DNA of 64,000 bases from Parapedobacter soli (lineage in GTDB: Bacteria > Bacteroidota > Bacteroidia > Sphingobacteriales > Sphingobacteriaceae), in assembly GCF_025460835.1 (NCBI RefSeq), contig NZ_JAMXAY010000012.1:1-64000 (forward strand). Reading direction: 5' to 3'. The position numbers and the translations under genes are program-made. Below the pieces are notes generated by a model. That model was not told the origin of the DNA, made no database searches, and worked only from the letters and a program-made list of their open reading frames with translations. Below, piece after piece: positions 1 through 64,000 of the stretch. Positions within the stretch are counted from its first letter, which is position 1; the number at the start of each line of letters is the position of its first letter.

Positions 1-122
1 ACGCCCCTGAAACTAAAACCAATGCTGGTGGTGGTTTCATTCGAAAAATTGTTCTTAACCGCCCCTTGGAACCTGCATTTCCACCGCCTCTTGTGTTGGG
101 CCCTGACATGGTCAGGTTTCAT
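1..122 (-). CDS. Possible start of the next exopolysaccharide gene, cut by the window edge
   Basis: An ATG at 122 (minus strand) opens a frame of about 40 codons that runs off the left edge. A purine-rich AAGGAAAAG lies just before it, and it sits 64 bases after the Wza stop. In Bacteroidota the next gene is often a Wzz/Wzc-like chain-length protein, and the frame ends in a plausible lead-in to a membrane segment (IGFSFRG). The same bases also carry the glycosyltransferase relic in another frame, so this frame may be accidental. No function can be assigned. Confidence 0.22.
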   Translation of the reverse strand, partial: MKPDHVRAQHKRRWKCRFQGAVKNNFSNETTTSIGFSFRG

Positions 123-125
123 CTT
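35..125 (-). pseudogene. Degenerate relic of the end of a GT-B-like glycosyltransferase gene
   Basis: This stretch aligns with 9383-9475, the late part of the glycosyltransferase gene at 9296-10513. A hand alignment gives about 53 identical bases of 73, including 13 consecutive matches at the left end, with one 3-base gap that keeps frame. Many differences are C/T transitions. In the matching minus-strand frame both read S-x-NT, then NA, LR and FRMK at the same spacing. Here a TGA lies just upstream of the similarity and the frame diverges after FRMK. No room exists for the rest of such a gene, because the Wza gene ends at 187. I read it as a fragment left by recombination in the polysaccharide locus. 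Confidence 0.45.
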
Positions 126-186
126 TTCCTTTTATCGGCTGGTGAGTGCCCAGTTTCATTAGCTTTAACTAAAATAAAAATGCCCA

Positions 187-2694
187 CTAGCGGAATATCG
201 TTACGATAATCGCTGCCAACGATGCGATACCGGTACCGAAGCCCAGCCATTGCTGTACACCGATAGTGGGTTTGATTTCTTTCTGCGGCACGAAAATCTC
301 CGCTCCCGGTTTGATGGGTGGATAATTATTAAAAAACAGGAAACGGTTCGTGCTCTTCACCGATCCATTTGCGTACAACACGTACGCGCTCTTGCGTAAG
401 GCACGCGAAGAGAACCCACCTGCCTGGGAAATATATTGTTCAAAGCCTTTGGAAGGCGAATACACCGCTGTAGATGGCGCCAATACTTCCCCGGAAATCT
501 TTACCGTTTGCAGTTCTTTAGGCACGTAGATCACATCGCCATCCTCCAAAATAAGGTCGCCCCGATAGCCAGGCTTTTTGATAATGCGTTCGAGGTTTAT
601 CCCCACGAGGTCATTTCCGATATTTTTTTCGATGTTCAAGTTGTTAAAAGCCGTTGCATCGCTTTGCAACTGTTGCAAGGCGAGCAGCCTGTTGTACTCG
701 GCCTGCTTCTTCCGTTCCCGTTCGGCAGTCTCCGGCTCTGCTTCAGCCACCGTTGCCCCTGTATCAGGCAACACACCCCGCTTCAATGATGCTCCATCTA
801 CATACGCAAGCGGTGTGAGCCCACCTGCGCGTTTTATCAGATCTGACACACGCTCATCTTTGCGATTGATCGTATACAACCCAGGATAAAGCACTTCGCC
901 CAAGATACGGACCATCTTCTGCGTTTCATAACCGGTTGACGTACGCACAACCACCCGGTCGAAAGGCATCAACACAAAATCTTCCTCTTGCTTATTTAAG
1001 CCCTTGTCGGCGTCTACCTGGAAGATTTGTGCAATATGGGCCGATTGGGACATCACATCCGCATTCGTTACCCTTCGGGAGATCTCAATCCTGCTGCCCG
1101 ATGCACTCTCCCGGAATCCCCCGGCTTGCATGATCAGGTCTTTCAAGGTCATTCCCTCCGCAAAAGCGAAATGGCCGGGCGAACGGACTTCTCCGTCAAT
1201 ATCCACAGTATACGCTTCTCGCAATTCGAAAATCGATGATATATTGACAACATCCTCCCGCCTCAATTCAATGTCAGGATCTGTCCCAGCCACAACAGCG
1301 GCAACATCGAACGACAATTGCTCGTACTGCAGGTCCTTTTGCAGCCGGAGGATACTTCCCCGATTCAAGAAGGCATCCTCTTTCAATCCTTCTGCCTTTT
1401 TTATGAGCATCGATAAAGTTAGTCCCGGACTAAGTTCATACTGCCCCGGCCGGAATACAGCGCCTTCAATGGTTACGCGGTTCTCAAATCGATCCAAAAT
1501 GCGGTCTACCAAGTATTGGTCGCCGGCCTGCGGCACATAATGGCTATATTGGCTACTCAGCAGATCCTCGATACGCTGTTCTTTCTCCGTTCGCTTCTTT
1601 ACCTTAATCCGGGCGCGATAGGCATTTTCCGTAAAACCGCCCGCGTATACCAATAGCTCATCGAACGTTTCCCCATCCTTCAATTCAAAGATTGCAGGTC
1701 GTTTCACTTCACCACTCACTTTCACTCGTTTCTGATAAGGGGGGATCATCAATACGTCTTGATCTTCCAACCGTACATTCTCTGAGAAATAGCCGTTTAT
1801 CAACACATCGTAAATATCTAGCCGGGCGATTTCCCTACCATTCCGAATTAGCCGAATGTCCCGGAACGAACCGTTGGCGGTAGGCCCCCCGGAATAATAC
1901 AGCGCATTAAATGCTGTTGCAACGGATGGCAACGTATATGAGCCGGGCATAGCAACCTCCCCGGTAACGGTTACGTGGATACTCCGGATATTGCCTAATG
2001 CCACCGTTACCTTCGTCGCGCCAGTTCGGATAGCTGAATACAAGGTTGCCAGCTCGGATTCGATGTGTGCCGTGGCTTGCTCTATAGTCATACCGCCAAC
2101 AGCAACAACACCCACGTAAGGGATCGTAATGGTACCTTCAGGGCTTACAGTAAGTGCATGGTACTCCTCCGAGGCCCCATAGATATCGATCAATATCTGA
2201 TCCGTCGGCCCGAGGATGTAATTACGCGGTGTCGCAATTCGCAAATTTGGCTCGAAGATCGGCATAACCCCGCGAAACAATGAGGCACCGAATATTTCGA
2301 GCTTCGGATTGCTCGATGAATCCGAACGAGCCGTATCATTGGCAAGAGGCGTCGATGATAGGGAATCAATGACCTGCCGTTCGGTGTTCCGCGTTGGAAC
2401 GGAAGATGTCCGCCTTTCGGACGCACCGTCCAAACGTTCGATCCGCTGCCGTAACTTCTCCACTTCGGCGAGAGGCATGCCACGCTCCAGTGCCAACCGT
2501 TCCATCTGTACATCGCTCATCCCCGATGAGGTAGCTTGGGTAAGGTAGGCCCTTATCTGTTCATCTGACAACTCATCAACACGAACCGTGGACAAATCTG
2601 AAGTATTCATGGTCTGTGCGAAACTTCTTTCCACGAACGAACCGACGCTTATCAATAAAATGACACTGATAATATAAGAAAGCCGATATTTCAT
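187..2694 (-). CDS. Wza-like polysaccharide export protein with six SLBB domains
   Basis: This is an outer-membrane or periplasmic polysaccharide export protein of the Wza/GumB group, expected to form the channel through which the polymer leaves the cell. I start it at ATG 2694 (835 residues), which gives a signal peptide ending SFAQ; the frame is open to 2778 but that adds 28 unlikely residues. After a Ser/Arg-rich linker comes a polysaccharide export domain (LGPTDQILIDIYG, around residue 165). It is followed by about six SLBB repeats, each opening with a V-x-GEV-type strand and containing an AGG motif. A single membrane helix lies at the extreme C-terminus (WLGFGTGIASLAAIIVTIF). It is the last complete gene of the operon in the window. 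The family call is secure; the exported polymer is unknown. Confidence 0.93.
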   Translation of the reverse strand: MKYRLSYIISVILLISVGSFVERSFAQTMNTSDLSTVRVDELSDEQIRAYLTQATSSGMSDVQMERLALERGMPLAEVEKLRQRIERLDGASERRTSSVPTRNTERQVIDSLSSTPLANDTARSDSSSNPKLEIFGASLFRGVMPIFEPNLRIATPRNYILGPTDQILIDIYGASEEYHALTVSPEGTITIPYVGVVAVGGMTIEQATAHIESELATLYSAIRTGATKVTVALGNIRSIHVTVTGEVAMPGSYTLPSVATAFNALYYSGGPTANGSFRDIRLIRNGREIARLDIYDVLINGYFSENVRLEDQDVLMIPPYQKRVKVSGEVKRPAIFELKDGETFDELLVYAGGFTENAYRARIKVKKRTEKEQRIEDLLSSQYSHYVPQAGDQYLVDRILDRFENRVTIEGAVFRPGQYELSPGLTLSMLIKKAEGLKEDAFLNRGSILRLQKDLQYEQLSFDVAAVVAGTDPDIELRREDVVNISSIFELREAYTVDIDGEVRSPGHFAFAEGMTLKDLIMQAGGFRESASGSRIEISRRVTNADVMSQSAHIAQIFQVDADKGLNKQEEDFVLMPFDRVVVRTSTGYETQKMVRILGEVLYPGLYTINRKDERVSDLIKRAGGLTPLAYVDGASLKRGVLPDTGATVAEAEPETAERERKKQAEYNRLLALQQLQSDATAFNNLNIEKNIGNDLVGINLERIIKKPGYRGDLILEDGDVIYVPKELQTVKISGEVLAPSTAVYSPSKGFEQYISQAGGFSSRALRKSAYVLYANGSVKSTNRFLFFNNYPPIKPGAEIFVPQKEIKPTIGVQQWLGFGTGIASLAAIIVTIFR

Positions 2695-2852
2695 TCGAAT
2701 TTGTTTTTTTAATGCCCTCATGCCGCCTGCATATTCGTCAACTTTAATATCAAATCCCACCATGATAGGTTTCACCAATCTAATTTTACTTACACATAAT
2801 CAGCGCAATACAACTGCGCTCTGACCGAGGCAACCGCCCTCCATCGTCTTTA

Positions 2853-4547
2853 TCAAAAACTGTACATCAGTCCAAGTTGGAACCGCAAATTAACCTTGTC
2901 TTGCGGTAAAAAATGCCAAAAACCCTCCCAATCTTTTTCGGGTATTTCCAGTTCGTACTGATAATTATACGCATAAATGTAGTTAAACTTGCCATAGAGC
3001 AATAGCTGTCCGATATCCCATTCACTTTCTAACCCGACACCAATATCTACCCATCGCCGTCTAAAATCCGATGTTGCTTTGTAATAAAAGTCGTTGTGAT
3101 GCACAAATCGTTCAGCCTGCACCCCCACACGCTTCAACCCCCGCACCCACGAAACGTCGATCGACTGAACATTGCTTCCGGGACCCACACCAGCACCCAA
3201 GACCTGCCCCCGGTGGGTATAACCGTGCCGCACGATGTCATTGGTGTACCACGATGGGCTTCTACGTATGTCTGCGGTCCTTGTGGCATCCATTTGAGTA
3301 GCCTCCATTCCAACCTGGATGAGTTCGGCTTTCAGTTTGTCGAGTGGTATCAATTTCCTGAACCCTACAACAAAGGCCCTTGTGTGATCAAGCTCCACAC
3401 GCAGGTCCCGCATATCCCAGGGCGGGTCATTTCGCCCATATTCCACATAAATTTCGGCATTGCCTTGGCTCATAAGCCAGCGAGCAAATACCGACCCGTA
3501 CACATCACGGTTCATACGTTGCTCCCGGTTCTGCATCTTTTCAGGATCGTTACTCGATCGGGAGCCGGGGCCAAGCATGGGCAGGTATCCGCCGAGCCCT
3601 CCCCCCAAATCTTCGCTATACGTAACGAAACTCCGAGCCATACCGACAAACAGACCGGGGAGCCACTTCGGCTGATAAGTAAAAACCAATCCGGATAGGT
3701 AACGCCAGTCGTCGCGCTTCTCCTTGTAATATTGGTCAAAATGGTCCGGATTTCCCAACGGCGTCGGCGTGAATCCCGACTCGCTTAACCGGCCGGCAAT
3801 CAACTGCCCTTCAAAAGACCCGATACCGGTCCTTATCGGACTTCGCGTGTTTAACGTCAGATGCGGAAAGCCAGGTGCGGTATTGCTCATGAGCAACGCG
3901 TTTCTTCTTCCCGGACCCCACCAAAGATTCTCCGTCGATATGCCCAACGAGCCCACCCCGTAGTTAAAACGCACACTGCTTTGCCCCGGTAAAACCCGGG
4001 TATAACTACCAGTGCCAAACCGCTCCGGCATGTCGATATTGTTTGCAAAATCATACCAGATCCGCCATGCATAACGGTTATCCCCGTTGTATCCAGGGTA
4101 GCTGAGATTCCGTGCATACACAAATTCCGGCCGCAACTGCACGCTGAACCATTTGTACCGGGCATATACGCCCGCGCTTACCGCAGTCTGATAGCCCACT
4201 GCCGGTATCATGCCACCGTCGTTCCAACCATAGGGATATTTGGTCACATACTGTTGGTTCCAAACTACAGGCATGAGCTGAACCACGCTTTCCTCATCTG
4301 ACGCCCACGCTGTCCACATCCCTCTTCGCTTACTGCTTCCGTAGATGTCAGAAACGGAAAGCGCCTGATTGTCAAGCGGGCGAATCGCGAACGAAATGGT
4401 CGAATCCAACTTTCCCAGTAGCTGCTCGCGCCGCAGTGCGTCTTCCAAGACCGGCATGCTAACCGGCACAACCTGGGCTGTTGCCACTTGGATAGCCGCC
4501 ACCACAACTACCACCGAACCCCACAAACCCGTTGCAATATATCTCAT
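2853..4547 (-). CDS. Wzi-family capsule assembly outer-membrane protein (copy 1)
   Basis: A 564-residue protein of the capsule assembly Wzi family (an outer-membrane beta-barrel that helps attach or organise surface polysaccharide). It begins with a signal peptide ending in ATAQ. It has the conserved core STENLWWGPG (about residue 205), followed by NTAPGFPHLTLNT and GNPDHFDQYY, and ends in aromatic-rich strands with a terminal phenylalanine typical of barrel proteins. The next gene upstream is a close paralogue sharing these blocks almost word for word. It lies between that paralogue and the Wza gene, so it very likely acts on the polymer made by this operon. Exact binding partner unknown. 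Confidence 0.88.
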   Translation of the reverse strand: MRYIATGLWGSVVVVVAAIQVATAQVVPVSMPVLEDALRREQLLGKLDSTISFAIRPLDNQALSVSDIYGSSKRRGMWTAWASDEESVVQLMPVVWNQQYVTKYPYGWNDGGMIPAVGYQTAVSAGVYARYKWFSVQLRPEFVYARNLSYPGYNGDNRYAWRIWYDFANNIDMPERFGTGSYTRVLPGQSSVRFNYGVGSLGISTENLWWGPGRRNALLMSNTAPGFPHLTLNTRSPIRTGIGSFEGQLIAGRLSESGFTPTPLGNPDHFDQYYKEKRDDWRYLSGLVFTYQPKWLPGLFVGMARSFVTYSEDLGGGLGGYLPMLGPGSRSSNDPEKMQNREQRMNRDVYGSVFARWLMSQGNAEIYVEYGRNDPPWDMRDLRVELDHTRAFVVGFRKLIPLDKLKAELIQVGMEATQMDATRTADIRRSPSWYTNDIVRHGYTHRGQVLGAGVGPGSNVQSIDVSWVRGLKRVGVQAERFVHHNDFYYKATSDFRRRWVDIGVGLESEWDIGQLLLYGKFNYIYAYNYQYELEIPEKDWEGFWHFLPQDKVNLRFQLGLMYSF

Positions 4548-4598
4548 GTTCTTAAATTCCTTGATATGCTAAAAATAACCCAACATCAAATAACTTAT

Positions 4599-6296
4599 TC
4601 AAAACCGGTACATCAAATCAACTTTAAATTGAAAACCCGTCCTGTCCTGATTCCGGAACTTCCAAAAGTTATTGGAAAAATTGCTTTCCTCCATTTCATA
4701 TTGATAGTTGAAGGCTTTGATGATATTCAAGTGGCCTCTGGCCACAAAACGCTGATAATTCCATTCGCCCTGCAACGCGAAGCTGAAATCGACCCAGTTC
4801 CGCCGGATGTCACCATTATGGATATAGAAGAAATCATTATTGTGCACATAGCGCTCGAACTGAACACCCAACCGCTTTACTCCCTGGATCCAATTGACAT
4901 TGAGTGTCTGCGAATTGCTTCCCGACCCGATACCCGCACCAAGCATCTGCCCCAAGTGCGTATAACCATGTCTTACCCCGGCATGTCTGTACCACGGCCC
5001 ACCCGGCCTGATCCGCTCATCACGCGGGCCCTCACCTTGGGTGATCTCCAGATGCACTTCAATCAAATCCTCGGCGCTGAACCAATTGATCGGGGTCAGC
5101 TTTCTGAAGCCGATGTTATAAGATCTGGAATGTTCAAGCTGCGTAATCAGATCCCGCGTATTCCAGGAATGGTCGTTCCTGCCATACTCAAAATAAACCT
5201 CGGCATTCGCGCCAACGATCAACCAACGAAGAAACACGCTGAATAATTGGTCTCTTGAAACCGCTTCGTCCGCAGATGAGCTGTCGCTCCCTTGGCCGTA
5301 ATCGGATTTATTAACCGGCTCGAAAAAAGGCAGGTAGTTTTTCAGGCTATTTCCAAGGTTATTATGGTATCCAACGAACACACGCTGCATCCCCAACGAA
5401 AGCCCTTTGATCCACCGAGGCTGGTAGCTCAGTATCACGCCCGATAAGTATCGCCAATCGTCGCTCTTGGGTTTATAATATTGGTCATAGTGGTCCGGAT
5501 TTCCCAGCGGTGTCGGCGGATATCCTGAACCTTCCAACCTAGCACCTATTACCTGCCCCTCGAACGAACCGATATACGTTCGAACAGGTCGGGTGGTATT
5601 CAATGTTAGATGGGGGAACCCGGGTGCGGTATTCGTCATCAGTAGTGAGTTATGGATACCCGGTCCCCACCAGAGGTTTTCAGTGGAGAGGCCGACGGAA
5701 ACCGGATTGAGCGTTAAGCGCACACTGCTTTGCCCCGGAAAAGCCTTTGCATACCATCCCTCGCCAAAACGCTCGGGCAGATCGATCGTGTTGCCGATAC
5801 GACCATACCATAGCTGCCATGACCGCCTTACTAGCCCGTTATATCCTTGGTATGGTGCATTCTGCGCCAACACGATTTCCGGATTGAACTGCACACTCAA
5901 GAAGCGGTAACGCAAATAGACACCAGCACTGACCATCGTTTGGTAACCCACATTGGGAATCATCGCACCATCGTTTCTGCTGTAGGGAAATGTCGAGGTA
6001 ATCTCGTTTCGCCACTGTAAGGGCATAAAACGTAACGTACCGTGGCCATCCTTCGTGGTCAACGCCTTTTGGCCGACACCATCAGGACTGAAAATATCCG
6101 TCCGTTGCAATGCTTCCTGAGTAAGGGGGCGTATTGTAAATGAAATGGCCGAATCAACACGTCCCAACAGTTGTTCCCTTCTATACCAATCTTCGAGCCC
6201 GATGCTTCCAACGGGCAGTGTTTGACTGTAAACCACATCCCAACACACACCTAACACACATAAAACTACCGGGATCCTGAAAAACTTTCCAATCAT
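4599..6296 (-). CDS. Wzi-family capsule assembly outer-membrane protein (copy 2)
   Basis: A 565-residue paralogue of the neighbouring Wzi-like protein and almost the same length. It has a signal peptide ending in VVYSQ, then REQLLGRVDSAISFTIRPL (copy 1 has REQLLGKLDSTISFAIRPL), STENLWWGPG, NTAPGFPHLTLNT, GNPDHYDQYY and DDWRYLSG. It ends in a phenylalanine after alternating aromatic strands, consistent with a beta-barrel. The intergenic gap to copy 1 is about 50 bases. Tandem duplication is the simplest origin; the copies have diverged most in the loops between strands, so they may recognise different parts of the polymer or pair as two partners. Confidence 0.88.
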   Translation of the reverse strand: MIGKFFRIPVVLCVLGVCWDVVYSQTLPVGSIGLEDWYRREQLLGRVDSAISFTIRPLTQEALQRTDIFSPDGVGQKALTTKDGHGTLRFMPLQWRNEITSTFPYSRNDGAMIPNVGYQTMVSAGVYLRYRFLSVQFNPEIVLAQNAPYQGYNGLVRRSWQLWYGRIGNTIDLPERFGEGWYAKAFPGQSSVRLTLNPVSVGLSTENLWWGPGIHNSLLMTNTAPGFPHLTLNTTRPVRTYIGSFEGQVIGARLEGSGYPPTPLGNPDHYDQYYKPKSDDWRYLSGVILSYQPRWIKGLSLGMQRVFVGYHNNLGNSLKNYLPFFEPVNKSDYGQGSDSSSADEAVSRDQLFSVFLRWLIVGANAEVYFEYGRNDHSWNTRDLITQLEHSRSYNIGFRKLTPINWFSAEDLIEVHLEITQGEGPRDERIRPGGPWYRHAGVRHGYTHLGQMLGAGIGSGSNSQTLNVNWIQGVKRLGVQFERYVHNNDFFYIHNGDIRRNWVDFSFALQGEWNYQRFVARGHLNIIKAFNYQYEMEESNFSNNFWKFRNQDRTGFQFKVDLMYRF

Positions 6297-6364
6297 TTTT
6301 TTCGTTATCTAGAAGATAATAAGCACCAAATATATCATTTAATAAAAAGAAAGTTGCCTGATTT

Positions 6365-7531
6365 TTATCTTTTAGGGTGCTCTCTTTTCACCTTACTGAC
6401 GTGATTAATGTAATCCAGGTAAATTTGATGCACCTTTGTATCCGCATATTCAACCAGCATCTTTTTACGCCCGGCAGCCCCCATTTCCATTTGTTTGGCC
6501 TTCGGGAGCAACATAAATCGCTCCATCTTCTCTGCCAAATCAGACGGATCTTTCGCCGCACACAGGAACCCGTTTACACCATCGTCTACAAGTTCCCGGC
6601 AGCCCGCCACATCACTTGCAATCAGCGGCCGTCCCAAGGCCGCGGCTTCCATTAGGGTTGTCGACATCCCCTCCCGGTAAGACGGTAATACGACACAATC
6701 CTGCGAACGCAGTATAGGTCTGACATCGTCGACATGCCCTAAGTAGCGAATAATGCCACTGTCTACCCAATCCCTGAGTTGCACTGCACTCACTGCACTC
6801 GGATTCTTCACGTTTAAGTACCCAAGCACATTAAAATCCACATCACGATATCTTTCTTTTAATATGCGTGCTGCCGCCACATATTCTGTTATCCCCTTAT
6901 CAAACAGCAAGCGGGCCACAAAAACGAATTGTGTCCCTTTTCTGCTATCTACATCACCATCCCTTATCTGTACAGAACCGGGGTTGAAATGATCAATGGC
7001 ATCAATCCCTTCTCCGGGCAACACGAGCGTTTTCTTCCCATCCACCAAGCCACGAGACACAAACAGCTCCCGGTCGTCATTATTGAGAAACCACACCTGA
7101 TGTGCCGATTTAAAAGCACGCCTGTACATCCATGAAGTTACCCTTGTCATCCACCCACCCCTGATGAACGTATACCCCAGCCCGGTCACTACTGAAATAT
7201 GCGGGATGCCCAACTTCCGGGCTGCAAATGACCCATAGACATTGGGCTTGATAGTATATTGGATGACCAAATCAGGCCGTTCAGCTTTAAAAATGCCACT
7301 TAATTCCTTCACAAACGCAATATCCGAGAAAGGATTCACCCCTTTTGCCTGCAGGCGGTTCAACGGAACATACGTTGCACCAGACGCCCTCAATTTAGGT
7401 GTCTCCTCATCTTCGGGGGCCAACAAAATCACATGGCAACCGTTGTCCAGCAACGCTTTTATTAACGTCATCCTGAATTTCACAAAACTCCATGACGTAT
7501 TGGATACCAGGATAATTTTGGTTTTATCCAC
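6365..7531 (-). CDS. GT4-family glycosyltransferase
   Basis: A GT-B fold, family 4 (group 1) glycosyltransferase, predicted to add a sugar to the lipid-linked repeat unit at the cytoplasmic face. I choose GTG 7531 (388 residues), directly before the first beta-strand KIILVSNTSW. The frame continues to a GTG at 7579, but the extra residues look like read-through of the gene junction. The C-terminal donor-binding half has the family signature REGMSTTLMEAAALGRPLIAS followed by a GCRELVDDGVNGFL segment. It ends with a basic tail (KREHPKR). It follows the GT2 gene closely in the same operon. Donor and acceptor cannot be read from sequence. Confidence 0.88.
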   Translation of the reverse strand: MDKTKIILVSNTSWSFVKFRMTLIKALLDNGCHVILLAPEDEETPKLRASGATYVPLNRLQAKGVNPFSDIAFVKELSGIFKAERPDLVIQYTIKPNVYGSFAARKLGIPHISVVTGLGYTFIRGGWMTRVTSWMYRRAFKSAHQVWFLNNDDRELFVSRGLVDGKKTLVLPGEGIDAIDHFNPGSVQIRDGDVDSRKGTQFVFVARLLFDKGITEYVAAARILKERYRDVDFNVLGYLNVKNPSAVSAVQLRDWVDSGIIRYLGHVDDVRPILRSQDCVVLPSYREGMSTTLMEAAALGRPLIASDVAGCRELVDDGVNGFLCAAKDPSDLAEKMERFMLLPKAKQMEMGAAGRKKMLVEYADTKVHQIYLDYINHVSKVKREHPKR

Positions 7532-7584
7532 CGTTATGATCAAGTTTAATGTAAAACATAAGCTAGCGCCGATTATCACCCACG

Positions 7585-8397
7585 TTAAGCAAAAATTAGG
7601 CTAAAGCGTAATAGGCAATGAAATAAATAGAACTTCAACCCCTTAAATGAAAACCGAACCAGTTTAAAAGCGCCCTGAGTCATCGTTACCACGAAACTCT
7701 TGATCATGTTAAATCGGTAACGAAAACCAAGTTCCGTGCGATGCTTCCGGTAAAAATAAACCCGCGAATGATATTGTTTCCGCAGCCACGTATGTGTATT
7801 GATACGGCGCCAAGGATGGACAATTATAGCGTCAGGCAAAAACTGGTACCCCGTCAACTTGGCTACACGGTACTGGAAATCCACATCTTCCATGGCCGCA
7901 AAGGGAAACCCTTCATCAAACCCTCCCGTTTGTTCGAACAACGTTTTCTTTATTGCAAAATTGCAGGACCACAAATGCCCGCCTGTTAGGTTTATTGGCG
8001 ACTCCTCATCATACCTGCGCTGTGGCCTGTCGCTTATGGTCTTTCCCTCAAACACTTGATAACGACCACCGGTATTTAAAACCCCGCTTTTGTATGCCGC
8101 CAACCAACCTTCTGTTGGGATGCAGTCGTCGTCGGTGAAAACAATCCATTTGCCTTTGGCGGCCCTTGCCCCATGATTGCGATTGGCTGCAGGTCCTTTC
8201 CCCGGACCTTTTATCCACCTTACTGACGGGAATGAAGCGTCTACCAACCATTTAGCTTCCTCTTCGTCGCTGTCATCCGTCACAATCACCTCATAGTCTT
8301 CCGCATCGAGTTTCTGCATGTCAGGCGACAACTTCGCCAAACACGTTGCCAACAGGTCCGTTCGTTTATAAGTAGGGATAACTACCGAAAATGTCAT
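7585..8397 (-). CDS. GT2-family glycosyltransferase
   Basis: A 270-residue family 2 (GT-A fold) glycosyltransferase. The N-terminus TFSVVIPTYKR is the nucleotide-binding strand, TDDSDEEE follows near residue 42, and the metal-binding DxD-type motif is FTDDDCIP at about residue 92. The acceptor side has a GGFDEGFPFAAMEDVDF block typical of the family ED acid motif. The C-terminal third is rich in aromatic and basic residues and may associate with the membrane. It sits 9 bases downstream of another GT2 gene. It probably extends the polysaccharide repeat unit; the sugar is unknown. Confidence 0.88.
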   Translation of the reverse strand: MTFSVVIPTYKRTDLLATCLAKLSPDMQKLDAEDYEVIVTDDSDEEEAKWLVDASFPSVRWIKGPGKGPAANRNHGARAAKGKWIVFTDDDCIPTEGWLAAYKSGVLNTGGRYQVFEGKTISDRPQRRYDEESPINLTGGHLWSCNFAIKKTLFEQTGGFDEGFPFAAMEDVDFQYRVAKLTGYQFLPDAIIVHPWRRINTHTWLRKQYHSRVYFYRKHRTELGFRYRFNMIKSFVVTMTQGAFKLVRFSFKGLKFYLFHCLLRFSLIFA

Positions 8398-8406
8398 AGG
8401 GTCATC

Positions 8407-9288
8407 TTATTGCAGCTTGACAGGCAAGGTTATCTGATGAATTATTCTTAATAAATTGCATACGTCGTCCACCTCTGCCCTATCCAATGTTTTTCCTCTC
8501 AAGGCAACAAGCTTATACTGCATGTTTAGCCAGCCAAAAATAGTGTATATTCCTGATTTAAGATAAGTCTTCGCGATTTCTACTCTTTTTTCCCCTCGGG
8601 TTAGCATCTGCGGGCCGTAATTCGCAAGGATCCGTCGCATGGTAGACATACTGCTTCGGTATTTTCTCACGTCGATATGTCCGCCGCGGATAATATAAAG
8701 CGGTTCCCGGACACGGGCGAACCGGCTGCGCGCGAATGTCCGGCACCACAGCTCGTAGTCTTCCGCCCGCACGTAACGTGGATCATAACGATTTGCAGAA
8801 AACCAAGATTTCTTTCCCACCACCGAGGCGTGTATCAACATCGCTTTCTTGATCACATCCCGTGGGCGATGACTGATCTCGCCCAGCCCTGCCTTTGCAA
8901 TAGGGTATCCATCGGAGTCAATAAAATAAGCGCCTGTATCTACCAAGTCGATTTCCGGCCGTGATTCCAGCAGGGCAACCTGTTTCGCTATCCGTGTTGG
9001 AAGCATTATATCGTCGCCGTCCATCCGAGCTATATACTTCCCGTTCGCTAAGTCTGGCACCTGGTTCAAGCGATACACCAACCCCCTGTTTTGGTTGTCG
9101 TCCACAATACGCACCCGCGGGTCGCTTAGTTCCGCCACCAATGCGAGCGAGCCATCTGTCGATCCGTCATTAAGCAAAATCAACTCCCAATTGGCGTATG
9201 TTTGCGCATAAACCGATTGTATCGCGCCGATAAGGGTTTTCGCATTATTATAAAACGGAATGGCAATGGTCACCAACGGCTGTTCCAT
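8407..9288 (-). CDS. GT2-family glycosyltransferase
   Basis: A 293-residue family 2 glycosyltransferase. It starts with VTIAIPFYNNAKTL, has LLNDGSTDGSL near residue 40 and the metal/UDP motif ARMDGDDIMLP near residue 88. A RAEDYELWCR block near residue 176 supplies the usual catalytic ED pair. No convincing transmembrane helix is seen. It lies 7 bases after the GT-B-like gene and 9 bases before the next GT2 gene, so the three are surely co-transcribed. It is predicted to add one residue of the exopolysaccharide repeat; specificity unknown. Confidence 0.88.
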   Translation of the reverse strand: MEQPLVTIAIPFYNNAKTLIGAIQSVYAQTYANWELILLNDGSTDGSLALVAELSDPRVRIVDDNQNRGLVYRLNQVPDLANGKYIARMDGDDIMLPTRIAKQVALLESRPEIDLVDTGAYFIDSDGYPIAKAGLGEISHRPRDVIKKAMLIHASVVGKKSWFSANRYDPRYVRAEDYELWCRTFARSRFARVREPLYIIRGGHIDVRKYRSSMSTMRRILANYGPQMLTRGEKRVEIAKTYLKSGIYTIFGWLNMQYKLVALRGKTLDRAEVDDVCNLLRIIHQITLPVKLQ

Positions 9289-9295
9289 GTGTATA

Positions 9296-10513
9296 TCAAC
9301 TTAAAAATTCATTCAATTGTGTAGCAAGGTCAACCTCTATCTGACCGAGGTCAAATTTGCGTTTCAGAAGCTCCATACCCGCTTTCATTCGAAAATAATC
9401 TGCTCTTAACGGCCTTACGGAATCTGCATTTTTATCGCTTTGAGTGTTAGATGCTGACGTTGCAATGAGTTCATCCACTACGTTGCATAGTTCATCAAAG
9501 TCGCTGCACAATATCCCCGGCGGTATTTCACACGCCGCAAAAAGATGGGTAAAATAATGATTCCTCAACGCGATAATTGGCGTTCCAAAGGATATGGCAT
9601 CCATGATGGCCCCACTGCTGATCAGCTCATACTCCTTGCTGCCATAAAAGAAAACGGCATATTGCATCTCCATACAGCGGTCGAGATAAGCATCATATGC
9701 TACGAACTGGTCGCCATCACTGTATTCTACCCACGCATTCCTGAAAGGCAGCATTTCTTCCAACAATTGCCCCGCTACCACAAATGATGCACGGCCGGCG
9801 GCAATTTCCGATCGGAATCTAGCGGCCAATTCAAAAAACAAAGGCGACTGTTTTTCTAGCTTAGCAACGCCAAGGTGGCCGAAGACAATACGTGGTCCAA
9901 TCCCGTGGTGGCGGGTCTCCCCTTCATAAGTCAACGGATGCCTTATCGCCATCATGCTGTCGGCTGGCAGTAGTTTATGCATCACCATGCGGTCACGGAT
10001 ATACTCTTCCAAAACCAGATAACGCCGGCCGCGAAGCCTCATGGCAAAAGCCATTCGGAGAAGGCTCGAATACAACCTATCCACAGTCTTGCCGCCCCCT
10101 TGCCGCAACAATTTCAGCTCACCGTGCAAGGTAATGACCACCCTGCATTTTCTAAAGAGAAACCGGAGCATCAGCGAGATGAACAGGTTCCCCACGGGTG
10201 AGTTTGACGCGAAGAAAATAAAGGCTGCCTTGGTACGCTGTGCGTGCCTTAAAATGAGGAAACTACGTTTGCATTCGGTCAATAACTTAACAATCCAGCG
10301 CCATTTATTCCCTTTCTCCGCCAACACTACCGGCTCGAATACCGGCACAACGTTACCCCAATGCTGCTTATCGGAGATCGCCTTCCAGTGGGGTTCGCTT
10401 ACACGAGCATAGATGGTCGAATCGGGAAAGATGCGGGCCAATAACGTAAGCGTTTGCCTATTGATCGTGGCATGCTCCAATCCCGTTTTATTAACTTCAC
10501 AAAAAAATATCAT
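9296..10513 (-). CDS. Divergent GT-B-like glycosyltransferase
   Basis: A 405-residue protein that I do not recognise by close family. ATG 10513 is the likely start, just after the stop of the polymerase gene; the open frame to 10630 overlaps that gene by over 100 bases and is improbable. Supporting a glycosyltransferase are a central VVITLHGELKLLRQGGG segment (about residue 145), a GHLGVAKLEKQSPLFFELA segment where GT-B enzymes open their donor domain (about residue 230), and a late YELISSGAIMDAISFGTPIIA block resembling the donor-binding E-x7-E region. Its place among GT genes supports the call. Part of its 3' end recurs as a degenerate fragment at 35-125. Confidence 0.65.
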   Translation of the reverse strand: MIFFCEVNKTGLEHATINRQTLTLLARIFPDSTIYARVSEPHWKAISDKQHWGNVVPVFEPVVLAEKGNKWRWIVKLLTECKRSFLILRHAQRTKAAFIFFASNSPVGNLFISLMLRFLFRKCRVVITLHGELKLLRQGGGKTVDRLYSSLLRMAFAMRLRGRRYLVLEEYIRDRMVMHKLLPADSMMAIRHPLTYEGETRHHGIGPRIVFGHLGVAKLEKQSPLFFELAARFRSEIAAGRASFVVAGQLLEEMLPFRNAWVEYSDGDQFVAYDAYLDRCMEMQYAVFFYGSKEYELISSGAIMDAISFGTPIIALRNHYFTHLFAACEIPPGILCSDFDELCNVVDELIATSASNTQSDKNADSVRPLRADYFRMKAGMELLKRKFDLGQIEVDLATQLNEFLS

Positions 10514-10517
10514 CGCG

Positions 10518-11636
10518 TCAATACCTGTTGAGTAGGTGGTTCTTATCAAAGATGGTCTGGAACGGCACATAAAGATCCCAGTAGGGCACCATAAACATAT
10601 AAAGCCGTACCGCACCGAATACGATAACAAACAAAATGGCGAGCACCCGTATCTTGATATCCTTCAAGGAAGATACTAAACTGGCTAAAAGGAAGATTTC
10701 CATATAAAGAAACGGCAATGCCAGCCGTGTGATGACGGGTACGTTGAGGATGAACACAAAATAAATGATGTTTCCAAACACCAACAGATTAAGCTGCCCG
10801 CTATACCAACCCTCATCGTCACGCGGTATCATTCGCCGCCCGGCAATCAAAATGGGTAGGATGAGTGCACGTTTAAGGAGGCCCAGCACATAGGAGATAT
10901 ATGGATTCGCATGGCTGGTCCCCAGTCCCTCGTCGTCATACCGCAATACCTTGTCTGCAATAGCCGCGTCCACGCCCACCACGCTGACCACCACGTTGAC
11001 CAACCACGTGGTGATATCGACCAACCCGACCGCAAAACCAATAAGCAGGCCGGTGTACAGCATATTATCGGACAACCTCACCCAATAAAGCCAGTAGGCA
11101 ACAACGAAGAAAAGGGACGACACGTGAATAGTTGTTGCGACTACAATCGTTGCCAGAAAATACCAGAAACGCTGCTCTTCGATATATTTCAAACTAAATA
11201 GGCAAAGTGCCACGGCTGTAAATTGCCTAACGGAAATCATGTCGGCCAGGTAGTAGGCATAGTACAAAAAGAGCAACAAGAAAAGTATACGGGGATACCG
11301 CAAAAACACCACTCCTTTAACCCCTATCGTTATTAGGGCAAGAAAGGCCAGCATGGCCGTATATGGTGCGCCGGCGGTGGAGAACGCCCAATTCATTGCC
11401 GTGTACCCGGGTTCGAAAAAATTTATCGCCGGTCCGGTAAGAAATTCATCGATGCGCTCATAAAAGTTAATGTAGGAGTCCCAATCCGGCCCCGTTTGCC
11501 AGCGTATGGCGCTGATGAAAATCAATGACAGGACCACCCCGATGAACGTTCCACGCTTAATCCAATACCGATCGTCTCCCACTAGGTCCAAGACGGTAAG
11601 AGCGGCCAATACCACAAATAAAACGATATATATCAT
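10518..11636 (-). CDS. EpsG/Wzy-type polysaccharide polymerase
   Basis: A 372-residue integral membrane protein with about ten hydrophobic helices spread over its length. The motif RWQTGPDWDSY at about residue 46, after the first two helices, is the hallmark of the EpsG family of polymerases. The longer loop (about residues 220-250) carries RYDDEGLGTSHANPY, as expected for a periplasmic substrate loop. It should join lipid-linked repeat units in the periplasm, after the flippase encoded two genes upstream. It ends 4 bases before the next gene's ATG and begins 3 bases after the preceding GT2 gene, so expression is tightly coupled. Confidence 0.85.
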   Translation of the reverse strand: MIYIVLFVVLAALTVLDLVGDDRYWIKRGTFIGVVLSLIFISAIRWQTGPDWDSYINFYERIDEFLTGPAINFFEPGYTAMNWAFSTAGAPYTAMLAFLALITIGVKGVVFLRYPRILFLLLFLYYAYYLADMISVRQFTAVALCLFSLKYIEEQRFWYFLATIVVATTIHVSSLFFVVAYWLYWVRLSDNMLYTGLLIGFAVGLVDITTWLVNVVVSVVGVDAAIADKVLRYDDEGLGTSHANPYISYVLGLLKRALILPILIAGRRMIPRDDEGWYSGQLNLLVFGNIIYFVFILNVPVITRLALPFLYMEIFLLASLVSSLKDIKIRVLAILFVIVFGAVRLYMFMVPYWDLYVPFQTIFDKNHLLNRY

Positions 11637-11639
11637 TTG

Positions 11640-12638
11640 TTAAACGTTACCCCGGTTCCTTTTGACAGCCCGGCCTACAAAGGATTCCCGGACCAAGCGC
11701 AGGAAACCAGAAAAACACACATAAATTACTGCCCTCACCCTTCCCAACCACGACATCCCCATCCGCGTACCGATGCAATCGGCATAAAGTATCTTTTCTT
11801 TCCATGATAATGCCGTCGAACTTAACGGCACACTCAGGAGGTACACTGTCTTTTCCCATGAAGAGGTACGGTCTGCCAGCCCGTATCGCTTAAAATAGCC
11901 TTCTGCCCACTTCATAAAATCTAGCCCCGATTGCACCTTCCTTCCCACCAGCTCTTTGGAAGCTTGTTGAGAGGATATGTTTCGGCCGCTGTACCGCCAA
12001 TATACCAATGGACCCACAATGGAATGGATACCATGTTCACTAGACAGTTTTATCCATGTCGCATCATCGGTAAACCAAGCCAAGTCGAACCGCTCAAATT
12101 GCCCCACCTGCTGCCATTTATGCCGCCTGAAAATATACTCCACCACGGTGCTATGAAGCTCACCGCGGACACGATGCGCAAAAAAACCGGCACCATCCAA
12201 ATAAACAGGAAATTGCTTAAAGGGCCACACCTGCCGGTTATTTTCATTGATCACCTTTATGTCGAAATGGATAAGATCAACGTCCCGCATGTCCTTATTT
12301 CCATTTTCCAAAAAATCATAAAAAGCCGATACACAACCGGCTTCCATGATATCATCGTCCGAAAACAACCAAACCCATTCCTCACCATTTGCCAGCGCAA
12401 CGCATCTTTCCCAATGTGCCACCAGGTCCTCTTTCCCTACATTCTGTTCAAAACGATGGTACACCACGGCTATTTCCGATTGATAAGGTGACACAATCGT
12501 ATACAAATCGTCCGGACTTGCGTCATCACCAATGTACAGCACGAATCGCCTGTCCGTCTGTGCCGCGATGCTCGCTAGCGTAGCTTCGAAAAAATCGGCC
12601 TTAAATGCCGGAATAACAATGGCTAACCTGTGCTTCAT
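11640..12638 (-). CDS. GT2-family glycosyltransferase
   Basis: A 332-residue family 2 glycosyltransferase. It has RLAIVIPAFKADFFEATL at the start, YIGDDASPDD near residue 36, and the DxD-type metal motif WLFSDDDIMEAG near residue 92. It then has ALANGEEWVW and WFTDDATWIKLSSEHG, the latter in the position of the acceptor/catalytic acid. The C-terminus is basic and lacks a clear membrane anchor. It lies 11 bases after the flippase gene and 3 bases before the polymerase gene. Predicted role: transfer of one sugar of the repeat unit; donor unknown. Confidence 0.87.
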   Translation of the reverse strand: MKHRLAIVIPAFKADFFEATLASIAAQTDRRFVLYIGDDASPDDLYTIVSPYQSEIAVVYHRFEQNVGKEDLVAHWERCVALANGEEWVWLFSDDDIMEAGCVSAFYDFLENGNKDMRDVDLIHFDIKVINENNRQVWPFKQFPVYLDGAGFFAHRVRGELHSTVVEYIFRRHKWQQVGQFERFDLAWFTDDATWIKLSSEHGIHSIVGPLVYWRYSGRNISSQQASKELVGRKVQSGLDFMKWAEGYFKRYGLADRTSSWEKTVYLLSVPLSSTALSWKEKILYADCIGTRMGMSWLGRVRAVIYVCFSGFLRLVRESFVGRAVKRNRGNV

Positions 12639-12649
12639 TCCCTTCAGTC

Positions 12650-14092
12650 CTATGTCACGCCAATTTTCCTTAATACCTGTTGCTTCAGTTCATCGACCAA
12701 CTGGTTTCTGAAAACCCAGTGTTGAATAACGAAATAGCATACCGCAGATAGCCCTATCGCCAAAGAAAGGCCGAATAGTGGGTGGATATGTAACGGCCTA
12801 ATCAGCATGCCAACCGGGATAAACGGAGCGCAAGATAACAGGGCTTCCCCAATTTTTCGCCATTTTGGCCTAAAATCAATTACACGGGCCGAATAAATAA
12901 TCAATAAGACCAACACAGTCAATTCCGTGACCACGTTGGTTATAGCGGTTCCATACAGCCCAAAATATGGAATTAATGTGAGGTTGAAAGCCAAGCTCAC
13001 CAACATCCCCATCAAAGCTGCCCTGAAAAACAACCGTTCATTGTTCGACGGGTTGAGTATTTGCATGCCAAACACATTGCTCAGCCCGATAATCAATACG
13101 CTGGCAGTCATAATCCGGAGCGCGGCCACAGCCGGCACAAACTCCGGCCCCGCAAACAACATCATCAGATCGTTCGCATACACCATTAACCCAACCGCGG
13201 CCGGAACACCGATCAAAGCAATATATCCAAACGATTTCCCCAAAAGATGATGCACCACCGGTAAATCCCCACTATTGAAGCTTACCGAAAGCCTTGGAAT
13301 AGCTACCAGCACGAAGGCGGTCAATACCGTAAGGACCAATTTGACAACGCGGGTAGCAGCGCTATAGTACCCCACTTCACTGGTATCACGCAGCAATCCG
13401 AGCAGCGCCGTGTCCAATACCGTATAAAAGCTAACCACGATCCCGAAAGAAAAGATGTAAAACAGCGGCTTTAGGTGCCTCGCCAAATCCAGCCCGCGAA
13501 ACCGAAGTTCCACGTAACGTTTTGCATAAATAATATTCACGATCATATTTGATGTACCCGTGAGGAAAATAATCAGGAAATACACCAGCGTATCATCGGC
13601 CTCCGTAACAAACGAAAAAATTAGCACAACCGACAGCAATCGGAACACCAGGGCCCGTTTCGTTATAAAAGAGAACGCCTCCACGCCCTGGAACAACCAT
13701 TCGATCATGAAGACCTGCATATACATCATCCCCAAACTGATTACGAATAGCCCATGGTGAATGGCCAGCTTAGGATGGTAAGTGAACAAGGCCCAATAAA
13801 AAATCGAAATCAGAAAAGTCGACAGGAAATGCAGCAGTAATAATTCACTGAACAATTGGGACCGCCGCAAACGATCATGCCGCGTTTTAGCAATCTCGCG
13901 CACGCCATAAATAGGTATGCCCAACGCCGCAAGCAAAACGGCAAACTGCAAAAAACTGTCGACAAACCCGATATCACCGATCCCTTTGGGCCCCAGCACC
14001 CTCGATACGTACGGGAAGACAATCACAGGGACCAATACCTGACTCAACGATAAGAACGTATTATATACTGCGTTTCTCCTAATGCTGCTCAC
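12650..14092 (-). CDS. Oligosaccharide flippase (Wzx, MOP superfamily)
   Basis: A polytopic membrane protein of about 480 residues with 12-14 hydrophobic helices. It opens with RNAVYNTFLSLSQVLVPVIVFPYVSRVLGPKGIG, a pattern typical of Wzx-type flippases, which move undecaprenyl-linked repeat units to the periplasmic face. I place the start at GTG 14092; the frame also reaches a TTG at 14131 but without any ATG. It is the first gene of the exopolysaccharide operon. No perfect Bacteroidota promoter box was found in front of it; a near match is CAAATATG (complement) at 14129-14136. Confidence 0.9.
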   Translation of the reverse strand: MSSIRRNAVYNTFLSLSQVLVPVIVFPYVSRVLGPKGIGDIGFVDSFLQFAVLLAALGIPIYGVREIAKTRHDRLRRSQLFSELLLLHFLSTFLISIFYWALFTYHPKLAIHHGLFVISLGMMYMQVFMIEWLFQGVEAFSFITKRALVFRLLSVVLIFSFVTEADDTLVYFLIIFLTGTSNMIVNIIYAKRYVELRFRGLDLARHLKPLFYIFSFGIVVSFYTVLDTALLGLLRDTSEVGYYSAATRVVKLVLTVLTAFVLVAIPRLSVSFNSGDLPVVHHLLGKSFGYIALIGVPAAVGLMVYANDLMMLFAGPEFVPAVAALRIMTASVLIIGLSNVFGMQILNPSNNERLFFRAALMGMLVSLAFNLTLIPYFGLYGTAITNVVTELTVLVLLIIYSARVIDFRPKWRKIGEALLSCAPFIPVGMLIRPLHIHPLFGLSLAIGLSAVCYFVIQHWVFRNQLVDELKQQVLRKIGVT

Positions 14093-14236
14093 CGCGATTT
14101 TAATAAGTGCGTTTGCCTGATATGAGAGCAAATATGGTTAATTTAACCGTGAATGTTGACAATTGGGTAAAACTATTGCAGCGGCTCGATGGTTAACCAA
14201 CCACAGTCACCACATACCAAGATAATAAAAACAGAA

Positions 14237-15676
14237 ATGACAACAAAAACAGAAAACCGGCTTCCCACAGCGGCGTACGTCAATGGCAAGTTCATTTCAG
14301 GCCACAAAAAATTTAACGTCATTAACCCCGCTACGGGCGAAGTAATCGCCTCCGCACCCGACCTCGGCGTGGCCGACTGCAAAAAGGCGATCGACGACGC
14401 ACACACGGCGTGGCCCGGATGGCGTGATACCGACGTGACGCAGCGCAGCCGCATCGTACAGAAATGGTACGAGCTCCTCATGGCACACAAAGACGAGTTA
14501 GCCCGCACCATGACCCTGGAGAGCGGCAAGCCGCTGTCCGAAAGCCTTGCCGAGGTAGACTATGGTGCATCGTTTGTCGAGTGGTTTGCCGAAGAGGCCA
14601 AACGGGCTTATGGCGAGTCCATCCCCGCCACCAAAACGGGCCAGCGGCTCATCACCATCCGCCAGCCCGTAGGTGTGGTTGCCGCCATCACCCCCTGGAA
14701 CTTCCCGCTGGCCATGATCACCCGCAAGGTAGCCCCCGCCCTGGCGTCGGGCTGCACCGTGGTACTGAGGCCCGCCTCCCAAACCCCGCTCACGGCACTG
14801 ATGGTTGCCAAACTGGCCCACCAAGCCGGTTTCCCCCCGGGCGTATTCAATGTGGTGACAGGTAAGGATAGCAAAGGCATGGGCGAAGAACTCACCACCA
14901 ACGAACTCGTACGGAAAATATCGTTTACCGGCTCTACGGAGGTGGGGCGCACGCTCATGGCCAACGCCGCCCGCACCATCAAAAAGGTTTCGCTCGAACT
15001 CGGTGGCAATGCCCCGTTCCTGGTATTCGACGATGCCGACATCGATGCGGCCGTGGCCGGTGCCATCACAGGGAAATTCCGCAATTCGGGGCAGACCTGC
15101 GTTTCCGTCAACCGCTTCTACGTGCAGGACGGCGTGTTTGATGCATTCGCCGAAAAGCTCACGACGGCCGTGAAAGAACTGAAAGTAGGCAACGGCCTCG
15201 ACAACGGCGTACAGGTGGGACCGCTGATCAACCGCGATGGACTGGAAAAGGTGAAAGCACACGTGGAAGATGCCATCGACGGCGGCGCCCGACTCCTCAC
15301 CGGCGGGAAAGCAATGGAAGGGCTTTTTTACGAGCCTACGGTGCTTGCCGATGTAAGCCCGTCGGCACTGCTGGCCCATGAAGAGACATTCGGCCCGGTA
15401 TGTGCACTGTTCCGGTTCAAAACAGAAAAAGAGGGCATCGCAATGGCCAACGACACCGAATTCGGGCTGGCTGCTTATTTTTACAGCCGCGATGTAAACC
15501 GCTGCTGGCAGGTGGCCGAGCAACTCGAATCGGGTATGGTAGGCATCAACACGGGACTGGTCTCCAATGCGGTAGCGCCGTTCGGCGGGGTCAAGCAATC
15601 GGGTATCGGCCGCGAGGGTTCCAAACACGGGCTGGATGAGTATACCGAAATCAAATACCTTTGCTTCAGCGAATAA
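14237..15676 (+). CDS. gabD: NAD(P)-dependent succinate-semialdehyde dehydrogenase
   Basis: An aldehyde dehydrogenase of 479 residues from ATG 14237 (an upstream in-frame ATG at 14189 would add 16 residues). It should oxidise succinate semialdehyde to succinate, in GABA breakdown or a TCA bypass. The cofactor motif ITPWNFPLAMITRK is near residue 151, SFTGSTEVG near 229, the general base is E254 in LELGGNAP, and the catalytic cysteine is C288 in NSGQTC. One oddity: the usual lysine of the VLKPAxQTP motif is arginine here (R178). The length and motif set fit GabD/SSADH best, though related semialdehydes cannot be excluded. It converges with the hemJ gene, with only 2 bases between stops. Confidence 0.82.
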   Translation: MTTKTENRLPTAAYVNGKFISGHKKFNVINPATGEVIASAPDLGVADCKKAIDDAHTAWPGWRDTDVTQRSRIVQKWYELLMAHKDELARTMTLESGKPLSESLAEVDYGASFVEWFAEEAKRAYGESIPATKTGQRLITIRQPVGVVAAITPWNFPLAMITRKVAPALASGCTVVLRPASQTPLTALMVAKLAHQAGFPPGVFNVVTGKDSKGMGEELTTNELVRKISFTGSTEVGRTLMANAARTIKKVSLELGGNAPFLVFDDADIDAAVAGAITGKFRNSGQTCVSVNRFYVQDGVFDAFAEKLTTAVKELKVGNGLDNGVQVGPLINRDGLEKVKAHVEDAIDGGARLLTGGKAMEGLFYEPTVLADVSPSALLAHEETFGPVCALFRFKTEKEGIAMANDTEFGLAAYFYSRDVNRCWQVAEQLESGMVGINTGLVSNAVAPFGGVKQSGIGREGSKHGLDEYTEIKYLCFSE

Positions 15677-15678
15677 GG

Positions 15679-16215
15679 TTAGCGCCGCTCCCGGATTTTT
15701 TTATACAGCTTCACTGCCACCATCAGCATCACACCCAAGAGCAACAGGCCTAACACGCCATAGATCCAGTTGATGGCACTCTTGAGCACCACCAAAAAAA
15801 CGATAGCAAACAGCAACACCGTAGCGAGCTCATTCCACAGGCGCAGCCGCATGGAAGTCCAGGTACTCGATTCGGCGCGGAGGTTAAACATCACGCGCTG
15901 GCACACGAAATGATACCCCACCAGCCCGAGCACGAAAGCCAATTTCACATGCATCCACCCCGCCTGCAAGAGTGCCGGATTGACATACAGCATCACCAGC
16001 CCCGCCGCTACCGTGAGGTACATGGCGGGGGTGGTGATGATCCACCACAGCTTGTGCTCCATCAGGATAAACTGCCGGTGCAATACCTCGTATTCACTTT
16101 CCGGCCGCTGCCGGGCTTCCGTGTGGTAGATGAACAGCCGTACCATATAAAACAGCCCCGCCATCCAGCAGACTACGAAGATGATGTGTATGGCTTTTGC
16201 GTAGAGGTACAGCAT
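15679..16215 (-). CDS. hemJ: HemJ-type protoporphyrinogen oxidase
   Basis: A 178-residue membrane protein with four to five helices. It starts YAKAIHIIFVVCWMAGLFYMVRLFIYH, containing the conserved His of the HemJ family (COG1981), and has WMHVKLAFVLGLVGYHFVCQR in the middle with the conserved lysine and histidine. HemJ oxidises protoporphyrinogen IX to protoporphyrin IX in the membrane, the penultimate step of protoporphyrin-dependent haem synthesis. It sits 12 bases downstream of hemE, another gene of the same pathway, which strengthens the call. It is the last gene of the operon that begins with the histidine kinase. Confidence 0.88.
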   Translation of the reverse strand: MLYLYAKAIHIIFVVCWMAGLFYMVRLFIYHTEARQRPESEYEVLHRQFILMEHKLWWIITTPAMYLTVAAGLVMLYVNPALLQAGWMHVKLAFVLGLVGYHFVCQRVMFNLRAESSTWTSMRLRLWNELATVLLFAIVFLVVLKSAINWIYGVLGLLLLGVMLMVAVKLYKKIRERR

Positions 16216-16227
16216 GGCGGCGGGTAT

Positions 16228-17265
16228 CTAAAATCTAAACTCCTTTACCACTTCCACCGCATATTTCACATTGTCGAACGGGATATCCGGCATAATGCCA
16301 TGTCCCAGATTGAAAATAAACCCGTCCTGCCCGCGCATGCGTTCAAACAGTTGCAGGATTTTCTCCTTGATTACCTTCTTATCGGCATAAAGAACAAACG
16401 GATCCAGATTGCCCTGTACCGCCACCCCTTGGGGCAGGCTGTCCTTGATATTGCGCAAGTCGGCATTCCAATCCACAGAAACCACATCCGGACCGGCATC
16501 GGCCATGACCGGGGCAAACACGGAGCTTCCCTTACAGAATGAAATGATCGGAATGTCCTTCCGGTGAAGCCTGGAGATGATCTGCGAATTATAAGTGTGG
16601 GCGAACACGCGGTAATCATCCCACGAGAGTGCTTGAGCCCAGCTGTCAAACAGCTGCAGCGCGTTCACACCTGCGGCGATCTGCATATTCAGGTAATCGA
16701 CCGTCACGTCGGCGATTTTCTGCAAAATAAGGTGTGCCAGGTCGGGCTCATTATTGAGCAACAGCTTCGTGCGCTTGAAGTCGCGCGAGGAGCCTCCTTC
16801 TACAAGGTAGCTCAATACGGTAAAGGGCGCCCCGGCAAACCCGATGAGCGGGATACGGCCTTGCAAGCGCCGCTGGACAGCGCGGATGGCATCGCCAACG
16901 TATTGCAGCTTATCCAACACATCCGTACGCAGCGCTTCGGCATCTTCGCGCGTGCGCACCGGATTTGCAAACCGTGGGCCTACCCCCTGCTCAAAACTCA
17001 ACTGTCCGCCCATGGCCTCGCCCGTAACGAGGATATCGGAAAATAAAATAGCGGCATCTATACCCAGCAGGTCTACTGGCAGCATGGTCACATCCGCCGC
17101 GATTTCCGGTGTCTTGCACATCTCCAGGAAAGAATACTTGTTCTTGATATCCCAATACTCCGGCATAAACCGGCCTGCCTGCCGCATCATCCACACCGGC
17201 GGGCGCTCAGTAGGCTTTGAAAAAGCCGCCCGGATAAGCAAATCGTTTGCTAAATTGTTTGTCAC
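16228..17265 (-). CDS. hemE: Uroporphyrinogen decarboxylase
   Basis: A 345-residue cytoplasmic enzyme that removes four carboxyl groups from uroporphyrinogen III to give coproporphyrinogen III in haem synthesis. The signature RPPVWMMRQAGRFMPEY lies near residue 18, with the substrate-binding arginines. AAILFSDILV near residue 70 contains the conserved catalytic aspartate. GFAGAPFTVLSYLVEGG near residue 148 and NLGHGIMPDIP at the C-terminus are also characteristic. The start codon is GTG at 17265, 2 bases after the stop of the TPR-like gene, so it is translationally linked to the regulator genes upstream. Length is normal for the family. Confidence 0.96.
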   Translation of the reverse strand: MTNNLANDLLIRAAFSKPTERPPVWMMRQAGRFMPEYWDIKNKYSFLEMCKTPEIAADVTMLPVDLLGIDAAILFSDILVTGEAMGGQLSFEQGVGPRFANPVRTREDAEALRTDVLDKLQYVGDAIRAVQRRLQGRIPLIGFAGAPFTVLSYLVEGGSSRDFKRTKLLLNNEPDLAHLILQKIADVTVDYLNMQIAAGVNALQLFDSWAQALSWDDYRVFAHTYNSQIISRLHRKDIPIISFCKGSSVFAPVMADAGPDVVSVDWNADLRNIKDSLPQGVAVQGNLDPFVLYADKKVIKEKILQLFERMRGQDGFIFNLGHGIMPDIPFDNVKYAVEVVKEFRF

Positions 17266-17267
17266 GT

Positions 17268-17783
17268 CTACTCCTTTGGTATTTCGTTTTCTATTCTGTT
17301 AATGATATGCGTTACACGGGAACTCACTTCCAGTTTGCGCGCAAGGTCGATATAAGCCCGTACCCGCTCGAAGTCCTTTTTCCGGAGATTGATATTCGCC
17401 AGATTGACCAAAATAATGGCTTTGTCGTTAGGCCTACGGAAAGGCAACCGCGAGGCTATCTGGAAATGCCGCTCGGCAGCCTCGTAATCCTCGGCTTTCA
17501 ATGCGATGTTGCCACACATAAATTCATAATAGTTGCGCCGTCCTTTGCGCAAATATTCCGGCTGCTTGATATCTTCCAGCAATCGCCGTGCTTTATCGTA
17601 ATCCTTCTTCTGGAACGCCTGGGTGGCGATAAAAACCGTTCCTTCCCGGTAGTGGCTCCAGATCAGGTAACACATGGCTCCGGCCACCAGCACTGCGGCC
17701 TGGTGCGCTTGCGTATAGATGCACCATAGTAACAGCAAAAATGCAAGTGTCAGTATGGCGACACGTGCTTTTGAAGTCATCAT
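17268..17783 (-). CDS. Small membrane protein with TPR-like repeats
   Basis: A 171-residue protein of unknown function. Two hydrophobic helices occupy residues 8-42. The rest is helical, with TPR-like features: AFQKKDYDKARRLLEDI, ALKAEDYEAAERHFQIAS and NLRKKDFERVRAYIDLAR occur at roughly 35-residue spacing. The start ATG overlaps the response regulator stop as ATGA, and its own stop lies 2 bases before hemE. It therefore sits exactly between a two-component system and two haem genes. The TPR surface probably faces the cytoplasm and could act as a scaffold; that is inference. Confidence 0.75.
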   Translation of the reverse strand: MMTSKARVAILTLAFLLLLWCIYTQAHQAAVLVAGAMCYLIWSHYREGTVFIATQAFQKKDYDKARRLLEDIKQPEYLRKGRRNYYEFMCGNIALKAEDYEAAERHFQIASRLPFRRPNDKAIILVNLANINLRKKDFERVRAYIDLARKLEVSSRVTHIINRIENEIPKE

Positions 17784-18496
17784 GACGCCTGCTGATTGTC
17801 TGTAAATTTATAACCTACCCCACGGATGGAATGGAAATATATCGGGTGCTTCTGGTCGGGTTCAAAGTACTTCCTGAAGGTGAGGATGAAATTATCGATT
17901 GTCCGGGTCGAAGGATACACATCGTAGTTCCACACCGTTTCCAAGATCTGCTCCCGCGACACCGCCTCGTTGCGCCGCTCGATGAGCAGCTTGAGCAGCA
18001 TGGCTTCTTTTTTGGTCAGCGAGGTCACCGTACCATCAGCATGATGAAGCTCGAAAGAATTGAAATAGATGGTCTTATCGCCTATCTGGTAGGAGTTGAG
18101 CTCTTTCAGGTCATCCCCCTTCATGCTCCGGCGCACCAATATACCCACCCGCAGGATCAGCTCTTCCAAATTAAACGGCTTCACGAGGTAGTCGTCCGCA
18201 CCCTTTTTCAGTCCGGTGATCCGGTCCTCGCTGCTGTTTTTGGCCGTAAGGAACATAATAGGTACTTCGGTATTCTGCAGCCGTATTGTTTCGGCAACCT
18301 GGAAACCGTCTATTTCGGGAATCATCACGTCTAATATCACCAGATTGAACCGTTCTTCCTTAAATATCTTCAGCGCCTTTTTCCCATCGGTGGCCGTAGA
18401 TACCCGGTACCCTTCCAGTTCGAGGTTGAGCTTGATGGCGTCCAACAGATGTTCCTCATCTTCCACCAATAAGATGCGTTGCTTCGCTTGTTGCAT
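17780..18496 (-). CDS. OmpR-family response regulator
   Basis: A 238-residue DNA-binding response regulator. The receiver domain (residues 6-120) has the acidic pocket EDEE at 12-15, the phosphorylated aspartate D56 in LVILDVMIP, a conserved threonine in FLTAK and lysine in LVKPF. The C-terminal winged helix (about 135-232) contains LTKKEAMLLKLLIERR and TIDNFILTFRKYFEP, typical of the OmpR/PhoB group. It lies 24 bases after the histidine kinase gene and overlaps the next gene by 4 bases. It resembles the RprY-type regulators of Bacteroidota. Its targets are unknown, but co-transcription with hemE and hemJ suggests a haem, respiratory or redox theme. Confidence 0.93.
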   Translation of the reverse strand: MQQAKQRILLVEDEEHLLDAIKLNLELEGYRVSTATDGKKALKIFKEERFNLVILDVMIPEIDGFQVAETIRLQNTEVPIMFLTAKNSSEDRITGLKKGADDYLVKPFNLEELILRVGILVRRSMKGDDLKELNSYQIGDKTIYFNSFELHHADGTVTSLTKKEAMLLKLLIERRNEAVSREQILETVWNYDVYPSTRTIDNFILTFRKYFEPDQKHPIYFHSIRGVGYKFTDNQQAS

Positions 18497-18520
18497 AATT
18501 ATTATTAAACTGTGATAAAA

Positions 18521-19456
18521 TTACTTTATCGATTTATCTTCGGCAAGCTCGCCGGTCAAGTGCTCCGCCGTTGTTAAAAGGCCTGCATTCGTTAACGGGA
18601 ATTTCACTTCGAAAACACTTCCCGATGGCACGTTATCCCTCACCTTAATCTGCGCACGATGCCGCTCCAGTACGGTCTTCACAATATATAGCCCCAGTCC
18701 GGTACCCTTGGTTTTTCGGGTATCTTCACTGCCCACCCGGTAAAATTTATTGAAAATCAGCTTTTTTTCATTATCGTCGATACCGATCCCATGGTCGGCC
18801 ACGCTAAACACCACCTGATCGCTTTCTTGGGCAAGCCTTACCAGCACATGAGCGCATGGCGGTGAATATTTCACTGCATTTTCAATCAGATTCGTCACCA
18901 CATTGGTAATGGCAAACCGGTCGCCCTCTATTTGCAGGCCGGCTTCCACCTCGGTTTTGATCACCTGTGTGGTACAGGAGTGTATCTGCAACCGCCCCGC
19001 CACATGCTGCACCAACTCACTGAGGTCGATTTCCTCTTTAGGGAAATTATACCGGAGGTCTTCAAGCTTGGTTGCAATCAACACATTCCCCACCAAATCG
19101 TCCAGCCGCTCGATATCCTTGAGCGAGTTAGACAGGAACTGGTTGCGCTGCTCGTCGCTCAAGCTCCGTTTCAGGATGGTCTGGATAGCCAGTTTGATGG
19201 ATGCGAGCGGCGATTTCAGTTCGTGGGTTACCGCCAAAAGGAAGTTCTGCTGCTGGTGTTGCCTTTTATGTTCGCGCAGAAATGCCTTTTTCAACTTGAG
19301 CGCCCCTACCACGAAGATCACCATGAAAAACAGACCTTCACCGATGATCATCACCTGCCGATCGGGCTGGGCATCAATGAGCAACACCCCCCACCACACC
19401 AGCTGGGCCGTGGCATAAAAAACGAGAAAATAAAACAGCACTAAAGGCTTCCGCAT
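18521..19456 (-). CDS. Sensor histidine kinase with two membrane helices
   Basis: A 311-residue membrane histidine kinase. I start it at ATG 19456 because a near-perfect promoter (19480-19512) would begin transcription inside the longer frame that reaches 19480. Two helices (about 5-26 and 35-55) are joined by only a few periplasmic residues, so there is no large external sensor domain. The phospho-acceptor is H78 in VTHELKSPL. The ATPase domain has TNLIENAVKY (N box), DHGIGID (G1) and KGTGLGLYIV (G2). It is followed at 24 bases by its response regulator. The lack of a sensor domain suggests membrane, redox or ligand sensing within the bilayer. Confidence 0.92.
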   Translation of the reverse strand: MRKPLVLFYFLVFYATAQLVWWGVLLIDAQPDRQVMIIGEGLFFMVIFVVGALKLKKAFLREHKRQHQQQNFLLAVTHELKSPLASIKLAIQTILKRSLSDEQRNQFLSNSLKDIERLDDLVGNVLIATKLEDLRYNFPKEEIDLSELVQHVAGRLQIHSCTTQVIKTEVEAGLQIEGDRFAITNVVTNLIENAVKYSPPCAHVLVRLAQESDQVVFSVADHGIGIDDNEKKLIFNKFYRVGSEDTRKTKGTGLGLYIVKTVLERHRAQIKVRDNVPSGSVFEVKFPLTNAGLLTTAEHLTGELAEDKSIK

Positions 19457-19479
19457 AGCAAACTCCTGAAAAGCAATCA

Positions 19480-19512
19480 CAAAAGTATCGATTTACATCG
19501 ATTAGTTACAAA
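19480..19512 (-). promoter_or_regulatory. Bacteroidota-type promoter of the kinase/regulator/haem operon
   Basis: Read on the minus strand, TTTG (19512-19509) is followed after 21 bases by TACTTTTG (19487-19480), matching the TTTG-N19-21-TAnnTTTG consensus of the primary sigma factor of Bacteroidota. Transcription would begin near 19473, about 17 bases before the kinase ATG at 19456. Confidence 0.7.
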
Positions 19513-19556
19513 TAACGACTGCATTATGACAATATTAGGAAACTCCGGCCCACAGA

Positions 19557-20432
19557 TCAAATATAAACGCGCGCACCCGAGAAGTTCTCCCGGAACTCCC
19601 GCGGGGTACAATTCTTTTTCCGCTTGAATATCCGGTTGAAATTTGAAATATTATTAAATCCGCAGCCGTAAGCGATTTCAGCAATCGTCTGGTTAGTATC
19701 GATGAGCAGCCGGGTTGCGTGCCCCAGCCGGATCTCATTAAGGCTATCGATGAATGTTTTACCGGTACTTTTCTTGACAAATCTACTGAAAGACGCCTCG
19801 TGCATATTCACATAAGCAGCCATATCGGCCAATGAAATCGGCTTGCTATAGTGCTCATTCATGTATTCGAATACTTTCACAATGCGTCGGCTATTTGACT
19901 GCGCATGGTGGTCGTCGAACCCCACACTGCTCAACGTCTGCATGCCCTCCGCCTGCGAAAGGTAATGCAGGATCGCCATCAACTCCAAAACCGAATCGAA
20001 GCCCGTTTTAGATTTGAGCCCAACCAACCGGTCTTTAATCAACAGGGTGGTCTCGCGGCCGAACAGGATACCCTGCTGCGATTTATCAAACATATTACGG
20101 ATAAAATTCAGCTGATTTTTGTGGAGAAAGTCTTCACTGAACAGGTTCCGGTGGAATTGGATGGTCACTTCGGTTATCTCCCTGCTTTCGCAGGCATCGT
20201 CAAACCAGCCGTGGTATAGGTTAGACCCTACCAATACCAGCTCCACATCGCTGATCCGGGACACGTGGTCGCCCACGATACGTTGTGCACCCCGGGCGTT
20301 GAGGATAAGATTCAACTCGTACTCATCGTGATAATGCAGGGGGAAATCGAAGTGGTCTTTCACCCGCCAAAACAACGTGAAGCAGTCGCTCTCCGTAAGC
20401 GGTGTCACTTCTCTGGTGATTTTCTGACTCAT
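19557..20432 (-). CDS. AraC-family regulator of the mannan locus
   Basis: A 291-residue transcription factor, starting at ATG 20432 (the frame is open to 20537 but those residues look non-coding). The N-terminal half is a cupin-like sensor domain (FPLHYHDEYELNLIL around residue 35, then RIVGDH). The C-terminal 100 residues are the double helix-turn-helix of AraC proteins, with ISLADMAAYVNMHEASFSRFVKKSTG and QTIAEIAYGCGFNNISNFNRIFKR. It is divergently placed from the GH26 gene, so it most likely senses mannan breakdown products and activates that operon. A -7 box TACTTTTG lies at 20458-20465 on its strand. It is a distant paralogue of the regulator at 62619. Confidence 0.9.
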   Translation of the reverse strand: MSQKITREVTPLTESDCFTLFWRVKDHFDFPLHYHDEYELNLILNARGAQRIVGDHVSRISDVELVLVGSNLYHGWFDDACESREITEVTIQFHRNLFSEDFLHKNQLNFIRNMFDKSQQGILFGRETTLLIKDRLVGLKSKTGFDSVLELMAILHYLSQAEGMQTLSSVGFDDHHAQSNSRRIVKVFEYMNEHYSKPISLADMAAYVNMHEASFSRFVKKSTGKTFIDSLNEIRLGHATRLLIDTNQTIAEIAYGCGFNNISNFNRIFKRKKNCTPREFRENFSGARVYI

Positions 20433-20457
20433 GGTATCCTTCCTATAACTGGTACCA

Positions 20458-20465
20458 CAAAAGTA
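20458..20465 (-). promoter_or_regulatory. -7 promoter box of the AraC regulator gene
   Basis: The minus strand reads TACTTTTG here, a full match to TAnnTTTG. It would give a leader of about 19 bases before the ATG at 20432. No good TTTG at the upstream spacing is seen, which would fit a weak or activated promoter. Confidence 0.45.
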
Positions 20466-20642
20466 GTGAAAAAAAAGCGGGGTTGTAAAAATAATACAAT
20501 GAATACTTGTTAAAATCACATGTTGGTTTTCACGCATTAATCATGCGAGGTTAGTGGTTGGTTTCACAAACAATCACCAAAATTGCAAGAAGTTTATCAC
20601 AAAGCGCTAAAAAAGTATTATTTTAGAAGCACAAACATCCTG

Positions 20643-20650
20643 TATGTTTG
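20643..20650 (+). promoter_or_regulatory. -7 promoter box of the mannan operon
   Basis: TATGTTTG matches TAnnTTTG and ends 30 bases before the ATG of the GH26 gene. The upstream element at the right spacing is only TTTT/TTTA rather than TTTG, as expected of a promoter needing an activator such as the divergent AraC protein. The interval 20433-20679 between the two genes should hold the operator; no convincing direct repeat could be picked out by eye. Confidence 0.5.
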
Positions 20651-20679
20651 CTTTAGTAATTATCCAATTGTAGTCCGCA

Positions 20680-21783
20680 ATGAGAATCGTCAAACAGACT
20701 GGTATTTTAATCGCCGCGTTTTGCTTGGTTTCACAGGTGTCGGTAGCAGGGCGCTCACCCGAGGCGGCCGCTTTGTTGAACGCGCTTAAATCAATAAGCG
20801 GCCAATACCTGCTACTGGGGCATCAAGATGCCACCGCGTATGGCATAGATTGGGCCGCCGAACCGGATAGGTCTGATATAAAAAGCACTACAGGTGCTTA
20901 TCCAGCCGTACACGGCTGGGATGTGGGCCATCTCGAAATCGGCCGCAACGCCAACCTGGACAACGTCTCATTCAGCTTGATGCGCGACCGTATCATAGAG
21001 GCATACGAGCGGGGCGGCATCAACACCATCAGCTGGCACTCCACCAACCCGGTAAACGGCGAAAGCGCGTGGGATACAACGCGGAATAGCGTGAAGCAAA
21101 TCCTACCGGGAGGTAAGCACCACGGCAAATACAACGATTACCTCAACCGACTGGCCCGCTTTTTCAAAACGCTGAAAACCAATGACGGAACGGCGATACC
21201 CATTATATTCCGCCCATTCCACGAACATACCGGAAGCTGGTTCTGGTGGGGCGAAGCGTTTTGCACGCCCCAGGAGTATCAGGCATTATGGCGATACACC
21301 GTGGATTACCTGCGTGATAAAAAGGGGCTGGCGAATTTACTATTCGCCTATTCCAGCAGCACCATCGAATCTGAAGCGCATTACTTGGTGCGCTATCCGG
21401 GCGACGATTATGTAGATATCATGGGGTTCGACGAATATTGCATGGGCGATGAACAAGCGTATACCGCGCGGATGGCCAAGAGCCTAGCTATCCTCACCGC
21501 AATTGCTGCTGAGCGGGATAAAGTCGCAGCCATTACCGAAACGGGCTACGAACAGATCCCGAATCCGCATTGGTTTACACAGGTGCTTTATCCAACCATC
21601 AAGGATTACCCGGTGGCTTGGGTGTTACTGTGGCGCAATGCTTTCAACCGCCCCAACCATTTTTATGCACCGTATCCGGCCCATTCCGCGGCAGAGGATT
21701 TCCGCAACTTCTACCGGCTACCCGCGGTACGCTTTGAAGACGGGCTCGCCCCGCTGCATATTTACCAACCCACAAAACCCTAG
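20680..21783 (+). CDS. GH26 endo-beta-1,4-mannanase
   Basis: A 367-residue secreted glycoside hydrolase of family 26, cutting beta-1,4-mannan, often to mannobiose. A Sec signal peptide ends near VSVAG (residue 24) and no lipobox follows, so it should be periplasmic or exported. The (beta/alpha)8 barrel shows SGQYLLLGHQD at 40-50, HGWDVGHLE near 78, the acid/base E182 in FRPFHEHTGSWFWWG and the nucleophile E287 in ITETGYEQ. It is followed at 6 bases by a symporter and then GH130 and epimerase genes, the same set as the mannan operon of Bacteroides fragilis. It is the first gene of the operon. Confidence 0.93.
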   Translation: MRIVKQTGILIAAFCLVSQVSVAGRSPEAAALLNALKSISGQYLLLGHQDATAYGIDWAAEPDRSDIKSTTGAYPAVHGWDVGHLEIGRNANLDNVSFSLMRDRIIEAYERGGINTISWHSTNPVNGESAWDTTRNSVKQILPGGKHHGKYNDYLNRLARFFKTLKTNDGTAIPIIFRPFHEHTGSWFWWGEAFCTPQEYQALWRYTVDYLRDKKGLANLLFAYSSSTIESEAHYLVRYPGDDYVDIMGFDEYCMGDEQAYTARMAKSLAILTAIAAERDKVAAITETGYEQIPNPHWFTQVLYPTIKDYPVAWVLLWRNAFNRPNHFYAPYPAHSAAEDFRNFYRLPAVRFEDGLAPLHIYQPTKP

Positions 21784-21789
21784 TACGGT

Positions 21790-23616
21790 ATGCTGCTCCA
21801 ACCCCTCGATATTGCCATCATCCTGGTTTATCTGGCTGCCATGGTCATCCTGGGCATCCTGTTGAAAAAACGAGCCCAGCGCGACAAGGAGTCGTACCTG
21901 CTGGGCGGCAAAAAACTGCCCTGGTATATGCTGGGTATGTCTAACGCCTCCGATATGTTTGACATATCGGGCACGATGTGGATGGTCACCCTGGCATTTG
22001 TATATGGCATGAAAAGCATCTGGATACCATGGCTGTGGCCGGTATTCAACCAGATTTTCCTGATGATGTACCTGTCTGTGTGGCTTCGGCGGAGCAATGT
22101 TACCACCGGTGCCGAATGGCTAAGGACACGCTTTGGCACCAAAGGCCGCGATGTCACGGCATCGCACGCGATTGTCGTGGTCTTTGCGTTGATCAGTTGT
22201 TTCGGCTTCCTGGCGTACGGCTTCATCGGCCTGGGCAAGTTTGTCGAGATCTTCATCCCTTGGAGCGCCGTTGCCCCCTACCTACCCTTTACAATCGAGC
22301 CTTTATATGTGCCGCACTTCTATGGGGTGGTATTTTGCCTGCTTACCATGTTTTATTCCATTTTGGGTGGCATGACCAGCATCGTCATCGGCGACGTGGT
22401 AAAATACACCATCATGTCAGCAGCCGCTATTGTGGTAGCCGTGATTGCCGCGCAGCACCTTGCGATCAAGCCACTGAACGTACCCGAAGGCTGGCTGTCG
22501 CCATTCTTCGGGTGGACACTGGCCGACCTCGATTGGACGGGCATCATCGACGAAGTAAACAGCAAAATCGAAAGCGATGGTTTCGGACTGTTCACGGTAT
22601 TTTTCATGATGATGCTTTTTAAGGGCGTTTTCGCCAGTCTTGCGGGCCCGGCACCCAATTACGACATGCAGAAAATCCTGTCTACCAGGTCGCCCAAAGA
22701 TGCCGCCAAGATGAGCGGCCTGGTATCCGTGGTATTACTGCCCATCCGCTATTCGATGGTCATCGGCTTCGCTGTGTTGGGCCTTTTATATTACGATCAA
22801 CTCGACCTCCAAACAGCCGTGGGTGTCGACTTCGAGCGGATTTTACCGTCGGCTATCCTACAGTTTGTACCCGTGGGGCTCATGGGTTTGCTTTTGGCGG
22901 GGCTGATGGCGGCATTCATGGGCACCTTCGCCGGCACGCTGAACGCCGCACAGGCCTACTTCACAAACGACATTTACCTCAAATACATCAAACCGCACGC
23001 ATCAAACCGTACCATACGCAACGTCAATTATATTTCCGGCATCGCCATCGCGGTCATCGGCATCTCGTTGGGCTTTTTCGCGGAAGACGTAAACAGCGTA
23101 TTGCAGTGGATTGTATCTGCACTCTACGGCGGGTATATCGCTGCCAATATGCTGAAGTGGTACTGGTGGCGGTTCAACGCTTCGGGCTTCTTCTGGGGGA
23201 TGCTGGCAGGTATCGTGCCTGCGCTGATATTTCCGCTAGTGTTCGATTTTTTGGACCTATACTACTTCCCGTTGCTCTTCGCCCTGTCGCTGGCAGGCTC
23301 CATCATTGGGTCACTGTGCACAAAGCCCACCGACACCAGCGTACTAAAGGAGTTTTACCGGACGGTAAAGCCGTGGGGCTTCTGGAAGCCGATCCGGCTG
23401 TTGGTCGCCGCCGAAGACCCCACCTTTATCGCTAACAAGCACTTTGGCCGCGACATGTTCAACGTGGTACTCGGTATCGTCGGGCAGCTGTGCCTCACCA
23501 TCCTACCCATGTACCTGGTGCTGATGATGGAAACGGAGCTGCTGATTACCGTCGTACTGCTGGCGGCAATAGCCATCATCCTGAAGAAGACGTGGTGGAA
23601 CAAACTGGAAAATTAA
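21790..23616 (+). CDS. Sodium/solute symporter, probably for mannobiose
   Basis: A 608-residue member of the sodium:solute symporter (SSS/SGLT) family with about 14 membrane helices. The N-terminal [30 protein letters not shown] is the classical entry of the family. [16 protein letters not shown] (about residue 195) belongs to the core helices, and a long C-terminal extension ends in a basic KKTWWNKL. It lies between mannanase and phosphorylase genes with gaps of 6 and 19 bases, so the likely cargo is mannobiose or a related disaccharide crossing the inner membrane. Substrate assignment rests on gene order. Confidence 0.88.
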
Positions 23617-23635
23617 TGACTTCAATATAACGATT

Positions 23636-24832
23636 GTGTCACTATCTACAACTGATTTCGACGTAAAAAAGGCCGCCCTCCTGGATAGGCATGGGAAGCT
23701 CCTCAGCCGTAAAAACGAGCCGTTATGGTCGGCCAACGGGATATTCACCCGGTTCCGGCACCCCGTACTCACCGCTGCACATGCCCCCCTGGAATGGCAG
23801 TATGATTTCGACCGTCAAACCAACCCGTTCCTGATGCAGCGGATCGGCATCAATGCGACCTTCAATGCCGGCGCCATCAAATGGCAGGGCAAGTACCTGT
23901 TGATGGTCCGTGTAGAAGCTACGGACAGGAAGTCGTTCTTTGCCATCGCAGAAAGTCCCAATGGCGTCGATAATTTCCGTTTCCGTAAGTACCCGGTCGA
24001 AATCCCCCAGTTCGGTGACCCCGACACCAACGTGTATGACATCCGGCTCACGGAGCACCAAGATGGGTGGATTTATGGGTTGTTCTGCACCGAACGCCGC
24101 GACACCAGTGCGCCGCAAACCGATCAGTCGGCCGCCCTCGCACAATGCGGTATCATCCGCACACGCGACATGGAACACTGGGAGCGCTTACCCGACCTGA
24201 AAACAAGCTCGCCGCAACAGCGTAACGTGGTGTTGCACCCCGAATTTGTGGATGGCAAATATGCGCTCTATACCCGCCCGCAAGATGGCTTCATCGAAGC
24301 TGGCAGCGGGGGGGGCATCGCCTTCGCACTGACCGAATGCATGGAAAACGCGGTGGTGGGCGACGAGCATATCATCGATAGCAAACGGTACCATACGGTT
24401 TACGAAGCCAAAAACGGCCAAGGGCCCGCCCCGCTCAAAACGTCCGAGGGATGGCTCCACCTGGCGCATGGCGTACGCCACACCGCCGCAGGGCTAAGGT
24501 ACGTACTGTACCTGTTTATGACGGCACTCGACGATGTTTCGCGGATCATCCACAAACCGGCCGGATATTTCCTGGCGCCGGAGGGCGACGAACGTATCGG
24601 CGACGTGTCTAACGTCGTCTTCTGCAACGGTTGGATTGCCGACGACGATGGGACGGTATATATCTACTATGCATCGTCGGATACACGCATGCATGTGGCA
24701 ACAAGCTCCATCGCGCAATTGGTAGACTATGCAAAAAACACACCCGAAGACAGGTTCTTTTCGGCCCTGTCTGTAGAAAACATTCAAAAACTCACCAAAA
24801 AAAATGAACGTATCGCACACGGTAAAGCATAG
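23636..24832 (+). CDS. GH130 beta-1,4-mannosylglucose phosphorylase
   Basis: A 398-residue cytoplasmic phosphorylase of family GH130. It starts at GTG 23636, 19 bases after the symporter stop. The five-bladed propeller shows [20 protein letters not shown] (about 62-80), [20 protein letters not shown] (88-107) and the general-acid region with D135 in [30 protein letters not shown] near residue 260 supplies phosphate-site residues. It should cleave 4-O-beta-mannosyl-glucose with phosphate to mannose-1-phosphate and glucose, the subfamily 1 activity, and the adjacent epimerase would make that substrate. Its last 29 bases overlap the epimerase gene. Confidence 0.9.
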
Positions 24833-26030
24833 CACTCTCGCGACCGGTGAGTTCGAACACGAGCTCAAACACATACTCGCATATTGGAGCGATACGGTCT
24901 TTGACCATGCCAATGGCCGCTTTCACCCAAAGGTGGACCATACCGATACGCCGCACCCACAAGCCATCACAGGCTCGGTGATGTACGCCCGTATCCTATG
25001 GGCTTTCTCCGCAGGGTATAGCCATACTGCCATACCCCGTTACCGCGAATTGGCAGATATTGCTTTCCAATACATCCGGCAGTACCTGCTAGACCCCGAA
25101 TATGGCGGGGTATACTGGTCGGTACACCCCGACGGAAGCCCGGCCGACAGCCGTAAGCAGACCTATGCCATTGCTTTTGCCATTTACGGGCTGGCAGAAT
25201 ATTACAAAGTCCATGCAGACCACGCCGTACTGGCGCTGGCCCAAGAGCTCTACCTGGCTATCGAGCAGCATGGCTGGGACAGCCGTCACGGGGGGTATAT
25301 CGAAGCGTTCGAAAGGGATTGGCGCGCAACCACACAGCTTCAATTGAGCGCGAAAGACCAAAACGAAAAGAAAACACTCAATACCCATCTCCACTTGTTG
25401 GAAGCTTACACTAATTTATACAACGTATGGCCAAACGAAACACTAAAACAACAAATCGACGCGATACTCGGACTTTTCAAAAATTATTTCGTCAGCCCGC
25501 ACGGCCACCTAACCCTCTTCTTTGACGAACAATGGCATGCCAAGTCACTCTTGCGGTCTTTCGGCCACGAGATCGAAACATCATGGCTGCTATGCGAAGC
25601 ATCACAGGTGACCAACGACGGGCTATTAGCAGACTCCGTGCGGGACCTGTCCCTCAGGCTGGCCAACGCGAGCCTGAAGTGGGCCGGGAAATCAGGGGCT
25701 TTGCCTTACGAATTTGACGCAACGACAAACGGACTGGTTGCGGAGAAGCATTGGTGGGTACAAGCCGAAGCATTGGTGGGCTTCTACCGGGCGGGGCGGC
25801 TGTCTGGCGACAGCCGCTATACCGCAGCCGCCAACCGCACCTGGCAATACATCACGGAAAACCTCATCGACCGGGAAAGGGGCGAATGGTATTGGGGGCG
25901 CGATGAGCAGGGCCGCATCATGGACCACGAAGATAAAGCCGGGTTCTGGAAATGCCCTTACCACAACACACGGTGCTGCCTGCAGATGATCCAACTGCTG
26001 GGTGAGTCACCGACTAATCACGAATCATGA
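24804..26030 (+). CDS. Cellobiose/mannobiose 2-epimerase
   Basis: A 408-residue (alpha/alpha)6-barrel enzyme of the N-acylglucosamine 2-epimerase superfamily, cellobiose 2-epimerase branch. It interconverts the reducing-end glucose and mannose of beta-1,4 disaccharides, here mannobiose to mannosyl-glucose. Diagnostic segments are the catalytic-histidine motif [12 protein letters not shown] (about residue 250), [12 protein letters not shown] and the C-terminal [10 protein letters not shown]. No signal peptide is present, so it is cytoplasmic. The ATG at 24804 lies inside the end of the GH130 gene (29-base overlap), linking translation of two consecutive steps of one pathway. Confidence 0.92.
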
Positions 26031-26063
26031 CAAAACACTAATAATTCACTTAATTTAAAACCA

Positions 26064-29000
26064 ATGAAGTCTATATTTTACAAAAAAACCAGAGATAGGC
26101 TCTTACAACTGGCAACAGGCTGTTTAGTTTTGGCACTGCCGGTATTGGGGGGCACATCCCGCGCCTACGGCAACCCGATTACGGAAGTCGCACCGGGCAA
26201 TATGGTTCAACACCGAGTAAGCGGCTCGGTCACCGACGCTACGGGCACTCCCCTGGCAGGGGTCACCGTAAAAGAACAAAGCGCCAACACGGGGACGGTA
26301 ACCGACAACCAAGGGCGTTATAGCTTGCCGGTCACGGCACCCAATGCCATCCTGACTTTCTCTTACATCGGTTTCATTACCCAGGAGATCGTTGTCGGCG
26401 GCCAATCCATCATCGATGTCACCTTGGCGGAAGACGTGAATACGCTGGAAGAGCTGGTCGTAATCGGTTACGGTACGCAGAAGAAAAAGCTGACAACCGG
26501 GGCCACGATACAGGTGAAAGGTGAAGACCTGCAAAAGCTGAGTACATCGAGCGTATTGGGTGCGCTGCAAAGCCAATCACCGGGTGTCCAGATTACCCAG
26601 AGCTCGGGTATGCCCGGCCAAGGGTTTAAAGTGACCATACGCGGGCTTGGTACCATCGGTAGCTCCTCGCCGCTGTATGTGATCGATGGGGTTGCCAACG
26701 GCGACATCAATGCCCTGAACCCATCCGATATCGAATCCATCGATGTGCTGAAGGATGCCGCATCGGCCGCGATATACGGCTCGCGTGCCGCCAACGGCGT
26801 CGTGCTCGTAACGACCAAGCAGGGTAAGGCCGGCAAGCTTACACTGAGTTACGACACCTACATCGGGGCGCAGAATGCGTACAAATTGCCCTCGCTGCTT
26901 ACCGCAAAAGAGTACATGCAGATTCAGGATGAGCGGATGTTTAACGAAGGGCTGGCACCTTACGATTGGGCAACATTGATCCCAAACCAATACGAGCAGA
27001 TCATGAACGGCACCTGGGAAGGTACCAACTGGCTCAAAACGATACATAATGACGATGCCCTCACCCAAAACCATGCCCTCAACCTGATAGGAGGCAATGA
27101 GCAATCGAAATTCTCACTGGGCTATTCCTTTGCCAACCAGGAAGGGATATTCGGTAAGCCCGTACAGCCCAGCTCCGAACGGCATACCGTACGGTTCAAC
27201 TCAGACCATGTCATCTTCAAAAATAACGATTTCGACATCATCAAATTCGGTGAGAACATCACCTATACTTATAATACCACAGCGGGTATCGGTATCGGAA
27301 ACATCTATTGGAACGACATCCACAACATGCTGGTAGGCAATCCGTTGTTGCCGGCATACAACTCCGACGGCGGATACTACGACCACGCCAGCAAGGTGGC
27401 CGACGGGTGGGCCCTGGATGGCGCTACAGCAAATCCATTGGCCGACATGGTATACCGGCGTGGCCAGAACCGCAGCAAAAACCACTCCCTGCTGGCAAAT
27501 GCCTACCTGGAGGTGCAACCTATAAAAAACCTGAAGTTCAGGAGCAACTTCGGTTACCGGCTATCGAGCTACGCATATAGGCAGTATACACCGGCGTTCC
27601 AGCTCTCCACGACCTCGCAAAATGCAGTCGACGACATCAGCCAAAGCCAGGGCCAGGGGTACAACTGGATCCTTGAAAACACACTGGCATATAGCTGGGA
27701 CGTGAAAAGCAACCACAATTTCGATGTGGTGGTAGGCCAGGCAGTTGAGCGGATGGGGCTCGGGGAAGACGTGGGTGTCACTACCTCCAACTCTTCATTC
27801 CCCGGCAGCTGGCGCAACGCATGGGTAATCAATGCCCAAGGGTACGAAGGGTTTATACCCACCGTGAGCGGTGAACCCTGGGGCGATAACGTATTGGCGT
27901 CGTTCTTCGGCCGTGCGAACTACAATTACAATGAAACATATATGGCTACCCTGATTATGCGAGCAGATGCCTCGTCCAACTTTGCCCGGGGCCACCGTTG
28001 GGGGTACTTCCCGTCGGTAGCCGCCGGCTGGGTGGTCACCAACGAACCGTTCATGGAATCGGCTTCCAGCTGGGCCAACTTCTTCAAGCTACGGGCTAGT
28101 TGGGGCCAGAACGGTAACTCAGCCATCAGTCCATACCAATATTTGGCAACCATCTCTACCGACCGCAAGACAGGGTATTACTTCGGCAACAACAAGAATA
28201 CACTCTTAAACGGCGCTTACCCCGATGTACTGCCAAACCCCGGCATTTCATGGGAAACCTCCGAGCAGCTCAATATCGGGTTTGATGCCCGGTTTATCAA
28301 TGACAAATTGGGCGTCGTGTTCGATTGGTATCGGAAATCGACCATCGATTGGCTCGTCCAAGCCCCGGTGCTCGCCATTTACGGCACCAACCCGCCTGTC
28401 ATAAATGGTGGTGATATCCGAAACCAAGGGGTTGAACTCGGACTGAACTGGAACGACCGGAAAGGCGACTTCTCCTATGGCATCAGCATAAACGGCGCTT
28501 ACAACCGGAATAAAGTGGTGCGCATCGACAACGGCGAGGGCATCATCCATGGCGATGCAAACGTAATCAGCCAAGGTACCACCGAAATGTACCGCGCACA
28601 GGTGGGCTACCCCGTAGGATACTTCTATGGATTTAAGACAGAAGGCATTTTCCAGACAGCGGAGCAGATCGCTGATTACCGCGCCAGCAGCAAAGGCGTG
28701 CTGGCGACAGCCCAACCCGGCGACGTCATCTTTGCCGATACCAACCGCGACGGTGCGATCACCGACGACGATAAGGTGATGATCGGCAACCCGCACCCCG
28801 ACTTCACCGGCGGGATGAACATCAATTTCGGATACAAGGGCATTGACCTGTCCATCACCGCCACCGGCGCTTTCGGACACCAGATAGCAAAGTCGTACCG
28901 GTCGTTTGCCGACAGCCCGCTGCAGAATTATACCACCGAAATATTCGGCAGGTGGCATGGCGAAGGCACATCCAACTTCTTGCCACGGCTTACTAACGGC

Positions 29001-29288
29001 AGCCACACAAATGCCCAGTACGTTTCGGATATCTATATCGAAGACGGCGATTACGTGAAGATACAGAACATCACCCTTGGATACGATATCAAGTCGCTGG
29101 TACCCAATATGCCACTCGGGCAAGCCCGGCTTTACGTTGCAGCGCAAAACCTGTATACATTTACCGGATACTCAGGCATGGACCCGGAAATCGGCTACGG
29201 TTACGACAGGGGTTGGGTATCGGGTATCGACCTTGGGTTCTACCCAAGTCCGCGGACCTTCCTCGTTGGGTTAAATGTTAAATTTTAA
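26064..29288 (+). CDS. SusC-like TonB-dependent transporter (pair 1)
   Basis: A 1074-residue outer-membrane transporter of the SusC family that imports oligosaccharides using TonB energy. A signal peptide (about 1-37) is followed by a carboxypeptidase-regulatory-like domain (VSGSVTDATGTPLAGVTV, 51-68), the linker LEELVVIGYGTQKKK near 133 that includes the TonB box, a plug domain with PLYVIDGV and a 22-strand barrel ending in VGLNVKF. No STN signalling domain is seen, so it is a transporter rather than an anti-sigma partner. The gene lies 33 bases after the epimerase and 11 before its SusD partner. Confidence 0.96.
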   Translation: MKSIFYKKTRDRLLQLATGCLVLALPVLGGTSRAYGNPITEVAPGNMVQHRVSGSVTDATGTPLAGVTVKEQSANTGTVTDNQGRYSLPVTAPNAILTFSYIGFITQEIVVGGQSIIDVTLAEDVNTLEELVVIGYGTQKKKLTTGATIQVKGEDLQKLSTSSVLGALQSQSPGVQITQSSGMPGQGFKVTIRGLGTIGSSSPLYVIDGVANGDINALNPSDIESIDVLKDAASAAIYGSRAANGVVLVTTKQGKAGKLTLSYDTYIGAQNAYKLPSLLTAKEYMQIQDERMFNEGLAPYDWATLIPNQYEQIMNGTWEGTNWLKTIHNDDALTQNHALNLIGGNEQSKFSLGYSFANQEGIFGKPVQPSSERHTVRFNSDHVIFKNNDFDIIKFGENITYTYNTTAGIGIGNIYWNDIHNMLVGNPLLPAYNSDGGYYDHASKVADGWALDGATANPLADMVYRRGQNRSKNHSLLANAYLEVQPIKNLKFRSNFGYRLSSYAYRQYTPAFQLSTTSQNAVDDISQSQGQGYNWILENTLAYSWDVKSNHNFDVVVGQAVERMGLGEDVGVTTSNSSFPGSWRNAWVINAQGYEGFIPTVSGEPWGDNVLASFFGRANYNYNETYMATLIMRADASSNFARGHRWGYFPSVAAGWVVTNEPFMESASSWANFFKLRASWGQNGNSAISPYQYLATISTDRKTGYYFGNNKNTLLNGAYPDVLPNPGISWETSEQLNIGFDARFINDKLGVVFDWYRKSTIDWLVQAPVLAIYGTNPPVINGGDIRNQGVELGLNWNDRKGDFSYGISINGAYNRNKVVRIDNGEGIIHGDANVISQGTTEMYRAQVGYPVGYFYGFKTEGIFQTAEQIADYRASSKGVLATAQPGDVIFADTNRDGAITDDDKVMIGNPHPDFTGGMNINFGYKGIDLSITATGAFGHQIAKSYRSFADSPLQNYTTEIFGRWHGEGTSNFLPRLTNGSHTNAQYVSDIYIEDGDYVKIQNITLGYDIKSLVPNMPLGQARLYVAAQNLYTFTGYSGMDPEIGYGYDRGWVSGIDLGFYPSPRTFLVGLNVKF

Positions 29289-29299
29289 ATTGCTGAACA

Positions 29300-30994
29300 A
29301 TGAAAAAGCTACTCTATATAATAGCCCTCGCCATCACGTTCTCAGGCTGTGAAAGCTTCCTGGATACCGAGAGCTACACGAAGAAAAATACGGGCAACTT
29401 CCCCATTACCGTGGCTGATGCCGAGCAGATGGTCACCGGTATCTATTCCACACTGAGCGCGGCCATATCCAATGTCCATAACACCCATTTCTATGTATCA
29501 GAGCTGGCTTCGGACGATCGGTTCGGGGGCGGTGGCGAAAACGACAGGGACATGCACGGGCTCGACCACCTCATGAATACCCAGCCCAACCGGTTCGAGT
29601 CGTACTGGACCGCCCGCTACCAAGGGATATACCGTGCCAATACGGCCATCGAAAACATCGATAAGGTAACCGGATGGCAGAACGATAACCAGCGGAGTCA
29701 ATTGCTGGGCGAAGCCCACTTCCTGAGGGCGCTGTTCTACTTTGAGTTATCCCAGATGTTCGGTGAAGTGCCTTTGGTTATCAAAACCGAAGCTGAGAAT
29801 CTGCCAAAATCTCCCGCTGACGCAACGTATGGCCAGATTGCTTACGACCTGCAGCAAGCCATTGCCCTGATGCCCGGTACGCCTTATACCAGTGTGGCTT
29901 CGGGACATGCCACCAAATGGGCGGCACAAGCACTGGCGGCACGTGTGTTCCTATTTTATACCGGTTATTACGGTAAATCGAGTTTGCCCGTAGCCAACGA
30001 CGGCGGCGAGATCAGCAAAGCACAGGTCATCGGTTGGCTGGAAGATTGCATAAGCAACAGTGGCCACGGACTGGTTTCGGATTTCCGCAACCTGTGGCCG
30101 TACACCAATGAATATACGGCGGCCGACTATGAGTATGTAACCGACAATGAATTGCAATGGGAAGGCGATGGCAACAAAGAGACCGTTTTTGCCGTCAAAT
30201 TCGGCACACTGGTAGACTGGGGCGACCAATACGTACTGGGTTACTCCAACCAGTACAACCTTCACTTCGGGCTTCGCTCAAACAACGGGCAAGCCGGAAC
30301 ATTTCCCTTTGGCCAGGGCTGGGGAGCCGGACCGGTAAACACAGCATTATGGCAAGCTTGGGCGCAGGCGGAACCAACGGATATCCGTAGGACGGGCTCA
30401 ATCATCAATGCCGAAACCGACCTGGACGATTACATTTATGGTGCCGATGCCCAAATGGAAGAAACAGGATTCTGGCAAAAGAAGTATGTCCCGATCACGG
30501 CCTATGATGATGGCAACCTGATCCCATCGTACGCCATTTTAAAGGATGCAGCACCCTCCGATTACCAGTTGGCACATACCCAAGACCTGGTACTGATCCG
30601 TTTTGCCGACGTGCTGCTCATGCACTCGGAGCTGTCAGAAGATGCCACGAATTTGAATAAGGTAAGGGCGCGCGTAAATCTCCCGGCAGTGGCATACTCA
30701 CTCGACGCATTGAAGCGGGAGCGCCGCTGGGAGCTGGCTTTCGAGGGCTTACGGTACTTTGACCTGATGCGTTGGCACGATGCGGCGGACGCACTGGCAG
30801 CCCAAGAAGGCGTAGCCATAAAAAACAAAGGCGTCGACACCCAGATGAAGGGCTTCGGCGGTGGCTACCGTGCACGTTTCGAAGCAACCGGAGGTTTCTG
30901 GCCCATCCCGCAGTCGCAAGTGCTGCTCTCTGAGGGTGTATTGGAACAAAATGCAGGCTGGGGTACAGCAGCAGACGAATTCCCCGGATGGTAA
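29300..30994 (+). CDS. SusD-like glycan-binding lipoprotein (pair 1)
   Basis: A 564-residue surface lipoprotein that caps its SusC transporter and binds glycan. The lipobox ends at C17 (AITFSGC). The N-terminal domain has YWTARYQGIYRANTAIENIDK and FLRALFYFELSQMFGEVPL, typical TPR-like SusD/RagB features. The C-terminal RERRWELAFEGLRYFDLMRWH is the strongest SusD signature. It ends in a FWPIPQSQVLLSEGVLEQNAGW tail. It follows the SusC gene at 11 bases. Ligand is inferred to be mannan oligosaccharide from the operon. Confidence 0.95.
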   Translation: MKKLLYIIALAITFSGCESFLDTESYTKKNTGNFPITVADAEQMVTGIYSTLSAAISNVHNTHFYVSELASDDRFGGGGENDRDMHGLDHLMNTQPNRFESYWTARYQGIYRANTAIENIDKVTGWQNDNQRSQLLGEAHFLRALFYFELSQMFGEVPLVIKTEAENLPKSPADATYGQIAYDLQQAIALMPGTPYTSVASGHATKWAAQALAARVFLFYTGYYGKSSLPVANDGGEISKAQVIGWLEDCISNSGHGLVSDFRNLWPYTNEYTAADYEYVTDNELQWEGDGNKETVFAVKFGTLVDWGDQYVLGYSNQYNLHFGLRSNNGQAGTFPFGQGWGAGPVNTALWQAWAQAEPTDIRRTGSIINAETDLDDYIYGADAQMEETGFWQKKYVPITAYDDGNLIPSYAILKDAAPSDYQLAHTQDLVLIRFADVLLMHSELSEDATNLNKVRARVNLPAVAYSLDALKRERRWELAFEGLRYFDLMRWHDAADALAAQEGVAIKNKGVDTQMKGFGGGYRARFEATGGFWPIPQSQVLLSEGVLEQNAGWGTAADEFPGW

Positions 30995-31014
30995 CAATTT
31001 AAAATCCAAAGAAA

Positions 31015-31848
31015 ATGAAACGATTCATCATATATATTGCGCTGTTGGTTACGACAGCATACACGGCCTGCGATCCCATCGAAAACAGGCTTGATATCGG
31101 CGGAGCCATTACGGCCGAAGAGCTGAACATCACGGCCACACCGATTGTGGTCGGCGGAAAGAATTCGAACAAAGTAGTATTAGACAACAAAAGTCCGGTG
31201 CTTTCCTCCTGGGACTATGGCGTGGGCGTAACCCAAAAGAAAACCGACACCGTATTGCTGGTGGTAACCGGCGAAAACGAAATCACATTTACAGGGCTCA
31301 ATGCCGATGGCACGAAAATCACCAAGACGCTGAACGTGCAGATCGACGAGCTCACGTATGAAGTGCCCCTCGAATGGGGCTACCTCACCGGGGGGAGCGA
31401 AAAGGAATGGACGTGGGACGTCAACCAATCGGGTGTGTGGGGCAACGGCGGCTATATGGGCAACAACGCCCCCGCATGGTGGGTGCTTCCTGTCGACCAA
31501 ATCGATGGCCAGGCCCCGGGAGAAGGTGCCGGTGCAAAAATGATATTCTCGTTAAGCGGTGCAAAATTAACGAAGGTGAAAGCCGATGGCAGCACCCAAA
31601 CGGGCACCTTCTCGTTCGACCTCACCAAGGTAATCACGCTGGATAACGGCGATGTGTGGGCAAAAGGCAAGCTGAGCACCAAGGGTGTCACCGTGCTGTG
31701 CGGCATCTCGCCCAACGAGGGAGGAGCGCCCGTATATGAGTATGATATCCTACTGCTCGACAACGGCAACATGGTGCTGAGTTACCCCGAGCCGGGTGTC
31801 GGACCATGGGGTACCGCTTGGTTCTGGATGTTCAGTGCCGTCGACTAA
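31015..31848 (+). CDS. Lipoprotein in SusE position, probable glycan-binding
   Basis: A 277-residue predicted lipoprotein with a lipobox ending at C19 (TTAYTAC). I do not recognise its family. Residues 25-115 look like an immunoglobulin/PKD-like beta-sandwich (NKVVLDNKSPVLSSWDYG and a DGTKITKTLNVQID strand). The C-terminal half is rich in tryptophan and glycine (EKEWTWDVNQSGVWGNGGYMG, and WGTAWFWMFSAVD at the end), suggesting a sugar-binding sandwich. It follows SusD by 20 bases and is last before a hairpin terminator. Position and composition fit a SusE/SusF-like surface glycan-binding protein. Confidence 0.7.
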   Translation: MKRFIIYIALLVTTAYTACDPIENRLDIGGAITAEELNITATPIVVGGKNSNKVVLDNKSPVLSSWDYGVGVTQKKTDTVLLVVTGENEITFTGLNADGTKITKTLNVQIDELTYEVPLEWGYLTGGSEKEWTWDVNQSGVWGNGGYMGNNAPAWWVLPVDQIDGQAPGEGAGAKMIFSLSGAKLTKVKADGSTQTGTFSFDLTKVITLDNGDVWAKGKLSTKGVTVLCGISPNEGGAPVYEYDILLLDNGNMVLSYPEPGVGPWGTAWFWMFSAVD

Positions 31849-31872
31849 GCACGGGATACCCGAATTATTTTA

Positions 31873-31905
31873 CGGGGGCATAAATCCATGCCCCCGCTTT
31901 TTTTA
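31873..31905 (+). terminator. Intrinsic terminator after the first mannan operon
   Basis: The inverted repeat CGGGGGCAT (31873-31881) and ATGCCCCCG (31888-31896) encloses a 6-base loop and runs into a C then eight T residues. It starts 25 bases after the lipoprotein stop and separates the two transcription units of the mannan locus. Confidence 0.9.
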
Positions 31906-31977
31906 TCCTCAGGCAGCCATGTCTTTTTTTCATAACAATAAGCTAAAATAGTATTAATCAAATAGTAGAAATAAACG

Positions 31978-31985
31978 TACTTTTG
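31978..31985 (+). promoter_or_regulatory. -7 promoter box of the second SusC/D unit
   Basis: TACTTTTG matches TAnnTTTG and ends 31 bases before the SusC ATG at 32016, downstream of the terminator. There is no clear TTTG at the right distance upstream. Confidence 0.5.
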
Positions 31986-32015
31986 ATTATAGTATAACCA
32001 CCAATTTTTAACCTC

Positions 32016-35000
32016 ATGATTCCACATTTATCAAAAAATGCCGGACTGCTCTTCGTAATGCTAGCTATCGCACAGCTCGTGGTTGGCCAAAACAGCAACC
32101 AACTACAGGTGAGCGGTACCGTAAGGGAGGTGTCCGGCACCACGCTGTCGGGCGTATCGGTAACCGTGAAGGGCAGCACCCAGTCTGCCGCTACCGGAAA
32201 TGACGGCAGCTACCGAATAGCCGTGCCCTCCCAAGAGGCGGTGCTGGTTTTTTCGTACCTCGGCATGCAAACGTTGGAAGAGCCTGTAGGCAACCGCCGG
32301 GTTATCGACGTACGCCTGCAACCTGCCACGTCTTCATTGAATGAGGTGGTTGTCATCGGGTACGGCACCAACAAGCGCGGTAACCTCACCAGCGCACAGA
32401 CAACCATCAGCGCTGACGACATCGGCCGCACGGTGAACACCACCATCGAGCAGGCCATACAAGGGCGTGCCGCGGGCGTGTATATCACCCAGAACTCGGG
32501 GCAGCCCGGTGGCGGCATATCGGTCAATATCCGCGGCATAAACTCCATAAATGGCACCAACGAACCCCTTTATGTGATCGATGGCGTACAGGTGGCAGGC
32601 CAGGCCGTATCGTTCGGCGAGCAGAGCTCCTCTAACCCACTGGCTGGATTGAATCCGGCCGACATCGAAGACATCCAGGTGCTCCAAGGCCCCTCGGCAA
32701 CCGCCATATACGGGTCGCGAGCCACAAACGGGGTACTGCTCATTACCACCAAGCGCGGAAAAGCGGGGCAGACAAAAATAGACTACAGCGGCCAATACAC
32801 CGTTCAAACCGGCCCGCCGCGCATGGATGTGATGAACCTACGCCAATACGCCCAAATGGTAAACGAATACCATGCAATCGCCGGTGGCGAAACACCGTTG
32901 GAGTTCCTCGACCCCACACTGCTGGGCGAAGGTACCGACTGGCAGGATGCCCTATTCCGGAACGCACCGATGCACAAGCACCAGCTGAGCCTGAGCGGTG
33001 GTGGCGACCGCCTTACCTACTACCTATCGGGCGAATACATGGACCAGGAAGGCATCGCCGCAGGCTCGGGGTTCGAGCGGTACGGCAGCCGCCTCAATGT
33101 GGATGCGAAACCGCGGACCTGGCTCTCCCTGGGTGCCAATATCAGCTTCAGCCAAACGGATGAAAGCCTTACCACCAGCCAGGAAAACATCATTTCAAAT
33201 GCGCTGCGGCTCACCCCCCAAATACCCGTGAAGAATCTCGACGGCTCCTGGGGCGGTGGCGACGACTATAACGGCGCAAACCAATTTGCACCGGTAAACC
33301 CGCTGGCAATCGCCGCCCTAACCACCAACGACCTGACGCGAAGGCAATTCCTGGGCGGCATAAACCTGGGTATCGATATCATCGAGGGCCTGCAATTCAG
33401 GACATCCTTCAACACGAATTTCGGCTTTTCAAACTCAAGCTACTACATCCCCGTCTACAAAATCGGATGGGCAGAAAACGCCACCGCTTCGTTGCAGAGC
33501 CGCGGCAACCTCAATACGTACTGGAATTGGAACCAGCTACTCGAATACAACAAACAGTTTGGCAAACACCACCTCAACGTGATGGCCACCCACGAGGCGC
33601 AGGCGTCAACCTGGAAGAACCTCGGTGGCCGCCGCACCGGGTTCCTTACGGACGATATCCTCGACTTGGAAGCGGGCGACCCACTCACGGCCTCGGCCAC
33701 AGGCGGATCCGGTGAATGGGGCATGGAGTCATACCTCGGCCGCGTTAACTACAACTACGACGACCGTTATATCGTATCGGGAACCATACGTACCGACGGA
33801 TCGGTCAACTTCGGCAATGAAAATAAATGGGGGGTATTCCCATCGCTATCCGCAGCGTGGCGCCTGTCGCAGGAAGACTTTTTCAACGTGCCCGCCATCA
33901 GTGAACTGAAACTCCGGTTCGAAACCGGTACCACCGGCAACCAAGGGGGCAGCGGCTACATCTATTCACCCATGGCACCGGGAGCTACGCCCACCGGCAC
34001 CGGGTTCTTGCCCAGCCGCTACAACAACCCCGGACTGCAGTGGGAAGAAACGCTGACCAACAATTTCGGCATCAACATCGGTCTGTTGAAAAACCGCATT
34101 GAGCTGGAGGCCGATTACTACATCAAAAAGACGGACAACCTCTTAATGGAAAACCCGCTGCCGTGGTATATGGGTACCAACGGCGTAGGTGCCGTGGCCG
34201 CCCCGCAGGTAAATATCGGTGCACTCGAGAACAAAGGCTGGGGCATTACGCTGAATACGGTCAACATCCAGAACGAAGCATTCACCTGGGCCACCAACTT
34301 CAACATATCCGGGTTCAAAACCACCATCAAAAAGTTCTATTCCGACGCTGCCCAGATCAACCGTACATCGTGGTGGCTGGATGATTGGACACAGCAATCG
34401 GTGGTGGGCTTGGCCCCGTGGCAGTTCCTCGGCTACATCGAAGAAGGCATATTCCAGTCGGTCGACGAAATCGAGAAGAGCGCTGTACCGGCCGACAACA
34501 ACGGCGATCGGCTGCCCACCAATGAAAGTAATATCTGGGTGGGCGACGTGAAGTTCAAAGACATCAGCGGCCCCGACGGCACGCCCGACGGCATCATAGA
34601 CGTGTACGACCAGACGTTCATCGGCAACCCTTATCCGAAATTTTTTGCCGGCTTAACCAACTCTTTCTCCTACAAAGGATTTGACCTCAGCATTTTGCTC
34701 ACCGGTGCATTTGGCAATGACATCTACAACTACATCGCGAGGGTAAGCTCCAATCCGAACAACATCAACTTGAGCCGGAACCTGATGGTTAACGCGATGG
34801 ACTATGCGCGCCCTATCGTTGGGGACGGCGGTACGGTGAGGCTGGAAAATCCCGAAACGAACGTGGCGCGTATTTCGTTGGGGCCCAACGGCAACTACGC
34901 CCGCCATACCGACAAATGGGTGGAAGATGGTTCATACATCCGCATCAAGAACGTTGCCCTGGGCTATAACCTGCCAGCAACGATATTGTCAAAGCTGAAA

Positions 35001-35192
35001 GTCATACAGCAGGTGCGGGTAGCATTCAGTGCCCAGAATGTGGCCACGTTTACCAAATATAGCGGGTTCGACCCCGAAGTGGGGGCCTACGTAGGCCGCG
35101 ATGCCAGCAACCAGAACCAGGCTATTGGCCTCGATTTCGGCCGTTACCCGCTAACGCCCATCTACACATTTAGTTTAGGAATGAGTTTCTAA
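32016..35192 (+). CDS. SusC-like TonB-dependent transporter (pair 2)
   Basis: A 1058-residue SusC-family outer-membrane transporter. Signal peptide to about residue 25 (AQLVVGQ), then a carboxypeptidase-regulatory-like domain (VSGTVREVSGTTLSGVSV), the SLNEVVVIGYGTNKRG linker near residue 107, and a plug with EPLYVIDGVQVAG and SATAIYGSRATNGV. The barrel ends in IYTFSLGMSF with the terminal phenylalanine. Sequence around the plug differs clearly from the first SusC in this locus, so this is not a recent duplicate. It is followed at 11 bases by its SusD. A different chain length or branched mannan is a plausible substrate. Confidence 0.96.
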   Translation: MIPHLSKNAGLLFVMLAIAQLVVGQNSNQLQVSGTVREVSGTTLSGVSVTVKGSTQSAATGNDGSYRIAVPSQEAVLVFSYLGMQTLEEPVGNRRVIDVRLQPATSSLNEVVVIGYGTNKRGNLTSAQTTISADDIGRTVNTTIEQAIQGRAAGVYITQNSGQPGGGISVNIRGINSINGTNEPLYVIDGVQVAGQAVSFGEQSSSNPLAGLNPADIEDIQVLQGPSATAIYGSRATNGVLLITTKRGKAGQTKIDYSGQYTVQTGPPRMDVMNLRQYAQMVNEYHAIAGGETPLEFLDPTLLGEGTDWQDALFRNAPMHKHQLSLSGGGDRLTYYLSGEYMDQEGIAAGSGFERYGSRLNVDAKPRTWLSLGANISFSQTDESLTTSQENIISNALRLTPQIPVKNLDGSWGGGDDYNGANQFAPVNPLAIAALTTNDLTRRQFLGGINLGIDIIEGLQFRTSFNTNFGFSNSSYYIPVYKIGWAENATASLQSRGNLNTYWNWNQLLEYNKQFGKHHLNVMATHEAQASTWKNLGGRRTGFLTDDILDLEAGDPLTASATGGSGEWGMESYLGRVNYNYDDRYIVSGTIRTDGSVNFGNENKWGVFPSLSAAWRLSQEDFFNVPAISELKLRFETGTTGNQGGSGYIYSPMAPGATPTGTGFLPSRYNNPGLQWEETLTNNFGINIGLLKNRIELEADYYIKKTDNLLMENPLPWYMGTNGVGAVAAPQVNIGALENKGWGITLNTVNIQNEAFTWATNFNISGFKTTIKKFYSDAAQINRTSWWLDDWTQQSVVGLAPWQFLGYIEEGIFQSVDEIEKSAVPADNNGDRLPTNESNIWVGDVKFKDISGPDGTPDGIIDVYDQTFIGNPYPKFFAGLTNSFSYKGFDLSILLTGAFGNDIYNYIARVSSNPNNINLSRNLMVNAMDYARPIVGDGGTVRLENPETNVARISLGPNGNYARHTDKWVEDGSYIRIKNVALGYNLPATILSKLKVIQQVRVAFSAQNVATFTKYSGFDPEVGAYVGRDASNQNQAIGLDFGRYPLTPIYTFSLGMSF

Positions 35193-35203
35193 AGATCATA
35201 ACC

Positions 35204-36880
35204 ATGACACATACAAAGCGCATTTATATAGGCACGTTACTGATAGGCACTTTAATCGCATCTGCGGGCTGTAGCAACAGCTTCCTGGAAAAGCCACCCA
35301 CGGACGCCATCGTTGATGCGAATTTTTACAAGACCGACGACCAAGTGCTTGCCGCTACCGCACTGCTGTATAGCAAGGTGTGGTTTGATTACAACGATAA
35401 AGCCTCATACAACCTGGGCGACTTCCGGGCAGGGACTGCTTTTTCCGCGTGGAACGATCGCGGCAACGTGTTGTTCAACACCACGGGCGACACCCCCGAA
35501 AACGGCACCGCTTGGCGGTCGTTTTTCATCGTGGTGGGCCAATCTAACCTTGCCATCCAAAACATCATGAAGTACGCCGGTGATGGCGTTTCGGCTGATG
35601 TGAAACGGATAGCCCTCGCCGAAGCCCGGTTTATGCGGGCCCTGGCCTATCGGTTCCTCGTGATGAACTGGGGTGCAGTACCCATCATCGAGAACAACAT
35701 CACCCTGCTGGCCGACACCACCGCACAGCGCAACACGCCGGAAAGCGTATGGCGATTTATCACCAACGAAATGCGGGCCGCAGCTGAGGACCTTCCGGAA
35801 ACACCCCTGCGCCCGGGGAGGCTCACCAAATGGTCGGCAGAAGGTATGCTCGCCCGTTTCTACCTCACCCGTGCGGGGGTCGCTTCGGGTGGCTCCGGTA
35901 CGCGCGACCAAGTATTCCTCGACAGCGCCAAATATTATGCCGAGCGGGTGATCAACCTCAGCGGTGCCTCCCTGCTCAACAGCTATGCCGATCTATTCCT
36001 ATATCCGTACGACAACAATGCGGAATCGCTGTTTTCCCTGCAATGGACCTATTCGCCGGGTGCGTGGGGCACCCAGAATTCGACCCCTGCTTACCTGGCT
36101 TACAGTGGCGACATCGCCAATGGCGACGGCTGGGGTGGCGACAAAGGCGCCACGTGGTGGATGATATCGATGTATGACGGCATCAAGGCAACCGAAGAAG
36201 GCATGGAAGGCCGCACGCTGGACCAACGGCTCAAAGCCACCTTCATGCTGCCCGGCAGCCACTATGCGGAAATCACGCAGTCCATTCCCGGCGGAAAACA
36301 GGAGCTGATATTCCCGTTCACCGGCACAGACAACAACTTCCTGTCCGTCAAGAAGTACGTCACCGGCAAAGCTGAAGATGTAGGCGGGCAGGCCGCATCG
36401 CAAAACTATGGACACGACACCTACATGCAGCGCCTCGCCGAAATTTACCTGATTTATGCCGAGGCTGTATTGGGCAACCAGGCATCCACCACAGACCCCA
36501 CGGCGGTTGAATACTTCAACAAGGTACGCATGCGGTCGGGCCTGCCGGCATTCGAAGACCCGCTTACGTTGGACGTCATCCTGAAAGAGCGCTTCGTCGA
36601 GTTCGCCATGGAAGGCATGGCGTGGTATGACCTCGTAAGCTTGCACTATTACAATCCGCAAAAGGCATATGACATCCTGAATACGCAAGACCGCGGACTG
36701 TTTTTCACGGTGCCCAACCAGATGCCCAGTCCGACATCGTGGACGTTTACCAAGACGACCTGGTTTACCGAGCGCAACATCACGGCCAATAGTGGCAACT
36801 TCCTGCTGCCCATCCCTACAGCCGAATTGAGCCAGGCGCCCAACCTCCGCAAACCGGCAGTCGATTATTTCAACAACTAG
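35204..36880 (+). CDS. SusD-like glycan-binding lipoprotein (pair 2)
   Basis: A 558-residue SusD/RagB lipoprotein with a lipobox at C23 (LIASAGC). It shows EARFMRALAYRFLVMNWGAVPIIE near residue 140, typical of the TPR region, and a C-terminal LKERFVEFAMEGMAWYDLVSLHYYNP, the SusD signature. It ends LLPIPTAELSQAPNLRKPAVDY. It partners the transporter 11 bases upstream and precedes two IPT-domain glycan-binding lipoproteins. It should sit on the cell surface as the lid of the SusC barrel. Confidence 0.94.
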   Translation: MTHTKRIYIGTLLIGTLIASAGCSNSFLEKPPTDAIVDANFYKTDDQVLAATALLYSKVWFDYNDKASYNLGDFRAGTAFSAWNDRGNVLFNTTGDTPENGTAWRSFFIVVGQSNLAIQNIMKYAGDGVSADVKRIALAEARFMRALAYRFLVMNWGAVPIIENNITLLADTTAQRNTPESVWRFITNEMRAAAEDLPETPLRPGRLTKWSAEGMLARFYLTRAGVASGGSGTRDQVFLDSAKYYAERVINLSGASLLNSYADLFLYPYDNNAESLFSLQWTYSPGAWGTQNSTPAYLAYSGDIANGDGWGGDKGATWWMISMYDGIKATEEGMEGRTLDQRLKATFMLPGSHYAEITQSIPGGKQELIFPFTGTDNNFLSVKKYVTGKAEDVGGQAASQNYGHDTYMQRLAEIYLIYAEAVLGNQASTTDPTAVEYFNKVRMRSGLPAFEDPLTLDVILKERFVEFAMEGMAWYDLVSLHYYNPQKAYDILNTQDRGLFFTVPNQMPSPTSWTFTKTTWFTERNITANSGNFLLPIPTAELSQAPNLRKPAVDYFNN

Positions 36881-36891
36881 CTCACCCCAAC

Positions 36892-38064
36892 ATGGAAAAG
36901 AAGATGAAATCCTTATATAAATCCATCCTGTTCCTTGCCTTTGCCGCCATGGTGGCCGGCAGTTACAGTGCCTGTACGAAGAGCGATGCCGGCGGCGAGC
37001 CGCGCATCCGCTATATCCGTATTACCGATCCGGCATCTGCCGATTCGCTGCTGATCGGCGGCTACCAGGCCAACCTGATTGCCATTGTAGGCGAGAACCT
37101 GGGCAGCGCCACTGAGATCTGGTTCAACGACCAGCCTGCGGTACTCACTTCGACATACATTACCAGTACGTCAATCCTGGTCAGCATACCCAGTGAAGTG
37201 CCCGTAGACATCACCAACACCATGCGTATCGTGTTTGCCAACGGGCATGTGCTGGAACACGAGTTCGAGGTGCTGATCAGCGAGCCGCTCCTCCTCTCGA
37301 TGGATAATGAGTACACCTTGGCCGGTGATGTGGCTACCATACGTGGCAATTACTTTTACCCGCCACTCACGGTAACCTTTAGCGGTGGTGCCATCGGTGA
37401 GGTGGTATCGGTGGATGACGACCTCCTCCAGGTACGTATACCGGAAGGAGCACAGCCCGGGCCGATCACGGTGGCCACAAACTTCGGGCAAACGCCTTCC
37501 GACTTCTGGTTCAGGGACAGCCGGAATATCATCCTCAGCAGCGACCCGTTCACCGGCTGGTGGAATGCCGCATTTGTGGTAAGCGACCCGGCAGCCAGTG
37601 ACCCTCCCGCCATCAACGGCAACTATATTCGGGTAACCCGCGCTATTTCCGCATGGGCTTGGACAGAAGTGGCAGGCGGCCCGGCCAGCGCCATGGGCGA
37701 CGTCAGCAAAAACCTGCCCGACGAGGCCATTACCAAGCCCGAAAAATATTACCTCAAGTTTGAGATCAATACGTTGAAGCCTTACGACAACAACATGATC
37801 AAATTCAACTTCGGCCTGCCCGGTGAGGTAAACGATGCCTACCAGTGGGCCCCGCCCTTCGATACCGGCGGGAAGTGGCAAACGGTAGCCATCCCATTCG
37901 AAACGATTATCCAAAGCTATAAGGACCTCGGGGTCACCCCCGTGGTCAATCCCGATGGCTATTGGACCCGGATACTGATCCACGGCCCCGGTGATCTGGA
38001 TTGTGACATCGCGTTTGACAATTTCCGCGTTGTGCCGAAAATCGATGAAAACAAAAGCGAATGA
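36892..38064 (+). CDS. IPT/TIG-domain surface glycan-binding protein
   Basis: A 390-residue lipoprotein with a lipobox at C28 (GSYSAC); a start at the second ATG (codon 5) would also serve. Two IPT/TIG immunoglobulin-like repeats follow (about 40-125 and 126-210; GENLGSATEIWFNDQPA and RGNYFYPPLTVTF). A C-terminal beta-sandwich of about 170 residues contains many tryptophans. The plan matches the SGBP-B family known from xyloglucan loci, which presents glycan at the cell surface. It lies 11 bases after SusD. The ligand is presumably mannan or glucomannan. Confidence 0.85.
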   Translation: MEKKMKSLYKSILFLAFAAMVAGSYSACTKSDAGGEPRIRYIRITDPASADSLLIGGYQANLIAIVGENLGSATEIWFNDQPAVLTSTYITSTSILVSIPSEVPVDITNTMRIVFANGHVLEHEFEVLISEPLLLSMDNEYTLAGDVATIRGNYFYPPLTVTFSGGAIGEVVSVDDDLLQVRIPEGAQPGPITVATNFGQTPSDFWFRDSRNIILSSDPFTGWWNAAFVVSDPAASDPPAINGNYIRVTRAISAWAWTEVAGGPASAMGDVSKNLPDEAITKPEKYYLKFEINTLKPYDNNMIKFNFGLPGEVNDAYQWAPPFDTGGKWQTVAIPFETIIQSYKDLGVTPVVNPDGYWTRILIHGPGDLDCDIAFDNFRVVPKIDENKSE

Positions 38065-38083
38065 CACCTAAAACACAAAGACA

Positions 38084-39619
38084 ATGAAACTGACATTCCC
38101 CATGCGGGTGGTGCTTGCCTGTCTGGCAAGCGCTACCCTACTAACGATACTCTCGTGCGAGAAAAAAGAAGTCGCATCGACGGCCGTGGAACTGCTTAGC
38201 TTCGGTCCGGCGGGCGTCAACCACGGCGAGCAGATCCGATTTATAGGCAATAACCTGGACAAAGTAACGGCCATCGACCTTGTTGGGGCCAGCATCCCGA
38301 GTAGTGGCTTCGTAACGCACACTTCCGAATTAATCGTAGTGACGGTACCCATTGAAGCCGAGTATGGGCCGGTAACACTGAAAACGGCGGTTGGCGACAT
38401 CGTGTCCAAGTCGCCCCTGAACCTTAACGTGCCGGTGGAAATCACATCCTTCACGGAAACCGTGAAGCCCGGCGAAACGATTACCATCGAAGGCGAATAC
38501 CTCAACTGGATATCGGCAGTGACTTTCGAGGGTGGTGCCGTTGTGGAAACGTTCGAAAGCCAGTCGCGCACCGAGCTGGTTGTGCGCGTGCCGCTGGAAG
38601 CACAAACCGGGGTGTTGATTTTCTCGTGCGGCGGCACGGAGCCCATCTCGCTGGAGAGTGAAACGGCTTTGGAGGTAATCCTCCCCTCGCCTTCATCTTT
38701 CACACCATCGCCGGTACGCCACGGCAGTGAGCTGACGATTTCGGGAACCGATCTCGACTTGGTGAAAGGTATACATTTCACCGGACTCACAGACCCGGTT
38801 GAAACATTTACCAGCCAAACTGAGGAGACCATCGTAGTGCCGATACCCAATGGTGTAAACAATGGCCCCTTCGAACTTATCGCGTTCTCAGGGGTAACGG
38901 TCGCAAGTGAAACATCATTGCAGGTGGTGTTGCCAACGGTTACGGCCCTCTCGCCAAACCCGGTGGCCCATGGTGCGACCCTGAGCATCTCGGGCACTGA
39001 ATTGAAGTTAGTTAAGGGGATATTGTTCAAAGGGATGCAAGACACCGTCACCGCGTTTTCCAGCCATACCGACACAGGGATGGAAATCGTTGTCCCCGAG
39101 AAAGCTGGCAAGGGTACCCTCACGTTGGTCACCCACCCGCTGATCGATGTGGAAACCACGATAACCCTGGAGTTTGTCGGTGACCTGCCGCCACTGGATC
39201 CGCTTCCGCTGCCCATTTATGTCGACGGTATTGCTCCCGGCTGGGGAGATTGGGGGTGGGGAGGATCGGTCGACTTCAACAATGCCGACAATGTGCGTGA
39301 CGGTGCCGCTGCCATCAAAAAAGTCTACGATGGCAACTATGGGGCCCTTAGATTCCACAGCGACGGTGTCTCCACCAGCAGTTATACCACGGTCTCGTTC
39401 TCCATATTCGGCACCGAAGGTACGGGTGGAAAAACAATCAACGTGATCGCTAACGAGCAATGGGGTGCCCCCTATGTAGTGACAATTGTGGAGGGCGAAT
39501 GGGTGACATTCAATATCCACAAATCCGATCTTAGCTTTGATGGTACGTTACAGGACCTGCTTTTCCAAGATACCGACTGGTCTGGCACCATCTATGTGGA
39601 CCATGTGGGCTTAAGGTAA
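38084..39619 (+). CDS. Four-repeat IPT/TIG lipoprotein with C-terminal carbohydrate-binding domain
   Basis: A 511-residue lipoprotein with a lipobox at C25 (LTILSC). About four immunoglobulin-like IPT/TIG repeats span residues 32-370, visible from the recurring H/P-G-x-x-x-x-I-x-G-x-x-L pattern (VNHGEQIRFIGNNL, VKPGETITIEGEYL, VRHGSELTISGTDL, VAHGATLSISGTEL). The last 140 residues form a different domain beginning YVDGIAPGWGDWGWGGSVDF, rich in Trp and Gly, resembling a jelly-roll carbohydrate-binding module. It probably projects that domain away from the cell on a stalk to catch polymer. Neighbours are an SGBP gene 19 bases upstream and GH5 18 bases downstream. Confidence 0.8.
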   Translation: MKLTFPMRVVLACLASATLLTILSCEKKEVASTAVELLSFGPAGVNHGEQIRFIGNNLDKVTAIDLVGASIPSSGFVTHTSELIVVTVPIEAEYGPVTLKTAVGDIVSKSPLNLNVPVEITSFTETVKPGETITIEGEYLNWISAVTFEGGAVVETFESQSRTELVVRVPLEAQTGVLIFSCGGTEPISLESETALEVILPSPSSFTPSPVRHGSELTISGTDLDLVKGIHFTGLTDPVETFTSQTEETIVVPIPNGVNNGPFELIAFSGVTVASETSLQVVLPTVTALSPNPVAHGATLSISGTELKLVKGILFKGMQDTVTAFSSHTDTGMEIVVPEKAGKGTLTLVTHPLIDVETTITLEFVGDLPPLDPLPLPIYVDGIAPGWGDWGWGGSVDFNNADNVRDGAAAIKKVYDGNYGALRFHSDGVSTSSYTTVSFSIFGTEGTGGKTINVIANEQWGAPYVVTIVEGEWVTFNIHKSDLSFDGTLQDLLFQDTDWSGTIYVDHVGLR

Positions 39620-39637
39620 ACAATTAATCCAGTTATT

Positions 39638-40651
39638 ATGAACATACGCACTATCTGCACCGTTTATTTCGCTCTTATTGCCCTATTGTCGTGCTCTTCG
39701 GCCCCCGAGCCCCACGACGGGGCGGAAGAAGGGCCACCAACCCCGGTGCAGCGGCATGGGGCTTTGCGGACCTCGGGCAACCGGGTTGTCAACCAACATG
39801 GTGAACCGCCCCAGCTACGGGGTATGAGCTTCTCGTGGAGCATCTGGGAAGGGCAGAAGTATTATAACCATGCAGTGGTCGATTGGCTGGTCGATGATTT
39901 CAATGTTTCCCTCATCCGGCTCTCCATGGCCATCGAGCCGGATGGGGGCTACCTGCAGCAACCCGAAAAACAAGCGGCGCTGATTAAACAGGTGGCAAAG
40001 CGTGGCATCGATCGCGGGGTGTACGTGATCATCGACTGGCATGACCACAACGCCGAACGCAACCTTGAGCAATCGAAGGGTTTCTTTGCCGCGATGGCTA
40101 AGCTATACGCCGGCACGCCCAATATCATCTACGAGATCTGGAACGAGCCGGCACAGCAGTCGTGGTCGACCATCAAAGACTACTCCATTGCCGTTATCGA
40201 CGAAATCCGGAAATACGACACCGATAATCTGATCATTGTGGGTAGCCCCCATTGGGACCAAGACGTGGACGTAGCGGCGGGCGACCCCATTACCGGGTAC
40301 GACAACATCGCGTATTCGTTCCACTTCTATGCCAGCGACCCCTACCACCAGGATAACCTCCGGCAGAAGGCCGAAACGGCATTGGCCAAAGGCCTCCCCC
40401 TATTCGTCACGGAGTGGGGCGTGGGCGAGTCGAATGGCGATGGCATATTCGATGAAGGGAAAACCAATCAGTGGATGGAGTGGATGGAAGACCATCAGCT
40501 CAGTTGGGCGAACTGGAACATCACCGACAAGGACGAGACCACGGCTATACTTGCTCCCGGTGCACCCACCTCGGGCGGCTGGACATCCGCACAACTCACC
40601 GCTGCCGGCAAGTATATCCGTGAGCAGCTGCGGAAGCTACATGTCCGGTAG
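39638..40651 (+). CDS. GH5 family surface endo-glycanase
   Basis: A 337-residue lipoprotein enzyme (lipobox at C19 in LIALLSC), glycoside hydrolase family 5, most like the subfamily-2 cellulases. The (beta/alpha)8 barrel has RGMSFSWSIW at 61-70, RLSMAIEPDGGY near 94, YVIIDWHDHNAE at 129-140, the acid/base E170 in IWNEP and the nucleophile E259 in VTEWG. A Ser/Pro/Glu-rich linker separates the lipid anchor from the catalytic domain. As last gene of the second SusC/D unit it is the probable surface enzyme that makes the first cuts in beta-1,4-mannan, glucomannan or beta-glucan. Substrate is not decided by sequence. Confidence 0.87.
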   Translation: MNIRTICTVYFALIALLSCSSAPEPHDGAEEGPPTPVQRHGALRTSGNRVVNQHGEPPQLRGMSFSWSIWEGQKYYNHAVVDWLVDDFNVSLIRLSMAIEPDGGYLQQPEKQAALIKQVAKRGIDRGVYVIIDWHDHNAERNLEQSKGFFAAMAKLYAGTPNIIYEIWNEPAQQSWSTIKDYSIAVIDEIRKYDTDNLIIVGSPHWDQDVDVAAGDPITGYDNIAYSFHFYASDPYHQDNLRQKAETALAKGLPLFVTEWGVGESNGDGIFDEGKTNQWMEWMEDHQLSWANWNITDKDETTAILAPGAPTSGGWTSAQLTAAGKYIREQLRKLHVR

Positions 40652-40657
40652 AATGGC

Positions 40658-40665
40658 TATCTTTG
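40658..40665 (+). promoter_or_regulatory. -7 promoter box immediately before the HAD gene
   Basis: TATCTTTG matches TAnnTTTG and ends 13 bases before ATG 40679 (and 4 before ATG 40670). Transcription from it would begin near 40672, giving a leader of only a few bases. The upstream TTTG element is absent. Confidence 0.45.
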
Positions 40666-40678
40666 CCCCATGCAACGC

Positions 40679-41371
40679 ATGGGCAAGACGGACATTTTCT
40701 TTGATTTAGACCATACCATTTGGGATTTTGAGAAAAACGCGGCCGAAACGTTATCCGAGCTGTTTGAAAGCTACCGGTTCAGCAACTTAGGCATTTCGTC
40801 GGCAACACTGTTTATCGACACCTATAATCGCAACAACCACCGCCTGTGGGCGCTTTACCACCACGGCAAAATCACCAAGGCAGAGCTTCGCGTAGCGCGG
40901 TTTGCCGACACATTCCGCGAGTTCGGCCTCGACCCGAAGTGGTTCCCCCCGGCGTTCGAAGAGGATTACCTCCGCATCTGCCCCCAGAAAACCAACCTCT
41001 TCCCCCATGCGCACGAAACGCTCGGCTACCTCCGGGAGAAATACACCTTACACCTGATCTCAAATGGCTTCGGCGATGCCTCGGAGGCCAAAATCACAAC
41101 ATGCGACCTAAAAAAATATTTTAAAACAGTGGTCATATCCGAGCGGGTGGGTTTCCATAAACCGCACCCCGAGATTTTCCACCATGCGGTCGGCAACGCG
41201 AATACCAGCATCGCCAATAGCGTCATGATTGGCGATAGTCTGGATGCAGATGTAAGGGGTGCCCAAAACGTAGGCATGGATGCGATTTATTTCAATCCGA
41301 ACAACGCGGAAGTACCTTCAGACGTGAAGCAAAGCATCAACGGACTGGCTGAGCTCCAGCAGCTGTTTTAA
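40679..41371 (+). CDS. YjjG-like HAD-family pyrimidine nucleotidase
   Basis: A 230-residue cytoplasmic haloacid dehalogenase-type hydrolase, closest to the YjjG house-cleaning nucleotidases that dephosphorylate non-canonical pyrimidine nucleotides. Motif I is FFDLDHTIWDF at residues 6-16 (catalytic DLD), motif II LISNGF, motif III the lysine in GFHKPHPEIF, and motif IV IGDSLDADVRG. I choose ATG 40679 because a promoter box puts the transcript start near 40672; ATG 40670 adds only three residues. It converges with the next gene, whose stop overlaps its own by 4 bases. Confidence 0.88.
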   Translation: MGKTDIFFDLDHTIWDFEKNAAETLSELFESYRFSNLGISSATLFIDTYNRNNHRLWALYHHGKITKAELRVARFADTFREFGLDPKWFPPAFEEDYLRICPQKTNLFPHAHETLGYLREKYTLHLISNGFGDASEAKITTCDLKKYFKTVVISERVGFHKPHPEIFHHAVGNANTSIANSVMIGDSLDADVRGAQNVGMDAIYFNPNNAEVPSDVKQSINGLAELQQLF

Positions 41372-43854
41372 AATTGCTGCTCGCCTTCACCACCGCCGAA
41401 GTCCTGCATGTCATTTCGCCGCTTCCGGTCTTCCCGCTTGAGGCTCTGGTCGCCAAAACGGTAGTTAAAGGACAACATAAAGGTTCTACGCATCCACCGG
41501 TGCTCGAAATAGCGGTGCACGCCGTTGCTGGTAGTGAACCCACCGAAGCGACGCTGGTTCAGCAGATCCCGCGCGTTGAACATGATGCTGCCTTTACGGT
41601 TCAGCACGTCGAGCTTGAGTGCGGCATCGATTACATAGTTCTCGATACTTTTCCCCTGAGCCATGATGCGGGGGGCCCGGTAATCAAACCGTGCTTGCAT
41701 TGAAAATATCGGGGTGAATCGATAGTTGGTCATCACGTTCCCGTTCCAGCTGAACCCTTCCGACCCTTCGATATCAAATGCCTCGCTTCCCTGGAAACGG
41801 GTGTGGTAGGCGTTCACATTGGCCATCACATCCCATTTCGTGGAAAGGTCGATCCGCGAAATCAATTCCAGTCCGGTCGACTCATTCCGGCTGATGTTTT
41901 GCCATTGCATGAGCGTAACGCCTGTATTGTCATCGACTTCCCGGATGATGGGCTGCGTCACGTCGTTCACAATACGGTGGTAAACCGACGAGGTGAACAG
42001 CAACGACGGCCATGTTTTGGTATACCCAAGCTCGAAGGAGTGGATATCTTCGGGCAGCAGATTCGGATTCCCCTGCCGGTGGTTCAGGTTGTCAGATACG
42101 TCCACGAACGGGTTGACCTGCCAGCCCCGTGGTCGGCTTACACGGCGTGTATAGCTCACCTGGAGTTGGTTCTGGTTGCCGAATTCCTGGGTCAGGAATA
42201 CGCTCGGATACACACGGAAATAGTCTAATCGGCCGGTGGTGGTACGCTCATTGTCGGATAGCCCCGGTGTAAGCAGCCCCAGCTCGGTGTCGAGGTAGGC
42301 TTGTTCGGCGCGGAGCCCAACCTGATAGCCCAATTTATCCGTCAGCATATTCTGATAATTGGCATACAGCGCATGTACGCTACTGGTCATGTCAAAATCG
42401 TTGCTCACCGAGTAATCCGGGCGCAGACCGTTTGTAGAGTCCACCTGTGAATACTGGTGCTCTAAGCTGGTCCGCACCGTGGTACGGTAGCCGGCTTCAA
42501 ACTTATGGTTATCGCCAAACGGGCGGACATAATCCAGCTGGACATTGATGTTGCGGCCGTCTTCTTCGGTATCGTTGATACGCATGAGTTCGTACATTTC
42601 GTTGGGCGGCGTGGTATAATCTTGGGTAAACCTGTTTACCCCCTCTTCACCGTCGTATCCGAACGCGAAATTGGCCAACAGCTCCTCGCCTTTATTCCCG
42701 AACTCGCGCTTAACATCCAACGCGACTTCATACCCCAGGTCATCTTCATCCTGGCGCGAGTACCTGCTGCTATTGCCCGACAGCTGGGGGTGGTTAAAAT
42801 AGCGGTAGAACAGGTCCTCGTTGCGGTCGTTGCCCCGCAGGCTGAGATTGCCCGCCAGGCCGATCAGGGTCTTCTCACCGAGGTAGTAATCCATGCCCAA
42901 CTGCACATTGTGATTGAGCCCCAGCCGCGCACTTTCGCTCACGTTATTCGTTTGGCTGTTGTTGCTGAGCAATTCGGTGTTGTTCACGCCATCGCCCACC
43001 ATGTTCCTCCGGTTGAAGGTATAACCGCCATAGTAATTGAAGTTGCGGTTACGGAAATTGAGGTTCAGGCCAGCCATGTAGTTATCATACGAGCCACCGG
43101 AAACGTTGACCGATCCGTTGAAACCCAGGTAGGTGTTCTTCTTCAGCACAATATTGATGATGCCCGACTGCCCTTCGGCATCGTATTTCGACGAGGGGTT
43201 GGTAACGACCTCGATCCGCTCTACGGCGTTCGCAGGCAATGATTGCAGGAATTGGGTCACGTCGCTACCTGCCAGTGCCGACTCGCGTCCATTGATCAGG
43301 ATACGCACACTGCTAGACCCGCGAAGGCTTACCGTACCATCCATATCTACCTGCAACGACGGCACATTGGATAAGAGGTCTGTCGCTGTTCCTCCTACAC
43401 TCAATGTGCTTTGAGCCACATTAAATATCTTGCGGTCTATGCCCAGCTGCATCGCAGGGGGCGTACCTTGCACCACCACTTCCTCCAACACCTCACCCGA
43501 AGCTTTCAGCAGCAGGTTGCCTAAGTCGACATGCCTGCCCGCCTCTACGGTCACATCTTCTTTCAGGTAGCTTTCGTAGCCAACGTAGGTGATCCGGATG
43601 GCATAAACCCCGGGGGCGACACCATTGAACAGAATTTTACCGTCATCTACGGTCTGCAATCCATCGACGTACGACTTCGACGCCTGGGTAAGGAGTGCCG
43701 CACTGGCGAAACCAACCGGCTCTTTCGAGCTCTCATCGATCACTACCGCCGAGATGGTGCCCGATGCCTGCTGGGCAGCCCCAGCAAAAGGCCATGCAAG
43801 AGCCAACAATAAAACAATATACCTGAATTCACTTATTTTGCGTGACGCATTCAT
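41368..43854 (-). CDS. TonB-dependent receptor-like outer-membrane barrel (OMP_b-brl_3 type)
   Basis: An 828-residue outer-membrane protein from ATG 43854, which gives a signal peptide ending AGAAQQ; the open frame to 43935 adds residues unlikely to be coding. After the signal comes a carboxypeptidase-regulatory-like domain (SGTISAVVIDESSKEPVGFASA), a plug (VPSLQVDMDGTVSLRGSSSVRILING) and a large barrel (NPSSKYDAEGQSGIINIVLKK leads in). The C-terminus MLSFNYRFGDQS is followed by a charged tail ending GEGEQQF. It has no SusD partner. Members of this group are TonB-linked but their cargo is mostly unknown; siderophore, peptide or signalling roles are possible. Confidence 0.88.
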   Translation of the reverse strand: MNASRKISEFRYIVLLLALAWPFAGAAQQASGTISAVVIDESSKEPVGFASAALLTQASKSYVDGLQTVDDGKILFNGVAPGVYAIRITYVGYESYLKEDVTVEAGRHVDLGNLLLKASGEVLEEVVVQGTPPAMQLGIDRKIFNVAQSTLSVGGTATDLLSNVPSLQVDMDGTVSLRGSSSVRILINGRESALAGSDVTQFLQSLPANAVERIEVVTNPSSKYDAEGQSGIINIVLKKNTYLGFNGSVNVSGGSYDNYMAGLNLNFRNRNFNYYGGYTFNRRNMVGDGVNNTELLSNNSQTNNVSESARLGLNHNVQLGMDYYLGEKTLIGLAGNLSLRGNDRNEDLFYRYFNHPQLSGNSSRYSRQDEDDLGYEVALDVKREFGNKGEELLANFAFGYDGEEGVNRFTQDYTTPPNEMYELMRINDTEEDGRNINVQLDYVRPFGDNHKFEAGYRTTVRTSLEHQYSQVDSTNGLRPDYSVSNDFDMTSSVHALYANYQNMLTDKLGYQVGLRAEQAYLDTELGLLTPGLSDNERTTTGRLDYFRVYPSVFLTQEFGNQNQLQVSYTRRVSRPRGWQVNPFVDVSDNLNHRQGNPNLLPEDIHSFELGYTKTWPSLLFTSSVYHRIVNDVTQPIIREVDDNTGVTLMQWQNISRNESTGLELISRIDLSTKWDVMANVNAYHTRFQGSEAFDIEGSEGFSWNGNVMTNYRFTPIFSMQARFDYRAPRIMAQGKSIENYVIDAALKLDVLNRKGSIMFNARDLLNQRRFGGFTTSNGVHRYFEHRWMRRTFMLSFNYRFGDQSLKREDRKRRNDMQDFGGGEGEQQF

Positions 43855-43987
43855 CTGTTTGTCGTTAAATATCATTCGTGTATCGGCCGCAAAGATTGTG
43901 CTTTTATTACAATCCCCTATCAATGGTAACCGCATTATTACAGCCTGGGGGCTGCTTCGTGTACATTGTTACCTTAGCCGTACGGGG

Positions 43988-44269
43988 TTAGTCTACGCTT
44001 ACTGTCAGACCTTCAGATTTGAGTATTTTCCGGTACACCTCCACCTCGGTATAACTTCCCTCCAGCACGGTACATTTCCCTTCGTTATGCACTTTCCAAG
44101 CGATGTCTTCGGCTTGTGCCGCTGTGTATTGGAGGTGCTTGACCAAGCAATTGATAACGTGATCAAAGGTGTTGGTATCGTCGTTCCAAAGGATCAGGCG
44201 GTGACCGGGTGTCACCGCGGCCAGTATCTGATCGAGCGTAAAGGTTTCTTCCTGTGTTTCGACCGTCAT
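43988..44269 (-). CDS. clpS: ClpS adaptor of the ClpAP/ClpCP protease
   Basis: A 93-residue adaptor that delivers N-degron substrates to the Clp protease. The start is ATG 44269; the longer frame reaches only a TTG. The core has LILWNDDTNTFDHVINCLVK (about 25-44), the classical substrate-binding NDD segment, then AEDIAWKVHNEGKCTVLEG, which carries the hydrophobic pocket and Clp-binding surface. A -7 box TAACTTTG ends 6 bases upstream of the ATG, so the mRNA may be leaderless. It diverges from fabH. Confidence 0.92.
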   Translation of the reverse strand: MTVETQEETFTLDQILAAVTPGHRLILWNDDTNTFDHVINCLVKHLQYTAAQAEDIAWKVHNEGKCTVLEGSYTEVEVYRKILKSEGLTVSVD

Positions 44270-44274
44270 AGACA

Positions 44275-44308
44275 CAAAGTTACGCCTTTTTATAAAATTT
44301 CCGTACAA
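44275..44308 (-). promoter_or_regulatory. Candidate clpS promoter, possibly giving a leaderless mRNA
   Basis: On the minus strand TTG (44308-44306) is followed after 23 bases by TAACTTTG (44282-44275). The -7 box fits the consensus, the spacing is slightly long. The predicted start point is within a base or two of the clpS ATG (44269). Confidence 0.4.
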
Positions 44309-44343
44309 TTGTAAGATAGAACCCTATTTTAGATAAAATCAAT

Positions 44344-45390
44344 ATGTATCGATCGACAATAGCAGGCATCGGATTTTACGTCCCCGAGAATGTATATACC
44401 AATTCCGATTTGACACGTTTCATGGAGACGAGCGACGAATGGATCAGGGAGCGAACAGGTATACAGGAGCGCCGTTTTGCCGACCGCTACGGCGAAACCA
44501 CCACCACCATGGCTATCAAAGCCGCCGAAGCAGCCCTGGAGCGGGCGGGCACCACCGCGCAGGATATCGACTTTATTATATTTGCCACATTGACGCCGGA
44601 TTATTATTTCCCCGGATGCGGCGTGTTGTTACAGCGTGAAATGGGCATGCGTGAAATAGGGGCGCTGGATGTTCGCAACCAGTGTTCGGGATTCGTTTAT
44701 GCGCTGTCTGTGGCCGACCAGTTCATCAAAACCGGTATGTACAAGAATATCCTGGTGGTGGGCAGTGAAAAGCACTCGTTCGCTATGGACTTCGCGACTC
44801 GGAGCCGGAACGTTTCCGTAATTTTCGGTGATGGTGCCGGAGCCGCCGTACTGCAGCCTACCGAAGAACCTGGCAAAGGTATTCTGAGCACACACCTGCA
44901 TAGCGATGGGGCAGACGCTGAGCTGTTGGCGATGTATTATCCGGGTGCCCATGCCAACAAATGGTTAAGCGATGCCAAACCATTCCCCGAGCAGGAACTG
45001 GGCGGGCTCTTCTTAACGGCGGAACAGCTGGAGAGCGGTGCGGCATTGCCTTATATGGATGGGCCCGCGGTGTTTAAGAAAGCGGTTGTGAAATTCCCTG
45101 AAGTCATTAAAGAGGCATTGGCTGCCAACGGCCTTTCGGAAAAAGACATCGATATGCTGATACCCCACCAAGCCAATCTGCGGATCAGCCAATACGTCCA
45201 GAAATTATTGGGGCTCTCAGATAGCCAGGTTTTCAACAATATCCAGAAATACGGCAACACGACGGCAGCCTCCATACCTATTGCGCTCAGCGAAGCCTGG
45301 GAGTCGGGGAAAATAAAATCGGGCGACCTGATCTGCCTTGCTGCGTTTGGCTCCGGTTTTACATGGGCCAGTGCACTGATCAGGTGGTAG
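44344..45390 (+). CDS. fabH: Beta-ketoacyl-ACP synthase III
   Basis: A 348-residue condensing enzyme that starts fatty-acid chains by joining acetyl-CoA (or a branched acyl-CoA) to malonyl-ACP. The catalytic triad is C114 in RNQCSGFVYAL, H275 in IPHQANLRIS and N305 in YGNTTAAS. WIRERTGIQERR near 33-44 is the family signature. It is about 30 residues longer than the E. coli enzyme, the extra lying around residues 200-240 (AMYYPGAHANKWL through YMDGPAVF), a form common in Bacteroidota and near the acyl pocket. It is monocistronic, diverging from clpS and converging on the next gene with 8 bases between stops. Confidence 0.92.
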   Translation: MYRSTIAGIGFYVPENVYTNSDLTRFMETSDEWIRERTGIQERRFADRYGETTTTMAIKAAEAALERAGTTAQDIDFIIFATLTPDYYFPGCGVLLQREMGMREIGALDVRNQCSGFVYALSVADQFIKTGMYKNILVVGSEKHSFAMDFATRSRNVSVIFGDGAGAAVLQPTEEPGKGILSTHLHSDGADAELLAMYYPGAHANKWLSDAKPFPEQELGGLFLTAEQLESGAALPYMDGPAVFKKAVVKFPEVIKEALAANGLSEKDIDMLIPHQANLRISQYVQKLLGLSDSQVFNNIQKYGNTTAASIPIALSEAWESGKIKSGDLICLAAFGSGFTWASALIRW

Positions 45391-45398
45391 ATGGCAAC

Positions 45399-47339
45399 CT
45401 AACCCACCGAATCCAACGCTTCGAAGGGCGAGTTTTTGCTGACAAACTCCGGAACGATTTCCTTCATTTTCCGAACGACACCACTACTATTCTTCCGCTC
45501 GTTCAGTGCGACGAGTTCGTAGATGACGCGTTTTGCATAACTGTATTCCACGGGGCTCACGCGTGCAATATGGATTTTATCGTGGTGGGTAGGCAACACC
45601 TTCTCGCCATCGCTCAACAGCTCTTCGTAAAGTTTCTCCCCGCTTCTTAAGCCTGTGTATATGATCTCGATATCCTTATCGGGTTTCAGGCCAGCGAGCT
45701 GGATCATCTTACGGGCTAAATCGACGATCTTAACAGGTTTGCCCATGTCGAACACATAAATCTCGCCACCTTTACCCATCGTGCCGGCTTCCAATACCAA
45801 TTGAACAGCTTCGGGTATAGTCATGAAGTAACGGGTAATCTCGGGGTGCGTCACCGTCATCGGGCCACCTTTTTCAATCTGCGCCCTGAACCGGGGTATT
45901 ACAGACCCGTTCGACCCGAGTACATTCCCAAAGCGGGTGGTGATGAAGCGGGTACCTTTGGATGCCGGCCCCTGCTCTGACTGGCCATCGACAAATTGCA
46001 ACGATTGCTGCCCGTCGAGGCTCTGGGTATAAATCTCGGCAATCCGCTTCGATGCCCCCATCACGTTGGTGGGGTTCACTGCCTTATCGGTAGATATCAT
46101 CACGAATTTCTTCACGCCGAAGAGCACAGACAGATCAGCAACATTTTTGGTGCCACCCACGTTGGTGCTTACCGCTTCCCCCGGGTTACGCTCCATCATC
46201 GGCACATGCTTATAGGCAGCAGCGTGATATACCAGCTCCGGCCTATAATCATTGAAAATCTGATGCATCCGCTCCAGGTTCCGGATATCTGCAATGGCCA
46301 CCACCACATGGCTACCCGGGAATTTCTCTTCGATTTCCAGCTGGATCTCGTGCATCGGCGATTCCGCTTGGTCGCATAGTATGAGCATCTGGGGTTCATA
46401 ACGCAAGACTTGGCGGACGATCTCAGAACCAATGGAGCCTGCAGCACCCGTAATCAGGATACGCTTGCCGCAAAGGTCGTCGCATATCCTGTCGTTGTTT
46501 ATTTTAATGGGGGCGCGTTGCAACAAATCTTCGATGCGCAGATTTTTGATCTGTTGTATCCGTAGCCTGCCAGACACCCATTCTGAGGCGGGTGGGACCG
46601 TGAGTACCTTGATCCCCAGGCGGAGGCACCGCTCCACAATGACTTTTTTATCCCTACTGCCCAAATGGTCTTTCACAAAAATCATCTGATCGACCGCATA
46701 GCGGCTTTTCAGCGCCGCAAGATCCTTCACGTGGTAGACCCGCTTCCGTTCGATATAGCTATTCAGCTTGCTCCGGTTGGTGTCGATGAAGCCAATGATA
46801 ATAAACTTCGATTCCGTACTGTTTTCCAATGCCTGTTTTGCCATCACGGCGTTCTGGTCGGCACCATAGATCAACACACGAACCGTATCCACATCCTGCG
46901 CTTTCCGCATCAGCATAAAATAGATGCTTTTCACCGTGATACGCAGCATGATCAGCAACGACGTAGCGATAAAGAAATTGATAAGCATCACCAGCCCCAA
47001 GTGGGGGTCGTGGATGTTCAATAGCGGCCCCAGAATCAGATACACTACCATCAGGTAAGCCGCTGATGTAAACAGCATCGCCGAAAATATCTTCAACATA
47101 TCGCGCGTATCCGAATACCTGATCAAGCCGGTATGTATCCGCATCAGGAAAAACACCGGTAACGCGATACCGCTATACATGGCGGTATAGATGAAGAAAT
47201 GCCCGCGCACAATCTCGTGGAAATTAAATTGCTTCGCAATAAAATAGGATAGCGAGAACGACCAGGTTAATATGAGTAAATCCAGCAGCAATATGGCCCA
47301 CCGGGGCACTGTCTTGAAGCGAAGTATAAGTTCTTTCAT
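45399..47339 (-). CDS. FlaA1/CapD-type UDP-sugar 4,6-dehydratase, membrane-bound
   Basis: A 646-residue protein of the CapD/WbpM group, which converts UDP-GlcNAc or a related sugar nucleotide to a 4-keto-6-deoxy form for surface polysaccharides. Four N-terminal helices (about 12-150) anchor it. A first Rossmann segment (VLIYGADQNAVMA, 155-167) resembles the CoA-binding_3 domain. The second, catalytic Rossmann domain starts with GAAGSIG at 298-304, has ISTDKAVNP at 415-423 and the M-x3-K motif (M427-K431) that replaces Y-x3-K in FlaA1-type dehydratases. It stands alone, 31 kb from the exopolysaccharide operon it could serve. A promoter-like box lies at 47427-47434. Confidence 0.9.
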   Translation of the reverse strand: MKELILRFKTVPRWAILLLDLLILTWSFSLSYFIAKQFNFHEIVRGHFFIYTAMYSGIALPVFFLMRIHTGLIRYSDTRDMLKIFSAMLFTSAAYLMVVYLILGPLLNIHDPHLGLVMLINFFIATSLLIMLRITVKSIYFMLMRKAQDVDTVRVLIYGADQNAVMAKQALENSTESKFIIIGFIDTNRSKLNSYIERKRVYHVKDLAALKSRYAVDQMIFVKDHLGSRDKKVIVERCLRLGIKVLTVPPASEWVSGRLRIQQIKNLRIEDLLQRAPIKINNDRICDDLCGKRILITGAAGSIGSEIVRQVLRYEPQMLILCDQAESPMHEIQLEIEEKFPGSHVVVAIADIRNLERMHQIFNDYRPELVYHAAAYKHVPMMERNPGEAVSTNVGGTKNVADLSVLFGVKKFVMISTDKAVNPTNVMGASKRIAEIYTQSLDGQQSLQFVDGQSEQGPASKGTRFITTRFGNVLGSNGSVIPRFRAQIEKGGPMTVTHPEITRYFMTIPEAVQLVLEAGTMGKGGEIYVFDMGKPVKIVDLARKMIQLAGLKPDKDIEIIYTGLRSGEKLYEELLSDGEKVLPTHHDKIHIARVSPVEYSYAKRVIYELVALNERKNSSGVVRKMKEIVPEFVSKNSPFEALDSVG

Positions 47340-47426
47340 GTAAGCGAGATAATGTAGCCCCTACTCTCTCAATTCATGTGAACGAGGTTCACCTCACTTT
47401 TGCTACAGTAAAAATTTGTATAGCAC

Positions 47427-47434
47427 CAAAATTA
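47427..47434 (-). promoter_or_regulatory. -7 promoter box of the FlaA1/CapD-type gene
   Basis: The minus strand reads TAATTTTG, a match to TAnnTTTG. It predicts a leader of about 80 bases containing the palindrome at 47378-47392, which could be an operator or an mRNA stem. Confidence 0.4.
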
Positions 47435-47603
47435 ATTGGTACGGCACGTTTCGAACTAATCAATAACCTTGCCAAAGCGTTATATCATAGGTATTCGTTT
47501 TAATAACGCGAATATCGGGATTTTGTTTTCCGCGAAACATACCCATTTGTGGGTATTTTTCAATATTCTCAGGTGCTTACTTTGCCGATAACAGTTAGCC
47601 GAA

Positions 47604-47631
47604 CAAAAAAAGGACATTAAATGTCCTTTTT
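47604..47631 (-). terminator. Intrinsic terminator of the ATP synthase operon
   Basis: AAAGGACATT and AATGTCCTTT form a tight hairpin with a 3-base loop. On the minus strand the stem is followed by a run of seven T residues (complement of 47604-47610). It lies about 45 bases after the atpG stop. Confidence 0.8.
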
Positions 47632-47675
47632 CATAAGCAGTCAGCCTATTTTATTAAGCTTTAAAAGCAGGCAAT

Positions 47676-48560
47676 TTAGCCATTGGATAACGCGGCGGCA
47701 CCACTCACAATTTCGGTGAGCTCAGTGGTAATGGCCGCTTGGCGCGCTTGGTTGTAAGATAGTTTGAGCGACTTGAGCAACTCGCCGGCATTATCGGTAG
47801 CCTTATCCATGGCGGTCATCCGTGCGCCGTGTTCAGACGCGTGCGAATCCAGCACGGCCTTGTACAGCTGTACCCGGATTGCTTTCGGAATCAGCTCTTC
47901 GACGATTTTTTCCTTCGAGGGCTCGATGATGTAGTCAACTTCGGTTTCAGACTGATTGGACTCCTGTTTTGCCGGCAGCAGGGGCAGCAATTGCTCGGTG
48001 GTCAATAGTTGCACCGCTGCATTCTTAAAGCGGTTGTACACCAATTCAACCCGATCGTATTCACCAGCAGCAAACCCTTCCATGATTGTTTCGGTGATCT
48101 TGGAAGTATTCTCGAAGTTAAGTTCGGAGAAAAGGTCGTTGTGATTGCCCAGCACCTGATAATTCCGCCTAAGGTAATAATCCTGCGCGCGCTTTCCGAT
48201 ACCGACGATATGCACTTTGCCGGCACGCAGCTGCTCGCTGTATTTTTCGGCAATCAGCTGGTTGGCCGTCTTTATCACGTTGGTGTTGAATGCTCCCGCC
48301 AATCCGCGGTTGGATGCAATGACGACGACCAGCACGTTATTGGGCTTGCGGTCTACCGTATAGGGCGACGCGCCATCCTCAACACTAGCAGACACGTTGG
48401 CCAAAATCTCCCGTAGCTTCTCCGCATAGGGGCGTAATTGCACAATGGCATTCGTGGCACGCTTAAGCTTGGCCGCCGAAACCATTTTCATGGCTTTCGT
48501 AATCTGCTGCGTAGACGTTACCGAAGTTATCCGGTTTCTTACCTCTTTTAAATTCGCCAT
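47676..48560 (-). CDS. atpG: ATP synthase F1 subunit gamma
   Basis: A 294-residue central-stalk subunit that turns inside the alpha/beta hexamer and couples proton flow to ATP synthesis. The N-terminal coiled-coil helix NLKEVRNRITSVTSTQQITKAMKMVSAAKL is diagnostic. The middle Rossmann-like domain begins VVVIASNRGLAGAFN. The C-terminal helix has ARMTAMDKATDNAGELLKSLKLSYNQARQAAITTELTEIVSGA with the family signature. It is the last gene of the operon. A 101-base spacer with an inverted repeat separates it from atpA. Confidence 0.98.
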   Translation of the reverse strand: MANLKEVRNRITSVTSTQQITKAMKMVSAAKLKRATNAIVQLRPYAEKLREILANVSASVEDGASPYTVDRKPNNVLVVVIASNRGLAGAFNTNVIKTANQLIAEKYSEQLRAGKVHIVGIGKRAQDYYLRRNYQVLGNHNDLFSELNFENTSKITETIMEGFAAGEYDRVELVYNRFKNAAVQLLTTEQLLPLLPAKQESNQSETEVDYIIEPSKEKIVEELIPKAIRVQLYKAVLDSHASEHGARMTAMDKATDNAGELLKSLKLSYNQARQAAITTELTEIVSGAAALSNG

Positions 48561-48574
48561 TTCTTAGCCTTCGT

Positions 48575-48656
48575 GAGACTTTAGACGCTAGATTTGAGAT
48601 GTTAGATTTGAGACGGTTTATTGTCTCATATCTCATATCTACTGTCTCATGTCTAA
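48575..48656. repeat. Imperfect inverted repeat of TCTCA/ATCT units between atpA and atpG
   Basis: Left arm 48575-48613 is built of repeats like TAGATTTGAGA (two copies, GCTAGATTTGAGAT and GTTAGATTTGAGAC). The right arm 48623-48656 is built of GTCTCAT/ATCTCAT/ATCTACT units. The arms are roughly complementary, so the spacer can fold into one long imperfect stem with a small loop. It is A+T-rich, has no coding frame, and looks like a dispersed intergenic element rather than random spacer. Confidence 0.6.
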
Positions 48657-48661
48657 TTATA

Positions 48662-50236
48662 TTAATACTTATCCGCCAGCTCTTTCGCTACCTTATCCAG
48701 TACTCCTGTCAACTCATCGTTGAACTTTCCTTCTTTCAGTGCTTTCAACACTTCGGGGTGGCGTTGTTCCAGTTGTTGGAGGTACTCAGCCTCGAATTCT
48801 TTCACTTTACTCACTGGCACACTGCGGAACAATCCTTTTACCCCGGCATAGATAATAGCCACCTGTTTTTCTACAGGCACCGGAGCAAACTGGCCTTGTT
48901 TCAGGATCTCTACGTTGCGTACACCCTTATCAAGTACCGCTTTGGTAGCGGCGTCGAGGTCGGAACCGAATTTAGAGAACGCTTCGAGCTCCCTGTACTG
49001 GGCTTGGTCGAGCTTCAATGTACCGGCCACTTTCTTCATCGATTTGATTTGGGCATTACCCCCCACACGTGATACGGAGATACCTACGTTGATTGCCGGG
49101 CGAACACCCGCGTTGAACAGGTTAGACTCCAAGAATATCTGTCCGTCTGTAATCGAGATGACGTTGGTAGGGATATAAGCCGATACGTCGCCTGCCTGGG
49201 TTTCGATGATGGGCAGCGCCGTCAATGAGCCACCGCCTTTCACGAGGCCCTTTATCGAATCGGGCAAGTCGTTCATGTTTTGGGCAATAGCGTCAGAGCT
49301 ATTGATCTTTGCAGCACGTTCCAGCAGGCGGCTGTGCAGGTAAAACACGTCGCCGGGGTATGCTTCGCGGCCCGGCGGGCGGCGCAACAATAACGACACC
49401 TCACGATACGCCACTGCCTGCTTAGACAAATCGTCGTAGATAATCAATGCCGGGCGGCCGGTATCGCGGAAAAACTCGCCGATTGCAGCCCCGGCCATAG
49501 GCGCGTAAAACTGCATAGGGGCAGGGTCGGCAGCAGAAGCGGCTACCACAATGGTGTATGGCATGGCACCGCTTTCTTCCAACGTACGGACGATATTGGC
49601 CACCGTTGAGTTCTTCTGGCCTACAGCTACATATATACAAAATACGGGCTCACCGGCCTCGTAAAATTCTTTTTGGTTGATGATGGTATCGATACATACC
49701 GCGGTTTTCCCCGTTTGGCGGTCGCCAATCACCAACTCACGTTGGCCACGGCCAATCGGAATCATGGCATCGATTGCCTTGATACCTGTTTGGAGCGGCT
49801 CGTTCACCGGCTGGCGGTAGATGACACCCGGCGCCTTACGTTCGATAGGCATCTCGTATGTATCGCCCAAGATAGGGCCCTTGCCATCGATGGGTTGACC
49901 GAGGGTGTTCACCACGCGGCCCAGCATACCCTCGCCTACCTTGATAGAAGCAATCCGGCGGGTACGCCTGATGGTATCACCTTCTTTAATTTCATCTGAT
50001 TTCCCAAGCAAAACCACACCCACGTTATCTTCTTCCAGATTCAATACAATGCCTTGCAATCCGTTGTCAAATTCAACCAATTCGCCGGATTGGACTTTCG
50101 TTAAGCCGTATATCCGTGCGATACCATCGCCGATCTGCAATACGGTACCGATTTCTTCAAGCTCGGCTTCTGATTTGAAGCTCGACAATTGTTCCCTTAA
50201 AATTGCCGATACTTCATCGGGTCTTACCTCTATCAT
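48662..50236 (-). CDS. atpA: ATP synthase F1 subunit alpha
   Basis: A 524-residue non-catalytic nucleotide-binding subunit of F1. The P-loop [10 protein letters not shown] lies near residue 171, followed by [13 protein letters not shown]-like sequence ([15 protein letters not shown]) and the family signature [14 protein letters not shown] near 363. The N-terminal beta-barrel domain ([19 protein letters not shown]) is normal. It starts 95 bases after the atpH stop, the spacer carrying a short direct repeat. It acts with the beta subunit, whose gene is not in this window. Confidence 0.98.
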
Positions 50237-50303
50237 CTTATTTGTATTTTTTGCTTTTTACTCTTCGTGTTTCCCGACAACATTTCTCTTATCGGAATAT
50301 TAA

Positions 50304-50328
50304 CTACTCAATACCCGCTGCTCAATAC
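50304..50328. repeat. Direct repeat of CTCAATAC in the atpH-atpA spacer
   Basis: CTACTCAATAC (50304-50314) and CTGCTCAATAC (50318-50328) repeat with a 14-base period just before the atpH stop (minus strand). The unit resembles iterated intergenic micro-repeats and differs from the element between atpA and atpG. Confidence 0.4.
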
Positions 50329-50331
50329 TCC

Positions 50332-50880
50332 CTAGCCCACCGCCTGCGTTTCAAAATAACGCTTCAGTTTATTCAGCTTACCATTGATACTGGCATCTAT
50401 CTGTTTGTCGCCAACTTTCACCACAAACCCGCCGATCAATGAGGGATCTACGGTATTTTGCAACACCACATCCGCGTTGATTTCGCTGGCAATTGTTTTT
50501 TGCAACGCGTCTAAGTTTATTGACGACAACTTACTTGCCGACACGACCGTAGCGTGGACAATGCCTTTCACTTCGTTGTATTCGCGGATAAACTCACGTG
50601 CCGTCGCATAAAGGATACCTGATCGCCCCTTACGTACCATAATATGGAAAAAAGCAACGATTGACTGGTGGATTTTGCTGCCAAACAATGCGTCAAGGAT
50701 ATTCTGCTTTTTGTCCTGCTTTATAATCGGGTTTTTCAACACGGCTTGCAATTCGCTGTTGGCCCTCAATGTTGCCACAAACTGCTCCATGTCTCGCTTC
50801 ACAGCCTCCAGATTTCCCTGCTCCTGGGCCAGATCGATGAGTGACTTGGCGTATCGCGATGCAACTTTAAACTCAGACAT
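50332..50880 (-). CDS. atpH: ATP synthase F1 subunit delta
   Basis: A 182-residue peripheral-stalk subunit (the OSCP equivalent) that fixes F1 to the b subunits. The N-terminal VASRYAKSLIDLAQEQGNLEAVKRDMEQF is typical, and the C-terminal VDPSLIGGFVVKVGDKQIDASINGKLNKL is the family signature. It starts 28 bases after atpF in the usual b-delta-alpha-gamma order. Length is normal. Confidence 0.96.
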   Translation of the reverse strand: MSEFKVASRYAKSLIDLAQEQGNLEAVKRDMEQFVATLRANSELQAVLKNPIIKQDKKQNILDALFGSKIHQSIVAFFHIMVRKGRSGILYATAREFIREYNEVKGIVHATVVSASKLSSINLDALQKTIASEINADVVLQNTVDPSLIGGFVVKVGDKQIDASINGKLNKLKRYFETQAVG

Positions 50881-50908
50881 AATGTTCTAGTGTTTGCCTC
50901 GGATTGAG

Positions 50909-51409
50909 TTAATTCAACTTCACGTCTTTCAACAGGTCGGAAACCAGTGTTTCCTGCTGTTTCTCGTTTTCAAATTCCTTTTGGAGCACCTTACGGGCAA
51001 TGTCCAATGAAAGCGACGACACTTGGTTCTTGACCTCCACCAGTGCTTTCTTTTTCTGGTCGTCGATCTCCTTCCGTGCCTGCTCGATAAGTTTGGCTCC
51101 TTCGGCCTGTGCTTGCACTTTCGCATCGGCCACTAACTGATCTTTCAGTTCTTTGGCCTCTTTGAGGATAATGTCGCGTTCAGCACGCGCTGCCTTAAGC
51201 AGCTGCTCGTTTTCGTTGGTCAGGCGGGCCATTTCCTCTTTTGCTTTTTCAGCCGAGGCCAATGCGTCTTCGATAGACCGCTCACGCTCGCCGATTGCTT
51301 CCATGATAGGCTTCCATGCAAATTTCTTCAACAGGAACAGCAACAGGAAAAATGCGATCAGTGTCCAAAAAACCAATCCGTAACTCGGATTTCCAATATC
51401 AAAATTCAT
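50909..51409 (-). CDS. atpF: ATP synthase F0 subunit b
   Basis: A 166-residue peripheral-stalk subunit. One membrane helix near the N-terminus (YGLVFWTLIAFFLLLFLLKKF, residues 10-30) is followed by a long charged coiled coil (EERSIEDALASAEKAKEEM-like; ERERSIEDALASAEKAKEEM to the end) that dimerises and reaches up to F1. It lies 88 bases after atpE, the spacer containing a strong hairpin. The gene order matches other Bacteroidota. Confidence 0.96.
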   Translation of the reverse strand: MNFDIGNPSYGLVFWTLIAFFLLLFLLKKFAWKPIMEAIGERERSIEDALASAEKAKEEMARLTNENEQLLKAARAERDIILKEAKELKDQLVADAKVQAQAEGAKLIEQARKEIDDQKKKALVEVKNQVSSLSLDIARKVLQKEFENEKQQETLVSDLLKDVKLN

Positions 51410-51439
51410 ATACGATACTAAATTTGATTCTGTTTAAAG

Positions 51440-51480
51440 AAGGGCCGGACATCGGACCAACCGTCAGCTGTCCGGCCCTT
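51440..51480 (-). promoter_or_regulatory. Strong hairpin between atpE and atpF
   Basis: AAGGGCCGGACA (51440-51451) and TGTCCGGCCCTT (51469-51480) are perfect 12-base inverted arms around a 17-base loop. On the minus strand the stem is followed by CTTTAAACAG, a poor T-run, so full termination is unlikely. It could act as a partial terminator or an mRNA-stabilising stem behind atpB-atpE. Confidence 0.7.
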
Positions 51481-51497
51481 TACTCAGTAATAAGCGC

Positions 51498-51725
<228 letters not shown>

Positions 51726-51754
51726 TTAATGTATATTATATAGTAAAAGACCCA

Positions 51755-52837
51755 TTAATGATGCTCTTCTACCGCCATGCCGATAAACAAGGCGGTGAGC
51801 AACGTAAATATAAATGCCTGCAAAACGCCTACAAGCAGTTCCAAGACGTTCATGAACAACACGAACGCCAGCGACACCGGCGCGATGGCCAACGACTTGA
51901 AGACGAAAATCAGTGAAATCAAGCTTAAGATAATGATGTGCCCCGCTGTGATATTCGCAAACAAACGGATCATCAACGCAAAGGGTTTAGAAATCACCCC
52001 TACCAGTTCGACCGGAATCATGATAGGGTACAACCACCAGGGAACATCCGGCGCCAGGATATGTTTCCAGTAGTACTTATTGCCGTTGATATTAACTACG
52101 ATCAGCACAATGAATGCCAGCACGAACGTTACGGCGATATTACCGGTAACGTTGGCCGCCCCCGGGAAAATAGGTATCAACCCCAATAGGTTGTTGATCC
52201 AGATAAAAAAGAAAATCGTGAGCAACAACGGCATGAAGCGCGCATACCGATGCCCGATGTTGGGCCGTGCGATGTCATCCCGGACAAAAAGTATGATGGG
52301 CTCGATGAGCGACTGGAAACCTTTGGGAGCTTTCCCTTCACGCTTTTTGTAAGCGCGGGCCACCGAGGAGAAAATCCATACCAACAGGAATACCGACAAG
52401 AAAATTGCAGCCACATTCTTGGTGATAGAGAAATCCCAAACATTTTTCGATGCCTCCTCATCTACGGCCCCGTTCGAGCCGACCACCCGTATTTTCTTCT
52501 TGTCTACCAGCCGGTAGGTATAATGTTTTCCTTGGTAATCATGTTCACCGTGGTGGAATTGGGAAGACAGGAAAAACTCAAATCCCTTGTCGGTATAAAG
52601 AATCACAGGAAGCGGAATCGAGAGGTCGCCCCAAAGGTGCCAATCATAGGCGTCACCGATATGCTCCATGATTACCTCTGTGGCGTTATACGGTTCCTCA
52701 CCATGGGTTTCATGGCTCACAGAAGCGGCTGCTGTGCTGGTGGAGTCGGCAGTTTGTGCAACGGAAAAGGTCGTAAAAACGGCGAAAATCGCGATGAAGC
52801 TAATTTTTTTTGAATTGAAAAAGTGCCTAAAATCCAT
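51755..52837 (-). CDS. atpB: ATP synthase F0 subunit a
   Basis: A 360-residue membrane subunit that forms the proton half-channels next to the c ring. A signal-like N-terminus (IFAVFTTFSVAQ) and a long periplasmic N-terminal region of over 100 residues (HGEEPYNATEVIMEHIGDAYDWHLWG) are typical of Bacteroidota. The core helices carry the essential arginine in FALMIRLFANITAGH (about residue 285) and an acidic C-terminus EEHH. It starts 14 bases after the small membrane protein gene. Confidence 0.96.
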   Translation of the reverse strand: MDFRHFFNSKKISFIAIFAVFTTFSVAQTADSTSTAAASVSHETHGEEPYNATEVIMEHIGDAYDWHLWGDLSIPLPVILYTDKGFEFFLSSQFHHGEHDYQGKHYTYRLVDKKKIRVVGSNGAVDEEASKNVWDFSITKNVAAIFLSVFLLVWIFSSVARAYKKREGKAPKGFQSLIEPIILFVRDDIARPNIGHRYARFMPLLLTIFFFIWINNLLGLIPIFPGAANVTGNIAVTFVLAFIVLIVVNINGNKYYWKHILAPDVPWWLYPIMIPVELVGVISKPFALMIRLFANITAGHIIILSLISLIFVFKSLAIAPVSLAFVLFMNVLELLVGVLQAFIFTLLTALFIGMAVEEHH

Positions 52838-52851
52838 CTAATCCCAATTTT

Positions 52852-53247
52852 TTACATCTGATTTTGGTCGCGCAAGTTACGCAACAAACAGGTAACTTCA
52901 AAGGCCGTAAACAAGAAATACAATGAAAAAAAATTAAGTGCCGTAATCACTTTATTATCAGGATATTTAATTATCACTGCAGCTACCACCGCCAAACACG
53001 CCAATAGCTTGACAAAAAGGCCCACCATCAAGCTCAGGATGGACCCTTCGCCCCCCTTTTTGATCCCCAAATCGCTGACCACATAGGCCAGCAAAGTGGT
53101 TATGGATACGACCGCAAAAAGCAACCAAAAGTGGGGGCTTAAAATCAAAACGCCCTCGAACAGGTGCGGCAATACTACCGCTACCGCCACTATGGCCGAT
53201 GAAAGTCCGGCGAAATACAGGATAAAACGGGCCAGGGTCATCGTCAT
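52852..53247 (-). CDS. Four-helix membrane protein at the head of the ATP synthase genes
   Basis: A 131-residue protein with four hydrophobic helices (about 8-26, 35-55, 72-90 and 100-120) joined by short loops; VSDLGIKKGGEGS links helices 2 and 3. Its position directly before atpB, 14 bases away, fits an AtpI-like assembly protein for the c ring, but sequence similarity is not obvious to me. Its ATG overlaps the dapF stop as ATGA, so translation is coupled to that gene. Confidence 0.7.
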   Translation of the reverse strand: MTMTLARFILYFAGLSSAIVAVAVVLPHLFEGVLILSPHFWLLFAVVSITTLLAYVVSDLGIKKGGEGSILSLMVGLFVKLLACLAVVAAVIIKYPDNKVITALNFFSLYFLFTAFEVTCLLRNLRDQNQM

Positions 53248-54032
53248 CGTGTTATTTCACCTTTAAAGACGAATGCAGCCGGGCCTTCCAGGAATATATC
53301 CGTAAAACGGTCGCCCTCTTTAACAAAGCTTATCCTCAGGTTGCCGCCCGCCACCCGTATCGGTACCGTCATCGAGCCATCCCTGCCTTCGTGCTTGGCC
53401 ATCGCCAGAGCCACTGCTGTGGCCCCGGTACCGCAAGCCAACGTCTCATCTTCGACACCGCGTTCGTAAGTACGCACATAATATCCCGCTCCATCCGCTT
53501 CAACAAAGTTGACATTGATACCCTTTTCCTTATAGCGCGTACCATTACGTATGCTGCGCCCCTCGGCAACCACCGGAAAAGACGAAAGCCCGTCTACCAA
53601 TGCCACATAATGCGGCGAGCCGGTATCCAGCACGTAGGCTTCACCATCGCGGCCGATCCGGCCCACATCGATCATCTGCAAGCTCACGCTACGCCCACCG
53701 GCGTCGATTGTCGCATAATGGCGCCCATCGGCTGCCAAAAAGTCAGCACTTTTATCAATCAGGCCCCTATCTTTAGCAAAAGCGACGATACAGCGCCCGC
53801 CGTTGCCACACATGCTCCCCTCGCGGCCGTCCGCATTGAAATACACCATTTCAAAGTCATAGCCATCAGCGTGCTGCAACAGCATCAAGCCATCTGCCCC
53901 GATGCCGAACCGCCGATCGCACAGGCGGCGCACTAAATCTTCATCTTCGCTGTTAAACAACGGTTTACGGTTGTCAATGATAATAAAATCATTACCTGCC
54001 CCTTGATACTTATAGAACGTAAATGTAGACAT
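53244..54032 (-). CDS. dapF: Diaminopimelate epimerase
   Basis: A 262-residue cytoplasmic enzyme that converts LL- to meso-diaminopimelate for lysine and peptidoglycan. The two-base mechanism cysteines are C75 in MCGNGGR and C200 in ACGTGAT. The N-terminal YKYQGAGNDFIIID and FGIGADGLMLL are family signatures. The gene is the first of the run that continues into the ATP synthase genes, overlapping the next gene by 4 bases. A -7 promoter box lies 20 bases before its ATG. Confidence 0.96.
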   Translation of the reverse strand: MSTFTFYKYQGAGNDFIIIDNRKPLFNSEDEDLVRRLCDRRFGIGADGLMLLQHADGYDFEMVYFNADGREGSMCGNGGRCIVAFAKDRGLIDKSADFLAADGRHYATIDAGGRSVSLQMIDVGRIGRDGEAYVLDTGSPHYVALVDGLSSFPVVAEGRSIRNGTRYKEKGINVNFVEADGAGYYVRTYERGVEDETLACGTGATAVALAMAKHEGRDGSMTVPIRVAGGNLRISFVKEGDRFTDIFLEGPAAFVFKGEITR

Positions 54033-54051
54033 CTATTACCATTAGCGCTGG

Positions 54052-54059
54052 CAAAGATA
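54052..54059 (-). promoter_or_regulatory. -7 promoter box of dapF and the ATP synthase genes
   Basis: The minus strand reads TATCTTTG, matching TAnnTTTG. Transcription would start near 54045, with a leader of about 13 bases. No TTTG is found 19-21 bases upstream. Confidence 0.5.
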
Positions 54060-54150
54060 CTGATATCCATCCAATAATCCATCATGACGCCGCATCGCGC
54101 CGCGGGTAATCGGCTTTAACATTATTTAACAGAAAAACCCGGCTTTCCAC

Positions 54151-54182
54151 TTGCTTTAGCCACCCGAATGGTATTACATTTG
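54151..54182 (+). promoter_or_regulatory. Promoter of the HtrA protease gene
   Basis: TTG (54151-54153) is followed after 21 bases by TACATTTG (54175-54182), a good match to the Bacteroidota consensus. The predicted leader is about 120 bases to the ATG at 54312. Confidence 0.6.
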
Positions 54183-54311
54183 AACATCTTTTTGAAAGAT
54201 CGGAATTTTTCGACTTATAACGACTGGAATCATCATTGAAACCTGCACGAACAATGGCTTGCGACAAGCGATTAAATGGTGGTTCCTTCTGGTAAATTAA
54301 AAAAACAGGAT

Positions 54312-55886
54312 ATGAGAAAACTAGGATTAACATTATTGACCGCACTGGTAGGAGGCTTAATTGCCGTGGGCGGTTATAAGCTGTTTGAAAGCAAACAGGA
54401 GAGCAGAATGTCGTTCGAAGAGCGGCAACAGTTACATTACGCCAGCAACCCGATGCCGAATGTGGTATCTTCCACCGGCAATCCAGACTTTACGCAGGCC
54501 GCTGCCATGGTGGCACCGGCCGTAGTCCACATTACCACCACCTACCCGGGCCGGTCTGGTTCCAGGGGCTCCGGTGCGCCCTTTGATTTATTCGAAGAAT
54601 TTTTCGGCATACCCCGCCAGCAGCGGCAGCAACCGCGGTCGCAACCCCCTGCCCAAGCCACGGGATCGGGTGTCATCATTTCACAAGACGGCTACATCGT
54701 AACGAACAACCACGTTGTGGAAGGCGCCAATAAAATAGAGGTCCAGCTCACGGACAAAAGGGTTGTCGAAGCCAAAGTGATAGGCCGCGACCCGAACACC
54801 GACCTTGCCCTGGTCAAAATCAACGAGAGCGGTCTTCCTTTCGTGAGGTTCGGCGATTCGGATAAAGTGCGCATCGGCGAATGGGTACTGGCCGTAGGTT
54901 ATCCCCTTGGGTTGGAATCTACGGTAACGGCAGGGATTGTCAGCGCTACCGGCCGCTCTACGGGCATCATTGCCCGTGAGCTTCAACAGCGGCAGTACCA
55001 AGAGCGCGGCGGATACCCGCAATCAGACGATGAGCCCATCTTGAACACGGCTGTCGAATCATTCATCCAGACGGATGCGGTGATCAACAAGGGCAATAGC
55101 GGCGGGCCATTGGTCAATGCCGATGGCGAACTGATCGGTATCAACTCCAATATCATGACCCCCACGGGCACGTATGCCGGCTACGGCTTTGCCGTACCGG
55201 TCAATCTGGTCAAGAAAATATCAGATGATTTCATCAAATTCGGCCGGGTTAAACGCGGCTTGATCGGCATCACATTCCGCGAATTGGGCCCTGCCGCCGC
55301 AAAAGAACTGGAAATCGATGATGTGAACGGCTTATACATTATGGATGTTGTAGCCAAGGGGGCAGCAGAAGAAGCTGGTCTCAAGAAGGGGGATATCATC
55401 ACGAAGCTGGATGGACGCACCGTCACTTCGTCTTCGGATTTGCAGGAACGCATCTATCGGTTGCGCCCCGGCGACAAGGTTAAACTCACCTACAAACGCG
55501 ATGGTAAAGAACGCGATGTGACGGTGACACTGAAAGAAGACACCAGCTCATCAGAACGCGATAGGGACTCAGACAGCAGTGCAAAACGGAGCGCCACAGA
55601 AATCTACAATAAATTAGGCGCTGGCTTTGTGCCTGCAGACGATGCGAAAAAGAAGGAACTCGGTATCTCATCGGGCGTAGTGGTTACCCAAGTACACCGC
55701 GACGGGTTATTTGATTACTTCAATGTGCAGCGCGGCTTGGTGATTACCCAGATAAACGGGCAGTCGGTTAACAGTGCCGACGACGTAGAATCCGCACTCG
55801 CCAATTCTGAGCGCGGCATCATCCACATCGTAGGTGTGCCGCAACGCGGTAGCCGGGTGGAACTCAGAATACCGATTGATTACTAA
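54312..55886 (+). CDS. DegP/HtrA-family periplasmic serine protease
   Basis: A 524-residue Do-type protease/chaperone for misfolded envelope proteins. I start at ATG 54312, after AAAACAGGAT, because it begins a membrane anchor or signal (LTLLTALVGGLIAVGGY); the frame reaches 54276. The catalytic triad is H134 (VTNNHVVEG), D164 (NTDLALVKI) and S263 (NKGNSGGPLVN). Two PDZ domains follow (about 315-410 and 435-520; VAKGAAEEAGLKKGDIITKLDG and GLVITQINGQSVNSADDVES). A glutamine/arginine/proline-rich loop at 101-116 is typical of the activation loop region. It is monocistronic, with its own promoter and a terminator. Confidence 0.95.
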   Translation: MRKLGLTLLTALVGGLIAVGGYKLFESKQESRMSFEERQQLHYASNPMPNVVSSTGNPDFTQAAAMVAPAVVHITTTYPGRSGSRGSGAPFDLFEEFFGIPRQQRQQPRSQPPAQATGSGVIISQDGYIVTNNHVVEGANKIEVQLTDKRVVEAKVIGRDPNTDLALVKINESGLPFVRFGDSDKVRIGEWVLAVGYPLGLESTVTAGIVSATGRSTGIIARELQQRQYQERGGYPQSDDEPILNTAVESFIQTDAVINKGNSGGPLVNADGELIGINSNIMTPTGTYAGYGFAVPVNLVKKISDDFIKFGRVKRGLIGITFRELGPAAAKELEIDDVNGLYIMDVVAKGAAEEAGLKKGDIITKLDGRTVTSSSDLQERIYRLRPGDKVKLTYKRDGKERDVTVTLKEDTSSSERDRDSDSSAKRSATEIYNKLGAGFVPADDAKKKELGISSGVVVTQVHRDGLFDYFNVQRGLVITQINGQSVNSADDVESALANSERGIIHIVGVPQRGSRVELRIPIDY

Positions 55887-55910
55887 ACAACAACATTGAT
55901 AAACAAAAAA

Positions 55911-55940
55911 AGGTGTTCCGGTTTCCCGGAGCACCTTTTT
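55911..55940. terminator. Bidirectional intrinsic terminator between htrA and the bacilliredoxin gene
   Basis: AGGTGTTCCGG (55911-55921) pairs with CCGGAGCACCT (55926-55936), with one G-T pair and a 4-base loop. A run of T follows on the right and a run of A precedes it on the left, so it can serve both converging genes. Confidence 0.85.
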
Positions 55941-55980
55941 TGTTAACTAACTGTCGTGTAAATTACGTTAAGCCCACTGC

Positions 55981-56391
55981 TTAACAATATTCGTCAAAAG
56001 CAGCTACTAAGTTATCAGCAATCATCTGTGCAGGGCGTCCTTCGATCTGATGGCGCTCAATCATATGCACCAGCTTGCCGTCTTTAAACAACGCCATAGC
56101 GGGCGACGAGGGCGGATAAGGTAACATATAAGAACGCGCCCGATCTACGGCGTCTTTTTCCATCCCGGCAAACACCGTTACCACCTTATCAGGGTGTTTC
56201 TCATTTTTTATAGCCGTTACGGCAGCGGGGCGTGCATTAGAAGCCGCACAACCACATACCGAGTTAACCACTACGAATACAGTACCTTCCTGTTTGATGG
56301 CTGTATCTACCTCTTCGGGTGTTTTCAATTCTTCAAAACCTACACGGGTAAGTTCATCGCGCATCGGCGCTACCAAGTATTCTGGATACAT
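55981..56391 (-). CDS. Bacilliredoxin (BrxA/BrxB, YphP/YqiW family)
   Basis: A 136-residue thioredoxin-fold protein that removes bacillithiol or similar low-molecular thiols from protein cysteines. The redox motif is C46-G-C48 in NSVCGCAASNARPAA, the CGC form typical of the family. YPPSSPAMALFKDGKLVHMIERHQIEG near residue 93 is the conserved cis-proline region. A well-formed promoter lies just upstream. Bacillithiol occurs in some Bacteroidota, so the role is plausible here. Confidence 0.9.
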   Translation of the reverse strand: MYPEYLVAPMRDELTRVGFEELKTPEEVDTAIKQEGTVFVVVNSVCGCAASNARPAAVTAIKNEKHPDKVVTVFAGMEKDAVDRARSYMLPYPPSSPAMALFKDGKLVHMIERHQIEGRPAQMIADNLVAAFDEYC

Positions 56392-56428
56392 TGTTCAGTC
56401 CTTTCTGTTAGTTTACTCAAATTCCCAG

Positions 56429-56460
56429 CAAAGATAACGCAATATAGCTGCCATAACAAA
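56429..56460 (-). promoter_or_regulatory. Promoter of the bacilliredoxin gene
   Basis: On the minus strand TTTG (56460-56457) is followed after 20 bases by TATCTTTG (56436-56429), an exact consensus pair. It predicts a leader of about 30 bases. Confidence 0.75.
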
Positions 56461-56629
56461 CCGCTGTTTCACTGAAATGTCAGAATTCATGTATCACCGG
56501 CAATATGCAAATGGATAACATGTATTTTTTCAAACCCGATCCCGATTTTGTTCTTATTTTCTTACATCCTAACAAACCGAGAAGCGATCGTGAATGCTGC
56601 AATGATGTGCGCCATTGGCAGCGAGAAGC

Positions 56630-57553
56630 TCAGTTGCCCAAAGCAAACGTTGCAATAACGGGATAATGGTCCGAAAATGCGTCAGCCACCCCGGTGTTGA
56701 CAATCGTTGCATCCGTACATTGCGTTGCGAGCGACGGACTGACGAGGATAAAATCCAGCCGCTCGCGGATGGGGATAAGTGATTCCCGTGTACGGACGGG
56801 GTTGAAATGCAACGGGGACGGAAAACTAAACCGATCGCTGCCATCCACGAACCGCTCGCACACATCGATTAAAGGAAAAGCCAAGAAAGTGGCCATTACG
56901 CTGTAATCAAGCTGGCCGTAGCTGAGCGTTTGACGGGTTTTTGGCTTCCGTTCTGCGTCTAACTGATTATACCACTTCATAAGCTCTGGATACTGCTTAT
57001 CCAAGTGCGCGTCAAACGGCGAATGTGCATTAAAATCGCCTAAGACCACGTACTTTTCGTTAGACAACGATAGGTTTTTGCGCATGTACCGGGTAATCCT
57101 GGCAGATTCGCGAAGCCGCGTAGCGAAATCAGACGGGCATAAGTGGACCACGAAAAAGTCCGTACCATGGGTAGTCACATGCAGCATGCCGTGCCAAAGC
57201 CCTTCAATCATTTTCTTCTTGACGGTAATCGGCTTGTTGGAGGTCAGTCCAACAGGGAAGCCGTCCGCCTTCAATATAACCGCATAGTCATGCCCCCATG
57301 TGGCGGCGAGCTCCTGAAGTGTCTTGTCGGTAAAGCCGCAAAGCTCCTGCAGGGCGACCACATCGGGCTGCTGCGAAGCAACCCACGCCCCTAGTGCTTG
57401 GGCACGTGCCTTATCCCTACCGTAATCAAAGCCGTTATAAACGTTGTAGCTCATTACTTTTAACGGCTGAGCCGACCGTGCCCCGGGTTGTGCTCCTGCC
57501 GCATGCGCAACCAGCATTAAGAACATGAGCCCCCTTATAATTCGATGTTTCAT
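56630..57553 (-). CDS. Secreted endonuclease/exonuclease/phosphatase-fold hydrolase
   Basis: A 307-residue exported protein of the EEP superfamily (Mg-dependent phosphodiesterase or phosphatase fold). ATG 57553 gives a signal peptide ending AHAAGAQ; the frame also opens at ATG 57619, which overlaps the preceding stop as ATGA. Motifs are VMSYNVYNG, VALQELCGF (metal glutamate), LGDFNAHSP (catalytic Asp and Asn) and SDHYPVIATF (catalytic His). It is the last gene of the five-gene exported cluster. The fold is clear; its substrate (nucleic acid, phospholipid or sugar phosphate) is not. Confidence 0.85.
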   Translation of the reverse strand: MKHRIIRGLMFLMLVAHAAGAQPGARSAQPLKVMSYNVYNGFDYGRDKARAQALGAWVASQQPDVVALQELCGFTDKTLQELAATWGHDYAVILKADGFPVGLTSNKPITVKKKMIEGLWHGMLHVTTHGTDFFVVHLCPSDFATRLRESARITRYMRKNLSLSNEKYVVLGDFNAHSPFDAHLDKQYPELMKWYNQLDAERKPKTRQTLSYGQLDYSVMATFLAFPLIDVCERFVDGSDRFSFPSPLHFNPVRTRESLIPIRERLDFILVSPSLATQCTDATIVNTGVADAFSDHYPVIATFALGN

Positions 57554-57615
57554 AATTCTGACGTACATAATAAAACCCACCTGTCTTCCATTTGCCGAAT
57601 GCCCGTATCTGAGCA

Positions 57616-58869
57616 TCATTGCGTATCGTCGGCTTTATCAAGACCGTCGTTTCGCCAGACATGCAAATACGGATACTTGTCCCATCCAATACTGATGATG
57701 TCCAACGTGCCGTTTCCATCAAGATCGGCCACACGTGCGCCGAGGTGCCCCTCTTTGCCCGTATCCACCAGGTTTTCGGTGAAATTGCCCGTGCCGTCGT
57801 TTCTCCAAATTTGAAGTTTTAGGGCTTTCCCCTTATGCTCAGCCACGATGATATCCATATGGCCGTCGTTGTCCATGTCCGCCACATCCATATTATTCAT
57901 CGAGTACTGGGTCACGACGGTGTGCCGCTCCCAACCTCCATTGGTGAGGTCAACAGACTGTTCAAACCAAAAGAGGTTCGCATCGGGCTCCCGTCCGGGA
58001 TACCGTTCTTCCGATACCACGACGTCGGCTTTGCCGTCGCCGTTCATGTCTGCCACAGCAATCCGGTCTGCGTCAAACAAGGTTTGTCCGATCGGGAAAG
58101 ATTCCCAGTTCCCCTGGCCATTTCCCGGATTCTTCCACCAAAAAATTTCCATACCACTCCCCTCGTCTTCTCCCTGCCGCCGCCCGGCCGCGATATCCAG
58201 CAGCCCATCGCCGTCGATATCGCCGACACCGAACCCTTCGTCTGATGCGTCGGGCGCGGCGTGGGTCATCGGCCAATACCCTTCGTGCCGGCTGATATCA
58301 TCCGGGATCTCAAAATAATAAATACCCTCGCCGGTCGCGAGCATAACCTCTTTGCTCCCCCCGGGTATGATCTGGGCATTGGCATATCCCTGTCCATTCA
58401 CATGGCCGGTGGCGGGCACTTCACCGATCTGTACACCTTGCCAGGCACTTCCCTGTTCATCCAGGGCCTTGAACCAATATACGGCCGGAAGGGCTGTTGC
58501 AATGATGCCGCCATATTGATGCCCCTTCACATCGACAAACAACATCCCGTCCACATTCATCCCCAGGTCTATCCGATGCCAGTGTTCCGTCATATCGCCG
58601 CCCGGATTTTGGTAAAAATAGCGGCCGGCGACGATATCCTTGAAACCATCGCCCGTTACGTCCGCCATATCAAGCCCGAAATAGCGCAACCATTCGGGCT
58701 GTGCCCAGTCGCCCCACTTCGCACGTTGATCATCTACCTGGATGTAATGCCATTGATTAAGTGAAACAATAGGTTGTGAATCACGATTGCCGGTCGCGGT
58801 ACCGCACCGATATGCGCTGGCCGTCACGACCAACAGCACCATCCAAGTTGTAATGTTTAATTTTCTCAT
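57616..58869 (-). CDS. Exported VCBS/FG-GAP beta-propeller protein
   Basis: A 417-residue exported protein. The N-terminus is hydrophobic and ends SAYRC; a cysteine at 22 hints at a lipoprotein but arginine at -1 is atypical. At least five calcium-binding-like loops D-x-x-x-D/N-G recur (DVTGDGFKD, DIDGDGLLD, DMNGDGKAD, DMDNDGHMD, DLDGNGTLD), each at the end of a propeller blade. The WKNPGNGQGNWESFPIG-type strands between them are typical of the FG-GAP repeat family. It lies 3 bases after its paralogue and overlaps the EEP gene by 4. Role unknown: glycan binding or an uncharacterised lyase are possible. Confidence 0.8.
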   Translation of the reverse strand: MRKLNITTWMVLLVVTASAYRCGTATGNRDSQPIVSLNQWHYIQVDDQRAKWGDWAQPEWLRYFGLDMADVTGDGFKDIVAGRYFYQNPGGDMTEHWHRIDLGMNVDGMLFVDVKGHQYGGIIATALPAVYWFKALDEQGSAWQGVQIGEVPATGHVNGQGYANAQIIPGGSKEVMLATGEGIYYFEIPDDISRHEGYWPMTHAAPDASDEGFGVGDIDGDGLLDIAAGRRQGEDEGSGMEIFWWKNPGNGQGNWESFPIGQTLFDADRIAVADMNGDGKADVVVSEERYPGREPDANLFWFEQSVDLTNGGWERHTVVTQYSMNNMDVADMDNDGHMDIIVAEHKGKALKLQIWRNDGTGNFTENLVDTGKEGHLGARVADLDGNGTLDIISIGWDKYPYLHVWRNDGLDKADDTQ

Positions 58870-58872
58870 GAA

Positions 58873-60171
58873 TTAATTACTTGTTTTTATCCCTTTGTTT
58901 ATCCAAATATCCACCCGGGGTGCCTTCCAGTTATAAGGTTTCCCCAAAATATCGGGCAAACCATCCCCATTAAGGTCGACCATAACGCCCTCATGCAAGC
59001 CAAAACCCGAATGGATACGCATTTCCGCGAAGTTACCCTGTCCATCGCCAAACAATACCCGGGTCTTTGGGTCTGGGTTTTTACCCAATTGCATTTCCGC
59101 GAGGAAGACATCCAGGTGCCCGTCGCCGTTCAAATCGAGGACGGTAATGGAGTGGCCATCCATCACGTTTTCAATCAATATTTTACTCTTCCAGACGCCA
59201 CGCTGCCATTCGTACAGCACCAACGGCGCCGTGCCATCCCCAGCAATCAGCAACACTTCCGGCCGGCCACCTTCAATAAAATCACCTACGGCAGTCCGCG
59301 TAAACGCATATCCGGCGTCAATGATGTTTGGGCGGAACGTGGTCCCCTCGATGTGTTTGAACCACCGGCCGCCGCCCACGATATCCGGCTGACCATCACC
59401 ATCGATATCGATCGTGGCCAAGCCCTCGTGTTCGTTTGTTTTGCGCCAGCCCGGATAGGAGCCTCGCTGTTCCATTTCGCTGTCAGCACTCCATTGGTAA
59501 ATGGGTACGCAGTTCCAGGGTTGAGTTTGCTTGGGGTCGTCAGGAATCTTCGCTAAGAATAAGGTCGTGCCCCCCTGGTTCCAAAAAACCAATTCGGTTT
59601 TCCCGTCGCCGTCAACATCCTCAAAAAGCTGGTCGTGATGTTTCGGCGCCCCACCGTCTTTAATCAAGCGGCGTACCCAAGGTTTGTCCGGGTCATAATT
59701 CGGATACGGATTTTCCCACCACCAGAGCTGGTTGCTCTGGCTGTCGCCCCCGAACACGATGTCCAGATCGCCGTCGCCATCGATATCATAAAACGCCGAT
59801 CCCGCCTCGATGGGCAAACGCTCTTGGTCGACAACGTAACGGTCCCATCCGGTCGCCGTTCTCCGGTACCACACCACCGCCGGCGCCTCCGAGCGCTCGG
59901 CAATGATAAAATCATTGATGCCGTCCTGGTCGACGTCCATCACCAACGTTGCGGTCTGTTGGTTACCCGCATTCGGCGTGGGAAAATCACCATGCGCAGT
60001 AGAAACGTGCTCCCAAGTATATTCAAGATTCGATTTCGCTAACTGGGTTTTTGACGTATCCCGTACATGGATTCCTGTTAAATCGCCTTGAGAAGGTGCG
60101 GCATGGGTTAGCGTAGGGGTGATGCATGCAACATATAGCCCTAGGGCCGCTTTTGTGATGTTTGATAACAT
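58873..60171 (-). CDS. Exported VCBS/FG-GAP beta-propeller protein
   Basis: A 432-residue protein with a Sec signal ending near THA. Six D-x-x-x-D-G loops (DVDQDGIND, DIDGDGDLD, DVDGDGKTE, DIDGDGQPD, DLNGDGHLD, DLNGDGLPD) indicate a seven-bladed calcium-stabilised propeller. Tryptophan-rich strands such as NQLWWWENPYPNYDP and VVWYRRTATGWDRYV recur. It shares its plan with the next gene 3 bases downstream, so they arose by duplication. Proteins of this shape occur in polysaccharide loci of Bacteroidota and Planctomycetes; some propellers of the type are rhamnogalacturonan lyases, but I see no specific catalytic motif. Confidence 0.8.
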   Translation of the reverse strand: MLSNITKAALGLYVACITPTLTHAAPSQGDLTGIHVRDTSKTQLAKSNLEYTWEHVSTAHGDFPTPNAGNQQTATLVMDVDQDGINDFIIAERSEAPAVVWYRRTATGWDRYVVDQERLPIEAGSAFYDIDGDGDLDIVFGGDSQSNQLWWWENPYPNYDPDKPWVRRLIKDGGAPKHHDQLFEDVDGDGKTELVFWNQGGTTLFLAKIPDDPKQTQPWNCVPIYQWSADSEMEQRGSYPGWRKTNEHEGLATIDIDGDGQPDIVGGGRWFKHIEGTTFRPNIIDAGYAFTRTAVGDFIEGGRPEVLLIAGDGTAPLVLYEWQRGVWKSKILIENVMDGHSITVLDLNGDGHLDVFLAEMQLGKNPDPKTRVLFGDGQGNFAEMRIHSGFGLHEGVMVDLNGDGLPDILGKPYNWKAPRVDIWINKGIKTSN

Positions 60172-60211
60172 AATGGTACTATTAAAACGTCGTATAATCG
60201 GGTTGTTCGGT

Positions 60212-61492
60212 TTATTTCGTGCTTTTTATTACTAATTCAGGTCCGGGCAACAAGACCTCAATGCCATGATGCTCCGTATCCGAAAGCAACTCAATCGTAT
60301 TCTCCCCCGCCCGAATCCATGCGGGGTCCAATTCGAAAATACGATATATCACATCATGTGCACTTTTACCGCTGGCCAACTGCAGCGGAACGCCATTGAA
60401 TTTAAAATGATCTTTTACCCCCCCTTCGCCGCCGTCCCATATCAGGATGTGTAATTCGGCTTTATCAATCTTACCCGGAACCACATCCGCCACGATGGTG
60501 CACGTATTCAGTTTATTCGCCCGCGACCAAAAGGGAACGGGCAGGTCGTGCGACCGAAACCTATCGATGCGGGTATCGGTGCGCACTGGTATTTTCAGAC
60601 CGGTCGTCTCTGGGGTGAGGTAACTGATGCGATCCCGGTCTTTGAAGTGGACCTCAGCCTTCACCTTAACGCCATGCTGCGGTTTGAGCATTGCCGTGTT
60701 CCACACCACGTTGAACGGTGCCGTGTCGCTGCGGCCCAGGTGATGTTGCGGCACCTTGCGTTTAGTATATCCATGCCAGTCCGTCTCCAATCCATTTCCA
60801 TTCTCGTCAAAGCCTTCGTAATAGCCATAATACTCCACGTAGTCGATTTCTGCGTCATGCATTTCCGACAGGGCGAGCTGCAATTCAATAGCATCGGCCG
60901 ATTGGACCGTGGCGACCACACTCGCTTCAAAGCCCTGCAGTCCGGCCGCAACCAAATCGGTATGCTCCCCTTTCAACGTGAGCACCAAGCACGCGTTGTC
61001 CATCAGGAAATGGCCCCAAAAGGAAAACCCCGCCTGACACGAAAACTGAAATACATTGTATCCGTTGACCAGATCCGTTATCTCCACCGGAATCAGTGGA
61101 TAATGATACGTGCAGTGTCCTTTCGCGGTGCCCACCTCCGGAATCGCGTAGGTACTTCGTCCATTAACGGTCATGGCTTTAGCGGCAGTTCCGGGATGCC
61201 CTCCCCACAGCTCCAAATATAGGGCGGCACTCTCGATTTGGTCCAGCTCCTCTTCTGCCAATACTTGAATCATTCCATTGCCACGCGCTTCGACTCGTTT
61301 ACCATACAGGGGATGCAACATGATATCCGGGGAGCTTACCCGGATGGATTGGTTGAAGTTCGGATTGCCATGTTCGAGGCCCTGTTGATACCAGTACCGT
61401 TTGATGAACTGGCCCGGAGTAGTCTCTTGGGCATGAAGTGTTGTGCTCAGCAGTGCAATAAGTGCAATCGCAGCAAAAGATATTCTTTTCAT
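60212..61492 (-). CDS. Exported protein of unknown family, jelly-roll-like
   Basis: A 426-residue protein with a signal peptide ending TTLHAQ. I do not recognise it. The sequence is almost all beta-strand and loop, with AALYLELWGGHPGTAAKAMTVNG (about 68-90) and AELHILIWDGGEGGVKDHFKFNGVPL (about 345-370) looking like two related galactose-binding-type sandwiches. The end, AWIRAGENTIELLSD-like, is also typical of such modules. A possible active-site-like stretch is GYYEGFDENGNGLETDWHGYTKRK (about 222-245). It sits between another unknown protein and the propellers in the same operon. Confidence 0.6.
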   Translation of the reverse strand: MKRISFAAIALIALLSTTLHAQETTPGQFIKRYWYQQGLEHGNPNFNQSIRVSSPDIMLHPLYGKRVEARGNGMIQVLAEEELDQIESAALYLELWGGHPGTAAKAMTVNGRSTYAIPEVGTAKGHCTYHYPLIPVEITDLVNGYNVFQFSCQAGFSFWGHFLMDNACLVLTLKGEHTDLVAAGLQGFEASVVATVQSADAIELQLALSEMHDAEIDYVEYYGYYEGFDENGNGLETDWHGYTKRKVPQHHLGRSDTAPFNVVWNTAMLKPQHGVKVKAEVHFKDRDRISYLTPETTGLKIPVRTDTRIDRFRSHDLPVPFWSRANKLNTCTIVADVVPGKIDKAELHILIWDGGEGGVKDHFKFNGVPLQLASGKSAHDVIYRIFELDPAWIRAGENTIELLSDTEHHGIEVLLPGPELVIKSTK

Positions 61493-61528
61493 GGTTGTGT
61501 CGAAATAATCGTTAATTATCGTGTTTGT

Positions 61529-62404
61529 TTAATGCAAATTCGATTTATGCCTGTGCATTTGCTCGATGCAAGCTGCCGCCCACTCATGGTCTTCTTGGGT
61601 TATAATTTTACGTTCAAGAAAGCCAAACCTGAACGTGACATTTTCCGCAGTCATCAGCGACTGGGCACCCGTACCCCTACCAAAACCAAAAACAACCATC
61701 CCGTCTTCCGCATCTTTACCTGCACCGCTATTCCCCATGTAAGAAAAAATGTCGTTCAAGTGATCGTGTTCTTGCTGGGCCACAAAAAAGACCCGGTTTG
61801 TTTCTTGGTCGCCGAAGTAAGCCCACTGCCAAGTATCCGCAATGCTTTCACCATGGTTCAATGAAGGCACTTCATATCGCGGTCCGCCAAGATCAGTTCC
61901 CCAATATTTGAGGTAAGGGTTAAAACTACCGGCAACCGGCCCCTCGTACAAAAACCAATAGCTATGGTTTGGATCCGTCCGTTCCATGGTGAGTTCGACA
62001 TGGTCATCATGAAACCTCCATAACCAAACCCACTTTCCGCTTTTGCTTTTCGTACGAATGGCGTTGCTATCGATCTGCTCGCTTATACATTGGTCAAACC
62101 CGGGGTGCCCTGCGCCGCCGTCATCAGAGCGGAAAACAAAATTCGGGAGACCGCGAAAACCTCCCGAGGCACCATCAGGCACCTTGGCGTGAGGGCTACC
62201 ATTGTAATGCACCCAATCTATCCCATCGCAATCGATTATGCTCGATAATCCACCCCCGGCTTTATCCAAGTAATAAATCGCCGACTCGGTCGATACCACA
62301 AAATGCGACCTATCATTATAGATTTCTTCTTCGATGGTAAGCGGATTGCCCGACAACAAATTTATAACCATGCAAAACGCCAAGCTACCGAGGGATGTTT
62401 CCAT
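61529..62404 (-). CDS. Exported protein of unknown family
   Basis: A 291-residue protein starting at ATG 62404 (the frame opens with a TTG at 62413). Residues 5-20 are hydrophobic, consistent with an export signal. It is tryptophan- and histidine-rich with repeated beta-strands: GGFRGLPNFVFRSDDGGAGHPGFDQ (about 80-104), WVWLWRFHDDHVELTMERTD (about 120-140) and DTWQWAYFGDQETNRVFFVAQQEHDHLND. Several conserved-looking Asp, Glu, His and Arg residues would suit an enzyme acting on acidic sugars, but no family is evident. It is the first gene of the exported cluster, behind a -7 box at 62498-62505. Confidence 0.6.
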   Translation of the reverse strand: METSLGSLAFCMVINLLSGNPLTIEEEIYNDRSHFVVSTESAIYYLDKAGGGLSSIIDCDGIDWVHYNGSPHAKVPDGASGGFRGLPNFVFRSDDGGAGHPGFDQCISEQIDSNAIRTKSKSGKWVWLWRFHDDHVELTMERTDPNHSYWFLYEGPVAGSFNPYLKYWGTDLGGPRYEVPSLNHGESIADTWQWAYFGDQETNRVFFVAQQEHDHLNDIFSYMGNSGAGKDAEDGMVVFGFGRGTGAQSLMTAENVTFRFGFLERKIITQEDHEWAAACIEQMHRHKSNLH

Positions 62405-62497
62405 AAATGCCAATAATTTAATCCAATTAATTTAAAAGCAATACATTTTGCCAGCTGATGCACTATTAATCAAGGGCATCAAGCTTATTACTTTAGA

Positions 62498-62505
62498 CAA
62501 AGATA
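62498..62505 (-). promoter_or_regulatory. -7 promoter box of the exported-protein operon
   Basis: The minus strand reads TATCTTTG. It predicts a leader of about 90 bases to ATG 62404. No TTTG lies at the normal upstream distance, consistent with control by the divergent AraC regulator. Confidence 0.45.
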
Positions 62506-62618
62506 GGATACCTGAAGACGGCCGACTAACATTATTTTGGTATTAATATGAATTATATTGAATCGATTTCCTATATTGGTGCTTTTTATTAGTTATTATT
62601 GTTCAAACTAATCGACTT

Positions 62619-63515
62619 ATGAACCCTATTTTAGAAAAGGTCACTGTCAGCTCCAACAGCTCCTTTGCACTTAAAGAAGAAATTCTTCCACACATCAAGA
62701 TTGGATGGCATTTCCATCCCGAATACGAGCTGACGCTTTTTACAGAAAGTGTTGGGAAGCGATTTGTCGGCGACCACACCGATAGTTTCGGGCCGGGCGA
62801 TTTATTACTGATCGGACCTCACTTGCCACATTACATGCGTAACGATGAAATCTATTACCGAAACGACTCTGATTTACGGATCAGGGCTATAGTGGTTCAT
62901 TTTACCGAGGACTTTATCGGCGGTCAATTCTTTGATATTCCCGAGATGGGTATGGTAAAAAAATTATTGAACAATTCGCTTCGGGGAATCCATATTTATG
63001 GAGAAACCCAACAGGTGGTAGCGAAGAAAATGGAAGAACTATTGACCGTAGAAGGTTATGAGCGTCTTATCTGCCTGCTGGACATTCTTCAGCTGATCGC
63101 CCACTCCAGTGAGCAACGTATGTTATCGTCAATAGGGTATGAAAATTCATTCTCACTTAACGATGCGGATCGGATCAACAGTGTATTCGAATACGTGTTG
63201 CAGCACTTTACTGAAGACATAAGCTTAGCTGAAGTGGCGGCCCACGTACATATGAACGCCTCTGCTTTTTGTAAATTTTTTAAAAGTCGGACCGGCAAGA
63301 CATTCACCTATATTCTCAATGAAATAAGGATTGGGCATGCTTGCAGGCTATTTATTGAACAAGACATCTCCGTATCAGAGGTCTGTTATGCATGCGGTTA
63401 TAATAGTCTATCGTATTTTAACCGAAAGTTCAAGCTGATTACGAAATATTCGCCGATGGACTATCGCCGACGTTTTTATCACGAACCAAATGCCGCAGCA
63501 CTCACCCTTGGCTAG
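62619..63515 (+). CDS. AraC-family regulator
   Basis: A 298-residue regulator. The N-terminal cupin-like domain has IGWHFHPEYELTLFTESVGKRFVGDHTD (about 30-58), the same plan as the mannan-locus regulator at 19557. The C-terminal double helix-turn-helix has ISLAEVAAHVHMNASAFCKFFKSRTG and ISVSEVCYACGYNSLSYFNRKFK. It is divergent from the exported cluster and converges on the DUF3823 gene, so it probably controls one or both by sensing a sugar. Its last ten codons form one arm of a long perfect inverted repeat. Confidence 0.9.
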   Translation: MNPILEKVTVSSNSSFALKEEILPHIKIGWHFHPEYELTLFTESVGKRFVGDHTDSFGPGDLLLIGPHLPHYMRNDEIYYRNDSDLRIRAIVVHFTEDFIGGQFFDIPEMGMVKKLLNNSLRGIHIYGETQQVVAKKMEELLTVEGYERLICLLDILQLIAHSSEQRMLSSIGYENSFSLNDADRINSVFEYVLQHFTEDISLAEVAAHVHMNASAFCKFFKSRTGKTFTYILNEIRIGHACRLFIEQDISVSEVCYACGYNSLSYFNRKFKLITKYSPMDYRRRFYHEPNAAALTLG

Positions 63516-63540
63516 GTGCCTGCTGCGGCATTTGGTTTTG
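63484..63540 (+). terminator. Terminator-like hairpin overlapping the end of the AraC gene
   Basis: AACCAAATGCCGCAGCA (63484-63500) and its exact complement at 63521-63537 form a 17-base perfect stem around a 20-base loop, followed by TTG. The left arm codes for the protein's C-terminal E-P-N-A-A-A and the stop (63513-63515) falls in the loop. It lies between converging genes and can stop transcription from both sides. Confidence 0.75.
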
Positions 63541-63562
63541 TGGCCAGGAAACCGTCGATGGC

Positions 63563-64000
63563 TTACAACGCCAACCTTACCGCTTTCGCATAGTTCAGCT
63601 TGGCCTCTGGAGCATCATACAGCGCCCCTACCCTAAAAAAGTAGGGATGCCCGGGCGCTAATGTGGGGTGCGATGGCAAGTCGATTTCAAGTGAGAAAGT
63701 CGCATCCGGATCCGTTGGCTCATTCAGAACCTTTTCAACAGCTACTTTCCGTAAGGGCTCTCCGACAGCAGCTTCGGGATGTGCGTATAACCCAATTTTC
63801 CTTACATTATTAGGCCCCGTTTGTTCTAAATTGAACGTAGCGATCACCTTATCTCCCGCTTTCGCGATGGATACATTCTTCACACGGATGTAAGGCTGTA
63901 CCTGAAAATCAATTTGCGTATCCCCTTTCACCTGGATTTCCTTTTTGTCGATTGGAAAGAAATTCCCTCTAACGGGCCGCACCGTATACGTACCTGCAAA
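63563..64000 (-). CDS. DUF3823-type lipoprotein, C-terminal part
   Basis: A protein truncated at its N-terminus by the window edge; 145 residues are visible and the frame is open to 64000 (FAGTYTVRPVRGNFFPIDKKE). The GTYTVRPVRGNFFPID segment followed by IQVKGDTQIDFQVQPYIRVKNVSI is characteristic of DUF3823 proteins, which are lipoproteins next to SusC/SusD in Bacteroidota loci. The C-terminal half is a beta-sandwich ending in LNYAKAVRLAL. It suggests that a SusC/SusD pair lies just beyond the right edge. Confidence 0.75.
   Translation of the reverse strand, partial: FAGTYTVRPVRGNFFPIDKKEIQVKGDTQIDFQVQPYIRVKNVSIAKAGDKVIATFNLEQTGPNNVRKIGLYAHPEAAVGEPLRKVAVEKVLNEPTDPDATFSLEIDLPSHPTLAPGHPYFFRVGALYDAPEAKLNYAKAVRLAL

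Follow-up and report, generated by a model that had tools for sequence, protein, structure and literature searches.

A five-gene operon near the end of the 64,000-nucleotide window analysed here (Parapedobacter soli contig NZ_JAMXAY010000012.1) has the setting of a carbohydrate-use locus, but none of the enzymes by which such loci are usually recognised. The question it raises is what its products do, two of which belong to no recognised family. The initial annotation placed five minus-strand open reading frames from 62404 to 56630, with gaps of 36, 40 and 3 bases and one overlap, and this layout was reproduced exactly. The features are as follows.

61529..62404, minus strand: U291, first gene of the operon; 291 amino acids; unnamed family; galactose-mutarotase-like beta-supersandwich in the predicted model
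60212..61492, minus strand: U426; 426 amino acids, secreted; unnamed family; jelly-roll/FnIII-like/jelly-roll in the predicted model
58873..60171, minus strand: FG432, secreted FG-GAP/VCBS beta-propeller (FG-GAP_3, E 1e-29)
57616..58869, minus strand: FG417, second FG-GAP/VCBS propeller, possible lipoprotein (FG-GAP_3, E 3.6e-26)
56630..57619, minus strand: EEP-fold secreted hydrolase (PF03372, Exo_endo_phos, E 4.4e-17), probable start 57550
62619..63515, plus strand: AraC-family regulator (HTH_18, E 1.9e-20; cupin-type AraC_binding, E 1.2e-4, above cut-off)
63563..64000 in the window, whole gene reaching contig 64,258, minus strand: DUF3823/DUF3823_C lipoprotein in the SusE position, directly downstream of SusD
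56489..64000, no strand: in-window part of an island of about 24 kb, the remainder of which extends to about contig 80,308

The FG-GAP_3 and Exo_endo_phos matches bear out the earlier description of two calcium-loop propellers and an EEP-fold hydrolase. Export, which had been claimed for all five products, is clear for four of them, but the N-terminus of U291 has only a weak, uncharged hydrophobic stretch and its export is uncertain. The AraC gene is indeed divergent from the operon, but it lies tail-to-tail with the DUF3823 gene.

The operon is part of a single inserted island

The operon makes up the distal end of one island of about 24 kb (approximately contig 56,489–80,308), flanked by YphP (window 55981–56391) and SAHH (contig 80,370–81,686). 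These flanking genes are neighbours in all eight congeners, 153–484 bp apart, and lie 24 kb apart in P. soli; one of the nine species of the genus examined carries the island. The GC content of the island (51.0%) resembles that of its surroundings (51.5 and 50.1%), so that composition gives no evidence of transfer, and the insertion is judged from synteny. The island contains no recognisable integrase.

The initial annotation had seen no transporter, but SusC and SusD are encoded next to each other on the same contig just past position 64000 (contig 64,264–69,332), and they were missing from the window because its edge cuts the locus. SusC matches TIGR04056 with 794.6 bits (cut-off 368) and SusD matches SusD_RagB with E 1.4e-33. 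They are followed, all on the minus strand, by nine metabolic genes: a short-chain dehydrogenase (SDR), an alcohol dehydrogenase (ADH), two transketolase halves (TK-C and TK-N), a dihydroxy-acid dehydratase (IlvD), a TIM-barrel sugar isomerase, gluconate-2-dehydrogenase subunit 3 (G2DH3), a BT2158-like glycoside dehydrogenase (GFO) and a GMC oxidoreductase (GMC). The operon, SusC/SusD and the metabolic genes are thus one inserted island.

Since SusC, SusD, the DUF3823 protein and the nine metabolic genes adjoin one another, the locus is a polysaccharide utilization locus, in line with the carbohydrate plan that had been read from the window. Like other such loci of Bacteroidota, it combines a SusC-SusD-DUF3823 row, a linked AraC-family regulator (62619–63515), secreted proteins and catabolic genes in one acquired block. 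It differs from them in that a Pfam/NCBIfam search of the island proteins detected no glycoside hydrolase, polysaccharide lyase, carbohydrate esterase or sulfatase; its secreted part pairs two propellers with proteins of two unnamed families, and nine genes of oxidoreductase, dehydratase and transketolase types take the place of the usual enzymes.

Two proteins of unnamed families

U291 and U426 were reported to belong to no recognised family, and this holds: neither has a Pfam or NCBIfam family (none at E ≤ 1 for U291) or a sequence relative in the PDB, by single-sequence or profile search. Structure comparison assigned folds to both models, but the supersandwich match of U291 is not specific for any enzyme. 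For the U291 model (pLDDT 74), the best VIA Z scores were 18.6 for the mutarotase 3mwx, 17.2 for PL26 and 16.1 for domain I of PL4. Galactose mutarotase-like proteins are the closest in fold; in contrast to them, U291 has its own motifs (RGxPN, HPG, YWxLYEG) and no detectable sequence similarity, with no Aldose_epim match at E ≤ 1, so the likeness is one of fold alone. Over nine homologues, fifteen positions of U291 with a polar or aromatic residue do not vary (D58, D63, W64, R84, N88, H100, W125, Y149, W150, Y153, E154, W194, D199, R204 and R243).

The U426 model (pLDDT 91) comprises a jelly-roll (26–176), an FnIII-like domain (188–304) and a second jelly-roll (306–426). Foldseek TM and rmsd values were poor across the whole chain, probably because the three domains move, and owing to this only single-domain VIA matches were used. 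The highest of these were a chondroitin-binding CBM (8wab, Z 10.3) and the C-terminal sandwich of GH86 (Z about 10). The proposal of new lyases or hydrolases is possible for U291 and the propellers, but U426, in its model, looks like a binding or spacer protein.

The FG-GAP/VCBS propellers

FG432 and FG417 each contain five FG-GAP_3 stretches and six matches to the DxDxDG loop pattern, one of which in FG417 is not a calcium loop. In FG432, three histidines and a glutamate (H179, E249, H340 and H393) are invariant in eight homologues, occupy equivalent blade positions and each precede a calcium loop by six residues. This His3-Glu ring suggests a metal site. Homologues of FG432 are present in 13 of 22 genomes that carry U426, and six other loci encode the two propellers as a fusion in which FG417 follows FG432.

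A weaker resemblance links FG417 to aldos-2-ulose dehydratase (AUDH), an enzyme with a zinc mechanism. FG417 matches AUDH_beta_propeller (PF22301) with E 0.0071 and 16.6 bits, under the 27-bit cut-off; three of five FG417 homologues match the same family at E ≤ 1, and FG432 has no match to it in Pfam. A profile search with FG417 also reached 4a7k (E 0.0012), and its best match was PVL. A VCBS/FG-GAP propeller forms part of AUDH too, and propellers of this type include lectins (PMC8023676). Unlike AUDH, FG417 lacks cupin domains.

Oxidative sugar genes

The best match of GFO is the BT_2158_fam glycoside 3-dehydrogenase (476 bits, E 1.2e-142; cut-off 750 bits), and it carries a Tat-like RRTFLK motif. 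The island also encodes a pair of GMC and Gluconate_2-dh3 family proteins, which we take to be the families of LacA and LacC. LacABC is a membrane-bound dehydrogenase that oxidises lactose in the periplasm (PMC9007349), and the glycoside 3-dehydrogenase BT2158 is periplasmic (PMC11300592). The TIM-barrel protein (PF01261, AP_endonuc_2, E 1.2e-37) has intact metal-ligand motifs FELHPG, YDPSH, FHVKD and EWE. Together, these genes resemble the systems for oxidation and elimination of 3-keto-glycosides (BT2156–BT2160 type, LacABC with DUF1080, GlycDH/OGE, LgdA-C), in one operon of which a flavin dehydrogenase and an oxidoreductase accompany two sugar isomerases (PMC10628242; cf. PMC7676230). Unlike those systems, the island lacks DUF1080 (PF06439), which stands beside a U426 gene only in locus L026; its GFO falls under the equivalog cut-off, and it adds IlvD, the split transketolase, ADH, SDR, the FG-GAP propellers, U291 and U426.

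Two other pathways were considered and rejected: an apiose/apulose transketolase pathway for the split transketolase, since the locus has no kinase, and an inositol pathway, for which the TIM-barrel protein is weakly IolE-like (60 bits versus 290) and ADH is IolM-like, all under cut-offs.

Related loci in other phyla

Comparison of gene order within the genus found the island in a single species, but partly the same gene sets recur in other phyla, where U291, U426 and FG432 co-occur, frequently as fusions. We identified 28 loci related to U426. In Acidobacteriota, the unnamed proteins have as neighbours counterparts of the island's transketolase halves (about 70% identity), of its dehydrogenases or of its dehydratase. 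A locus of Bryobacteraceae (L080) has TK-N (72%), TK-C (69%), ADH, a fused FG432-FG417 and U291 in a row; TK-N, TK-C, SDR and ADH stand beside U291 in L082; and L020 combines an FG432-TIM-barrel fusion with U426, IlvD (49%), U291, ADH and AraC. Other fusions are FG432-FG417-U426 in L028 and in L037 with CBM4_9 and dockerin, U426-FG417 in L021, and U426-U291-cytochrome c-GSDH in L027. U291 was found in six of six U426-bearing Acidobacteriota versus none of 296 sampled others (p 1e-12, a value that overstates the evidence because the samples ignore phylogeny), and the same two of 247 Bacteroidota have U426, U291 and FG432 together. GMC/G2DH3 accompany the unnamed proteins only in the P. soli island, and GFO matches elsewhere are weak (25–29%). 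In a second clade (Desulfobacteraceae, Myxococcota, Woesearchaeota and Ignavibacteria), homologues, often with Ig or FN3 domains, lie beside polysaccharide-synthesis genes, a setting that suits adhesins too.

The two families thus track glycan-metabolism genes across phyla. Often joined to one another in fusions, or encoded alongside the sugar-breakdown enzymes seen here, U291 and U426 return in phyla that are unrelated, and so probably form an undescribed machinery that dismantles a glycan.

Predicted function of the operon

We tentatively favour, at somewhat less than even chances, an oxidative, elimination-type pathway, of which the operon would be the extracytoplasmic part, encoded on one horizontally acquired glycan-utilization island, with cleavage by FG432, U291 and the TIM-barrel protein. 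Its catalytic steps we infer from homology and models. SusC, SusD and the DUF3823 protein, judged by their families, would capture and import the oligosaccharide, and U426 would bind the glycan as a protein of CBM-FnIII-CBM-like build. Oxidation of the sugar rings may fall to the periplasmic GFO dehydrogenase, a Tat-type protein, and to the GMC/G2DH3 pair, given that these are homologous to BT2158, LacA/LacC and GlycDH. FG432, with its putative metal ring, U291 and the TIM-barrel protein would then cut the keto-sugar linkages by elimination and may thereby stand in for the DUF1080 keto-glycoside hydrolase missing from the island. In the cytoplasm, SDR, ADH, the IlvD-type dehydratase and the split transketolase would process the freed sugar or sugar acid with no evident kinase. 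Against this pathway count the GFO score below the BT_2158_fam cut-off, the GMC/G2DH3 linkage peculiar to this island, the sub-threshold link to AUDH, the role of other FG-GAP propellers as lectins or scaffolds, the dependence of the FG432 metal ring on sequence conservation, the synthesis-gene context of the second clade and the uncertain export of U291.

Direct cleavage of the polysaccharide is an unlikely alternative: U291 and U426 might be the split halves of a lyase or hydrolase of PL4-like build, with propellers that bind and oxidoreductases that treat the freed monosaccharide. Supersandwich, FnIII and jelly-roll domains of rhamnogalacturonan lyase are all represented in the models: U291 resembles domain I (2xhn/1nkg, Z 15–16) and PL26 (Z 17), and residues 30–171 of U426, ahead of the FnIII-like middle, resemble the C-terminal jelly-roll of 2xhn (Z 8.7). 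The two proteins are fused in L027, and the fifteen invariant residues of U291 also fit an enzyme. However, the supersandwich is shared at equal Z by mutarotases, GH38, GH174 and many others, jelly-rolls are very common, and the order in L027, U426 and then U291, is unlike that of PL4. The comparison, moreover, is one of predicted folds, between two separate genes and PL4 domains with about 9–14% identity in the aligned parts, and U291 has no match to a PL4 Pfam family or PDB sequence. Similarly improbable is a purely non-catalytic role, in which lectin propellers, a CBM-like U426 and a mutarotase-like binder would form a surface glycan-binding or adhesion complex and enzymes encoded elsewhere in the genome would do the cleaving. 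The lectins among FG-GAP/VCBS propellers (PMC8023676), the PVL match of FG417, the modelled U426, the CBM4_9, dockerin and Ig domains of homologues and their polysaccharide-synthesis neighbours in L034, L038, L039 and L089 are consistent with such a complex. Yet the invariant His, Glu, Asp and Arg sets, at channel positions of FG432 and in U291, exceed the usual needs of a binding platform, and the EEP protein is the only other candidate exo-enzyme that the island encodes.

The EEP protein has all its motifs (NVYNG, QE, VVH, GDFN, LDF and SDH), no PDB relative at E 1e-3, and may start at 57550, with a normal signal peptide, rather than at 57619. Its presence in the operon, together with phosphoesterases near U426 in L019 and L029, could speak for the original proposal that the glycan is acidic or phosphorylated and that the EEP protein serves as a phosphatase. 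That proposal finds no support, however, and is very improbable: the gene has no counterpart in the 28 U426-related loci or in a further set of related loci examined, the phosphoesterases of L019 and L029 belong to unrelated families, and among the genes of the island none was recognisably specific for uronates. We regard the EEP hydrolase as an accessory component that is not conserved in related loci.

A bolder form of the elimination pathway, unlikely as it stands, would make FG432 and U291 two new extracytoplasmic carbohydrate-cleaving families, in which FG432 would take over from DUF1080 as a propeller eliminase that depends on a metal and acts on oxidised (keto) glycosides. Joined by U426 and FG417, the two would make up a glycan-degradation system shared horizontally among Acidobacteriota, Verrucomicrobiota, Planctomycetota, Ignavibacteriota and Bacteroidota. 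Two unnamed and two propeller families are tied here to a defined transporter and to a defined set of genes for sugar oxidation, and other phyla repeat the pattern independently. What were hypothetical proteins become parts of a pathway open to testing, which could lengthen the short list of enzymes that cleave glycosidic bonds by non-hydrolytic means.

The operon and its neighbours

The five minus-strand genes described in the initial annotation are present, and Pfam matches agree with the identities proposed there for the two propellers, the EEP-fold hydrolase (EEP), the AraC regulator and the DUF3823 lipoprotein.

Genes of the operon and of the adjoining region past the window
62404-61529, minus: U291, 291 residues; no Pfam/NCBIfam family, no PDB sequence match
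61492-60212, minus: U426, 426 residues; no Pfam/NCBIfam family, no PDB sequence match
60171-58873, minus: FG432, propeller, FG-GAP_3 repeats (Pfam)
58869-57616, minus: FG417, propeller, FG-GAP_3 repeats (Pfam)
57619 or 57550 to 56630, minus: EEP, Exo_endo_phos (Pfam)
Past the window, minus, in transcription direction: GMC oxidoreductase, GFO/IDH/MocA dehydrogenase (GFO), gluconate-2-dehydrogenase subunit 3, AP_endonuc_2 TIM-barrel, IlvD/Edd dehydratase (IlvD), transketolase halves TK-N and TK-C, Zn-alcohol dehydrogenase (ADH), SDR, SusC, SusD, DUF3823 lipoprotein
Thereafter: AraC gene on the opposite strand, then the five operon genes

The AraC regulator contains a cupin-type domain, and the lipoprotein gene beside it matches DUF3823_C (both Pfam). 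U291 and U426, said to be of no recognised family, indeed matched none in Pfam or NCBIfam, nor any PDB sequence in single-sequence and profile searches. Export, proposed for all five proteins, is borne out by clear signals in four, the signal of U291 being weak; EEP has a normal signal peptide if its start is placed at 57550 instead of 57619, and FG417 might be a lipoprotein, judging by Cys at position 22.

The contig extends 37.7 kb past the window. The initial annotation had no transporter in view, but SusC (TIGR04056, 795 bits) and SusD (E 1.4e-33) are among the genes just past 64000, so the missing transporter sits next door. Its statement that known glycosidases and sulfatases are lacking holds for the locus with these genes included, and no lyase was recognised there either. 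Two more SusC/SusD-sized pairs (1074/564 and 1058/558 aa, by length only) lie at 26064-30994 and 32016-36880 of the window. In locus L006 (8152-16698; contig C24:91,152-99,698), a second set of SusC/SusD-like genes is accompanied by genes for a sigma factor and a FecR-like anti-sigma protein (by inspection); the one enzyme visible there looks like a calcineurin-type metallophosphoesterase. L006 also has low-complexity tandem-repeat ORFs, open in several frames, at 4876-5838 and 17338-17895.

A single island

In 8/8 other genomes of the genus, 153-484 bp separate a YphP-type gene (window 55981-56391) from the adenosylhomocysteinase gene, with no other gene in between. In P. soli they are 24 kb apart, and therefore the operon, SusC/SusD and the oxidation genes lie together between them. 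Homology to congener intergenic DNA stops near 56,488 and returns weakly near 80,308 (74% over 35 bp). The island does not differ from its surroundings in base composition, and no integrase was recognised in it. None of the 200 further family genomes sampled, including the eight congeners, has U426, and 2/247 sampled Bacteroidota genomes have it; exactly these two carry U291 and FG432.

Distribution and fusions of the conserved proteins

Among 84,980 species genomes scanned, U426 relatives turned up at 28 loci, which belong to Acidobacteriota, Verrucomicrobiota, Planctomycetota, Bacteroidota, Ignavibacteriota, Desulfobacteraceae, Myxococcota and one Woesearchaeote. The U426 tree splits into two deep clades. 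The window protein clusters with 11 sequences, most of them from Acidobacteriota, Verrucomicrobiota and Planctomycetota (support 100/100), the nearest being acidobacterial (51%); the sole Bacteroidales sequence falls outside this group. U291 and FG432 each occur in 13 of the 22 genomes with U426. Among Acidobacteriota, U291 is present in 6/6 genomes with U426 versus 0/296 other sampled genomes (p about 1e-12, phylogeny ignored).

Uninterrupted reading frames in draft genomes join FG432 to FG417 (L028, L032, L037, L059, L080, L081), both to U426 (L028 and L037, the latter frame also with CBM4_9 and dockerin) and U426 to FG417 (L021). A planctomycete frame of 1380 aa (L027, 3-4145) combines beta-lactamase-like, U426, U291, cytochrome c and glucose/sorbosone dehydrogenase parts. 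Fusions and co-occurrence thus indicate that U291, U426, FG432 and FG417 belong together. No counterpart of the EEP gene turned up in the related loci examined, and the phosphorylated glycan suggested earlier as substrate is unsupported.

Metabolic genes linked to related loci

In Bryobacteraceae locus L080, TK-N (72% identity), TK-C (69%), ADH (39%), an FG432-FG417 fusion and U291 form a contiguous row. U291 adjoins TK-N, TK-C (48-49%), SDR and ADH (53%) in L082; in L020 a fusion of FG432 with a TIM-barrel is accompanied by U426, IlvD (49%), U291, ADH and AraC, and in L045 a TIM-barrel gene adjoins U426. Sorbosone/glucose dehydrogenases occur in L024, L026 and L027, and a 3-keto-disaccharide hydrolase in L026. 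Sulfatase-like genes (by inspection) and GH95, GH78 or GH106 (by Pfam) lie nearby in L019, L021 and L029. In the second clade (L034, L038, L039, L089) neighbours resemble polysaccharide synthesis, with glycosyltransferase, methyltransferase or polysaccharide-export genes adjoining (both by inspection). Besides the island copy, P. soli carries a TIM-barrel gene 54% identical to it, which adjoins a GFO-family gene (L060 7370-9643, G000:C88); this second TIM-barrel gene is found in 9/9 genus genomes, and the pair also in genome G308.

Predicted structures

The U426 model (pLDDT 91, high confidence) comprises jelly-roll, FnIII and jelly-roll domains. Taken domain by domain, it comes closest to a CBM that binds chondroitin (Z 10.3), followed by the C-terminal sandwich of GH86 (Z about 10) and the C-terminal jelly-roll of PL4 (Z 8.7). 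The U291 model (pLDDT 74) is a mutarotase-type supersandwich (Z 18.6), which also occurs in PL4, PL26, GH38 and other enzymes; its many invariant polar residues include R84, H100, Y149, Y153 and E154. In the FG432 sequence, four residues (H179, E249, H340 and H393) do not vary among eight homologues. Each precedes a calcium-loop aspartate by exactly six residues, so they should sit equivalently round the central channel. Since invariant His/Glu residues would occupy equivalent channel positions, they are a putative metal site.

Proposed pathway

LacA belongs to the GMC family and LacC to the gluconate-2-dehydrogenase-subunit-3 family. LacABC, a membrane-bound dehydrogenase for periplasmic lactose oxidation, partners with DUF1080 proteins (PMC9007349). 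For several glycosides, an established route is oxidation and then beta-elimination, the latter carried out by TIM-barrel enzymes that depend on a metal (PMC10628242; PMC7676230). The nearest family to GFO is BT2158 glycoside 3-dehydrogenase, a periplasmic enzyme required for disaccharide use (PMC11300592), but the match is below that family's cut-off. DUF1080, the keto-glycoside hydrolase family, is absent from the island. Because one defining gene of the 3-keto-glycoside pathway is thus absent and another below cut-off, we do not assign the island to that pathway. Given the absence of DUF1080, we propose a role in cleavage for the operon's secreted proteins, FG432 first; IlvD, ADH, SDR and the split transketolase would handle the product.

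This is a carbohydrate island, the secreted part of which consists of unnamed families strongly associated across phyla; the finding holds up and is out of the ordinary.
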